A DNA stretch of 41,278 bases from contig NZ_SAYU02000033.1 of NCBI RefSeq assembly GCF_004025965.2, forward strand, positions 1-41,278, in the 5' to 3' direction. Within the stretch, counting starts at the first letter, position 1. Each line of letters begins with the position of its first letter. The stretch comes from Phycicoccus flavus (GTDB lineage: Bacteria > Actinomycetota > Actinomycetes > Actinomycetales > Dermatophilaceae). The position numbers and the translations under genes were made by a program. The notes beneath the pieces were generated by a model. That model did not search any database, was not told the DNA's origin, and was given only the letters and a program-made list of their open reading frames with translations. Positions 1-41,278 of the stretch are shown piece after piece.

Positions 1-22
1 CGGGTGGTGTCGAGGGTGAGCT
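1..22. repeat. Terminal direct repeat, left copy (matches 41257-41278)
   Basis: The first 22 bases are identical to the last 22 bases of the window, in the same orientation. Joining the ends over this overlap restores one uninterrupted IS481-type C-terminal reading frame. Confidence 0.9.
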
Positions 23-127
23 CGCGCAGGATCTCGCCGGTGGTGGCGTCGCTGATGGTGATGTGCAGGCCGTGGATGAGGGCGGTGACGGGGCGGCTGT
101 TGTGGTGTCGGCCGAGGCCGATGGAGT
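1..127 (-). pseudogene. C-terminal fragment of an IS481-type transposase
   Basis: Read on the minus strand this stretch encodes an open segment with the pieces HHNRPVTAL-like, LHITISDATTGEIL and RELTLDTTR, which resembles the extreme C-terminus of actinobacterial IS481-type DDE transposases. The catalytic part is missing: the reading frame stops matching at about base 128, where an IS3 element begins, and the last codons lie beyond the left edge. Bases 1-22 recur identically at 41257-41278, where the same protein tail continues to its stop codon. It is either a second copy of the element or the same copy seen across a circular join. Confidence 0.7.
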
Positions 128-182
128 TGAACCGCCCTGGGTTTCCCGGAGGGTGCTGATCTAGCAAGGGAGACTGACTCTC

Positions 183-515
183 ATGGCAGCACCGAGGAAG
201 TACGAGCGGGAGTTCCGGGACCGGGCGGTGCGGATGTACCGCGACCGCCTCTCCGAGGGACATGACTCCAAGCTCGGAGCACGCCGGCATGTCGGGTCGA
301 TGTTGGACCTGAACCCGGCGACGTTGCGGAACTGGGTCGAGGACGCCGAACGTGCTGAGGGTGTGCGGGCACCGTCGGCGGCCTCGAGGTCGGTGGACTC
401 CGAGGAGGTGCGGGCGCTGAAGAAGCGGGTGGCCGAGCTGGAGCGGGCCAACGACATCCTCACGACCGCGTCAGCGTTTTTCGCCCGGGCGGAGCTCGAC
501 CGCCGACTGAAGTGA
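183..515 (+). CDS. IS3-family transposase OrfA (helix-turn-helix subunit)
   Basis: A 110-residue protein with the plan of IS3-family OrfA: a helix-turn-helix in the first 60 residues (KYEREFRDRAVRMY, then LNPATLRNWV) that would bind the element's ends, and a C-terminal coiled-coil (EEVRALKKRVAELERANDIL) of the leucine-zipper type used for multimerisation. The ATG is preceded by a purine-rich AAGGGAG about 10 bases upstream. Its stop overlaps the GTG start of orfB (GTGA at 512-515), the usual coupled arrangement. The gene looks intact, but its partner orfB is truncated, so transposition from this copy is unlikely. Confidence 0.85.
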   Translation: MAAPRKYEREFRDRAVRMYRDRLSEGHDSKLGARRHVGSMLDLNPATLRNWVEDAERAEGVRAPSAASRSVDSEEVRALKKRVAELERANDILTTASAFFARAELDRRLK

Positions 516-792
516 TCGTGGACTATGTCGACTCCGTGAAGGAGCGACACGGCGTCGAGCCGGTCTGTGTCGTGCTGTCTCAGCAGGGCATCACGATCGC
601 GCCGTCCACGTACTACGCCCACAGGGCAGCCCCGGTCTCGGCCGCGGTGCTGCAGGACGCGTACCTGGCCAACGCGCTGTTCACCCTCTGGGCCGAGAAC
701 TGGGGCGTGTACGGGGCCCGGAAGCTGTGGCACGCCGCCCACCGCGCCGGGATCGACGTCGGCCGCGACCAGGTCGCCCGGCTCATGCGGGT
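512..792 (+). pseudogene. Truncated IS3-family transposase OrfB (N-terminal 93 residues)
   Basis: The first ~93 residues match the N-terminal HTH_21 region of IS3-family OrfB (VDSVKERHGVEPVCVVL, YGARKLWHAAHRAGIDVGRD, VARLMR). After VARLMR the expected link into the rve integrase core with its DDE triad is missing; the frame instead runs into unrelated DNA that encodes a small HTH protein in another frame. The frame stays open to 1483 only because the DNA is GC-rich. No catalytic residues remain. Confidence 0.8.
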
Positions 793-999
793 ATGGAGAC
801 CTCGAGCGCCCTCGACACCCCTGAGCCGTCCACGACCGACACCCTCCTCCTCACACTGGACGAGGCGGCCAAACAGCTGCGCTGCCCCCGGCGCAGCGTG
901 GAGCGCTACGTCGCGGGCCACCGGCTGCGGGCGGTGCGTCTGGGCCGGTCGGTGCGGCGCAGCGCGGTCTTGGACAGGGCGCGGCGCTTGTACCGTTAG
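793..999 (+). pseudogene. Excisionase-like helix-turn-helix fragment
   Basis: An ATG at 793 opens a 68-residue frame containing LLTLDEAAKQLRC, SVERYVAGHRLRAVRLGRSVR, the signature of the small MerR-like HTH_17 / excisionase family (DNA-binding proteins that steer tyrosine recombinases or act as prophage and plasmid regulators). The family motif ends at about residue 55. The last residues (AVLDRARRLYR) come from the opposite strand of the neighbouring IS3 OrfB, so the tail is chimeric. No ribosome site is evident. It may be debris of an integrated element's recombination module, which fits the tRNA-Arg fragment at the other end of the window, but that link is inference. Confidence 0.55.
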
Positions 1000-1076
1000 T
1001 AGCCCTGCCGGGAGACTCCGAGGACGGCGCAGCTGTTGTCGACGGGGACCCCGGCGTCGGCCAGTCGGTCGATCAC
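985..1076 (-). pseudogene. IS3-family OrfB start, nonsense-mutated and truncated
   Basis: From GTG at 1076 the frame reads VIDRLADAGVPVDNSC then AVLGVSRQGY, a textbook IS3 OrfB N-terminus. The next codon, where relatives have tyrosine (QGYYRYK), is TAA (998-996), followed in frame by RYKRR. A TAC-to-TAA change therefore ended translation after 26 codons, and the DNA after about 985 no longer matches the family. Confidence 0.75.
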
Positions 1077-1369
1077 CGGGTGAATCCTTTTGGGTGGGGC
1101 TTGTCCTCCGCCAGGAATGTCGCTGCTTGTCGGATGATCGCCAGCTCGCGCTCCAGCTCACGGATCCGCTTCCGGGCGGCCCGCAGGTCGGCGGACTCGC
1201 TTGCGGGAACGCCCGTGATCTCGCCGCGGTCGACCCGGTCCTGCTTGAGCCACTCGTGCAGGCAGCCGGCGCTGATGCCGAGCTCGTAGGCGGTCTGCTT
1301 GACGTGTGTGCCGGATCGGACCAGCGCGACTGCTCGCGCGCGGAACTCCGGAGGGTAGGGACGAGGCAC
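1073..1369 (-). CDS. IS3-family transposase OrfA, second element
   Basis: A GTG start at 1369 gives 98 residues: an N-terminal helix-turn-helix (YPPEFRARAVALVRSG, TAYELGISAGCLHEWLKQD) and a C-terminal leucine-zipper helix (LRAARKRIRELERELAIIRQ, AATFLAED), the standard IS3 OrfA layout. The same frame is open upstream to 1624, but that extension lies outside the element and matches nothing. The stop overlaps the orfB GTG (GTGA at 1076-1073). OrfB is lost, so the copy is not self-mobile. Confidence 0.8.
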   Translation of the reverse strand: MPRPYPPEFRARAVALVRSGTHVKQTAYELGISAGCLHEWLKQDRVDRGEITGVPASESADLRAARKRIRELERELAIIRQAATFLAEDKPHPKGFTR

Positions 1370-1579
1370 TGTCAGAGCCTTCCAGTCAGGCGCTCGACTC
1401 ACCACCACCACTGGAACCAAACCGGGGGGCAGGTCAGTGTCGGCCGAACCGTCAGCAGTCGCGAGTGCAGGCGACGGTCCTGAACGGGCCGTCGAGGGGG
1501 ACGCAGTCGGTCTCGTACAAGCGGAACGGTGGGATCGCACCGCAAGGTGGCCCGGTACGGGCCGTGTTTCGAGGTGACC

Positions 1580-1632
1580 TTGCGTCAGGTACGGGAGGAG
1601 CACTACGTTCGCCTGACTGGACATCAGATGTC
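1580..1632 (+). promoter_or_regulatory. Candidate promoter and operator for the gntR-kinase operon
   Basis: TTGCGT (1580-1585) and TACGTT (1604-1609), 18 bases apart, form a plausible sigma-70-like promoter. Just downstream, GACATCAGATGTC (1620-1632) is a perfect 6-1-6 palindrome ending 18 bases before the TTG start. FadR-type GntR regulators usually bind short palindromes over their own promoter, so this is the best autoregulatory operator candidate. The rest of 1438-1579 shows no recognisable gene. Confidence 0.5.
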
Positions 1633-1650
1633 TGGAAGTGGGAGGCAGCG

Positions 1651-3867
1651 TTGCCGCGCACCAGCCTGGTCGAGGACGTCGCAGGACGTCTGTTGGACCG
1701 GATCGTCTCCGGCGAGTTCGTCGGGGGATCCCTGCTGCCCTCCGAGTCAGAGCTGGCCGGCCAGTTCGGGGTCTCCCGGCTCACTATGCGCGAAGCCGTG
1801 AAGATGCTGGCCGCAGGTCAAGTCGTGCGGTCCGTGCAGGGAGTCGGGACATTCGTGGCCCCCGTCGGCCGGTGGACCTCCGTCGGGGCGGTCATCCGGG
1901 TGAGCGAAGGGGATGCTTCGCAAGTCATCGGTCGCCTCGTGGAGGTTCGCGGGATGCTCGAGGTCGGCGCGGCCGAGTTGTTCGCGCCCTTGGCGGCCCC
2001 CGCGGATCTCGAGACGCTTGCCGACAACGTTGCCGCGATGCGGTTCGCTCATCGTGAGGACGACGTCGAGTCGTTCGTGGCCGCCGACCTCGCATTCCAC
2101 ACCCGCATCATCGAGGGCTGTGGGAACCCGTTCGTCCGGGTGGCCTTTGCTCCGGTCGCCGAGTCCCTTGTGTACTCCCAACGCCTCACGGCCGCGGTTC
2201 ACGATATCCGCGAGCATGCGATCGTCCATCACGCCGCGATCCTCGCGGCTTTGCACACCGGCCGTGCCTCGACGACGGCCACGGCGATGCGCGAACACCT
2301 GATCCAGACCCGCGACGACGCCCGCAGGTACCTGTCCGGTGTCGGCAAGTCGGCGGTTTCGGCCGCTGGTCTCACCTCTGATGTGTCCTCATCCCTCAAT
2401 CACCCAGATGGAGACGACGTGACCGACCACGATGCTGCCCGGACCAAGGACGAACTGCTCCGCGACATGCCTCCTCCGCGGAGTGTGACGGCCGAGGAGA
2501 TCCGCGCATCTCGGGCCCAGCGACCCCGGCGCACGCTGGTCGTCCTCGACGACGATCCGACGGGCACCCAGTCGGTGGCGGACCTCCCGGTACTCACGCG
2601 CTGGGACACCGAGGACCTCGCATGGGCCCTGCGCACTGGTGCCGACGCGGTCTACGTGCTCACCAACTCGCGAAGCCTCGACGCGGCAGACGCCGAGCGG
2701 GTCAACCGCGAAGTGGCCCGCAACGCCTTGGACGCCGCCGCGCTGCTGGACGTGGAGATCGACTTCGTCTCTCGCTCGGACTCCACGCTGCGCGGCCACT
2801 ACCCGCTCGAGCCCGACACACTGGTCGCCGCGCTCGAGGAGGCTCGGGCGCAGGTGGACGCCGTCGTGCTGGTGCCTGCCTTCGGTGACGCCGGACGCGT
2901 GACCGTTCGATCGGTCCACTACGCCGGGTCAGAAGCGGATGGCTACGTGCCGGCCAGCGAGACCGAGTTCGCTCGCGACGCCACCTTCGGGTACGCGGCG
3001 TCGGACCTTCGCGAATGGGTCCAGGAGAAGACCGCGGGTCGGATCGCGGCCTCGGACGTGGCGACAGTTCCGTTAGACATCCTGCGATCCGGCCATGAGG
3101 CCGTAACCGATATCTTGCTCGGTCTCCACGACGCTCGACCTGTCGTGGTCGACATCGTCGAGGAGACCGACCTGCGCGTGCTGTCGCTGGCCCTGTTGGC
3201 CGCAGAGGACGCCGGGAAGCGCTTCCTGTTCCGGGTGGGACCGCCGTTCGTCAGAGGCTTCATCGGGCAGGACGTGCTGGAACCTCTCAGCAACTCCGAT
3301 GTCGACCAGATCATCGCAGGCGGAGAGGGCGACGGGTCGAGCTACGGGCTCGTGGTCGTCGGCTCTCACGTGGGGCTCACCACACGGCAGCTGAAACGGC
3401 TTCTGGAGGAGCAGGATCCCACTGTCATGACGATCGCGGTCGAGAAGGTGCTGGGCCCGGACCGTGAGGCGCATCTGGACCGGATCGTTCGCGAGACCGT
3501 GGAGGGCCTGAGCTCCGGCAACGTCGTCGTCACGACCTCGCGCGAGCTCGTGGTCGGTGAGAACGCCGATGACTCGTTGGACATCGCGCGGCAGGTCTCG
3601 AGCGCGGTCGTCGAGGTCGTACGCCAAGTACTCGAGGCCGCGCCGCCGCGGTTCGTCGTGGCCAAGGGAGGAATCACCTCGGCCGAGGTCGCGAGCCGCG
3701 GCCTCTCCATCGCGCGTGCGATGGTTCGCGGCCCGATGCTCCCGGGCATCGTCTCACTCTGGGAGCCGACGGACGGTCCGGCCCAGGGCATCCCCTACGT
3801 CGTCTTCGCCGGAAACGTCGGGGACGACTCGAGCCTGGCCGAGGTCGTCGCCACCTTGACGGCCTGA
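1651..3867 (+). CDS. GntR (FadR-type) regulator fused to a DUF1537 four-carbon acid sugar kinase
   Basis: A TTG at 1651 with GGGAGG just upstream begins a 738-residue frame with two complete families. Residues ~1-70 are a GntR winged helix (LLDRIVSGEFVGGSLLPSE, GVSRLTMREAVKML). Residues ~90-225 are an FCD effector domain with its metal ligands (DLAFHTRI, EHAIVHHAAI, MREHL). After a ~50-residue polar linker, residues ~290-738 are a four-carbon acid sugar kinase (LVVLDDDPTGTQSVADLPV, SRSDSTLRGHYPLE, VVAKGGITSAEV, PYVVFAGNVG), the family that phosphorylates 3-oxo-tetronates (OtnK) or tetronates. There is no stop between them. A GTG at 2419 with a GGAGA-like site in the linker could also start a free kinase. 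The frame is open back to 1306 through IS DNA, which is not coding. The next gene is an LtnD-type dehydrogenase, the usual partner of the kinase. Confidence 0.8.
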   Translation: MPRTSLVEDVAGRLLDRIVSGEFVGGSLLPSESELAGQFGVSRLTMREAVKMLAAGQVVRSVQGVGTFVAPVGRWTSVGAVIRVSEGDASQVIGRLVEVRGMLEVGAAELFAPLAAPADLETLADNVAAMRFAHREDDVESFVAADLAFHTRIIEGCGNPFVRVAFAPVAESLVYSQRLTAAVHDIREHAIVHHAAILAALHTGRASTTATAMREHLIQTRDDARRYLSGVGKSAVSAAGLTSDVSSSLNHPDGDDVTDHDAARTKDELLRDMPPPRSVTAEEIRASRAQRPRRTLVVLDDDPTGTQSVADLPVLTRWDTEDLAWALRTGADAVYVLTNSRSLDAADAERVNREVARNALDAAALLDVEIDFVSRSDSTLRGHYPLEPDTLVAALEEARAQVDAVVLVPAFGDAGRVTVRSVHYAGSEADGYVPASETEFARDATFGYAASDLREWVQEKTAGRIAASDVATVPLDILRSGHEAVTDILLGLHDARPVVVDIVEETDLRVLSLALLAAEDAGKRFLFRVGPPFVRGFIGQDVLEPLSNSDVDQIIAGGEGDGSSYGLVVVGSHVGLTTRQLKRLLEEQDPTVMTIAVEKVLGPDREAHLDRIVRETVEGLSSGNVVVTTSRELVVGENADDSLDIARQVSSAVVEVVRQVLEAAPPRFVVAKGGITSAEVASRGLSIARAMVRGPMLPGIVSLWEPTDGPAQGIPYVVFAGNVGDDSSLAEVVATLTA

Positions 3868-3950
3868 TCGTTCATCCACTCGTACCACGTCTCATCCCGC
3901 CGCTCGAGCGCACGCCCTACGGCGTCACCGACTGTTCAAGGAGGAACAGC

Positions 3951-4844
3951 ATGTCGTCCGAACCCACCATCGCCGTCATCGGACTCGGTGCCATGGGGTT
4001 GCCCATGGCGACCCGCCTGGCCGAGAGGTTCACCGTCCGAGGCTACGACCTCGACCCCGAGCGCATCCGAGCGGCGTCCGAGAAGAACGTCGACCCGGCG
4101 GACTCAGCGCGGGCCGCCGCCCAGGACGCAGACTGCGTCCTGCTCGCCGTCCGCAATGGTGCCCAGCTGGAAGACGCGCTCTACGGGGACAACGGCGTCG
4201 CCGAGGTATTGCGCACCGGCAGCGTCGTCGTCCTCACATCCACCATCGGCATCGGTCCGGTGCGCGAGGTCGCCCAGAAGCTGCAGGCCGACGGTATCCA
4301 CCTGGTCGACGCACCGATCTCGGGTGGGCCCAAAAGAGCTGGCGTCGGCGACTTGCTCATCGTGGTCGGCGCGAGCGACGAGGCATACTCAGTCGCCGAA
4401 CCCGTCCTGGAGCACCTGTCCTCCACGCTTCGGCGGATGGGCTCATCTCCTGGTGATGGCCAAGCGATGAAGACGGTGAACCAGCTCCTCTGCGGGGTCC
4501 ACATCGCGGCCGGGGCGGAGGCGCTCGCTCTCGCCGGTGCTCTGGGTCTGGACCAGCGCCTGGTCCTGGAGACCCTGGGCGCCGGCGCAGCAGCGTCCTT
4601 CATGCTCGGCGACCGCGGCCCGAGGATGCTGCAGGCATTCGACGACGGGGGCGCCGAGGTCAACAGCCGCCTCGACATCTTCGTCAAGGACATGGGCATC
4701 GTCAGTTCGGCCGCCCGGGCAGCGGGGCTGGCCACCCCGGTTGCCGGAGCGGCCGAACAGATCTTCCTGCTGGGGCAGGCCGCTGGTCTGGCCGCGGCCG
4801 ACGACTCCTCCGTCATCACCGTCCTGGGCGCGAGGGAGGACTGA
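3951..4844 (+). CDS. ltnD: L-threonate dehydrogenase-like NAD-dependent 2-hydroxyacid dehydrogenase
   Basis: A 297-residue member of the 3-hydroxyisobutyrate dehydrogenase family. The N-terminal Rossmann fold has GLGAMG at residues 11-16, with the substrate loop DAPISGGPKRAG near 120 and the catalytic lysine region AMKTVNQLL near 170. Beside a DUF1537 kinase it is best read as LtnD, which oxidises L-threonate to 2-oxo-tetronate in the LtnD-OtnI-OtnK-OtnC route; D-erythronate- or glycerate-type substrates are possible. The ATG follows AAGGAGG. Its stop is one base before the permease ATG, so the two are co-transcribed. OtnI and a clear OtnC are not adjacent. Confidence 0.75.
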   Translation: MSSEPTIAVIGLGAMGLPMATRLAERFTVRGYDLDPERIRAASEKNVDPADSARAAAQDADCVLLAVRNGAQLEDALYGDNGVAEVLRTGSVVVLTSTIGIGPVREVAQKLQADGIHLVDAPISGGPKRAGVGDLLIVVGASDEAYSVAEPVLEHLSSTLRRMGSSPGDGQAMKTVNQLLCGVHIAAGAEALALAGALGLDQRLVLETLGAGAAASFMLGDRGPRMLQAFDDGGAEVNSRLDIFVKDMGIVSSAARAAGLATPVAGAAEQIFLLGQAAGLAAADDSSVITVLGARED

Positions 4845-4845
4845 C

Positions 4846-6291
4846 ATGGGCTCGACGATGTTGTTCGTGACCGCAGCGGTAGCCGTCGCCGTGCTGCTCC
4901 TGCTGGTGGTCCGGTTCAAACTTCCGGCTTTCGTCTCCCTGCTGTTGGTGTCCATGGGCGCGGCTCTCCTGGCCGGCATTCCGGTGGAGGAGGTTGTCCC
5001 CACCATGATCGCCGGGATGGGCAAGGTGCTCGGCTCGGTCGCGATCGTCGTCGGCCTCGGTTCGGTCCTCGGGCGTCTGATCGAGGTTTCCGGAGGCGCC
5101 GATCACCTGGCGCGCCGGTTCACCGAGCGTCTCGGCCCGGCCCGAGTCACCGTGGCGCTCACAGCGGCGGCATTCGTCCTCGGGATTCCTGTCTTCTTCG
5201 ACGTCGCCTTCATCATCCTGGCCCCGATCGTCTTCGCCTTCGCCAAGATCGCCGGCCTGAACCCCCTCAAGGTCGGACTTCCTGTCGGCGTCGTCCTGCT
5301 CGCCCTGCACGTCACCGTCCCACCCCACCCCGGGCCGGTCGCCGCAGCCGCTGTGACTGGCGCCTCCGTGGGGTTGCTCACCCTCCTCGCCTTGGTGGTC
5401 GGCGCAGCAGCTGGAGCCGTGGGCTTCTTCGCCGCCAGGATCATCAAGGTCGACGGCATCACCCTCGGCCCGTCGCCCGCCACCGCAAGCACCGAGGACG
5501 CGGACGGGGGGACGTCCTTCGCGGACGGGCCCGACACGACCGGGTCCGGAGGGACCGCGACCAAGACCGAGGCGAGGACCGACACCGACAACGCGTCCTC
5601 ACACAACGGCAGCGCCGGCGTGCCGGGCACCGGTACGGTCGTCGGCCTCATCCTGCTGCCGATCGTCATGATCATGGTGGGGTCGGTCCTCACCACGGTC
5701 CTCGGGGAGGACAACGCGCTGGTTCCGTACGCCTCGTTCATCGGCTCGCCGACCACCGCGCTTCTCGTCGGTGTCCTGGTGGCCTACCTGGTCATCGGCT
5801 CTCGGGCCGGATGGGATCGCACCCAGCGCAGCATCGTCGCCGACTCCGCCCTGCCGCTGGTCGCCATCATCATCTTCGTCACCGGAGCCGGCGGGGTGTT
5901 CGCCAACGTCCTCGTCGAGTCGGGGATCGGCAAAGCCCTCACCGACAGCCTCACCGGACTCGGCCTTCCGCTCATCGTCTCGGGGTTCTTGCTCTCGTCT
6001 GCTCTTCGCGCGGCCCAGGGTTCGGCCACCGTCGCCATCCTGACGACGGGAGGCCTCCTTGCCGACGCGATCACCAATGGCGGGTACAGCTCGTTGCAGG
6101 TGGCCCTCATCACCCTGGCCATCGGATTCGGCGGCCTCGGTCTGTCGCACATCAACGACTCCGGGTTCTGGATCGTCACCAAGTACTTGGGTCTGTCCGT
6201 CGCGGACGGCCTACGGACGTGGACGGTCCTGACGACCGTCACTGGCGTGTCAGGCTTCCTCCTCACCGCCCTGATCTTCGCGCTCGCATGA
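4846..6291 (+). CDS. GntP-family gluconate/sugar-acid permease
   Basis: A 481-residue, strongly hydrophobic protein with the GntP hallmarks: an N-terminal membrane block, GIPVFFDVAFIIL, HVTVPPHPGPVAAA, and near the C-terminus SALRAAQGSATVAILT and GLSHINDSGFWIV. GntP carriers are proton-coupled importers of gluconate-like acids, so a C4 acid such as threonate is the likely cargo here. Unusually, a ~55-residue hydrophilic stretch rich in Thr, Asp, Ser and Gly (about 5470-5630) is inserted in the central loop. The ATG at 4846 follows GGGAGGA and lies one base after the dehydrogenase stop. Confidence 0.85.
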   Translation: MGSTMLFVTAAVAVAVLLLLVVRFKLPAFVSLLLVSMGAALLAGIPVEEVVPTMIAGMGKVLGSVAIVVGLGSVLGRLIEVSGGADHLARRFTERLGPARVTVALTAAAFVLGIPVFFDVAFIILAPIVFAFAKIAGLNPLKVGLPVGVVLLALHVTVPPHPGPVAAAAVTGASVGLLTLLALVVGAAAGAVGFFAARIIKVDGITLGPSPATASTEDADGGTSFADGPDTTGSGGTATKTEARTDTDNASSHNGSAGVPGTGTVVGLILLPIVMIMVGSVLTTVLGEDNALVPYASFIGSPTTALLVGVLVAYLVIGSRAGWDRTQRSIVADSALPLVAIIIFVTGAGGVFANVLVESGIGKALTDSLTGLGLPLIVSGFLLSSALRAAQGSATVAILTTGGLLADAITNGGYSSLQVALITLAIGFGGLGLSHINDSGFWIVTKYLGLSVADGLRTWTVLTTVTGVSGFLLTALIFALA

Positions 6292-6337
6292 GCGTGGGGT
6301 GGCTTACGCCCTGACGAAATCGACAAGGAGAAGGCTT

Positions 6338-6832
6338 GTGCAGATGCCGCGTACACCCACGGATTACCCGCTCGACAACGACGGGGGCAACCCCGACGTA
6401 CCCCCGAAGATGCCGTTCTTGCATCTCTGGACCGACTCGGAGGGGAGCAGTCGAATCACGGACTCCCTGATGGGCGGCTTCGCGATGAAGAGCATCGGAG
6501 GTGGCGCCGACCCGCAATGGCTCCGACCGTTCCCGGGTGAGGTTTCGTCGGTCTCCTTCGCGGTACTCCCGGTCGGCTGGGTAGGGCAATGGCACGAGAG
6601 CCCCCACCCGCAGTGGGTGGTCCCCGTGCGCGGCCGGTGGTTCATCGAGACCCAAGACGGGGGACGGGTCGAGATGGGTCCTGGTGACATCCACTTCGGC
6701 CAAGACCAGGACACCGTCGAGAAGGAGGAGCGGCGGGGCCACCTGTCCGGCTGTGTAGGCAACGAGCCCTGTTTCCAGATGCTTGTGCAGTTCGCGCAGT
6801 CTCCGGTGCCTCCGACGCGGCACCCCTTCTGA
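6338..6832 (+). CDS. Cupin-domain protein
   Basis: About 164 residues with one cupin barrel. Motif 1 is WHESPHPQWVVPVRGRWF (two histidines as probable metal ligands) and the region after it holds VEMGPGDIHFGQDQ. The GTG at 6338 lies 7 bases after AAGGAG; an ATG at 6344 is the alternative. The family is too diverse to name a reaction; small cupins in sugar-acid operons are isomerases, mutarotases or sensors of the sugar acid. Its stop overlaps the next start by one base (TGATG), implying translational coupling with the SMP-30 protein. Confidence 0.75.
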   Translation: MQMPRTPTDYPLDNDGGNPDVPPKMPFLHLWTDSEGSSRITDSLMGGFAMKSIGGGADPQWLRPFPGEVSSVSFAVLPVGWVGQWHESPHPQWVVPVRGRWFIETQDGGRVEMGPGDIHFGQDQDTVEKEERRGHLSGCVGNEPCFQMLVQFAQSPVPPTRHPF

Positions 6833-7788
6833 TGGTCACCGGGCCGGTCGTCGTGTCCGGCGCCGGCTCCGCGTCTCCGCTCCGACTGCGAGACCCGGGT
6901 GAGCCGGAGATGCTCGAGCTCCCTGGAGTGCGGGTCGATGACGCACGGCTGGCGGAGGTGCTGGACCCGAGCGCTCGGCTCGTGCGCCTCTATGAGCATG
7001 CAATCTGGTCCGAGGGGCCAGTGTGGTGGCAGCATGAGCGGACCCTGGTCTTCTCCGACGTCCGAGGGCGTCAGGTCCTTGGTCGGCGGGAGAACGGTGC
7101 CGTCGACGTGCTGCTCGACGCCACGCCGTACTGCAACGGCAACGCGGTCACCGCAGACGGCGACCTCGTCCACTGTGAGCACGGCCGGCGCGGAATCAGC
7201 CGGACTCGGCGCGACAGCAACGAGCTGCTCGTGGAGCGATCCGCCGACGGACGGCTGAACTCGCCGAACGACATCGTCGTCGCCCGTGACGGCGCCATCT
7301 GGTTCACCGACCCCGTCTTCGGTCTCACCCAGCCGGAGGAGGGCTTCATGGGGCGGCAAGAGGTCGATCATGAAGGCGTTTACCGGTTCGTCGAGGGTGC
7401 GGCGACCTTGATGGCCACGCTGGACGGACCGAACGGCCTCGGGTTCTCGCCGGATGAGAGAGTGCTCTACGTCTCCCGGACCCCACCGGACGCGGCAGCG
7501 GACATCGTCGCGTTCGACTGGGACGGGCGCCGACTGTCGGGGCGGCGCCACTTCGCTCACGTGGAGCAGGGCATTCCGGACGGGTTCGCCGTCGACGATA
7601 GGGGCTGGCTGTGGTCGAGCTCGCGCACCGGCATCCAGGTCTTCGACGACCGGGGGGCCACTCTGGGACTGGTCCCGGCACCGCACATCGTCAGCAACTG
7701 CACCTTCGACTCGGACCACTCGCGCTTGTTCGTCACCGGCGACGCGGACCTGCTGATGCTGACTCTGGGTCCTGCGTCGCAGCGCTGA
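6832..7788 (+). CDS. SMP-30/gluconolactonase family lactonase
   Basis: A 318-residue six-bladed propeller protein of the SMP-30 family. The usual metal ligands are visible: the glutamate in SEGPVWW, the asparagines in NSPNDIVVARDG and GPNGLGFSPD, and the aspartate in PDGFAVDDRG. Members open aldonolactones using calcium or zinc. In this operon a threono-lactone or another C4/C6 sugar-acid lactone is the natural guess. The start overlaps the cupin stop; an internal ATG at 6910 is possible but has poor ribosome-site spacing. It is the last gene before a bidirectional terminator. Confidence 0.85.
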   Translation: MVTGPVVVSGAGSASPLRLRDPGEPEMLELPGVRVDDARLAEVLDPSARLVRLYEHAIWSEGPVWWQHERTLVFSDVRGRQVLGRRENGAVDVLLDATPYCNGNAVTADGDLVHCEHGRRGISRTRRDSNELLVERSADGRLNSPNDIVVARDGAIWFTDPVFGLTQPEEGFMGRQEVDHEGVYRFVEGAATLMATLDGPNGLGFSPDERVLYVSRTPPDAAADIVAFDWDGRRLSGRRHFAHVEQGIPDGFAVDDRGWLWSSSRTGIQVFDDRGATLGLVPAPHIVSNCTFDSDHSRLFVTGDADLLMLTLGPASQR

Positions 7789-7804
7789 CGGTTCTGGGCG
7801 CAGC

Positions 7805-7848
7805 CCGAGAGGGTGGGGTGACCATGGTCGGCCGCCCCACCCTCTCGG
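7805..7848. terminator. Bidirectional hairpin terminator
   Basis: CCGAGAGGGTGGGG (7805-7818) and CCCCACCCTCTCGG (7835-7848) form a perfect 14-base-pair stem with a 16-base loop. It lies between the convergent SMP-30 and MFS genes. Confidence 0.85.
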
Positions 7849-7858
7849 TGTCGCAGGT

Positions 7859-9220
7859 TCAGATCTTGTCCAGCGAGACGTTGCGCGTCTCCGTGGCGAA
7901 CAGGTAGGTGACGCCGCCGATGACGAGCAGCAGAGAGAAGAGCCAGAAGGCGGTCGGCACCGCGTTGAGTGTCACGTTGACGTCGATCATCGAGCCGCCG
8001 ATGAGAGCCCCCATCAGCGCCGGGCCGAAGATCTTGGCCGTCGAACCGATGCCGTAGCCCAGGCCGAGCCCGGTGGAGCGCGCCTCGTTCGGGAACTGCT
8101 CGGCACCGAAAGCATTGAGGATGCCGAACGCCCCGTCACCGAAGGCCATCGCGACGAGGATACCGACGAAGAACATCGTCGCGTTGGCCTGCGTCGCCGC
8201 GACGGCGCAGATCCCGGCGCCGACGGCCCCGATGAGCCCGAAGGAGAACATGACCAGCCGTCGTCCGACGATGTCGGCGAGCCAGGCCGAGCCGAGACGA
8301 CCGGCGACATCAGCCAGCGCCACCCAGGTGAACAGCACCCCGACATAGGCGGCGTCGTAGCCGAAACCGTCCTTGAGCAAGGTCTGCCCCCAGGACTGGA
8401 TGGTGAAGGACCCGAGGATGAAGCAGAAGGAGCCGATGGTGATGATCGTCAGCTGCTTCTTGTACTTGTCGAAGATCAATCCGTACGAGGAGCGCGCCGG
8501 CTTCTCGTACGTCGGGAGCTCACCCACCTCGTCGGGTCGGATCATCATCGCCCAGGCCAGCGACTCGCGGGCCTCCTCCAACCGGCCCTTGGCCTGCAGG
8601 TACCGCGGGGACTCGGGCACGAGTCGGAGCCACAGCAGCAACAGGATCGGGATGATGCCGAGAGCGACCATCCCCCGCCAGCCGATCGTGGGCCCGATCC
8701 ACTTCTGGGCCTGGGCTCCGAGCAGCAGACCGGCCGGGATGAAGACCGATGCAAGCCCGGCAAGGAGCCCTCGCTGCTTGGCCGGCACGAACTCCTGGAC
8801 GTAGGGGATCGAGCTGATGTTCAGTCCGCCGACACCGATGCCCACGCCGATGCGGCACAAGGCCAGGAACCACCATCCGCGGTCGGGCGTCAGCAGCATC
8901 ACCGCGGTGAAACCCACGAAGGAGACCACACACCACCAGAAGGTCCGCTTGCGACCGATGACGTCGGCGAGACGGCCCCACATGATCGCACCCAGCACAG
9001 TGCCGAGGCCGGAACAGGCCAGGATGACTCCGGCCTCGACGCCCGTCAGGTTCCACGGCTTCGTCAGCAGCGCGACGACGAAACCGATGAGGAACATGTC
9101 GAAGAACTCGCTGATGTTGCCGGTGACAACCAGGCCGATGAGGCTCTTCTGGTTGCGGGTCAACGGCCTTCCGTCGATCTGCTCGGTCGCCGTTGGCGTC
9201 CGGGGATCTGTCGCGGTCAT
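7859..9220 (-). CDS. MFS metabolite/H+ symporter (sugar or sugar-acid permease)
   Basis: About 453 residues and 12 membrane segments, with the MFS motif GRLADVIGRKR between TM2 and TM3, a matching ADIVGRR in the second half, and PESPRYL after TM6 as in sugar and acid symporters. The start is uncertain: ATG at 9220 has an AAAGG 11 bases upstream, while a GTG at 9229 is too close to it. The gene follows the PfkB kinase by about 80 bases on the same strand, so import is probably paired with phosphorylation by that kinase. The substrate is not shown by sequence; ascorbate or a related acid is proposed from context only. Confidence 0.8.
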   Translation of the reverse strand: MTATDPRTPTATEQIDGRPLTRNQKSLIGLVVTGNISEFFDMFLIGFVVALLTKPWNLTGVEAGVILACSGLGTVLGAIMWGRLADVIGRKRTFWWCVVSFVGFTAVMLLTPDRGWWFLALCRIGVGIGVGGLNISSIPYVQEFVPAKQRGLLAGLASVFIPAGLLLGAQAQKWIGPTIGWRGMVALGIIPILLLLWLRLVPESPRYLQAKGRLEEARESLAWAMMIRPDEVGELPTYEKPARSSYGLIFDKYKKQLTIITIGSFCFILGSFTIQSWGQTLLKDGFGYDAAYVGVLFTWVALADVAGRLGSAWLADIVGRRLVMFSFGLIGAVGAGICAVAATQANATMFFVGILVAMAFGDGAFGILNAFGAEQFPNEARSTGLGLGYGIGSTAKIFGPALMGALIGGSMIDVNVTLNAVPTAFWLFSLLLVIGGVTYLFATETRNVSLDKI

Positions 9221-9300
9221 GGGTGTCACTGCCTTTCGTGTCAGGTTGGGCCGGCGAGTGCTGGCGTTGTCGTGCCGGGCTTGTCGCGCGGTCGTGGGGT

Positions 9301-10248
9301 TCAGCGCAGGATGTCGGTGCTCTGCGGGTCGGCGCCGAGCTCCTCCGCGGTGACATGGGTGAGGTCACCGTGATGCGTGAGAGCGAACTTCGAGACGTGG
9401 AGGCCGTGGCCGATGCCGCCGACGATGTCGCCGCTCAGGAAGCCGTGCAGAGTGCCCGCGACGAAGGCGTCGCCGGCGCCCGGCCGGTCGACGATGGGCA
9501 CAGTTCGGACCTCGAAGTCCTGCTCACCGTCCGGACCGGCGTAGTAGACGCCGTCCGTGGAGTCCGTGGAGACGACGTGGGTGGCTCCGAACATCTCCCG
9601 GAGGGCCAGCGAGGCCTCGGCGCCAGGCGCGTTGATATCGAAGACGACCCGTGCGTCGGTTCGTGAGCAGAAGATGATGCTCGAACGTTCTGCGATCCAC
9701 CCGAGCCTTCGGCGTGCCTGAGTGGGCGACCACAACAGGCTGCGGTAGTTGACGTCGAGCGCGACGTCGATGCCGCTGTCGTGCGCGAGGCTCACGAAGT
9801 GCCGGAGCGTCTCGTAGGTCTGGTCCGTCAAGGCTGCGGTGATGCCGGTGACGAACACCAGACGGGTCGAGAGCAGGACGTCCCAGTCGACCATCTCTGG
9901 AGTGATCGTGCGGAACGGGGAGTGGGTGCGGTCGTAGCTGACTCGCGATGGCATCGGGGGCTGTCCCGGCTCCATGAAGTACAGCGCCATCCGACCCTCG
10001 TCGGTGCGAAGCATCGCCGACATGTCCACCCCGACGGAGCGGAACTCCGACAGACAGCGTTCGGCCAGATCACCTCGCGGCACTCGTGAGCACCAGGAGG
10101 TTCGGTGGCCCAGCTGGGCCAGCAGGCCGGAGACGTTGGCCTCGGAGCAGGCAGCCGAGACTCTCAGGGTGTTGCAGCGGGACAGCCGCTCGCCCTGGGC
10201 CACCGTCAGCCGGATCTGTCCTTCGCCGATGGTCGTCAGGTCGAACAT
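9301..10248 (-). CDS. PfkB-family carbohydrate kinase (KdgK-like)
   Basis: A 315-residue ribokinase/PfkB protein. The N-terminal substrate region has SEANVSGLLAQLG, like the GAEANVA signature of 2-keto-3-deoxygluconate kinases. The C-terminal active site is DRPGAGDAFVAGTL, with the catalytic Asp and the GAGD anion hole. The ATG at 10248 has a strong AAGGAGAAG; the frame's first ATG 8 codons upstream is ignored. It heads a minus-strand pair with the MFS permease and is divergent from the SorC regulator. The substrate may be a keto-deoxy sugar acid. Because ula-type genes lie downstream without a phosphotransferase, it is also the only sugar kinase in this block able to feed UlaG. Confidence 0.85.
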   Translation of the reverse strand: MFDLTTIGEGQIRLTVAQGERLSRCNTLRVSAACSEANVSGLLAQLGHRTSWCSRVPRGDLAERCLSEFRSVGVDMSAMLRTDEGRMALYFMEPGQPPMPSRVSYDRTHSPFRTITPEMVDWDVLLSTRLVFVTGITAALTDQTYETLRHFVSLAHDSGIDVALDVNYRSLLWSPTQARRRLGWIAERSSIIFCSRTDARVVFDINAPGAEASLALREMFGATHVVSTDSTDGVYYAGPDGEQDFEVRTVPIVDRPGAGDAFVAGTLHGFLSGDIVGGIGHGLHVSKFALTHHGDLTHVTAEELGADPQSTDILR

Positions 10249-10492
10249 TGAGCTTCTCCTTTGAAGACGCAACCCGAGTCGGCGGGTGGCTCTGAACCGT
10301 GGTGAGGCGGGACGGATGGTGTGTGAAGAGAATGTCTACCGAAGGTGCTGGCCATCGCCGGCCGGTCCCGGCACATTCGTGCTCCGCCGGAGGAGTGTCC
10401 GCGCTCGACGCCTTCCGCGACCTGCTAAATGCTGGCAAAATGCAGGAAGCCGCGCCGCGTCCGTCGGCGCGTCAGGACAGAATCGAGAACGG
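10249..10492. promoter_or_regulatory. Divergent promoter region between pfkB-type kinase and SorC regulator
   Basis: This 244-base gap must carry promoters for both directions. An AT-richer patch at 10423-10444 (TGCTAAATG ... GGCAAAATGCA) contains a near-direct repeat, AAATGC / AAATGC, and is the most operator-like sequence here. A GACGGAT heptamer at 10311-10317 matches one half of the perfect palindrome at 14418-14433. No definite -35/-10 pair was found. Confidence 0.35.
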
Positions 10493-11464
10493 ATGTGCGC
10501 CGCACGGGGACCGGTCTCGGACCGGTCACGACTCGATCTCCTGCATCGGGTGGCTCGGATGTACTACCTCGAGGATGCATCCCAGGACGACATCGCCCGG
10601 ACGGTCGGCTACTCCCGGCCGACCGTCAGCCGAATGTTGACCGAGGCGCGACAGTCCGGCATGGTCCACATCAGCATCAGCGAGCCTGCCGCCGGCTCCA
10701 TGGACGAGGAACGCCGCCTGCGCGAGGTTTACGGTCTCGAGGTCGCTCTCGTGGCGGCGGTCGAGCCGAGGACACAGCCTGCCGAGGCGGTAGCCCGGCT
10801 GGCCTCCCTCGCCGTGGCGGAGCGGGGCAACGAACGGTCGATGATCGCGCTGTCCAACGGCACCTCCCTGCGCGCCTTCGTCCACGCGATGCCGCGCCAG
10901 CGATGGAGCTACTCCGGAGTCATTCAGATGGTCGGGTCCATCGGCTCCGGCGACCCTCTGCTGGCTGACAGCCCCGAGCTGTGCCGATCCCTCGCCGCGC
11001 GGCTGGGCGGCACCTTCCGCCCACTGCCCGTGCCCCTGGTCCTGGGATCGACGGAGGTGGCGCGCTCGATGCGTCAGGAGGAGGTCGTTCTCACGTCTTT
11101 GGAGCTGGCAGCCCGCTCCGACATCGCGTTGCTCGGAGTCGGAGCCATCGATCACCGAGGACACCCTGGCCCGATCCTCGGGCCGTTCATGGGTTCAGCC
11201 CAGACCAACGAGCTCCGTAGAGTCGGCGCCGTCGCGCACTTGTGTGGACATTTCTTCGATGCCAAGGGCCGGCACCTGCGTACCTCGCTCTGCGAGCGGA
11301 CCATGGCGATGGAGCCGGAACGGCTGGCGGGAATCGGACTGGTCATGGCGATGGCGTGGGGCACCGACAAAGTTCCGGCGATCGCCGCCATCCTCAAGGC
11401 GGGACTCATCACGGGACTGGCCACCGACCAGTCGACGGCCCGGCTACTTCTGGACTACGCCTGA
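10493..11464 (+). CDS. SorC/DeoR-type sugar-binding transcriptional regulator
   Basis: From ATG 10493, 323 residues. The N-terminal helix-turn-helix is typical of the SorC/CggR group (LLHRVARMYYLEDASQDDI, GYSRPTVSRMLTEAR). Residues ~75-320 form the sugar-phosphate-sensing domain (ALSNGTSLRAFV, IALLGVGAIDH, GHFFDAKG, AAILKAGLITGLATDQ). Such regulators usually respond to a phosphorylated pathway intermediate. It lies between a kinase-permease pair and a second permease, close to the UlaG gene, so it probably controls this whole sugar-acid block. The frame is open to 10286, but there is no ribosome site there. The chosen ATG has only a weak AGGA about 16 bases upstream. Confidence 0.8.
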   Translation: MCAARGPVSDRSRLDLLHRVARMYYLEDASQDDIARTVGYSRPTVSRMLTEARQSGMVHISISEPAAGSMDEERRLREVYGLEVALVAAVEPRTQPAEAVARLASLAVAERGNERSMIALSNGTSLRAFVHAMPRQRWSYSGVIQMVGSIGSGDPLLADSPELCRSLAARLGGTFRPLPVPLVLGSTEVARSMRQEEVVLTSLELAARSDIALLGVGAIDHRGHPGPILGPFMGSAQTNELRRVGAVAHLCGHFFDAKGRHLRTSLCERTMAMEPERLAGIGLVMAMAWGTDKVPAIAAILKAGLITGLATDQSTARLLLDYA

Positions 11465-11493
11465 CCTCCATCGCGATGGGGTAGGAATGGGCC

Positions 11494-12996
11494 GTGAAGA
11501 CCAACACGGGTCGCCAAGACCACGGGATTCGCGGCCGGTACGGCCCGGTAGTGCTGACCACGTTGCTGGCACTGGTGCCCTACCTGGTGGCCACCTCGGC
11601 CCTCCGCCTGTTGGGCGACGGGCTCGCGGCCGACCTGTCTGTCTCGTCGGGCTTCGTGGACGTCACCCAGTCGATGGCGACGGCGATGTACGCCTTCGGA
11701 GCGCTGCTGGCCGGAGACCTGGGTCGGCGGTTCCCCCAGCGCCCGACCTACCTTGTTCTCATCGCACTGGCGCTCGTCGGGTGGCTTCTGGCGCTCGGGT
11801 TGCTGGGTGCGTGGTCCTTCGCTGTGGGCTTCGTGCTTGTCGGCCTGACGACCGGCCTCCTGCTGATCGTCTCGCTGCCCCCGGCGATCCAGAGATTCCC
11901 GGCGGCGAAGGTGCCAATGACAGCGGTGTTTGTCAACGTGGGTCTCTTCGGTGGGGTTGCGGGGGGCCCGCTCGCCGCCGGTATTGTCGACCGGTTCGGC
12001 GGCTGGCGCGTCCTCTTCGCTGTCCTGGCGCTGACGACGGCGCTCGCTGTGGTGCTCGGCGCCTCGGTGCTGGAGCGGACACCGGCCATGGCGCCCGACC
12101 TGGTGGCCGATCCCCCGGTGGTGGTCCTGGCGCTGGTCGCGACGGTTCTCGCGTTCGGCGCGGTGGCGTTGCTGCCGTCAGTCGGCTTCGTCTCTCCGTG
12201 GTTTTTCGCGCCCTTGCTCGTCGGGCTCACTGCTTTTGCGGCGATCTTCATCGTTGAGGACCGCCGCCGCGAACCTCTTGTCGCCGTCGGTCTGCTGATC
12301 CGCACCGCTCCGGTGATCGGGACACTCGTGGCGTCCTTCGCCGGAGGCGTCTTTCTGTCGCTGGTGAGTCTCACCCAGCTGCGTATGGTCACTCTCTGGG
12401 GTCTTGATCCGGGTCGGGTCGGTCTCGACCTGTGGCCACTCGTACCCGGTGCGCTACTGGCTGCCGTCACCCTCGGGCTGGTGTTCAGGACGCGCTACCT
12501 GCCCGTCCTGATCCTCTTCGGGCTGGTGGCGATGATCCTCGCAGGTCTGGTCTTGATGAGCACTGGACTCCCCGAGGACCTCGGCCGAAGTCAGCTGGCT
12601 CTCGGTGCTCTGGGGTTCGGTGCGGGAGCCACGGTCAGCCCGGCCCTCTTCCTCGCAGGTCTGTCGACGCCCTCGGCCGCTCTCGGTCGGATCTTCGCGT
12701 TCGTCGAGCTCGTCCGGTCGATCGGTGACTTCCTCATCGGTCCCGTGCTGGTGCAGTTCGCCGCCCTGATCTCTGCCGACGGGGCCGCACAGGAGCGGCA
12801 GGTCGCCATCACCCTCGGCATCGCGGTCACGATCGGGGTCGGCACACTGTTCGTCTGCACTGTCGCATTCCTTGCCTCCTACCGCCGGCTCCCCGTGCCG
12901 GACCTGTCCCGCTGGCTCGACGGTGACGACCCGGCCATCGAGAGCCCGGGAGCGTTCCGGGGCGCTCAGGATCGGGACGACTCGGTGGTCGGGTAG
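11494..12996 (+). CDS. MFS transporter, 14-helix DHA2-like
   Basis: A GTG at 11494 with GGTAGGA upstream gives 500 residues with about 14 predicted membrane helices. Motif A is GALLAGDLGRRFPQR, and the TM5 region GGVAGGPLAAGIVDRFGGWR resembles antiporter motif C as in drug:H+ antiporters. It follows the SorC regulator by 30 bases, so it is probably its operon partner. By sequence it resembles exporters of the EmrB/QacA type, but its setting in a sugar-acid cluster leaves metabolite uptake or efflux of a toxic intermediate open. Confidence 0.75.
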   Translation: MKTNTGRQDHGIRGRYGPVVLTTLLALVPYLVATSALRLLGDGLAADLSVSSGFVDVTQSMATAMYAFGALLAGDLGRRFPQRPTYLVLIALALVGWLLALGLLGAWSFAVGFVLVGLTTGLLLIVSLPPAIQRFPAAKVPMTAVFVNVGLFGGVAGGPLAAGIVDRFGGWRVLFAVLALTTALAVVLGASVLERTPAMAPDLVADPPVVVLALVATVLAFGAVALLPSVGFVSPWFFAPLLVGLTAFAAIFIVEDRRREPLVAVGLLIRTAPVIGTLVASFAGGVFLSLVSLTQLRMVTLWGLDPGRVGLDLWPLVPGALLAAVTLGLVFRTRYLPVLILFGLVAMILAGLVLMSTGLPEDLGRSQLALGALGFGAGATVSPALFLAGLSTPSAALGRIFAFVELVRSIGDFLIGPVLVQFAALISADGAAQERQVAITLGIAVTIGVGTLFVCTVAFLASYRRLPVPDLSRWLDGDDPAIESPGAFRGAQDRDDSVVG

Positions 12997-13010
12997 GACG
13001 ATTTGGCAAA

Positions 13011-13053
13011 GGCGGGGCGGGGCGAACGAGCCTCACCTCGCCCACCCCGCCCC
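13011..13053. terminator. Hairpin terminator between convergent genes
   Basis: GGGGCGGGG near 13015 pairs with CCCCGCCCC at 13045-13053, extended by CGAG/CTCG closer to the loop with a few mismatches. It lies between the ends of the MFS gene and the minus-strand UlaG gene. Confidence 0.65.
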
Positions 13054-13094
13054 TTCTCGGCGCGCGTCGGCGTCGAGCCTGACGACGGACGACG

Positions 13095-14159
13095 TCAGAG
13101 GAAGGCGTCGTACGGCAGCTCGTGCTCGCAGCTGAAGACGTCCGAGAAGCCGCGAGGGTAGTGGTACCGCAGGTCGTCCTTGTTCTCGGGGAAGACGAAC
13201 TTTCCCCCGACCTGCCAGATGTAGGGCTGGAAAACGTACTTCAGCGCGTGTCGCTTCATCTCCCAGAGCGTCACGATCTCCTCAGGGTTGGCCATGAAGT
13301 TCGACCAGATGTCGTGGTGGAAGGGAATGACGACCTTGGTCTGCAGGCCCTCGGCCATCCGAAGCATGTCCGCTGCAGTGAGCTTGTCGGTGATCCCGCG
13401 GGGGTTCTCGCCGAAGGCACCCATGGCCACGTCGATGTCGTGTTCGTTGCCGTGCTTGGCGTACATGTTCGAGTAGTGCGAGTCGCCGCCGTGGTACAGC
13501 GAGCCTCCTGGGGTCTTGATGATCCAGTTGACTGCGAGGTCGTCCATGTCCGCCACCGGCCGGCCCTTGGTTTCGACGTCCTCCGGCTGGGTGATGAGCA
13601 TGGTGCGGTCGAAGGACTCGACGACGTGGATCTCGGTGTCCTTGACGGGCACCACGTCACCGGGGCGGACGGTGATGCACCGGTCCGCGGGTACCCCCCA
13701 CTTCTGCCACAGGTCGGTGGCGGACTTCGGCCCTACGAAAGGAACGGTGGGCTCACAGTTCTGCAGAACCGCTGCCGCGACGTTGGCGTCGATGTGGTCG
13801 GTGTGGGTGTGCGTGGCCAGGACGGCGTCCACCGTCCGGATCGCGAACGGGTCGATGACGAAGGGGGAGAGGCGAAGGTTCGGCTGCAGCTTGCGGACAC
13901 CGGACATGCGCGCCATCTGGTGACGAGCGACCATGTCAGCGGTCTTCTGGGTGCGCTTGCCGGAGCCCGCCCAGAGATCGATGAGGATGTTGGCGTCGCC
14001 CTCGGACTTCACCCAGATGCCGGTGTTACCCAGCCACCACATGGCGAACGTCCCGGGGGAGACCTGCGCTTCCTCGATCTCCTCGTTCAGCCACGTCCCC
14101 CACTGGGGGAACGTCGACAGGATCCATGACTCACGGGTGATGTCGGATACGTTCGTCAC
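13095..14159 (-). CDS. ulaG: L-ascorbate-6-phosphate lactonase UlaG
   Basis: A 354-residue metallo-beta-lactamase-fold protein recalled to align closely with E. coli UlaG over its whole length: [20 protein letters not shown] at the start, [34 protein letters not shown], the metal motif HTHTDH (residues ~116-121, H-x-H-x-D-H), [33 protein letters not shown] and [12 protein letters not shown]. UlaG opens the lactone ring of L-ascorbate 6-phosphate to give 3-keto-L-gulonate 6-phosphate in the cytoplasm. The start is GTG at 14159 with GAGAGGA about 9 bases upstream. It is divergent from the UlaD/E/F-like genes. Because its known substrate is already phosphorylated, the absence of UlaABC nearby is the main puzzle. 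Confidence 0.92.
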
Positions 14160-14417
14160 TGCACTGTGTCCTCTCGTCGTCGCCGGCCCGCGAGTCGGGT
14201 CCTGCTCGGTCCGTACCGTGGCGGCTGCCGCAATCGTCGGGCAATCGGACGAACGCCCGCTCCTCGCTATACGGCGCCGCAGATGCGGCTCCGTGAATGG
14301 TGCCGGTCATCCGGGCACGCTCGCCGGATCTGGTGCACTTTCGTGCACGAGGTGTCCTCGCGTACCGGTACGGCGTGAGCAACGCAGAGCCTTTGACGAT
14401 GTCATCGCACAGATGTG

Positions 14418-14433
14418 CTGACGGATCCGTCAG
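14418..14433. promoter_or_regulatory. Perfect 16-base palindrome, candidate operator
   Basis: CTGACGGATCCGTCAG is symmetric over all 16 bases without a spacer and lies in the middle of the divergent ulaG / ulaD-like control region. Its half GACGGAT recurs at 10311-10317 near the SorC regulator. Confidence 0.5.
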
Positions 14434-14505
14434 TTGGCGCGCCCCCGGGGATGCCGATCGCAAGCCGGTGCCGCCGACGTCGGCCGAGGACGCCCTGATT
14501 GAACA

Positions 14506-14522
14506 GGTGTGAACGTCACACC
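14506..14522. promoter_or_regulatory. Perfect 7-3-7 inverted repeat, candidate operator
   Basis: GGTGTGA-ACG-TCACACC. It looks CRP-like (TGTGA/TCACA), but the spacer is 3 bases, not the 6 expected for CRP-type sites, so another regulator is more likely. It lies about 225 bases upstream of the ulaD-like start. Confidence 0.45.
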
Positions 14523-14745
14523 CCTGTCCGAGGCACCGTCGAGGCGTGCTTCTGGGCTCTGTGGTGCTCGAAGGGCCAGCTCGATCCGACTGTGGGCACA
14601 CATGTTCATGAGCCGTTCCTGACTGCCGAGTCCTGCTCCTAGGTTCGTCGCCTCACGTCCATTCCTCCCGGTTGGCCCACCGTTCCACGGTTGTGCCACC
14701 CGTACCGATGGAGGCGGCAGACGCACCGACACGCAGGAGATTCCG

Positions 14746-15408
14746 ATGACTCACCTCCCCCGGCCACGGCTGCAGCTGGCCCTCGACATGACCGACCTCT
14801 CGAGCGCGCTTCGGCCTCTCAACAAGGCGGTGAGCCAGGTGGATGTGATCGAGTGCGGCACCGTCCTGGTCCTCGGCGAAGGACTCCGGGCGGTTCGCGA
14901 GGTCCGGGCCCTCTATCCCGACAAGGTCGTTCTCGCCGACGTTCGCATCGTCGAGGCCGGCTCCATCATCGCCAAGCACTGCTTCGATGCGGGGGCCTCC
15001 TGGGTCAGCGTGGTCGCCGGCGCCTCCCTGACCACGGTGGAGCAGGTGGTCACCGTGGCCGAAGACCACGGGGGAGAGGTCCAGGTGGAGCTCGGCGAGA
15101 GCTACGACGTCGAGCAGGCTCGACGCTGGCGCGACCTTGGCGTGCAGCACGTCATCGTCAAGCGATCGAGGGACAAGGAGGCGGCCGGATCACTCACGTG
15201 GGGCGAGCAGGACGTCGATCGGGTCGGAGAGCTCGCCGGCCTGGGTCTGACCGTGACGATCACCGGCGGTGTCACCGTGAAGGACCTCGAGACCTTCCAG
15301 GGCGCACCGGTGGGGGTGGTCATCGCCGGTCGGTCGATCGTCGAAGCGGAGGACCCGCTTGCCGCTGCCACCGAGCTGCAGGACGAGCTGGCCCGGGTGT
15401 GGGCGTGA
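14746..15408 (+). CDS. UlaD-like 3-keto-L-gulonate-6-phosphate decarboxylase family protein with altered active site
   Basis: A 220-residue TIM barrel of the OMP-decarboxylase suprafamily that follows E. coli UlaD along its length (LQLALDMTD, VDVIECGTVLVLGEGLRAV, YPDKVVLAD, WGEQDVDRV, TVTITGGVT, VVIAGRSI). UlaD decarboxylates 3-keto-L-gulonate 6-phosphate to L-xylulose 5-phosphate. The suprafamily motif DxKxxD, read as DAKIAD in UlaD, is here DVRIVE (codons 14938-14955), so the catalytic Lys is Arg and the second Asp is Glu. The UlaD His136 region (YHRSRD) is KRSRD here, so His is Lys. Asp11-, Glu33-, Glu112- and Arg139-equivalents remain. This points to a diverged subfamily with changed chemistry or substrate. 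The ATG has AGGAG 7-8 bases upstream. The stop overlaps the next GTG (GTGA). Confidence 0.85.
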   Translation: MTHLPRPRLQLALDMTDLSSALRPLNKAVSQVDVIECGTVLVLGEGLRAVREVRALYPDKVVLADVRIVEAGSIIAKHCFDAGASWVSVVAGASLTTVEQVVTVAEDHGGEVQVELGESYDVEQARRWRDLGVQHVIVKRSRDKEAAGSLTWGEQDVDRVGELAGLGLTVTITGGVTVKDLETFQGAPVGVVIAGRSIVEAEDPLAAATELQDELARVWA

Positions 15409-16283
15409 GCGTCATCGCTTCCGGTGGCACCGGGACTCCGTGCTGCGAGGTCGTCCTCGGGATCTACGAGAAGGCCTTGCGGTGGACGGGCGACTGGGAC
15501 CGGCTGTTCCGTCAGGCCAAGGACGCCGGGTTCCGTTTCGTCGACCTGTCGGTGGACGAGTCGACCGAACGGAGGGCCCGCTTGCACTGGCCGCCCCACA
15601 AGAGGATCGAAGTCCGTGACGCTGCGGCTCGCAACGGCATCGCCATCGGCGGGGTGTGTCTGTCGGTGCACCGCGCGGTCGGCCCCGGATCGGCGGACCC
15701 GGCAGTGGCCGACGAGGCCGACCAGATTTTCGAGCAGGGCATTCGCCTCTGTGCTGACCTCGGGGCACCGGTTCTGCAGGTGGCGGGCTACTACGCCTTC
15801 TACGAGTCGCCGGATCCCGGTCAGCGGGACCGCTATGTCGCCTCTCTGCGACGAGCGGTTCCCAAGGCGGCTCGCGCCGGCGTCCTGCTCGGCATCGAGA
15901 ACGTCGACGGCGCGGACGTCACCTCGCTGACCCGCGCCATGGAGCTGGTACGCGAGATTGACTCGCCCTGGCTGCAGCTGTATCCGGATGTGGGCAACAT
16001 CGCCGAGCAGCGACTCGACGAGGAGGTTGAACTCCGGGCCGGGGCAGGCCACATGCTGGCCATCCACGTCAAGGACGTCAGGGTGGGTGAACCTCGCCGA
16101 GTGCCTATGGGCGACGGCGTGGCTGATTTCGACAAGGCCTTCGCCGAGCTGGCCCGACAGCGGTGGAGCGGCCGGATGATGGTCGAGATGTGGAACGACG
16201 ACGCGGACGACTCTGTCGAGCGTTGTGTGGCGGCGCGGCTGGTGGTCGAGAAGCACCTCGATGCCGCGGGTATCCGCCACTGA
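15405..16283 (+). CDS. ulaE: L-xylulose-5-phosphate (L-ribulose-5-phosphate) 3-epimerase UlaE
   Basis: A 292-residue AP-endonuclease-like TIM barrel resembling UlaE/SgbU: LGIYEKALRWTGDWDRLF, FRFVDLSVDEST, GGVCLSVHRAVGPGS, LQVAGYYAFYESP, LQLYPDVGNIAEQR, AIHVKDVRVGE. The four metal ligands of the family can be placed in GIENVD (Glu), YPDVGN (Asp), IHVKD (His) and VEMWND (Glu). It would convert L-xylulose 5-phosphate to L-ribulose 5-phosphate. The GTG start overlaps the preceding stop, so it is translationally coupled to the UlaD-like gene. The match to UlaE is strong despite the altered UlaD-like enzyme upstream. Confidence 0.88.
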   Translation: MSVIASGGTGTPCCEVVLGIYEKALRWTGDWDRLFRQAKDAGFRFVDLSVDESTERRARLHWPPHKRIEVRDAAARNGIAIGGVCLSVHRAVGPGSADPAVADEADQIFEQGIRLCADLGAPVLQVAGYYAFYESPDPGQRDRYVASLRRAVPKAARAGVLLGIENVDGADVTSLTRAMELVREIDSPWLQLYPDVGNIAEQRLDEEVELRAGAGHMLAIHVKDVRVGEPRRVPMGDGVADFDKAFAELARQRWSGRMMVEMWNDDADDSVERCVAARLVVEKHLDAAGIRH

Positions 16284-16349
16284 GCTATGTCCCCTGATAT
16301 CGCCGAGGTCGGTTCGGCCCCCGGCACCCGATCAAGAGAGGGAAGCACC

Positions 16350-17018
16350 ATGTTGGATGACTTGAAGGAGCAGGTGTGCGCAGGGAACCTCGCCCTCGCA
16401 GAGGCCGGGTTGGTGGCCTGGACGGGCGGGAACCTGTCGGCGCGGGACGAGGATCGGGAGATGATCGTCATCAAGCCCTCGGGAGTTCTGTATTCCGCCA
16501 TGACACCCAAGGACATGGTCGTCGTCTCCTACGACGGCCACGTCGTCGAGGGTGACCACGGCCCGTCGTCGGACACTCAGTCCCACCTGGGGATCTATGC
16601 CGGCCGAGCCGATGTCCAGTCGGTGGTGCACACCCACTCTCGCTACGCGACAGCGTTCGCTGCGGTCGGCCGGGAGATTCCTTGCTGCCTCACCGCGATC
16701 GCCGACGAGTTCGGTGGGCCGGTGCCGTGCGGCGGGTACGCCTCCATCGGAGGCGACCAGATCGGCAAGGAGGTCATTGCGAAGATCGGTCGCTCGCCTG
16801 CCATCCTCATGCAACAGCACGGGGTGTTCACTATCGGGCCCTCCATCTCGAAGGCCCTGCAGGCAGCGGTCATGGTCGAGGACGTCGCTCACACGGTGGC
16901 GGTGGCGATGGGCCTCGGAGAGGTCACCTCTTTGCCCCAGGAAGAGATCGAGGCGAACTTCGACCGCTACAGCAACCGCTACGGCACAATGTCGGCGAGC
17001 CACGGAGTCACCGCCTGA
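16350..17018 (+). CDS. ulaF: L-ribulose-5-phosphate 4-epimerase (UlaF/AraD type, class II aldolase family)
   Basis: A 222-residue zinc enzyme of the AraD/UlaF family: MLDDLKEQVCAGNLALAEAG, GGNLSARD, VIKPSGVLYSAM, SSDTQSH, the metal motif VVHTHSRYATAF (two His), and the third His in QQHGVFTIG. The AraD catalytic Asp aligns with IADEFGG. It would convert L-ribulose 5-phosphate to D-xylulose 5-phosphate, which enters the pentose phosphate pathway. The ATG at 16350 has GAGGGA at a normal distance; the in-frame ATG at 16287 has no ribosome site. OtnC, the missing decarboxylase of the threonate route, belongs to the same superfamily, so OtnC activity is a minor alternative. Confidence 0.85.
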   Translation: MLDDLKEQVCAGNLALAEAGLVAWTGGNLSARDEDREMIVIKPSGVLYSAMTPKDMVVVSYDGHVVEGDHGPSSDTQSHLGIYAGRADVQSVVHTHSRYATAFAAVGREIPCCLTAIADEFGGPVPCGGYASIGGDQIGKEVIAKIGRSPAILMQQHGVFTIGPSISKALQAAVMVEDVAHTVAVAMGLGEVTSLPQEEIEANFDRYSNRYGTMSASHGVTA

Positions 17019-17139
17019 CGAGCCCTGCGCGCGCCCTCCTGCAGCCCATCGCCAGAACTCTCTGCGCCGCCCAGCGCGGTGCTATCGAGGGTGCAGCTCT
17101 ACGGCCACTGAGCATTCCACGGGGCTCGAACACACCAGA

Positions 17140-17176
17140 CGATGGGCCCCGTCGCTCCTGGCGACGGGGCCCATCG
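17140..17176. terminator. Bidirectional hairpin terminator
   Basis: CGATGGGCCCCGTCGC (17140-17155) and its exact complement (17161-17176) form a perfect 16-base-pair stem with a 5-base loop between the convergent ulaF-type gene and katG. Confidence 0.9.
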
Positions 17177-17214
17177 TGCCGACGAGGGAGCGGCTATACG
17201 TCGAACCGGGAGCG

Positions 17215-19473
17215 TCAGCCCTTCGTCACGTCGTACCGGTCGGCCATCATGACCTTGTCCCACACGGCGACGAAGTCGCGGACGAAAAGCTCGCCACCGT
17301 CACAGCCGGCGTAGACCTCGGAGATCGCCCGCAACTGCGAGTTCGCTCCGAACAGCAGGTCGTTGCGCGAGGCTTCGAACTTCGACTCGCCCGTGGCGCG
17401 GTCATCGACCGTGAACGAGGTGCCGGCCTCGTCGACCTTCGTCCACTCGTAGTCCATGGAGGTGACGACGTCGAAGAAGTCGGTCGAGAGCGTGCCAACT
17501 CGGTCGGTGAAGATCCCAACCGTCGACCCATCGTGATTGCAGCCGAGCGCGCGTAGCCCACCGGTGAGCGCCACCCACTCGGGGGCGGAAAGATTGAGCA
17601 GTGCAGCCCGGTCGAGGAACATCTGCTCGGGAGAGACCTTCGAGACCGACGAGAACTCCGGCATCACGTAGTTACGGAAACCGTCGACGACCGGCTCGAG
17701 CCACGCGTGCTGCTCGGGGTCGGTCTGCTCCTGGAGCGCATCGACCCGGCCCGGGGTGAACGGCACCGTCACCGGGTGACCGGCGGATGCGGCGGCCTGC
17801 TCGACGGCCACGCAGCCACCAAGGACGATGAGGTCAGCCAGGCTGACGTTGAGCCCGGACGACGCCTTGACCTGCGTAAGCCGGTCCACGACCTCTCCGG
17901 TCCGGACGTTGACCTTCCAGTCCTTCTGCGGTTCCAGCGCCAGGCGCGCCCCGTTGGGTCCGCCGCGCTTGTCGGTGTCGCGGTAGGTGGCAGCCGAGGA
18001 GAACGCGGTGAACGCCAGGTCCGACACCGACAGCCCAGTGTCCAGGATCGCCTGCTTCAGCGTTCCGATCTCGGACTCACCGACGACCGGACCCTCGTGC
18101 GGCGGCAGCGGGTCCTGCCAGAGGAAGTCCTTCTCGGCGACCTCCGGTCCGAGGTAGCGCGACTTCGGCCCCATATCGCGGTGGGTGAGCTTGTACCAGG
18201 CTTCCGAGAACGCCTTGGTGAAGTAGTCGAAGTCGTCGAGGAAGCGCAAGCAGATCTCGCGGTAGACCGGATCCACCTTGAGGGCGATGTCCGAGGTCAT
18301 CATCATCAGGTGGTTCATCTGGCCCTCGACGTGCGCGTCGGGGGTCTTCGGGGCGTCCGGGTCGACCGGCCGCCACTGGGTCGCGCCGGTGTGGGGGTTC
18401 TCGTGCTTCTCCCACTCGAACCTGAACAGATTCGTCAGGTAGTCGTTGTCCCACTGCGTGGGGTTCGGCGTCCAGGCACCCTCGATGCCGTTGGTCATCG
18501 TGTATTCGGCGAAGCCCTTGCCCTCCGGATTGCTCCAGCCGAGGCCTTGGTCTTCCATCGGCGCGATCTCCGGCGGTGGGCCGATCTTGCCCGCCGCGAC
18601 CTTCCCGTGGCTCTTGCCGAAAGCGTGCCCGCCCGCGATGAGTGCCACGGTCTCTTCGTCGTTCATCGCCATCCGCGCGAAGGTGATGCGGATGTCGATG
18701 GCCGAGTCCCGCGGATTGCCGTTCTCGTTCGGGCCCTCGGGGTTGACGTAGATGAGTGCTTGGTGCGAGGCAGCGAGCGGCTGCTCCAGTTCGTAGTCAC
18801 TGTCGCCAGGCTGCCCGTTCCAGCGCTGCGAGCGCATCACCATCGCATCGAAGGACTCCGGATGGGAGTTCTCGATCCACTCCGGGCCCCAGTACGTCGC
18901 ATCGTCGGCCTCCCAGGAGTCGCGGCGGCCGCCGCCGAACCCAGTCGTCGGCAGACCCATGATCTCGAGCGCACAGTTGCCGGTCAGGACCATGAGATCG
19001 GCCCAGCTGATCGCGTTCCCGTACTTCTTCTTGATCGGCCACAGCAGGCGTCGTGACTTGTCGGTGTTGCCGTTGTCCCACCACGAGCTGATGGGGGCGA
19101 AGCGCTGCATGGCTTGCCCCGCCCCACCGCGACCGTCTGCGATGCGGTAGGTACCGGCGGCGTGCCACGCCATCCGGATCATCTGCGGGCCGTAGTTGCC
19201 GTAGTCGCTCGGCCACCAGTCGACCGAGGTCGTGAGGAAGTCCTTGATGTCGGTCTTGAGCTCATCGAGGTCGATCCCGGAGAACGCCGTCTCATAGTCG
19301 AAGTCGGCGAGCGGGTCGGCCACGACACCGTCGGAGTGCAGCTGCTCGACCCGCAGTCGGTCCGGGTACCAGTCCGAGAGCGTGGGCTTGGAGGTGAACG
19401 CCCCACCCACGGTGTCGCCACCGAACGGGCATTTGCCGCCCAGCACCTCGGAGTATTCAGAATACTCAGGCAT
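17215..19473 (-). CDS. katG: Catalase-peroxidase KatG
   Basis: A 752-residue bifunctional heme catalase-peroxidase of usual length. The N-terminal domain shows the distal [11 protein letters not shown] (Arg-Trp-His), LIYVNPEGP with the tyrosine and ARMAMND with the methionine of the Met-Tyr-Trp adduct, and the proximal histidine in [10 protein letters not shown]. The C-terminal non-heme peroxidase repeat is complete ([16 protein letters not shown] to the end). It removes hydrogen peroxide. The ATG at 19473 has GGAAAGG about 9 bases upstream; the frame runs open to 20079 but that part is antisense to the sensor kinase. No furA gene precedes it, unlike many actinobacterial katG genes. Codons 3-8 contain a perfect palindrome. 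Confidence 0.95.
19451..19467. promoter_or_regulatory. 17-base palindrome inside the first codons of katG
   Basis: GAGTATTC-A-GAATACTC is a perfect 8-1-8 inverted repeat, AT-rich against its surroundings. It encodes the repeated residues EYSEYS of KatG. Its position suits a repressor site or an mRNA hairpin close to the start codon. Confidence 0.5.
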
Positions 19474-19599
19474 GCCATGAAACCTTTCCAGCAGAGTTGG
19501 CGCGTGGGGCGTCCGTTGACACCGTACCGGCACCCCGGGCCGAGCACGACGAGCGGTCACAGATTCGTGCCGATGTGTCACTGGCGCTAGCGTCTTGCC

Positions 19600-21105
19600 G
19601 TGGCTCGTCTCCGAATGTGGCGAACCGTCCGCGGGCGGCTCGCGCTCACCGCGGCTGCTGTCAACGTCGTCTTGGTACCCCTGTGCGGCGGGCTCGCCAT
19701 CGCGACCTTGGACCGGAGGATCGATGCGGACGTCGCAGCCGTCCTCGGCGAACGTCTGTCCAGTGTCGAGACGGTGGTTCGAGTCAGCGGTCCGCGTGGT
19801 GTCGAGCGAGTGGGCTCGACCGCTGGCGTGGTTCCGCGCACCTCGATCGTCACCGAGATCTACACCGCGGAAGGGGAGCGGATTCTCTCCCAGCCACGTG
19901 CCGGCGCACGCTTGCTCCCCGCCGCGTCGATCCGTGCGTTGTCGGGCCGTACGGTCCAGACGTCGGCGGTCATGTCCGTGGCCGGAGAGCCCACCAAGGT
20001 CCTCGCCGTCTCCGTCGTGGGGCCCGACGACGAGCGGTTCGTTGTCGCCGTTGGTGGTTCGCTGACGGGCAATCGTCACGTCATCAGGACAGTTGTCCTC
20101 TTCCTGGCCGGTGCCACAGTCCCGTCCGCGCTCGTGGCCGGCGCGGTCGGATGGATCCTCGCCGGAGTCGCGTTACGACCGGTCGAGGAACTGCGTCGGC
20201 GCGCCGACTCGGTCACGGTGACCGGTGCGGGCGAAGGCTTGCCGTTTCCCGACACGGGCGACGAGGTCGAGCAGCTTGGCAGGACCTTGGACGATCTGGT
20301 CCGGCGGCTGTATGCCGCGCTCGCAGATCGGCATGCCGAGTACGCCGAACTCGCTCACGACATGCGGACCCCGCTGACGGCGTTGAGGCTGGAGCTGGAA
20401 CTCGTTGAGACAGCCGACCCGCAGGCCTCGAAGGACCTACACACCGCGCGGTGCTCCGTCGAACGCCTGGTCGATCTCGTCGAGCGACATCTTCTGTTGG
20501 CCGTCGGAGCCTCCGGGTCGTCGCTCTTAGAGCTGGTGGTGCTGGAGCCGGCCGATCTGCTGAGAGAGAGCAGGTCTGCTCACGAGCGGGCGGCCGAGAG
20601 GCAGGGAACACGGCTCATCGTCGTCCAGGGAGATCTCGATGCCTTGTCACCGTTCGTGGGTGATCGGCTGCGCCTGATGCAGGTGCTCGGCAACCTCGTG
20701 GACAACTCGCTCCGCGCTCTGGGCCAGGGAGGAAGCATCGAACTGGCGGCGACAGCGGTCGACGCCGAGCGCCTTGCTCTCACGGTGGCCGACGATGGCC
20801 CCGGGTTCACCGGGGGCTCGGAGTTTGATCGCGACGTCGTCTTCACACGCTTCGTCCGGGGCGAGCAGGGCGGGAAGGCCACATCGCGTCGGCAGAGTCA
20901 TGGCCTCGGTCTGGCCATCGCGAAGGCGATCGTCGAGGCTCACGACGGTGAGATCACAGCCTCCAATCGAGACAACGGCGGCGCACTCGTTCGCGTCGTC
21001 CTCCCGGTGCGCGGTCCGAAGTCCGTGTCTCCGTTGCACGCGGCCGATCGAAGTCGTGCAGATGCTCGGGACCGAGAGGGCATGCCAGGTCTGGGTGGGG
21101 GGTGA
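19600..21105 (+). CDS. Membrane sensor histidine kinase
   Basis: A 501-residue kinase starting at GTG 19600. Order of parts: TM1 (~13-35), an extracytoplasmic sensor of ~120 residues, TM2 (~155-180), HAMP ([15 protein letters not shown]), the phospho-acceptor box [14 protein letters not shown] with His near 253, and an HATPase with N box [12 protein letters not shown]1 DDGPGF and G2 [10 protein letters not shown]. It is divergent from katG and separated from the only response regulator here (22057-22821, minus) by an aquaporin gene, so pairing with that regulator is likely but not shown by operon structure. The signal is unknown. Confidence 0.88.
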
Positions 21106-21106
21106 G

Positions 21107-21158
21107 CCTGCGGCTCCCGGGAACAACGCCCCACGCGTGTCAGTCCGGGAGCCGCAGG
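21107..21158. terminator. Bidirectional hairpin terminator
   Basis: CCTGCGGCTCCCGG (21107-21120) and CCGGGAGCCGCAGG (21145-21158) form a perfect 14-base-pair stem with a 24-base loop between the convergent sensor kinase and aquaporin genes. Confidence 0.8.
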
Positions 21159-21181
21159 AGTCATGGAGGAACCGACTGCGA

Positions 21182-21982
21182 TCAGTCGGGCGCCGTGGCC
21201 TTGCCCACGAATCGGTCGTACGCGACAGCTGCGAGGACGGCGCCGACGATCGGACCGACGAGGTAGGCCCACCAGGCCGTCATCGTGCCGGCGGCAAGCA
21301 TCGGGCCGAGCGCTCGCGCGGGGTTGACTCCGGCCCCGGTGAGGGGGGCGGCAATGAAGACAGCCGCCGCCAGCGCGAAGCCGACCGCGAGGGGTGCCGC
21401 CGCTCCCGGAGCCCGTTCGTCGGTGGTCGCCGCGATGACGACCATCATGAGCAGGAACGTCACGACCGTCTCGACCAGGAGCACCGTCAGCGACGACACT
21501 CCGTCCGCCGGCGCAGTCGCCCCCAGACCCGCATCCGACCGAGCGGCGGAGCCGAACATCGCCCACGTGAGGAGGGCCGCCAGGACTCCGCCGACCATCT
21601 GTGCGCCGATGTACGGCGCCACGCTCCCCCAAGGAAACCGCTTGGTCACCGCCAGCGCGACGGTCACCGCTGGGTTGAAATGGGCGCCGCTGACGTGACC
21701 GAACGCGACTGCGAGCGCGGCCAGGCTCAAACCGTTGACGAGCGGCATGGACAGCGAGTTGTACGCACCGCCGACCGCCGGGTCTCGCAAGGTGCCTGCG
21801 ACGGCCGTGGAGGCGATGGCCAGGACGAGAAGGAAGGTCCCGATGAGCTCGGCGCCGGAGGCGGCCGCCATGTTGAGCCCGGGTGAGCTTCCGTACAACC
21901 CCGCCATCCGACTCGGCGTTTGTCCGGTGTCGTTGGAGTCGCCGTCCTGCGTGTCGGTGCTGTCAGGTGGGTTCGACGTCAT
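21182..21982 (-). CDS. Aquaporin (MIP family channel)
   Basis: A 266-residue, six-helix MIP channel with both pore signatures, HFNPAVTVALAV and GVNPARALGP; the arginine after the second NPA is the usual selectivity-filter residue. It resembles AqpZ-type water channels more than long glycerol facilitators. The N-terminal ~37 residues are polar (Thr, Asp, Ser rich), so a later start at an internal Met is possible. It follows the response regulator on the same strand by ~75 bases and could share its transcript. Some aquaporins pass hydrogen peroxide, which would fit katG nearby, but this is speculation. Confidence 0.88.
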   Translation of the reverse strand: MTSNPPDSTDTQDGDSNDTGQTPSRMAGLYGSSPGLNMAAASGAELIGTFLLVLAIASTAVAGTLRDPAVGGAYNSLSMPLVNGLSLAALAVAFGHVSGAHFNPAVTVALAVTKRFPWGSVAPYIGAQMVGGVLAALLTWAMFGSAARSDAGLGATAPADGVSSLTVLLVETVVTFLLMMVVIAATTDERAPGAAAPLAVGFALAAAVFIAAPLTGAGVNPARALGPMLAAGTMTAWWAYLVGPIVGAVLAAVAYDRFVGKATAPD

Positions 21983-22056
21983 GGCGACTGCCTCCAGGGA
22001 TAGCCGTGGACGACGAGCCGGTCGGCGCGTCGGCGCCGTTCTATCGACCCTTTATG

Positions 22057-22821
22057 TCACGACGATGTCAGAGCCGTCGTTCGCCCCGATAGGCGGCCTG
22101 ACCTGCCCTCGACAGGGGTGACGTCCCCGCGGCTTCGAGATCTGCGACTGCCACTGGCGTGCAGTCGATATCCGACGCCCCGTACCGTCTGGATTTCGTC
22201 CAGGCCGAAGGGCAGGTCGATCTTGCGACGGAGGTAGCGAACCGTCTGGTCGACGACGTTGGAGTCGACAGCGTCTGGATCCTCCCAGGCTCGGGTCAGG
22301 ATGACGCCTCGGGTCAGAACCTGCCCGGGGTGTCGCATCAGGACCTGCAGCACGGCGAACTCCCGTCGGGTCAACTCGATCTCCACGCCACCGCGCCAGC
22401 ACCGCATCGACGCCGGATCGAGCGTCAGGTCGCCCACGCCGAGAACGACGGGCCGGCTGTCAGGTGGGCGCCGAGTGTGCGCGCGGACGCGGGCGGCGAG
22501 CTCGATGAGGGTGAAGGGCTTGGCGATGTAGTCATCTGCTCCCGCGTCGAGACCGAGCACGCGGTCGTGGACGCCGGCTCGCGCCGTGACAATCAAGACA
22601 GCACCCCAGAAGCCCCGCTCACGTAACGTGCGGCAGACGTCGACTCCGTCTACCGCGTCCCCGAGGCTGAGGTCGATGATTGCGGCGTCGTAGTCGTCGT
22701 GATCGCGCAGTAGAGCATCCGACCCGCCGCTCGAGACATCGACGTGATAGCCCCGCATCTGCAGGCCCCGCGCGACAGCGGCTGCCGTTGCTGCGTCGTC
22801 CTCAACGAGCAGAAGTCGCAC
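22057..22821 (-). CDS. OmpR-type response regulator
   Basis: A 254-residue regulator starting at GTG 22821 behind GAGAAGGGG. The receiver domain has LLLVEDD, the phospho-acceptor Asp in AAIIDLSLGD, the Thr in VLIVTARAG, and KPF. The C-terminal OmpR/PhoB winged helix has LTRREFAVLQVLMRHPGQVLTR-like and VRYLRRKI, VRGVGYRL motifs, read in separate pieces. About 30 Arg/Ser-rich residues extend beyond the usual end. It heads a probable operon with the aquaporin gene and is the natural partner for the sensor kinase at 19600-21105. Confidence 0.88.
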   Translation of the reverse strand: MRLLLVEDDAATAAAVARGLQMRGYHVDVSSGGSDALLRDHDDYDAAIIDLSLGDAVDGVDVCRTLRERGFWGAVLIVTARAGVHDRVLGLDAGADDYIAKPFTLIELAARVRAHTRRPPDSRPVVLGVGDLTLDPASMRCWRGGVEIELTRREFAVLQVLMRHPGQVLTRGVILTRAWEDPDAVDSNVVDQTVRYLRRKIDLPFGLDEIQTVRGVGYRLHASGSRRSRSRGDVTPVEGRSGRLSGRTTALTSS

Positions 22822-22931
22822 GTCGTCCCCTTCTCATCCAGGAGTCGGCGTCGCCGGCCACGACCCTAGAACGCGTCGTCGCCTCCAATTTGACGCGGGG
22901 GCAAGCGCCGAGGGTGAGGTGGTCGTTAAAC

Positions 22932-22946
22932 TGCGAACCTTTCGCA
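22932..22946. promoter_or_regulatory. 6-3-6 palindrome upstream of the response regulator
   Basis: TGCGAA-CCT-TTCGCA is a perfect inverted repeat in an AT-richer patch, ~110 bases before the response-regulator start and ~47 bases after the VOC gene. It could be an operator for autoregulation or a small terminator for the VOC gene. Confidence 0.4.
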
Positions 22947-22992
22947 AACATCGTCCACGTCTCCCCAGTCCGACGACATCTGTGGCTTTCAT

Positions 22993-23508
22993 TCAGCCGC
23001 GGGGGAGGCCCGCCTTCTGCTCGGACCCGATGTAACCCGCCTTGCCGGGATCTTCCATGATCTCGAGAAAGTTGCCGTCAGGGTCGAAGAAGTAGGCGAA
23101 CTTGACTCCATCGAGGTCAGGTTGGTCCTGTGTGAACCAGGTGGGTGTCGACTGGAACTCGATCCCGCGCGACACCAGATCGTCGTACGCGGCTTGGATG
23201 TCGTCGGTCTGGAAGCACAGGTGCTTGGCCCCGGCCTGGTGGACGGGTGGCTGGACGAGATCATCGCCTGGCTTGGTCACCTGGATCAGCTCGACCGAGG
23301 TGTTGTCGACGTGGTAGAAGGCGATCTTGGCCACTGCGTCGCCGGGCTCCTCACCGACGCCGAACTGCCGCGACAGTCCTGCCGAGTTGTCGACGGTGGT
23401 GAGGATGTCCGGTTCTTTGTCGAACAGATCGTTGTCGAAGGCCATCGACCTCTCCAGATCGGTGACGATGAGTCCGACGTGGTGGACTCGAGCCGCTATG
23501 AAGGACAT
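22993..23508 (-). CDS. VOC-family (glyoxalase/dioxygenase-like) protein
   Basis: About 171 residues with two beta-alpha-beta-beta-beta modules of the vicinal oxygen chelate fold. Candidate metal ligands are His in VHHVGLIVTDLERS, His in AKHLCFQTDDI and Glu in GNFLEIMEDPG; the pattern DPDGNFLEI is typical. The ATG at 23508 has GGGAG 6 bases upstream and is preferred over the two ATGs at 23523 and 23520. It is a single-gene unit. The family covers glyoxalases, extradiol dioxygenases and epimerases; a role with the neighbouring ring-oxidation genes is possible but unproven. Confidence 0.75.
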   Translation of the reverse strand: MSFIAARVHHVGLIVTDLERSMAFDNDLFDKEPDILTTVDNSAGLSRQFGVGEEPGDAVAKIAFYHVDNTSVELIQVTKPGDDLVQPPVHQAGAKHLCFQTDDIQAAYDDLVSRGIEFQSTPTWFTQDQPDLDGVKFAYFFDPDGNFLEIMEDPGKAGYIGSEQKAGLPRG

Positions 23509-23879
23509 CTCTGCTCCCATCATTCCCGTGCGTTTCTGGTTCAGCGTTGCCGGAGGCGTGCATCCGCCCGGCTGGCATCACGTTAGTCATCAGATAACTG
23601 CCGGATCAAGAGCCACGGTCCGTCTGTCCAACCTCCTACACCGCCCGTGCTGATCCTTGGTGTCGTAACGCCGGTCATCTGACGAGAGTTGACTTGCAGA
23701 TGTGGCACAACTGCAAGTACGCCGGCCATCCGCCCGTACGACGACGGGGAGCTCGGAATCGAGCACCGCATACGGCGCCCCGGCCCCGGCGGGTGTGACT
23801 GGCCCAGCGGGTGCGGCCTTCACGGTGGCTCCGCAGCGGCCACGAGGACGCAGGGGGATACGGGTCGCCCCGTTCAGCG
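23509..23879. promoter_or_regulatory. 371-base intergenic region with two inverted repeats
   Basis: No gene was recognised. Read on the minus strand, AGTTATC-T-GATGACT at 23585-23599 is a near-perfect palindrome upstream of the VOC gene. A related AGTTATC-TGT-GATGACC occurs at 26790-26806 before the FAD monooxygenase. Separately, ACTTGCAG (23692-23699) and CTGCAAGT (23711-23718) form an 8-base inverted repeat with an 11-base loop lacking a T-run. Confidence 0.4.
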
Positions 23880-24566
23880 TCAGGGGGTGTGATCGACGGC
23901 CGCGGCGCGCGCCATGCCGGCGAGGAACAGGTCGAGGGCGAGGTCGAGCTCCTGTCCGAGTGAGGACGTGCCGGCGGCGGCGGTCTCGCGCAGCGCCGGG
24001 TACCGGTCCGGGTCGGCGGTCCGGAGCCGCTCTCGAGCCTCGGCCTCCGCACGCTCGGCGTCGGGCCCGGAGCGCAGCTGCATCGCGAAACCAATGACCA
24101 ACCGCGCGAACGACGCCGTAAGGACCCTGGCCGGCTCGGGCTCGAATCCGTGGGCGAGCAGGACGGCGACGCCGCGCTCTCGTAGCGCCATGGCGTTCGG
24201 CCCGGTCGGTACCGTCTCGGCGAGCACCGGCGCCACGTGGGGATGGTGGCCGATGGCGTCGAAGAGGCCACGTCCGATGGCGCGGAACGCCACGGTCCAG
24301 TCCGCGTCCTCGAGCGCGATCTCCTCGACCTGCACCTCCCCGAGCACACGCTCGACGACGTGCTCCATCAGGTCGGCCCGGTTCTGCACGTGACGGTAGA
24401 TCGTGGCGGTGCTCGACCCGAGCCGCTGCGCAAGAGCCCGCAATGTGAGGGCGTCCGCACCGTTCTCGTCGATGATCTGCAGCGCTATGGCGACCATGTG
24501 TTCGAAGGGCAGCTTTGGTCGCCCCACCCCTCGACGAACGGGGCGAACGGGTTCCTGCGCCGACAC
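23880..24566 (-). CDS. TetR-family transcriptional regulator
   Basis: A GTG at 24566 with GGAGG ahead gives 228 residues. The N-terminal helix-turn-helix is clear (MVAIALQIIDENGADALTLR, LAQRLGSSTATIYRHVQNRA). The C-terminal ligand domain resembles the TetR_C_1 type found in class A Tet repressors and relatives. It is divergent from the hydrolase-amidohydrolase-monooxygenase operon, and a perfect 7-3-7 palindrome lies between them, so it most likely represses that operon until an aromatic or related substrate binds. The ligand is unknown. Confidence 0.85.
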   Translation of the reverse strand: MSAQEPVRPVRRGVGRPKLPFEHMVAIALQIIDENGADALTLRALAQRLGSSTATIYRHVQNRADLMEHVVERVLGEVQVEEIALEDADWTVAFRAIGRGLFDAIGHHPHVAPVLAETVPTGPNAMALRERGVAVLLAHGFEPEPARVLTASFARLVIGFAMQLRSGPDAERAEAEARERLRTADPDRYPALRETAAAGTSSLGQELDLALDLFLAGMARAAAVDHTP

Positions 24567-24674
24567 GTGAGGACCTCCGGTCTATGGATGCGCGCGTCCA
24601 TCATCGCGTGTCCCAGCCGTGTCGATGCCGCGGAGGCCGTGGAGATGGCGGATGGTCGCTGCCCGCCTCAGTAA

Positions 24675-24691
24675 CGGCTACGCTGTAGCCG
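24675..24691. promoter_or_regulatory. TetR operator candidate
   Basis: CGGCTAC-GCT-GTAGCCG is a perfect 17-base inverted repeat centred 53 bases before the hydrolase start and ~115 bases from the divergent TetR start. It includes a TACGCT hexamer that could be a -10 box. Confidence 0.65.
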
Positions 24692-24735
24692 AAAAGGCGG
24701 GACGCCGACGCCGACCACCGTGGTGAAAGGAAGAG

Positions 24736-25901
24736 ATGGCCAGGTCCGAACATGCCCCGATGAAGACGACCGGAGTCCGGGCCACCACCCGGGAGTTCCT
24801 CGGGCGCCGGCCCGCGGCCGAGGAGTCGTTGAGCGGACTCGGGGCCTCCGACCGGGCGGCGCTGCGTCAGTTCTCCGTCGAGCGACTCTTGGGCTACGGC
24901 GTCGGCTCCGCGGACGCCGTGGAGCTGCGCGCGCAGGTGCTCGGCGGGACGCCCTGGCAGCAGGCGGCAGCGGCAACGGCGCGTGTGTGCCTCGACAGCC
25001 TCGGTGCGCACTGGCCCGAGCCGTCCCCTCCGACCCATGCGGCGTTGCTGCGGAGAGCGTCGGCCCTGGTGCGGATGAGCCAGATGATGATGCTCGTGGA
25101 CACCGACGAGCGTCGGGAGATCCACATCCGTGCGGCGGACCTGTACTCGCAGGCGGCCGAGATCACCGGCGACCGGTTCCGCCTCGAGGTGGACTCGCCC
25201 GAGGGACGGCTGGTCTCCTGGCACGTCCCCGAGCGCGAACCGGTCGGGGCGGCGCTCGTCGTCGGTGGCGTCGAGGGGTATGCGATGGACTTCGACGTCA
25301 TGGGACTGGCGCTGGCGGCGCGGGGGATCGACGCCTACCTTGTCGACGGTCCGGGTCAAGGGGAGAGCCGGATGCGATACGGGGTGTACCTCACCCCGAG
25401 CTGGCAGGCGGCCTACCGCAGCGTCCTGGCTGCCATCGAGGGCCGCACGCCGGGGGTGCCGGTCGGAATTGTCGGCAACAGCATGGGTGGGTCCTTCGCA
25501 ATGGCGCTGGCGGCCGCCGACGCGAGGGTGCGGGCGGTCTGTGACAACGGCGGAGTCCCCGCCCCGGGCCAGGTGCCGCCGGAGATCGGGACGTTCTTCG
25601 CGAAGATGAAAGCGTTCTGCGACGCCGCCACCGACGAGGAGGCCAGCCGAGACTGGAGCAGCGTCGACCCCACCGCACCCGGCCCGGGCGAGGGCTACCC
25701 ATTGCTCGTCGTGCACGGCGGGCGGGACCCCTTGGTGTCGGACGAGCTGGTGCAGGCGGTACTGCATGCCGCGCCGACCGCGGAGCGCGAGTTGGTCGTC
25801 TTCTCCGACGGCGACCACTGCGTCTACAACCACCGCGAGGACCGGGACGACCTCGTGGCCGACTGGATGCGCGCGCGGCTGGTGCGCGCGGCGCGGACTG
25901 A
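24736..25901 (+). CDS. Alpha/beta hydrolase (FrsA / pseudooxynicotine-hydrolase-like), stop codon displaced by a probable 1-base deletion
   Basis: From ATG 24736 (AGGAAGAG upstream) the protein has an N-terminal helical part of ~165 residues and an alpha/beta hydrolase core: nucleophile Ser near 252 in GNSMGGSF, acidic residue in VVHGGRDPLV near 330, and His in SDGDHCVYNH near 360. This layout recalls 2,6-dihydropseudooxynicotine hydrolase and FrsA-like C-C bond hydrolases. The core ends near 25890, but the frame has no stop there and stays open to 26628 across the next gene. A TGA at 25899-25901, just before the next ribosome site, is in the adjacent frame. One missing base in the GC repeat at 25869-25895 would explain this. 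The true protein end is therefore uncertain. Confidence 0.65.
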
Positions 25902-25918
25902 GGAAAGGGCCGATCGAG

Positions 25919-26737
25919 ATGGAGCACGATGTCGAGATCGTCGACGCACAGATCCACCTCTGGCAGGGCGGGGGCGCGCCGCAGCATCATCGCCAGACCC
26001 CCTTCCTCGTCGAGGAGGCGCTGGCCGAGATGGATACCGCCGGGGTCGACCGTGCCCTGAACTGCCCCGCCATCTGGGACCCGAGAGCCAACGACTATGC
26101 CGCCGAGGTCGCCGCCCAGCAGCCGGACCGTATCGCCTCCTTGGGCTGGTTCCCGCTCGAGGGCGAGCCGGCGCCCCGGGAGGTCGACCGGCTCATGGAA
26201 CGCCCTGGGATGCTCGGGCTGCGCTTCGTACTGGCCATGCCCGACCTCGCCGAGCGGCTTGCCACCGGGGACCTGGACTGGGTGTGGGAGAGAGCCGACG
26301 AGCTCGAGCTGCCCGTCGCCCTCATGGTCCACCCGGCCCAGATCCCACTCGTCGGCGACATCGCCACTCGGTTCCCGGCGACCCGACTGGTCGTCGACCA
26401 CCTGGGTGTTCTGCCGTTCCTGGGCTTGCCCGAGGCTGCCGCGCACCTCGACACCCTGCTCAAGCTCGCCCAGCGGCCGAACGTGGCCGTCAAGGCGAGC
26501 GGCGTCCCGAGCATGGCGACCGATCTTTACCCCTTCGAGAGCACCCACGAGGTGCTGCGTCGCACGCTCGACGCCTTCGGCCCGGAGCGCGTCTTCTGGG
26601 GGAGCGACATCACCCGGATGCCCTGTAGCTGGCGTGAGTGCGTCACGGCTTTCGCCGAGGAGCTGCCATGGCTCGCCGGGGACGACCTCGCACTCGTCAT
26701 GGGTCGGGCCGTGCGGCGCTGGGTCGGCTGGCTCTGA
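25919..26737 (+). CDS. Amidohydrolase-2 family metal-dependent hydrolase
   Basis: A 272-residue TIM-barrel protein that begins EIVDAQIHLW, the usual opening of the amidohydrolase-2 (ACMSD-like / lactone hydrolase) family, continues with GLRFVLAMPDL, VVDHLGVLPFLG and VAVKASGVP, and ends with the conserved WGSDITRM aspartate. Members hydrolyse lactones (such as 2-pyrone-4,6-dicarboxylate) or decarboxylate aromatic acids. The ATG at 25919 follows AGGAAAGG. It sits between a hydrolase and a flavin monooxygenase, so it probably acts late in breakdown of a ring compound. Confidence 0.8.
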   Translation: MEHDVEIVDAQIHLWQGGGAPQHHRQTPFLVEEALAEMDTAGVDRALNCPAIWDPRANDYAAEVAAQQPDRIASLGWFPLEGEPAPREVDRLMERPGMLGLRFVLAMPDLAERLATGDLDWVWERADELELPVALMVHPAQIPLVGDIATRFPATRLVVDHLGVLPFLGLPEAAAHLDTLLKLAQRPNVAVKASGVPSMATDLYPFESTHEVLRRTLDAFGPERVFWGSDITRMPCSWRECVTAFAEELPWLAGDDLALVMGRAVRRWVGWL

Positions 26738-26826
26738 GGCCACGCGCAGCGACCGAGAAACGGTCCGCGACCAGGATATTTCGAACACAAGTTATCTGTG
26801 ATGACCAGGGCAAAGGGGCGTGCACG

Positions 26827-28428
26827 ATGAACGAGACGATCAATACACGAAGCGGCTCGGGTGGGCAGCCTGTCCCCGAGGCGTCGGACGACGACGCGCA
26901 CCCCACGGACGTCGAGGTGCTGATCGTCGGTGCGGGCCCGGCCGGACTCGTCTTGGCCTGCGACCTGCAGCGCCGCGACGTACGGCACCGGATCGTGAGC
27001 GCCGCCGCCGGAGGTTTCGAGGGCTCGCGGGCCAAAGGAGTTCAGCCGCGGACCTGCGAGGTCCTGGACGACCTGGGCGCGCTCGCTGACATCGAGGCGC
27101 ACAGCACGCTCTATCCGAAGCTCGGAATCCACCTCGGACCGGTCACCCTCCCCAAGACGATGATCAAGCACCACGCGGCCTCCGAGGACGTTCCTCATCC
27201 GAACACCCTGCTCGTCGCGCAGTACGACACCGACGCCGCCCTGCGCCGCCGGCTCGCCGAACTCGGCGGCGGGGTCCATCACGGCGTCCGACTGGTCGGC
27301 CACTCGCAAGAGGACCGTGGGGTCCTCGCCGACCTCGAGCACGCCGACGGCCGGCTCGAGAGGGTGCGGGCGCGCTACCTCGTGGGAGCGGACGGGGGCG
27401 GCAGCACCGTCCGCTCCGGCGCGGGCATCGAGTTCCCGGGAACGACGGACGAGAGTGACCGGATGGTCGTCGCCGACCTCACCCTGAGCGGGCTGTCCCG
27501 GAACCGCTGGCACATCTGGCCCCGGCACGCCGGACGATTCATGGCCCTGTGTCCTCTGCCCGACGGAAGGTTCCAGCTCATGCTCAAGCTGCGCCCCGAC
27601 GAGAGCGCAGACGTAGATCAGGCCACGGTGCGGCGCATGGTCGAGGACTTCGTGGGGAAGGCCGACATCGCCATCGAGGAGGTGCACTGGTCCTCGGTTT
27701 GGCGTCCCAACATCCGTCTTGCGCGGCGCTACCGTCACGGTGACGTCCTCCTCGTCGGGGATGCCGCACATGTCCACCCCCCCACCGGTGCGCAGGGCAT
27801 GAACACCGGAATCCAGGACGCCTACAACCTCGGCTGGAAGCTGGCCCAGGTGCTCGCGGGAGCTCCCGACGCGTTGCTGGATTCCTACGAGACCGAGCGG
27901 CAGCCCGTCGCGGCCCGCGTCCTTGGGCTGTCCAGCGAGATCTACGCGAGCATGAGCAGCCGTCCGCTCGCCGGTGCCTCCCGCGGGGACGAGGAGCGCC
28001 AGCTGCGCCTGAGCTACAAGGGTGGCCCGCTGGCGGGGAAGGGAGCGGCCACTGGCCGCCTGGTCGCCGGGGACCGCGCCCCCGACGCCGTCTATGTCGA
28101 CGACCGAGGACGCCACGGGCGGCTGCACCGGGCATTTCGTGGGCCGCACTTCACCCTTCTCGCTCTGGGCGCGGAGGCCGGTGCGGCGGTCGCCGGGCTG
28201 GACTTCCCGCGGGCGGGTGCGCAGGTCGTGACCGTCCTGGTGCCGGAGCCGAGCAGCGCGCTCCGGAGCGTCTACGGCATGCCGGGATCAGGGCTGGTTC
28301 TGGTCCGGCCGGACGGCTACATCGGTGTGGTTGCGCCGACGCCGCTCCCGGGCTCGAAGTCCGGCGACGAGGCGTGGACGGCCGTCCAGCACTTTCTCGC
28401 TCTGGTCTCGCCCCCTTCCGTTCGATGA
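26827..28428 (+). CDS. FAD-dependent aromatic monooxygenase (class A flavoprotein hydroxylase)
   Basis: A 533-residue PHBH-fold flavoprotein. The FAD Rossmann motif is IVGAGPAGLVLACDLQRR (residues ~36-53), the ribose-binding GD motif is VLLVGDAAHVHPPTGAQGMN, and the DG-type motif is VGADGGGSTVR. A ~150-residue C-terminal thioredoxin-like domain follows, as in phenol and 3-(3-hydroxyphenyl)propionate hydroxylases (MhpA/PheA group). It would hydroxylate an aromatic or N-heteroaromatic ring using NAD(P)H and oxygen. The ATG at 26827 has AAAGGGG upstream. The 89-base gap before it is AT-richer and holds a palindrome-like AGTTATC...GATGACC, so it may have an extra promoter. Confidence 0.85.
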   Translation: MNETINTRSGSGGQPVPEASDDDAHPTDVEVLIVGAGPAGLVLACDLQRRDVRHRIVSAAAGGFEGSRAKGVQPRTCEVLDDLGALADIEAHSTLYPKLGIHLGPVTLPKTMIKHHAASEDVPHPNTLLVAQYDTDAALRRRLAELGGGVHHGVRLVGHSQEDRGVLADLEHADGRLERVRARYLVGADGGGSTVRSGAGIEFPGTTDESDRMVVADLTLSGLSRNRWHIWPRHAGRFMALCPLPDGRFQLMLKLRPDESADVDQATVRRMVEDFVGKADIAIEEVHWSSVWRPNIRLARRYRHGDVLLVGDAAHVHPPTGAQGMNTGIQDAYNLGWKLAQVLAGAPDALLDSYETERQPVAARVLGLSSEIYASMSSRPLAGASRGDEERQLRLSYKGGPLAGKGAATGRLVAGDRAPDAVYVDDRGRHGRLHRAFRGPHFTLLALGAEAGAAVAGLDFPRAGAQVVTVLVPEPSSALRSVYGMPGSGLVLVRPDGYIGVVAPTPLPGSKSGDEAWTAVQHFLALVSPPSVR

Positions 28429-28707
28429 CGCCACGCGGCCGTAGCCCGGTACGTCGGGAGGCTCTATGTGGCCGCAAACTCGCAGCAGACCTCTGGAGGG
28501 CACGGCGATGTCCAAGGTCGCGTGAACGGCCGAGCCGACGGTCGCGCGTCCGGGATCCGGGGAGTTCCTTCACGCTGTCCAAAACGCAGCGGGCGCCCGG
28601 CTCAGCCGTGTCGTGCCCCGGTGCGCCCCTCGCGGCCTCGCGGGAAGTGGCAAGGAGTACGCGTCCCGCGGGGAGCTGTGCTTCAAGGTCGTCGTGGTGC
28701 CCATCGG
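28429..28707. other. Intergenic stretch with no recognised gene
   Basis: Frames are open here on both strands, but none has a recognisable family, a ribosome site or plausible composition. It leads directly into the decayed transposase at 28708 and is probably more of the same mobile-element debris. Confidence 0.4.
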
Positions 28708-29020
28708 TCAGCCCTGGGTGAGGGCGACGAGGTCACCATTGCCGGTCGTGACGATCCTGCTCGCGCATGCCTCGGAGAGATTGCGGCGTTCGTCGGGGGT
28801 CCACTCGTCGTGGGTGTCGGCCGGGACATTCCGATGAGGCGGATGACGGCGGCGTCGTTGGGACGGGATCCCGACGACGGAGCGGCGTTGGTTCTCCGGG
28901 CCCAGCCGGTCCGGTGGGTTAGCGCACCAGAACGTGCGCCAGTGTTCGCGTGGGGACGATTCGAAGATGAGGACCTCGCCCTTGCCGGCGTCCGTGACCG
29001 GGCCGACTGCGGGTCCAAGG
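28708..29020 (-). pseudogene. Decayed IS256-family transposase, C-terminal part
   Basis: Minus-strand translation gives, in one frame, FESSPREHWRTFWCANPPDR and LGPENQRRSVVGIP; then in a second frame RPNDAAVIRLIGMS; then again in the first frame ADTHDEWTPDERRNLSEA and RIVTTGNGDLVALTQG up to TGA (stop at 28710-28708). This order matches the C-terminal end of IS256/MULE-type transposases (PREHWR..WSTNPLER, VVGIFP, IRL.G, DEW...RRY.SEA). Two compensating indels disrupt it, and the N-terminal catalytic region is absent. It marks an old insertion between the ring-cleavage module and the saccharide module. Confidence 0.7.
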
Positions 29021-29136
29021 ATGCGTCGGTGACCGCTGCCGGTTGATCACCCCGGCCACACGGTGCCGCGCCACTGCGGCACCGAGGCGGTGGCACACTT
29101 CACATGTCACCACTTCGGTTCAGTGAGAGGCCCGCC

Positions 29137-29526
29137 ATGCCATTGGTCAGGATCGACATCAACGAGGGTCGTAGCGCCGACGAGCTACGTCGCCTCGCGG
29201 ACACCGTCCAGGACTGTGTCGTCGACGCCTTCGAAGTGCCCGCCGATGACCGCTACCAGATCGTCACGCAGCATGCGTTGGGTCAGATGATCATCCTGGA
29301 CACCGGTCTCGGGTTCGAGCGCACCGAGCGGGCCGTCGTGGTGCACATCTTCACCAGCCCACGCACTCCCGACATGAAGAAGCGGCTTTACAGCCTTCTG
29401 GCCGAACGACTACAGGACCGCACCGGCCTGGACCCCCAAGACCTCTTCGTCTCGATCATGACCAACGGGACGGATGACTGGAGCTTCGGCAACGGCGAAG
29501 CCCAGTACCTGGTGGGTCGACTGTGA
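29137..29526 (+). CDS. Tautomerase-superfamily protein (Tautomerase_2 type)
   Basis: A 129-residue protein that begins MPLVRIDINEGRS, so Pro-1, the catalytic N-terminal proline of the 4-oxalocrotonate tautomerase superfamily, is in place after Met removal. Other family features are DRYQIVTQH, MIILDTGLGFERT and DLFVSIMTNG, with DWSFGNGEAQY at the end. Length and pattern fit the fused-domain Tautomerase_2 group related to malonate semialdehyde decarboxylase and cis-CaaD. The ATG is preceded by GAGAGG. It may serve the ring-degradation genes to its left, but IS256 debris lies between. Confidence 0.82.
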   Translation: MPLVRIDINEGRSADELRRLADTVQDCVVDAFEVPADDRYQIVTQHALGQMIILDTGLGFERTERAVVVHIFTSPRTPDMKKRLYSLLAERLQDRTGLDPQDLFVSIMTNGTDDWSFGNGEAQYLVGRL

Positions 29527-29904
29527 AGGTCTCGCCCTGATTGCGATGTGATCTGGTCTTCTCCGTCGCAGACGGCTTGGCATCTCGCTGACCCGTCGAC
29601 ACCAACACGACCGTCGATCTCATCAAGGGGACCGTGGCGATCCGGTGTCTGTGCTGACCAAGAACCGGAGCGGAAGCACGAATGGGCGACGCCATCGCCG
29701 ACCTCATCGGGCCGGACATCCGCAACCCTGCGGCCACGTCCCGGCCGGTCAATGACGACCTCGGTGCGCCACCTGAACGGGTCGGGGACGTGTAAACCGA
29801 CGAAGACGCGTGATGTTGCCCCTTGACGGACGCTCCGCGATCGCCCACACTCGTCGTCAACGGTTCGGAGTCGAACCGGTTCGACGAAGAACGGGAGGTG
29901 CGGC
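29527..29904. promoter_or_regulatory. 378-base intergenic region with the lacI-type promoter
   Basis: No recognised gene occurs in 29527-29820; the frames there are broken and match no family I know. The right end holds the operator at 29871-29884 and GGGAGG before the LacI GTG start. Confidence 0.4.
29871..29884. promoter_or_regulatory. LacI-type operator 1 (upstream of the regulator gene)
   Basis: TCGAACCGGTTCGA is a perfect 14-base palindrome with the central CG and AACCGGTT core typical of LacI-family sites. It lies 20 bases before the regulator's start. The same core occurs at 30951 and 36026. Confidence 0.8.
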
Positions 29905-30909
29905 GTGGCGACGATCGAGGACGTTGCCCGGCAGGCGGGCGTCTCCCGGAGCACGGTGTCGTACGCCTTGTCCGGCAAGCGCACCATCTCCTCCGACACC
30001 CGGCGTCGGGTGCAGCAGGCGATCAGCGACCTCGGGTTCACCCCGAACGCCGGGGCGCGGGCCCTGGCCACCTCGCAGACCATGGTCCTCGGCCTCCTGC
30101 TGCAGTTCCACCAGGACGAGTTCGCACCGGCGATGCTCCAGTACGTCCTCCCCATCTCCATGCAGGCCCGCGAGCTCGGCTACGACATCCTCATGGTCAC
30201 CGACCCCGACGGCCCGTCGGCGATCCACCGCATCGCCGACTCGCACATGGTCGACGGCATCGTCCTGCTCGACGTCACCGCGGACGACCCGCGGCTCGAG
30301 GCGTTGCGAGCGGTCTCCAAGCCCGGTGTCCTGCTGGGCCTGGCCCGCGACACCCGCGGTCTGGACATCGTCGACCTCGACTTCGGCGAGGCCGCCCGGA
30401 TGCTCGTGGACCACCTGCAGGAGCGCGGCCACCGCGAGCTGCTGCTGATCGCCCCGCCCCAGCACGTCGTCGACCGCGGCGGCTCGTACGCCTGGCGGTT
30501 CCGGGACGCCGCCGTGGAGCGGGCGGCCCGGTACGGTCTGCAGATCCACGTGTACCACGGCGAGTCCCGGCAGCCGGCCATCGCCGAGTCCGTGCACGCC
30601 GTCCTGGACGCCCACCCCGGCGCCACCGGTCTCATCGTCCACAACGACGCCACCATCGCCGCCCTCCCTCCCATCCTGCGCGAGCGCGGCGTCCGGGTCC
30701 CCGACGACCTCAGTGTCGTCAGCCTCTACTCCCGGGACTTCGGCGAGGAGTTCTCCCTGCCGTACACCGCCGTCGAGTCCGCAGCCGACGACCTCGGCCG
30801 GCAGGCGGTCTCGCGGCTCATCGCCCGCATCGCTTCAGCGGCCGACGCGGGCCCACCCATCCTCCGGTTCGTGGCACCCGTGTTGCGGGACCGAGGTAGC
30901 ACCCGGTAG
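29905..30909 (+). CDS. LacI-family transcriptional regulator
   Basis: From GTG 29905, 334 residues. The LacI helix-turn-helix and hinge are clear: TIEDVARQAGVSRSTVSYAL, RRRVQQAISDLGFTPNAGARAL. A periplasmic-binding-protein-like sensor follows (GLLLQFHQDEFAPAM, DGIVLLDVTADDPRL, ERGHRELLLIA, TGLIVHNDATIAALPP, DDLSVVSLYSRDFG, TAVESAADDLGRQAV). It probably represses its own gene, the ABC importer operon and the secreted glycosidase through the three shared palindromes and releases them when an imported oligosaccharide binds. Confidence 0.9.
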   Translation: MATIEDVARQAGVSRSTVSYALSGKRTISSDTRRRVQQAISDLGFTPNAGARALATSQTMVLGLLLQFHQDEFAPAMLQYVLPISMQARELGYDILMVTDPDGPSAIHRIADSHMVDGIVLLDVTADDPRLEALRAVSKPGVLLGLARDTRGLDIVDLDFGEAARMLVDHLQERGHRELLLIAPPQHVVDRGGSYAWRFRDAAVERAARYGLQIHVYHGESRQPAIAESVHAVLDAHPGATGLIVHNDATIAALPPILRERGVRVPDDLSVVSLYSRDFGEEFSLPYTAVESAADDLGRQAVSRLIARIASAADAGPPILRFVAPVLRDRGSTR

Positions 30910-30950
30910 GCCACGGCCGTCGCCCCAGCACGGCTCTCACGACGGCACTG

Positions 30951-30964
30951 TCGAACCGGTTCAA
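30951..30964. promoter_or_regulatory. LacI-type operator 2 (ABC transporter operon)
   Basis: TCGAACCGGTTCAA matches operator 1 at 13 of 14 positions and lies 43 bases before the start of the solute-binding protein gene. Confidence 0.8.
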
Positions 30965-31006
30965 CACCAACGCAATCGCTCTCACAACGACGTGGAAGGA
31001 CACGCA

Positions 31007-32269
31007 ATGAACACCACCCGCACGGTCCGGCGATCCGCCGCCCTCCTCCTCGTGGCCGCGCTGTCGACGACGGTCGCGGCCTGCGGCTCCGACGACTCCG
31101 CGAGCTCCGGCGGTGGCTCGTCCGCAGCCGTGACGAACATCGGCTTCTGGGACCCCTACCCCCAGTACGACGACAGCAGCGACTGGGCGAAGTACGTCCA
31201 GGCGTGCGCCCCCGAGGGTGCCACCATCACCCGGACGGCCGCGCCGAACACCGACCTCATCAACAACCTCACGACCGCGGTCAAGGAGGACAACGCGCCC
31301 GAGGTCGTGTTCCTGGACAACCCGGCGGTGCCCGAGGCCTCCGCGTCCGGTCTGCTCGTCCCGATCGACGAGGTCGGGATCGCCGCCTCGGACGCGGACC
31401 CGAACCTCGCCGGCCCCGGCACCGTCGACGGCAAGACCTACGGCGTGCCCCTCGGCGCGAACACTCTCGGCCTCTACTACAACGAGAAGGTGCTGAAGGA
31501 CGCGGGCGTCGACCCCTCGGGCATCACCGACTGGGCGAGCCTGAACGCGGCGCTGGAGAAGGTCACCGGCGCCGGCCACAAGGGCATCACCTTCGCCGGC
31601 ATCCCGGGCGAGGAGGGGACCTTCCAGTTCCTTCCGTGGTTCTGGGGCGCGGGCGCGAACCTCAAGGACATCGGCTCGCCGGAGGCCGTGGCGGCCGGCC
31701 AGCTGGTCTCGGACTGGATCGGCAAGGGCTACGCCCCGAAGTCGGCCATCACCGACAACCAGTCGGCCTCCTGGGACCTCTTCCTCACCGGTGACTACGG
31801 CTTCGCTGAGAACGGGTCGTGGTTCGCCAAGTCCGCGGCGGATGAGAAGTTCCCGATCGCGATGATGCCGATCCCCGCGAAGGACGGCGGCGCTGCCCCG
31901 GTCCCGACCGGTGGCGAGTTCGGTGTGGTGCCGCTGCACAAGGAGAACGCGCAGGCGCACTATGCCGCCGCGAAGGCCGTCATCGACTGCCTGCTCAGCT
32001 CGGACAACCAGGTGAAGACCGACAACATGCTCGGCTACTTCACCGCCAACCAGGAGACTCGCACGGAGCAGATCGCCGCCGAGCCGGTCTACACGAGCTG
32101 GACCGACGCCATCGACAACGCACAGGGCCGCACGACGGACCTGGGGACCGCGTACCTGCAGACCTCTGCGGCCCTGTCCAAGGCCGAGCAGGCGGCGCTC
32201 AACGCCGCCGGCGACGCCGGCCAGGTGAAGTCCGCGTTCGAGGCGGCGGCGCAGGAGACCCAGGGCTGA
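31007..32269 (+). CDS. ABC sugar transporter, solute-binding lipoprotein (CUT1 type)
   Basis: A 420-residue extracellular binding protein. Its signal peptide ends in the lipobox TVAAC, with Cys26 as the lipid-modified residue, followed by a Ser/Gly/Asp linker. The body matches family 1 binding proteins (PEVVFLDNPAVPEASASGL, YGVPLGANTLGLYYNEKVL, FLPWFWGAGANL, WDLFLTGDYGFAENGSWF, GGEFGVVPLHKENA). It captures an oligosaccharide at the cell surface. The ATG is preceded by GGAAGGA. It is first in the importer operon, and a strong hairpin separates it from the permease genes. Confidence 0.92.
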   Translation: MNTTRTVRRSAALLLVAALSTTVAACGSDDSASSGGGSSAAVTNIGFWDPYPQYDDSSDWAKYVQACAPEGATITRTAAPNTDLINNLTTAVKEDNAPEVVFLDNPAVPEASASGLLVPIDEVGIAASDADPNLAGPGTVDGKTYGVPLGANTLGLYYNEKVLKDAGVDPSGITDWASLNAALEKVTGAGHKGITFAGIPGEEGTFQFLPWFWGAGANLKDIGSPEAVAAGQLVSDWIGKGYAPKSAITDNQSASWDLFLTGDYGFAENGSWFAKSAADEKFPIAMMPIPAKDGGAAPVPTGGEFGVVPLHKENAQAHYAAAKAVIDCLLSSDNQVKTDNMLGYFTANQETRTEQIAAEPVYTSWTDAIDNAQGRTTDLGTAYLQTSAALSKAEQAALNAAGDAGQVKSAFEAAAQETQG

Positions 32270-32274
32270 GGACC

Positions 32275-32318
32275 GTCCGGGACGGGCGGGCGCCCTGTAC
32301 CACCAGCCCGTCCCGGAC
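32275..32318 (+). terminator. Intra-operon hairpin after the binding-protein gene
   Basis: GTCCGGGACGGGC (32275-32287) pairs perfectly with GCCCGTCCCGGAC (32306-32318). It has no T-run. In this position such a stem usually attenuates or stabilises mRNA so that more binding protein than permease is made. Confidence 0.7.
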
Positions 32319-32342
32319 CCCCCACCGAGGAGGTATGGAGCA

Positions 32343-33323
32343 GTGAGCAGGAACTCCGCAGCAACGCCGACGCTGGAGCGCCGGGCCACGCGCGCGGCCG
32401 CGGCCGACCGGGTCGCGGACGCCGCCGGCGACCGGCCACGCCGCCGCCGCCGCCGGTGGGCCGGCGTCGCCTTCGTCGCCCCGCTCGTCGTCTACCTCGT
32501 CGTGTTCTACGCCTACCCGCTCGTCGAGAACGTGTCGATGAGCCTGCACCGCTTCACCCGGGCGACGTACATCACCGGTGAGGCCCCCTACGTGGGCACC
32601 GAGATCTACCGCGAGGTGCTGACCGCCCCGGCGTTCGTCCCGACCGTGCAGCAGACGGCGGTCTTCGTCGTCGGCTCGCTGGTCTTCCAGTACGTCATCG
32701 GGCTCGGCCTGGCGGTGTTCTTCCACCGGCACTTCCCGCTGTCGATCGTCCTGCGCGGCCTCTTCCTCGTCCCGTGGTTGCTGCCGATCATCGTCTCGGC
32801 GACGACCTGGCAGTGGATGATGGACGCCGACTCCGGCATCCTCAACCGTTTCTTGGGGCTGTTCGGGCTCGACCCGGTGTGGTGGCTCGGCGCGGACAAC
32901 TCGCTGTGGGCGGTGACCATCGCGAACATCTGGCTCGGCATCCCGTTCAACCTCGTCATCCTCTACTCCGGCCTGCAGAACATCCCTGCCGATCTGTACG
33001 AGGCCGCCGCGCTCGACGGTGCCGGAGCCTGGCGCCGGTTCGTCTCCATCACGCTGCCGCTGCTGCGCCCGGTCAGCGCCATCACGCTGCTCCTCGGGTT
33101 CGTCTACACCCTCAAGGTCGTCGACATCATCTGGATCACGACGACGGGCACCGGCACGTCGCAGACGCTCGCCACCTGGGCCTACGGCATGGCCTTCGGG
33201 AAGGGCACCTCCGCCGTCATCCGCTACTCGGAGGCCTCCGTGGTCGGCACGATCTTGCTCGTCCTGGCCCTCGTCATGGGGGTCGTCTACCTCGTCGTAC
33301 AGCGCCGGGACCAGGAGGCATGA
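32343..33323 (+). CDS. ABC sugar transporter permease 1 (MalF-like)
   Basis: A GTG at 32343 behind GGAGGT gives 326 residues with six membrane helices after an Arg/Ala-rich N-terminus. The cytoplasmic EAA loop, which contacts the ATPase, reads YEAAALDGAGAWRRFVSITLP. It is one of the two membrane subunits of the importer. Permease 2 follows one base later (TGAG-ATG). No ATPase gene lies in the operon, so it presumably shares a general MsiK-type ATPase encoded elsewhere, as is common in actinobacteria. Confidence 0.9.
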   Translation: MSRNSAATPTLERRATRAAAADRVADAAGDRPRRRRRRWAGVAFVAPLVVYLVVFYAYPLVENVSMSLHRFTRATYITGEAPYVGTEIYREVLTAPAFVPTVQQTAVFVVGSLVFQYVIGLGLAVFFHRHFPLSIVLRGLFLVPWLLPIIVSATTWQWMMDADSGILNRFLGLFGLDPVWWLGADNSLWAVTIANIWLGIPFNLVILYSGLQNIPADLYEAAALDGAGAWRRFVSITLPLLRPVSAITLLLGFVYTLKVVDIIWITTTGTGTSQTLATWAYGMAFGKGTSAVIRYSEASVVGTILLVLALVMGVVYLVVQRRDQEA

Positions 33324-33324
33324 G

Positions 33325-34143
33325 ATGACCGACAGCCCCCGCACCTGGTGGAAGACCGGCGTCGGCCTGGTCCTCACCGCGCTCATGCTCTTCCCGCTCT
33401 ACTGGATGGTCAACGTCTCGCTCACCCGGCGCAGCGCCATTCGCAGCGGTGACCTCTACCCGCGCGCGTTCACGCTCGACAACTACCGCCTGGTGCTCCA
33501 GGACCAGCTGCCCTACCTCGGGACCAGCCTCGTGGTCGGCCTCGGGACGGTGCTGCTCACCCTGCTCGTCTCGGCCCCCGCGGGCTACGCCCTGTCCTCG
33601 CTGTTCGTCCCCGGACGGCGAGCGCTGAACTTCTGCCTCATCGTCGCCCAGATGATCCCCGCAGTGGTCATGGCCCTTGGCTTCTACACGGTCTACACCG
33701 ACCTCGGCGTCCTGGACACCCTGCCCGGGCTGGTCGTCGCCGACTCCACGGTCGCCATCCCGTTCGGGGTCATGCTCTTCTCGGCCTTCATGGCCGGCAT
33801 CCCGCGCGAGCTGCTCAACGCCGCGGCCGTCGACGGCGCGAACACCTGGGTGACCTTCACCCGGGTCGTCCTGCCGATCTCCCGCAACTCGGCTGTCACG
33901 GTGGCGCTGTTCGCGTTCCTCTGGGCCTGGTCGGACTTCATATTCGCCTCCACCCTGAACCGCGAGGGCGGGAAGCTGCGCCCGATCACGATGGGTCTCT
34001 ACGACTACATCGGGTCGCAGAACCAGGAGTGGGGCGCCCTCATGGCGACCGCTGTCGCCGCCTCGATCCCCACCGCCATCCTGCTCGTCGTCGCGCAGCG
34101 GTACGTCGCCGCCGGCGTGACCGCGGGCGCCGTCAAGGACTGA
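33325..34143 (+). CDS. ABC sugar transporter permease 2 (MalG-like)
   Basis: A 272-residue, six-helix permease with the MalG-type features: the N-terminal helix LMLFPLYWMVNVSL, FTLDNYRLVL, and the EAA loop read as ELLNAAAVDGANTWVTFTRV. It pairs with permease 1. The ATG at 33325 has AGGAGG upstream, within the end of the preceding gene. The hydrolase gene follows after 13 bases, so transport and intracellular cleavage are co-expressed. Confidence 0.9.
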   Translation: MTDSPRTWWKTGVGLVLTALMLFPLYWMVNVSLTRRSAIRSGDLYPRAFTLDNYRLVLQDQLPYLGTSLVVGLGTVLLTLLVSAPAGYALSSLFVPGRRALNFCLIVAQMIPAVVMALGFYTVYTDLGVLDTLPGLVVADSTVAIPFGVMLFSAFMAGIPRELLNAAAVDGANTWVTFTRVVLPISRNSAVTVALFAFLWAWSDFIFASTLNREGGKLRPITMGLYDYIGSQNQEWGALMATAVAASIPTAILLVVAQRYVAAGVTAGAVKD

Positions 34144-34156
34144 CCCGAAGGACCCC

Positions 34157-35911
34157 ATGACCATCCCCGACACCACCCTGCTGCCCGGCGACCGCGCCCG
34201 CGAGACCGCCGACGACCTCACCTTCGACGTCCGGGAGATCCCGTTCTCGCGGCGCGGCTCCTGGCTGGACCTCTCACCCGTTGTCGCGCTGCACACCCAC
34301 AGCGACCTCGTGCACCTGGTCTCGCACCGCAACGGCTTCCACGGTGTCCTCGCGCTGGCCCCCGAGCGGGACGGCGTGCCGGTCGAAGCGACATGGTCCG
34401 CCGACCCCGGCGTGTTCCGCTGGTCGGACGGCGACGCCACGGTGGAGGCCGCCTTCGACGGGGCCGACGCAGTGCGGCTGCGGGGGTCGGGACTCGGGCT
34501 GCGACTCTCGGACGCCGCCGCCGCGCTCACGCCCTTCACCGGGACCTACCTCTTCACCGACCCGGTGGACGACGCCCTCGTCTTCACCAGCTACGAGACC
34601 GGGCACCGCTACCGGGTCTCGGTACTGTCCGGGGCCTCCATCGTCGAAGGTAGCGAGGCGCTCGGGCAGGCGACCCGCGCGGTGACCCTGGGCGCCGACG
34701 GCGGCTGGTGGGAGGCTGAGGTGCGCGAGTCGACCTCGCAGACAACGATCCCCTCCCCGCTCCGGACCTTCGAGCAGGTCGTCGCGGACTCGCGGGCGGA
34801 CTTCGCCGCCTACCTCGAGGACCTCGCGCCGTGGCGGGACGCCCGGACCCCGGCCGCCGGCCGCGCGGCCTACGTGCTGTGGTCGGCGACGGTGGCGCCC
34901 AGCGGTCTGATGACCCGCGAGTCGGTGCTCATGTCCAAGCACTGGATGGACAAGCTGTGGAGCTGGGACCACTGCTTCAACGCCCTCGCCCTGGCCCCGG
35001 GTCGCCCGGACGCCGCGGTCGACCAGCTGCTCGCGCCCTTCGACCATCAGGACGACCGCGGGGCGCTGCCGGACTCGCTGACCCACACCGAGGTCCTCTA
35101 CAACTACGTCAAGCCGCCGATCCACGGCTGGGCGCTGCGCCGGCTGCGGGCAACCGCGGCGCGCCCCCTGTCCCGCCCCGAGCTCGACCGCATCCACGAC
35201 GGCCTGGTCCGGTGGACCCGGTTCTGGCTGGACTCACGACGCCGGCCCGGGCACGTGCTGCCGTACTACCAGCACGGCAACGACAGCGGCTGGGACAACT
35301 CGACCACCTTCGACCTCGACCGCGTCATCGAGGCCCCGGACCTCGCGGGCTTCCTCGTCGTGCAGCTCGACGTCCTCGCCGACCTCTCCGACGAGCTCGG
35401 CCACCCGTCGGCGGCGTGGCGTGAGACCCGGGACGAGGTGCTCGAGGTCATGCTGGAAGGGCTGTGGACCGGCGAGGAGTTCGTCGCCGTCGGTGCGCTG
35501 AGCGGGCGGCCCAGCACGGTCACCAGCCTCCTCAACCTGCTGCCGCTCGTCCTCGGCGAGCGCCTGCCGCGTGAGGTCCGCGACCTGCTGGCCACCCGGC
35601 TGGAGGGCCACCTCACCGAGTACGGGCCCGCGACGGAGCCGGTGAACTCGCCGCTGTACGAGGACGACGGCTACTGGCGCGGTCCGATCTGGGCCCCGTC
35701 GACCGCCCTCATCGAAGACGGCCTGCGCGCGAGCGGGTTCCCCGACCTTGCCGACACGGTGAGCGCGCGGTTCCGGGCCCTGTGCGAGCGGTCCGGCTTC
35801 GCCGAGAACTTCGACGCGCGAACCGGCGCCGGGCTACGCGACCGCGCCTACACCTGGACCGCAGCCGTGTACCTGACCCTGGCTGCCGACCACGCACGCC
35901 GCACCCCCTAA
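34157..35911 (+). CDS. Cytoplasmic glycoside hydrolase (GH63/MGH-like alpha-glycosidase)
   Basis: A 584-residue protein without a signal peptide. The N-terminal ~210 residues are a beta-sandwich, and the rest is an (alpha/alpha)6 barrel of the GH63/GH37/glycogen-debranching type: KHWMDKLWSWDHCFNALALA, DSLTHTEVLYNYVKPPIHGW, YQHGNDSGWDNSTTFD (candidate general acid Asp), EDDGYWRGPIWAPS and FAENFDARTGAG (candidate base Glu). It would hydrolyse the oligosaccharide brought in by the adjacent importer. The ATG follows GAAGGA. The precise substrate (glucosyl, mannosyl or other) cannot be told by eye. Confidence 0.8.
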   Translation: MTIPDTTLLPGDRARETADDLTFDVREIPFSRRGSWLDLSPVVALHTHSDLVHLVSHRNGFHGVLALAPERDGVPVEATWSADPGVFRWSDGDATVEAAFDGADAVRLRGSGLGLRLSDAAAALTPFTGTYLFTDPVDDALVFTSYETGHRYRVSVLSGASIVEGSEALGQATRAVTLGADGGWWEAEVRESTSQTTIPSPLRTFEQVVADSRADFAAYLEDLAPWRDARTPAAGRAAYVLWSATVAPSGLMTRESVLMSKHWMDKLWSWDHCFNALALAPGRPDAAVDQLLAPFDHQDDRGALPDSLTHTEVLYNYVKPPIHGWALRRLRATAARPLSRPELDRIHDGLVRWTRFWLDSRRRPGHVLPYYQHGNDSGWDNSTTFDLDRVIEAPDLAGFLVVQLDVLADLSDELGHPSAAWRETRDEVLEVMLEGLWTGEEFVAVGALSGRPSTVTSLLNLLPLVLGERLPREVRDLLATRLEGHLTEYGPATEPVNSPLYEDDGYWRGPIWAPSTALIEDGLRASGFPDLADTVSARFRALCERSGFAENFDARTGAGLRDRAYTWTAAVYLTLAADHARRTP

Positions 35912-35917
35912 CTGCTA

Positions 35918-35935
35918 CGGCCCGGTCATGGGCCG
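35918..35935 (+). other. Short hairpin between the two glycosidase genes
   Basis: CGGCCC-GGTCAT-GGGCCG is a 6-base-pair stem just after the GH63-like stop. It is too weak for a sure terminator but could mark a transcript end before the separately controlled secreted glycosidase. Confidence 0.35.
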
Positions 35936-35996
35936 CCCACCCCGATCCACGGAAGGCGCCGACCCGGCGCACACCGGAGCTGCAAAGGAGCACTCG

Positions 35997-38900
35997 ATGT
36001 CATCACCCCCTTCCAGACTTGTCCATCGAACCGGTTCACCACTGGTGGCGGCCGCCGTCGTTGCCCTGCTGGCCACCAGCACCGGTGCTACGCCGGCCTC
36101 GGCGGCCCCTACCGCCGTCGACGTGCCTGGCCCGGTCGTGCACTACGCCTTCGACGACGACCCAGCGACGGGCATCATCGCCGACGACTCCGGTAACGGC
36201 CTCGATGGCACCCTCGTCAACGGCGCCACCGCCAGCAGGGTCGCCGGTGACGCGGACGGTGACGCCTTGCGTCTGCCCGGCGGCTCGTCGTCCTCGAACG
36301 GCGCCTACGTGCGCGTTCCCAAGGGCGTGCTGGACGGCCGGTCCAGCGTCACCGTCACCGCACGGGTCAGCTGGGACGGCACCGGCGGTTCGTGGCAGCG
36401 GATCTTCGACCTGGGACGCGGCACGAACCGCTATCTCTTCACCACTCCCTCCAACGGCAGCGTCCTGCGCACCGCCGTGACGACGAACTCTGCGGGTGCC
36501 GAGGCGCAGAACTCCGGCTACGCCCCCTTGCCCGCCACGTCTTGGAAGACCGTCGCCGTCACTCTCGACACCGACGCCGACCGTGTCACGACGTACCTCG
36601 ATGGGGCCGCCGTAGCCTCGGCGACGACCACAGCGACCGCCGCGCAGCTCGTGGAGGGCGCGACCTCGTCCGGGTTCCTCGGCAAGTCGATGTACCCCGA
36701 CCCGCTGTTCTCGGGAGCACTCGACGACTTCGCGGTCTACGGGTCCGCACTCACGCCGCAGCAGATCGCCGCCGCGACGGGGGTGACCCCGCCCACCGCC
36801 GGATCGCCGACCAGGACCGAGTTCGAGGTGCAGACCACCATCGGCACCGCCCCGGCGCTGCCGGCATCGGTCCGCACGTCCTACAGCGACGGTTATGACC
36901 GGAACGTGCCGATCGTCTGGGAGTCGGTGGACCCCGCCCGCTACGCCCAGCGCGGCACCTTCACCGTCGCCGGGGACGCCGCGGGCACGGCCGTCACCGC
37001 CACCGTCCGGGTGATCCGCGAAGGCGAGATCAGCATCGACCTCGGCACCGACACCGGTCCCTTCAAGGGCGGCGCTGCGGGCGCGCTCTACGGCCTCTAC
37101 GACGACGGCATGCCCACCGACAACCTCATCGACGGGTTCGGATTGCAGACCAACGCCACCAAGGGCCAGGACGGCGCGCAGCACCCGGGCTCGGACGCCC
37201 TCGAGGTGCTGAAGCCGCTCGCCCGCACCACGAACGGCGACATCTACATCCGCCCGACGGACTACTACCGCGGCTTCCCCTACCAGTGGCCGGGCGACAC
37301 CCCGCAGGCCCGTCTGGACGACTACTTCCGCGTCCTGCAGACCCAGCTGGACCAGGTCAAGGCCGTCATCGAGCAGAACCCGGACCTGGCCGACAACATC
37401 GTCATCGAGCCCTTCAACGAGCCCGAGGGCAACATGTTCGGCACCGGCCGGTGGAGCTACAACGGCACCAGCTGGCTCAACAACCCCACCGACTACTTCG
37501 CCGCGTGGGACAAGGCCCAGGCCATGATCAAGAAGGAGCTGCCGGACACGCCGGTCGCCGGGCCCAATACCAGCGTTCTCTTCAACCAGGTCAAGGGCTT
37601 CCTCCAGCACACGAAGGACGCCGGTACCGCGCCGGACATCATCACTTGGCACGAGCTGAGCAACCCCGCCTCGGTGCGCACATCCGTCGATCGTCTGAGG
37701 GGCTGGGAGGACGAGGTCTTCGGCACCGGCACCGACCGTCCCATCAACATCGACGAGTACGCGTTCAACTACCACACCTCCGTCCCGGGCCAGATGATCC
37801 AGTGGATCTCTGCCTTCGAGGACAAGAAGGTCGACGGGATGATCGCGTTCTGGAACCTCAACGGGAACCTCAACGACTCGGCCGTTCAGACCAACCGCGG
37901 CAACGGCCAGTGGTGGCTGTACAACGCGTACTCCCGGATGACCGGGCACACCGTGAAGGTGACCCCGCCGCAGCCGAACACCAGCTACACGCTGCAGGGT
38001 GTCGCGACGCTCGATCCCGACAAGAACCTCGCGCAAGCCATCGTCGGCGGCAAGAGCGGCCCTTCGCTCGTGGCCTTCGACCACGTCGCGGCAGCGATGG
38101 GCGAGCAGGTGCGGGTGACCGTCGAGGAGATCCCCTGGACCGGCCAGATCGGCGACTCGCCGGAACCCCGCCACGTCGCTGAGCTCACCGTCCCCGTGAC
38201 CAACGGCTCGGTGGCGCTGGACTTCGGCGGTGACGCGCTGCCGACCCTCACCGAGTCCTCGGCCTACCGGATCCTCGTGTCACCGGCCGGCGTCGGGACC
38301 TCGACCTCGGTCGCACCGATGCTCTGGCAGAAGTCGTACGAGGCCGAGGCCGCGAGCCACACCGGTGGCCCGTACTACCTCAACGGCCCGGAGGGCAGCC
38401 CGAGCAACGTCAGCGGCTTCTACACCTCGGGACGACGCGACGTCGGCGCCCTGCGCACCGACTCCGACCTCACCCTCGACTTCTCCGTGGACGCACCGCA
38501 GGACGGCACGTACGACCTGCAGGTCTTCTCCAGCACCCTCAACACCTTCGCCTCGGTGCAGGAGCAGGGGCCGACGAACGTCTTCGTGCGGGTCGATGGT
38601 GGCCAGGAGCAGGAGATTCACCTGCCGCTGGCCTACAAGTGGGTGGTCTGGGACCACGCCGACACCACCGTCGACCTCACCGAGGGGACCCACACCATCT
38701 CGCTGTCGGTCCAGAGCAAGGACGGGACGAGGCACACGACCGGCGACGCCATCGTCGACCGGATCGTCCTCGGTCTGCCGAACCCGGCCGCGGCGGCCTC
38801 CGTCTACGAGGGCGAGTACGCCGAGCTCTCCGGCGGTACGACCAGCTGGACGGCCCCCGCAGGGGCGGACGTGTCCGGCCCCGGCGGCGCGACACTCGGG

Positions 38901-40181
38901 TCCGGCGACACGGCCACCTTCTGGGTGTACGCAGCACATGAGGGCGAGCAGGCATTGGACGTCGACACCGTCGGCACGGCGCGGGGCTCGCTCACCGTCA
39001 ACGGCCGGGCTGTCCGGTACCTGAAGGACGGCACCGCCCGGGCCTACCTCGAGGGCGGCGTCAACAAGGTCGTCGTCACCGGGACGGCGTGGGTGGACCG
39101 GCTGGTCGTCGCCCCCGACGTCAGCTGGCTCCCGCGCAGCTACGAGGCCGAGGATGCGCGCCTGGGCGGCGATGCCCACGTCTCCGACCTCGACCTCGCC
39201 AGCGGCGGCCAGGCCGTGGAGGGCGTCGGCGGTGAGCCGGGCAACGACAACACGCTCACCTTCGACGTCACCGCGGACTCCGCGGGGACCTACGCGATGA
39301 CGCTGCGGTTCTCCAACCCGGAGCAGGTGCCGGCGACGCACTACAACCCCAACCCGGTCGCCCGGCACGCCGACATCTCGGTCAACGGGAAGCTCGTGCT
39401 CCCGCAGACGATGTTCGTTCCGACGTTCCACGAGAACAACTTCTGGGAGCGCACTGTCTATCTGCCCCTGAAGGCCGGGAAGAACACCATCTCCTTCCGC
39501 TCGGAGGAGGAGCCCAACTGGGACGGCGAGACCTACGCCTCGGACGTCTGGGGGCCGAAATACCCCGGCCTGATCCTGCGCTCGCCGAACGCCCCGATCA
39601 TCGACCGCATCGAGATCGCGCCGTTCACGCCGCCGCAGTGGGCGACAGCGACCTCGGTCGGTGCGGTGCTCGCTCGGGACGGCTCGGGTCCCGAGAACGG
39701 GCAGTCGGTGAACGGAGAGGACTACGACCTGTTCACCTTCGCCAAGAGCTGGGTGCTGAAGCAGAAGAAGGGCTCGACCCTGGCGCTGCTCGACGACCCG
39801 GCGACGTCGGCCACGGTGTTCCTCGTCGACGACACCGCCTTCACGAAGGCCCTGTCGCAGCTGACTGGGGAGAGCCTGCCCAACGAGCGGGCCGCGGCTG
39901 GCAAGATCCGGGACCTGCCGGTGGGCCAGGTGGAGCAGCTGCTGCTGGACCACGTGCTGCCCGGCACGACCCTGGTCAGCCGCAACCTGCTCGCCGCCGA
40001 CGGTGACACGCTGACGACCGCGGGCGGCCACCGCCTCACCGTCTCGGTGCAGGACGGGTCGGTCCGGCTGCTCAGCGCCGACGGTGACGTCGTCGCCGTG
40101 GTCGACCCGCAGCGGATGGACGTGAACCTCGGCCAGGTCCAGGTAGCGCACGTCGTCGACCGGCTCATCCGCGTGGGCTGA
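35997..40181 (+). CDS. Giant secreted multidomain glycosidase (LamG, Ig-like, GH-A barrel, two CBM-like domains, fasciclin)
   Basis: From ATG 35997 (AAAGGAG 7 bases upstream), 1394 residues. Order: Sec signal peptide (~1-37, ending PASAA); LamG/concanavalin-like domain (~45-260, VVHYAFDDDP to DDFAVYGSALTPQQIAAATG); bacterial Ig-like domain (~268-345); a clan GH-A barrel (~350-680) with acid/base Glu ~475 in EPFNEPEG and nucleophile Glu ~587 in NIDEYAF, then a beta-sandwich (to ~765), resembling GH39-like enzymes; two CBM35/CBM6-like modules starting KSYEAEAASHTGG and RSYEAEDARLGGD; and a C-terminal fasciclin (FAS1) domain (~1220-1390, ATVFLVDDTAF, LLLDHVLPGT, VAHVVDRLI). It would attack a polysaccharide outside the cell and supply the importer. 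A LacI operator lies inside its first codons. The glycan is unknown. Confidence 0.85.
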   Translation: MSSPPSRLVHRTGSPLVAAAVVALLATSTGATPASAAPTAVDVPGPVVHYAFDDDPATGIIADDSGNGLDGTLVNGATASRVAGDADGDALRLPGGSSSSNGAYVRVPKGVLDGRSSVTVTARVSWDGTGGSWQRIFDLGRGTNRYLFTTPSNGSVLRTAVTTNSAGAEAQNSGYAPLPATSWKTVAVTLDTDADRVTTYLDGAAVASATTTATAAQLVEGATSSGFLGKSMYPDPLFSGALDDFAVYGSALTPQQIAAATGVTPPTAGSPTRTEFEVQTTIGTAPALPASVRTSYSDGYDRNVPIVWESVDPARYAQRGTFTVAGDAAGTAVTATVRVIREGEISIDLGTDTGPFKGGAAGALYGLYDDGMPTDNLIDGFGLQTNATKGQDGAQHPGSDALEVLKPLARTTNGDIYIRPTDYYRGFPYQWPGDTPQARLDDYFRVLQTQLDQVKAVIEQNPDLADNIVIEPFNEPEGNMFGTGRWSYNGTSWLNNPTDYFAAWDKAQAMIKKELPDTPVAGPNTSVLFNQVKGFLQHTKDAGTAPDIITWHELSNPASVRTSVDRLRGWEDEVFGTGTDRPINIDEYAFNYHTSVPGQMIQWISAFEDKKVDGMIAFWNLNGNLNDSAVQTNRGNGQWWLYNAYSRMTGHTVKVTPPQPNTSYTLQGVATLDPDKNLAQAIVGGKSGPSLVAFDHVAAAMGEQVRVTVEEIPWTGQIGDSPEPRHVAELTVPVTNGSVALDFGGDALPTLTESSAYRILVSPAGVGTSTSVAPMLWQKSYEAEAASHTGGPYYLNGPEGSPSNVSGFYTSGRRDVGALRTDSDLTLDFSVDAPQDGTYDLQVFSSTLNTFASVQEQGPTNVFVRVDGGQEQEIHLPLAYKWVVWDHADTTVDLTEGTHTISLSVQSKDGTRHTTGDAIVDRIVLGLPNPAAAASVYEGEYAELSGGTTSWTAPAGADVSGPGGATLGSGDTATFWVYAAHEGEQALDVDTVGTARGSLTVNGRAVRYLKDGTARAYLEGGVNKVVVTGTAWVDRLVVAPDVSWLPRSYEAEDARLGGDAHVSDLDLASGGQAVEGVGGEPGNDNTLTFDVTADSAGTYAMTLRFSNPEQVPATHYNPNPVARHADISVNGKLVLPQTMFVPTFHENNFWERTVYLPLKAGKNTISFRSEEEPNWDGETYASDVWGPKYPGLILRSPNAPIIDRIEIAPFTPPQWATATSVGAVLARDGSGPENGQSVNGEDYDLFTFAKSWVLKQKKGSTLALLDDPATSATVFLVDDTAFTKALSQLTGESLPNERAAAGKIRDLPVGQVEQLLLDHVLPGTTLVSRNLLAADGDTLTTAGGHRLTVSVQDGSVRLLSADGDVVAVVDPQRMDVNLGQVQVAHVVDRLIRVG
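36026..36039. promoter_or_regulatory. LacI-type operator 3, inside the glycosidase gene
   Basis: TCGAACCGGTTCAC matches 12 of 14 bases of operator 1, including the whole TCGAACCGGTTC core. It lies 30 bases after the ATG and encodes residues in the basic N-region of the signal peptide, a position suited to transcriptional roadblock. Confidence 0.65.
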
Positions 40182-40194
40182 CAACGGCACCACC

Positions 40195-40234
40195 CCGTAG
40201 GCGCCGGCCCTCTTCTTGGGGTCGGCGCCTACGG
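40195..40234. terminator. Hairpin terminator after the glycosidase
   Basis: CCGTAGGCGCCG (40195-40206) and CGGCGCCTACGG (40223-40234) form a perfect 12-base-pair stem with a 16-base loop, 13 bases after the stop. Confidence 0.85.
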
Positions 40235-40369
40235 CTGTCCGGAGTCGTCATCGCGACCAAGGACGGTCTGGGGTACGCCGGGGACTGCTGCACCGATCGG
40301 TGACAACTGATCTGTGGTGGTGACGGAGGCGGCTCCCACCAAGGGTTCGTCGCTGAGCGAACTGGTCAG

Positions 40370-40681
40370 CTACAGATCGAGGACGAGGCGGAGGGCTGCC
40401 TCCACGCGCCGGAGCTCGTTGTAGGTCAGGTGGCCCGTGCTGTCACCGAGTCGGCTGGGGTCGACGGCGGTCGTCTGCTCGGCGAGCACCAGCGTGCGCC
40501 GGCCGGCGATCAGGACCTCGGGTCTGAAGCTGGCCGGGCGTGCCGAGGTGGAGGTGGGGGCGACCAGCCAGGTCGTGAGCGGGAGTGAGTCGGACTGGAC
40601 GACGACCGCGTACCTGGTGCGTGCCTGCTCGTGTCCGCGGGCGTCTCGGGGCGCCACCAGCCGGAAGACCTCACCACGCAC
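40370..40681 (-). CDS. MazF/PemK-family toxin
   Basis: A GTG at 40681 begins a 103-residue protein with the MazF/PemK barrel pattern: RGEVFRLVAPRDARGHEQ, RYAVVVQSDSLPLTTWLVAPT, SFRPEVLI, TLVLAEQTTAVDPSRLG and LRRVEAALRLVLDL. Such proteins are sequence-specific endoribonucleases. The start lies inside the end of the antitoxin gene (11-base overlap), the usual toxin-second layout. It sits close to the tRNA-Arg fragment, where it would help keep an integrated element in the host. Confidence 0.88.
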   Translation of the reverse strand: MRGEVFRLVAPRDARGHEQARTRYAVVVQSDSLPLTTWLVAPTSTSARPASFRPEVLIAGRRTLVLAEQTTAVDPSRLGDSTGHLTYNELRRVEAALRLVLDL

Positions 40682-40904
40682 GCAGGGTCTCCATGTCTCT
40701 CAGCACTTGTGCGGCTTCGGCCCGGTCGTGCTCGTCGGCGGCCAGCGCCTCGGCCTCGGCGCGCAGTGCCGTGCGGGCACGGTCACGGGCGGCGTCGATC
40801 AGTGCGGCCCGGACCGCGGTGGAGACTGATGTGCCGTCTGCGGTCAGCGCGGCGAGTGCTCGAGCGGCGTCCTCGTCGGGGCGAAAGGTGATCGTGTCGG
40901 CCAT
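40671..40904 (-). CDS. Antitoxin, ribbon-helix-helix type
   Basis: A 77-residue protein from ATG 40904. The N-terminal half has the ribbon-helix-helix pattern (ADTITFRPDEDAARALAAL, GTSVSTAVRAALIDAARD); the C-terminal half is a charged helix (RTALRAEAEALAADEHDR, AAQVLRDMETLRAW) that would bind and block the toxin. A longer frame from 41024 has no ribosome site and runs through the promoter. Translation may be leaderless or weakly initiated. A near-palindrome directly upstream suggests autorepression. Confidence 0.8.
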   Translation of the reverse strand: MADTITFRPDEDAARALAALTADGTSVSTAVRAALIDAARDRARTALRAEAEALAADEHDRAEAAQVLRDMETLRAW

Positions 40905-40915
40905 GCCAGCGAATG

Positions 40916-40930
40916 TAACACGCAGTGTAA
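40916..40930. promoter_or_regulatory. Candidate operator of the toxin-antitoxin operon
   Basis: TAACAC-GCA-GTGTAA is an inverted repeat with one mismatched pair, 12 bases upstream of the antitoxin start in a local AT-rich patch. Confidence 0.5.
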
Positions 40931-40961
40931 GACAGTTTGGATCTTGGGAATCGGCGAGTGC

Positions 40962-40979
40962 TGGCCCCGGAATGGCCCC
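40962..40979. repeat. Direct repeat TGGCCCC near the att site
   Basis: TGGCCCC occurs at 40962-40968 and 40973-40979, spaced by GGAA. Short direct repeats close to a tRNA att core can be arm-type sites for a tyrosine integrase. No integrase gene is in the window. Confidence 0.3.
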
Positions 40980-41134
40980 AGAACCTCTCCGCGACATCGG
41001 CGGTCCGCCCTGGCGCGACCGCATCCGACCGGTTCCGACACCGGGGAGTCCACCCGGCCTGACCTGCTACGTTCGACCGCAGTGGGTGTCGGCCGTGGGC
41101 GTGCCGGGTCGGCTCCAGACACCTGGCCGGCGGT

Positions 41135-41178
41135 CTACGGATCAGAAGGTTAGGGGTTCGAATCCCTTCGGGCGCGCA
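41135..41178 (+). tRNA. 3' half of a tRNA-Arg(ACG) gene (att-site remnant, not a whole tRNA)
   Basis: From the anticodon loop onward the sequence matches actinobacterial tRNA-Arg: anticodon ACG at 41137-41139, anticodon-stem strand ATCAGA, T-arm AGGGG-TTCGAAT-CCCTT, and acceptor strand CGGGCGC with discriminator G. The 5' half (acceptor 5' strand, D-arm) is absent; unrelated DNA precedes 41135. A duplicated tRNA 3' end that starts at the anticodon loop is the classic footprint of integrase-mediated insertion. By the usual geometry the integrated island lies to its left. Bases 41181 onward already belong to an IS481-type element. Confidence 0.75.
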
Positions 41179-41204
41179 GGTGTGATGTCTCAGGACATCG
41201 CGGA

Positions 41205-41231
41205 CTCCCCGAACCCTCAGGGTTCGGGGAG
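41205..41231. terminator. Hairpin at the end of the IS481-type transposase gene
   Basis: CTCCCCGAACCCT-C-AGGGTTCGGGGAG is a perfect 13-base-pair inverted repeat that includes the transposase stop codon. GATGTC-TCAG-GACATC just outside it (41184-41199) is probably part of the IS terminal repeat. Confidence 0.7.
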
Positions 41232-41278
41232 TTTCTGGTGTTGGGGTTGGTATCGGCGGGTGGTGTCGAGGGTGAGCT
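41217..41278 (-). CDS. IS481-type transposase, C-terminal end (partial, runs off the window)
   Basis: On the minus strand the frame reads LTLDTTRRYQPQHQKLPEP and stops with TGA at 41219-41217. LTLDTTR is the same as in the fragment at 1-127 and in the same frame, so the two pieces form one continuous C-terminus when overlapped by 22 bases. The rest of the gene lies outside the right edge. The element begins two to three bases after the tRNA-Arg fragment. Confidence 0.7.
   Translation of the reverse strand, partial: LTLDTTRRYQPQHQKLPEP
41257..41278. repeat. Terminal direct repeat, right copy (matches 1-22)
   Basis: Identical to bases 1-22. It lies within the IS481-type transposase coding sequence. 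Confidence 0.9.

Follow-up and report, generated by a model that had tools for sequence, protein, structure and literature searches.

The window analysed here, a stretch of 41,278 nucleotides from Phycicoccus flavus, contains a block of genes resembling the ula regulon of Escherichia coli (ulaG, ulaABCDEF). An earlier note on this DNA had pointed to homologs of UlaG, UlaE and UlaF, and all three proteins indeed exceeded their NCBIfam cut-offs. The predicted L-ascorbate 6-phosphate lactonase UlaG (13095..14159, minus strand) scored 620 bits against NF008688 (cut-off 306), the L-xylulose/L-ribulose 5-phosphate 3-epimerase UlaE (15405..16283, plus strand, start codon uncertain) 318.9 bits against PRK13209 (cut-off 317), and the L-ribulose 5-phosphate 4-epimerase UlaF (16350..17018, plus strand) 309 bits against PRK06557 (cut-off 251). 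Their identities to the E. coli proteins were 67%, 37% and 42%, respectively. The UlaD-like protein (14746..15408, plus strand) is also present and is 44% identical to E. coli UlaD, but it remained below the cut-offs of two NCBIfam models (243 bits against PRK13306, cut-off 250; 216 bits against the UlaD model, cut-off 294) and carries a DxRxxE motif instead of DxKxxD. In E. coli, homologs of these proteins form the chain that leads from L-ascorbate 6-phosphate to D-xylulose 5-phosphate.

The other genes of the block encode a permease of the MFS family (MFS1; 7859..9220, minus strand; PF07690 and PF00083), which is the predicted ascorbate importer, a PfkB-family kinase (9301..10248, minus strand; PF00294, 88.6 bits, cut-off 25.8), which is a candidate L-ascorbate 6-kinase, a SorC-type sugar-sensing regulator (10493..11464, plus strand; PF04198, 162 bits) in place of UlaR, and a second permease (MFS2; 11494..12996, plus strand; PF07690, 51.9 bits; TIGR00880, 29/131 bits). 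All four had been assigned to the block in the earlier note. When 83 kinase loci were compared, MFS1 had a match in 76 and the regulator in 70. MFS2 was matched in the window alone (1/83), and we rejected the view that the two permeases form one set. MFS2 displays a weak likeness to drug-efflux models.

In the usual route of ascorbate utilization, the phosphotransferase system (PTS) UlaABC couples import with phosphorylation. E. coli UlaA, UlaB, UlaC, UlaR, PtsH and PtsI gave no match in the window (E<=1e-5). We also searched the genome, which is 98.4% complete, for EIIC-GAT proteins and the N-domain of PTS enzyme I. Neither was detected (E<=0.001), while control genomes gave matches in both searches. 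The absence of PTS genes noticed earlier was thus confirmed for UlaABC, PtsH and PtsI in the window and for EIIC-GAT and enzyme I in the genome, and UlaABC encoded elsewhere in the genome, sought as a UlaA-type EIIC and enzyme I, was likewise absent. On the opposing side, 23 of 50 kinase-bearing genomes (including G033 and G034) harbour a protein of the EIIC-GAT family elsewhere.

The primary structure of the kinase was then compared with those of its relatives. It possesses the PF00294 domain and the catalytic GAGD motif of the PfkB family, and fell below the cut-off of every NCBIfam kinase model that it matched. The best match, at 199 bits, was the model for 2-keto-3-deoxygluconate (KDG)/KDGal kinase, whose cut-off is 440. 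E36, N38, R107 and R169 are invariant in 83/83 kinases, and the catalytic Asp is found in 81, the alignment having a gap in the other two. The ula-linked kinases share with KDG kinases the fold family, this Asp and a Tyr/Arg/Arg set that we take to be acid-binding residues. On the other hand, they constitute one clade apart from six KDG-kinase-like outgroups (support 100/97), to which the window kinase shows an identity of 37% or less. Two of these outgroups are annotated as KDG kinases, and the gene of a third adjoins a KDP​G aldolase gene.

The score against the KDG/KDGal kinase model would agree with a kinase whose substrate is some unrelated sugar acid, for instance KDG, and whose position beside the ula genes is due to chance. 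We regard this as highly improbable, taking into account the separate clade and the finding that ulaD is present in the fetched stretch of 78 of the 80 named kinase loci, which span two phyla, usually together with MFS1 and SorC. In G033 and G034, ulaD-E-F-pfkB-MFS1-ulaG form one compact run. The transporter varies while the kinase is constant: MFS1 is replaced by an Opp-type ABC transporter in G264. The earlier note had suggested a survey of ulaG without ulaABC for co-occurrence with this kinase, and the result was a clean split. Among the loci obtained from UlaG searches, which did not extend to Bacillota, 14 contained ulaABC without the kinase and four, including the window, contained the kinase without ulaABC nearby, with zero overlap.

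We next turn to the lactonases. Seven active-site positions of UlaG are identical in 12/12 kinase-linked and 15/15 PTS-linked proteins, and at these positions the UlaG of the window equals that of E. coli. However, UlaG is found in only 12 of the 83 kinase loci, whereas a PTE-fold amidohydrolase is found in 68, and both occur in one. The two proteins are unrelated, and in most kinase clusters the PTE-fold protein stands in for UlaG. The six PTE-fold proteins that were scanned matched best to the phospho-furanose lactonase model NF045706, with 244-281 bits, and did not reach its cut-off of 630. Their nearest structure is 3msr/3ovg, the phospho-furanose lactonase of Mycoplasma synoviae. Five phosphate-site positions are R, K, Y, K and Y in 68/68 PTE-fold proteins, the residues being those of the M. 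synoviae enzyme or Lys/Arg exchanges; the corresponding residues of the template, whose roles come from the work on 3ovg, were located by alignment. The scores and the predicted substrate, ascorbate 6-phosphate, set the PTE-fold proteins apart from the M. synoviae enzyme. The genome of the window has no lactonase of the PTE type, and no remnant of one was detected at positions 7001-18000 of the window (best E 0.12). The UlaG-bearing kinases are not one clade (p 6.6e-05, quick tree), nor are the kinase-linked UlaGs (p 0.005), and the pairing of UlaG with the kinase therefore arose more than once.

That two unrelated types of phospho-lactonase alternate next to a single kinase finds its best explanation in a kinase that makes L-ascorbate 6-phosphate. 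Together with the absence of EIIC-GAT and enzyme I, the conserved linkage of kinase, MFS1 and ula genes, and the lack of overlap between the kinase and ulaABC at the UlaG loci surveyed, this comparison supports the proposal of the earlier note that the substrate is taken up without a phosphate and that the PfkB protein phosphorylates it. Judging from the sequence, we consider it probable that the window represents a PTS-free locus for L-ascorbate catabolism, with import of the unmodified compound followed by phosphorylation at O6. MFS1 would bring in ascorbate unchanged, and the kinase would transfer a phosphate from ATP to O6, a new step yielding L-ascorbate 6-phosphate. UlaG would then open the lactone to give 3-keto-L-gulonate 6-phosphate, a reaction known for the family to which its sequence assigns it. 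By homology, the UlaD-like enzyme would decarboxylate this product to L-xylulose 5-phosphate, and UlaE and UlaF would convert the latter to D-xylulose 5-phosphate. SorC is the probable controller of the block. In most relatives, the PTE-fold protein, a predicted phospho-lactonase, would act at the step of UlaG.

The main alternative is that a lactonase opens free ascorbate first, and that 3-keto-L-gulonate is what the PfkB protein phosphorylates, as a 6-kinase. KDG is bound by KDG kinase as an open-chain acid, whose shape resembles 3-keto-L-gulonate more than ascorbate. The proximity of our kinase to KDG kinases, including the Tyr/Arg/Arg set, would fit such an order. In addition, E. coli has LyxK, a 3-keto-L-gulonate kinase that belongs to a different family. 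This order would, however, demand that two unrelated lactonases both work without the phosphate, although the UlaG family is named after the phosphorylated lactone and the presumed phosphate-site positions are kept throughout the PTE-fold proteins. We thus find ring opening before phosphorylation unlikely.

The decarboxylase was examined with the same set of loci. DxRxxE was observed in 80/80 alignable kinase-linked decarboxylases (DVRIVE in the window) and in 0/12 PTS-linked ones. The latter display DxKxxD, the signature of the suprafamily to which the enzyme belongs, so that the kinase-linked proteins differ at two motif positions. These two changes could mean a shifted substrate. The strict division also raises the idea that a compound closely related to ascorbate, be it a different lactone or a stereoisomer, is degraded, and that both the kinase and the decarboxylase are tuned to it. 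We hold this to be less probable still than prior ring opening. UlaG joined the kinase more than once with the seven positions checked unchanged, and UlaE and UlaF, which are needed only when L-xylulose 5-phosphate is the product, are kept in 76/83 and 70/83 loci. The seven loci without a UlaE match and the 13 without a UlaF match in the stretches retrieved speak against our reading; a part of these loci, though not the whole set, is truncated at contig ends.

With L-ascorbate as the most probable substrate, the results favour, with somewhat less assurance than for the window itself, a broader view. PfkB L-ascorbate 6-kinases would form a family that marks a widespread pathway driven by ATP and independent of a PTS; UlaG and PTE-fold lactonases would have been swapped on more than one occasion, and DxRxxE would be the working motif of the decarboxylase. 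The predicted ATP-dependent phosphorylation of ascorbate would be a new activity; no ascorbate kinase was found in the literature searched (one paper library), and a passage of PMC3534718 gives counts of PTS families only. Also predicted are another ascorbate 6-phosphate lactonase, unrelated to UlaG, and a decarboxylase whose catalytic motif has changed. The cluster is present in Actinomyces, Cutibacterium, Bifidobacterium and Arachnia, and if the prediction is correct, ascorbate catabolism would extend to these genera and to bacteria without a PTS.

As for more distant occurrences, a kinase relative from Thermomicrobium (37% identity) lies in a region where no ula gene is annotated up to a distance of about 7 kb, and no phage copies of the kinase were detected (E<=1e-30). 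An operator common to two intergenic regions of the window was considered and rejected, as the best 20-mer match was 15/20 and shuffled sequences gave 14-16. Searches of plasmids identified UlaG in 26 records and relatives of the kinase in 55, all of the latter with identities below 60%.

All the genes named in the earlier note were found in the window. The UlaG protein was an equivalog-level match (620 bits against a cut-off of 306) with 67% identity to E. coli UlaG, and UlaE and UlaF scored above the cut-offs of their subfamily models. The UlaD-like protein fell below its cut-off (243 against 250). E. coli UlaA, UlaB, UlaC, UlaR, PtsH and PtsI gave no matches in the window at E≤1e-5. The earlier note had proposed that the pathway runs without a phosphotransferase system (PTS), a claim that co-regulated UlaABC genes elsewhere in the genome would contradict. 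Genome-wide searches of the assembly (4.26 Mb, 153 contigs, 98.4% complete, 2.85% contamination) found neither an EIIC-GAT protein nor the N-terminal domain of PTS enzyme I; the same searches were positive in 4 and 7 of 14 control genomes, respectively. The pathway in this genome thus cannot begin with a PTS, unless the genes lie in the part missing from the draft. Bases 10000-42349 of contig C83 in the same assembly (G000) are identical to window positions 1-32350 in reverse orientation (100% over the 32,350 bases compared), which is likely redundancy of the assembly, although the region may be truly duplicated.

The genes of the block (7859-17018) recur together in other genomes. Two genomes of the same family (G033 and G034) carry a single compact run, ulaD-ulaE-ulaF-pfkB-MFS1-ulaG, with a divergent SorC gene; MFS2 and ulaABC are absent from the 18 kb at these loci, and an EIIC-GAT protein is encoded several hundred kb from each cluster. 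A locus from another genome of the order (G264) contains UlaG (75%), SorC, ulaD, ulaE and a kinase of 38% identity; an Opp-type ABC transporter lies between them, and MFS1 and UlaF were unmatched within that stretch. This contig was also recovered as L104 and was counted once. A kinase alignment used to scan named genomes yielded 85 confirmed loci, and among the best 80 of these, ulaD was present in 78 (tblastn). In the two that lack it (L028 and L039), the contig starts within the cluster. Across a set of 83 loci (the best 80 of 85, G033, G034 and the window), matches were found for SorC in 70, UlaD in 81, UlaE in 76, MFS1 in 76 and UlaF in 70, part of the UlaF matches being distant class II aldolases with identities down to 32%. 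UlaE or UlaF is missing from some loci that are not truncated by a contig end (L080, L081 and L076, for example). Both MFS permeases described previously are present in the window, but MFS2 was matched in only 1 of the 83 loci and is not a conserved component. Hosts include Actinomyces, Arachnia, Cutibacterium, Bifidobacterium, Corynebacterium, Arcanobacterium and Austwickia, as well as the alphaproteobacterial Pleomorphomonas and Acetobacteraceae.

An EIIC-GAT protein was present in 23 of 50 kinase-bearing genomes examined and in none of the other 27; some of the 23 may take up ascorbate by a PTS encoded elsewhere. In Bifidobacterium psychraerophilum (L084, 16500-18800), weak matches to UlaA, UlaB and UlaC (27-38%) lie about 4 kb past MFS1. 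In Ornithinimicrobium cavernae (L102), MFS1 was unmatched in the kinase cluster, and genes resembling a 2-aminoethylphosphonate/polyamine-type ABC transporter (11778-15675) adjoin it, perhaps a third kind of importer.

UlaG-based searches in Actinomycetota gave four kinase loci (window, G033, G034 and G264) and three ulaABC loci lacking the kinase (G760, G875 and G932). In Pseudomonadota, UlaG was found in 12 of 398 genomes, 11 of which have UlaABC and no kinase. The twelfth (G963) has the kinase and no UlaABC, and was left out of the tally because it had served as a search centre, picked for its kinase. The survey suggested in the earlier note, asking whether ulaG without ulaABC co-occurs with the kinase, thus gave a clean separation across these two phyla: 4 kinase loci without ulaABC against 14 ulaABC loci without the kinase, and no mixed locus within the fetched stretches.

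The cluster is rare among close relatives. Among the 12 genomes of the genus, only that of P. flavus itself had a strong UlaG match; ten others had weak matches only and one had none. At E≤1e-60, UlaG was found in 3 of 186 genomes of the family (P. flavus, G033 and G034), and a sample of 396 genomes from the order contained it in 2 (P. flavus and G264). The kinase gave no match at E≤1e-30 in four congeners tested. A UlaD search of 396 Actinomycetota (E≤1e-30) identified P. flavus and G018, both kinase-linked.

In most kinase clusters UlaG is missing, and a gene for an amidohydrolase of the PTE fold lies between SorC and ulaD. Six of these PTE proteins were scanned; all matched PF02126, and their best NCBIfam match was phospho-furanose lactonase, at 244-281 bits and below the cut-off of 630. 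Among 84 rows, in which one locus is entered twice (L025 and L104), 67 had only the PTE protein, 12 only UlaG, 1 both and 4 neither; three of these last are contig-truncated (L028, L039 and L072) and the fourth is L056. At L056 (Actinomyces haliotis, 8600-13000) the PTE match spans only 96 residues and UlaD is partial; this cluster may be decaying or misassembled. At L078 (Propionibacteriaceae, 10000-18000) UlaG and the PTE protein both adjoin the kinase, possibly a state between the two lactonase types. The nearest solved structures were 3msr/3ovg, followed by 3pnz. We take the phosphate-binding residues of 3ovg to be Lys217, Lys244, Tyr245, Arg275 and Tyr278, and residues of these types stood at the expected places in the 3ovg alignment, shifted by two. 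All 68 PTE proteins compared (69 found, the L056 piece dropped) have R265, K291, Y292, K322 and Y325 at the corresponding positions. Judged by eye, 3pnz retains the set as R, K, Y, R, Y, whereas E. coli PHP (1bf6) lacks the first two and the last residues. No PTE-family protein was found in the P. flavus genome. G018, of the same family, combines the PTE version with SorC, ulaD, ulaE, ulaF, kinase and MFS1, so that both lactonase types occur in this family beside one kind of kinase cluster.

Trees indicated that the lactonases have been exchanged. In a UlaG tree (n=27), the 12 kinase-linked proteins fell in two places: those of the window and G264 clustered with PTS-linked UlaGs of Pseudomonadota (E. 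coli and eight further genomes; 99/98), and the remaining ten were separate. A single clade of kinase-linked UlaGs was rejected (p 0.005, with sparse sampling and a midpoint root). For the kinases, a tree was built from 78 rows and three outgroups (five rows with insufficient lactonase data or length were dropped). In it, the lactonase states required at least 3 changes, and a single clade of UlaG-bearing kinases was rejected (p 6.6e-05; the tree was a quick one and raised long-branch warnings for L104 and L100). The pairing of kinase and UlaG therefore arose more than once. The kinase of the window falls among PTE-linked ones (8 of 9 rows in its smallest starred set), and UlaG may thus have taken over from a PTE protein in its lineage.

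The earlier note had suggested that ascorbate enters unphosphorylated and that the PfkB protein phosphorylates O6. UlaG acts as a lactonase on a phosphorylated substrate, its unrelated stand-in bears a phosphate-binding signature, and the conserved candidates to act upstream of both are the kinase and a transporter. On the simplest interpretation, the kinase would form L-ascorbate 6-phosphate, on which the PTE protein would presumably also act, and UlaD, UlaE and UlaF would then lead to D-xylulose 5-phosphate. The sequences show which genes are present and conserved, that this genome lacks EIIC-GAT and enzyme I, that kinase and UlaG were paired more than once and that active-site positions are retained; the substrates of kinase and transporter and the regulation in this scheme are inferred. 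Alternatively, the lactone ring might be opened first and the kinase act on 3-keto-L-gulonate. This retains some weight because the nearest relatives of the kinase are KDG kinases and because Y105 (82/83), R107 (83/83) and R169 (83/83), whose roles we presume from KDG kinase residues, are kept. Returning to phosphorylation of ascorbate itself, we found no account of an ascorbate kinase or of a kinase-ula cluster in the literature searched, which included passages of PMC3219644 and PMC3534718 but lacks most subscription journals. The scheme would be the known ula pathway entered by a new step.

UlaD proteins of the kinase clusters also have an altered motif, with DxRxxE in place of DxKxxD in 80 of 80 alignable sequences (81 found; the L056 piece has a gap at the motif). 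PTS-linked UlaDs had DxKxxD in 12 of 12 (15 PTS loci, three without a UlaD match). The change was probably a single ancestral one. At position 136, 54 of the 81 kinase-linked proteins carry Lys and 26 carry His, with a gap in the remaining one.

Adjoining the block, positions 1306-7788 hold a probable C4-acid cluster. One frame of it combines a GntR/FCD regulator with DUF1537-type kinase domains; the other members are a protein resembling L-threonate dehydrogenase (244 bits against a cut-off of 350), a permease of the GntP type and an SMP-30 lactonase. Oxidation of ascorbate yields L-threonate, so such a cluster beside the ula genes would fit. Directly after the block, a peroxidase frame (PF00141) occupies 17215-20079 on the minus strand.
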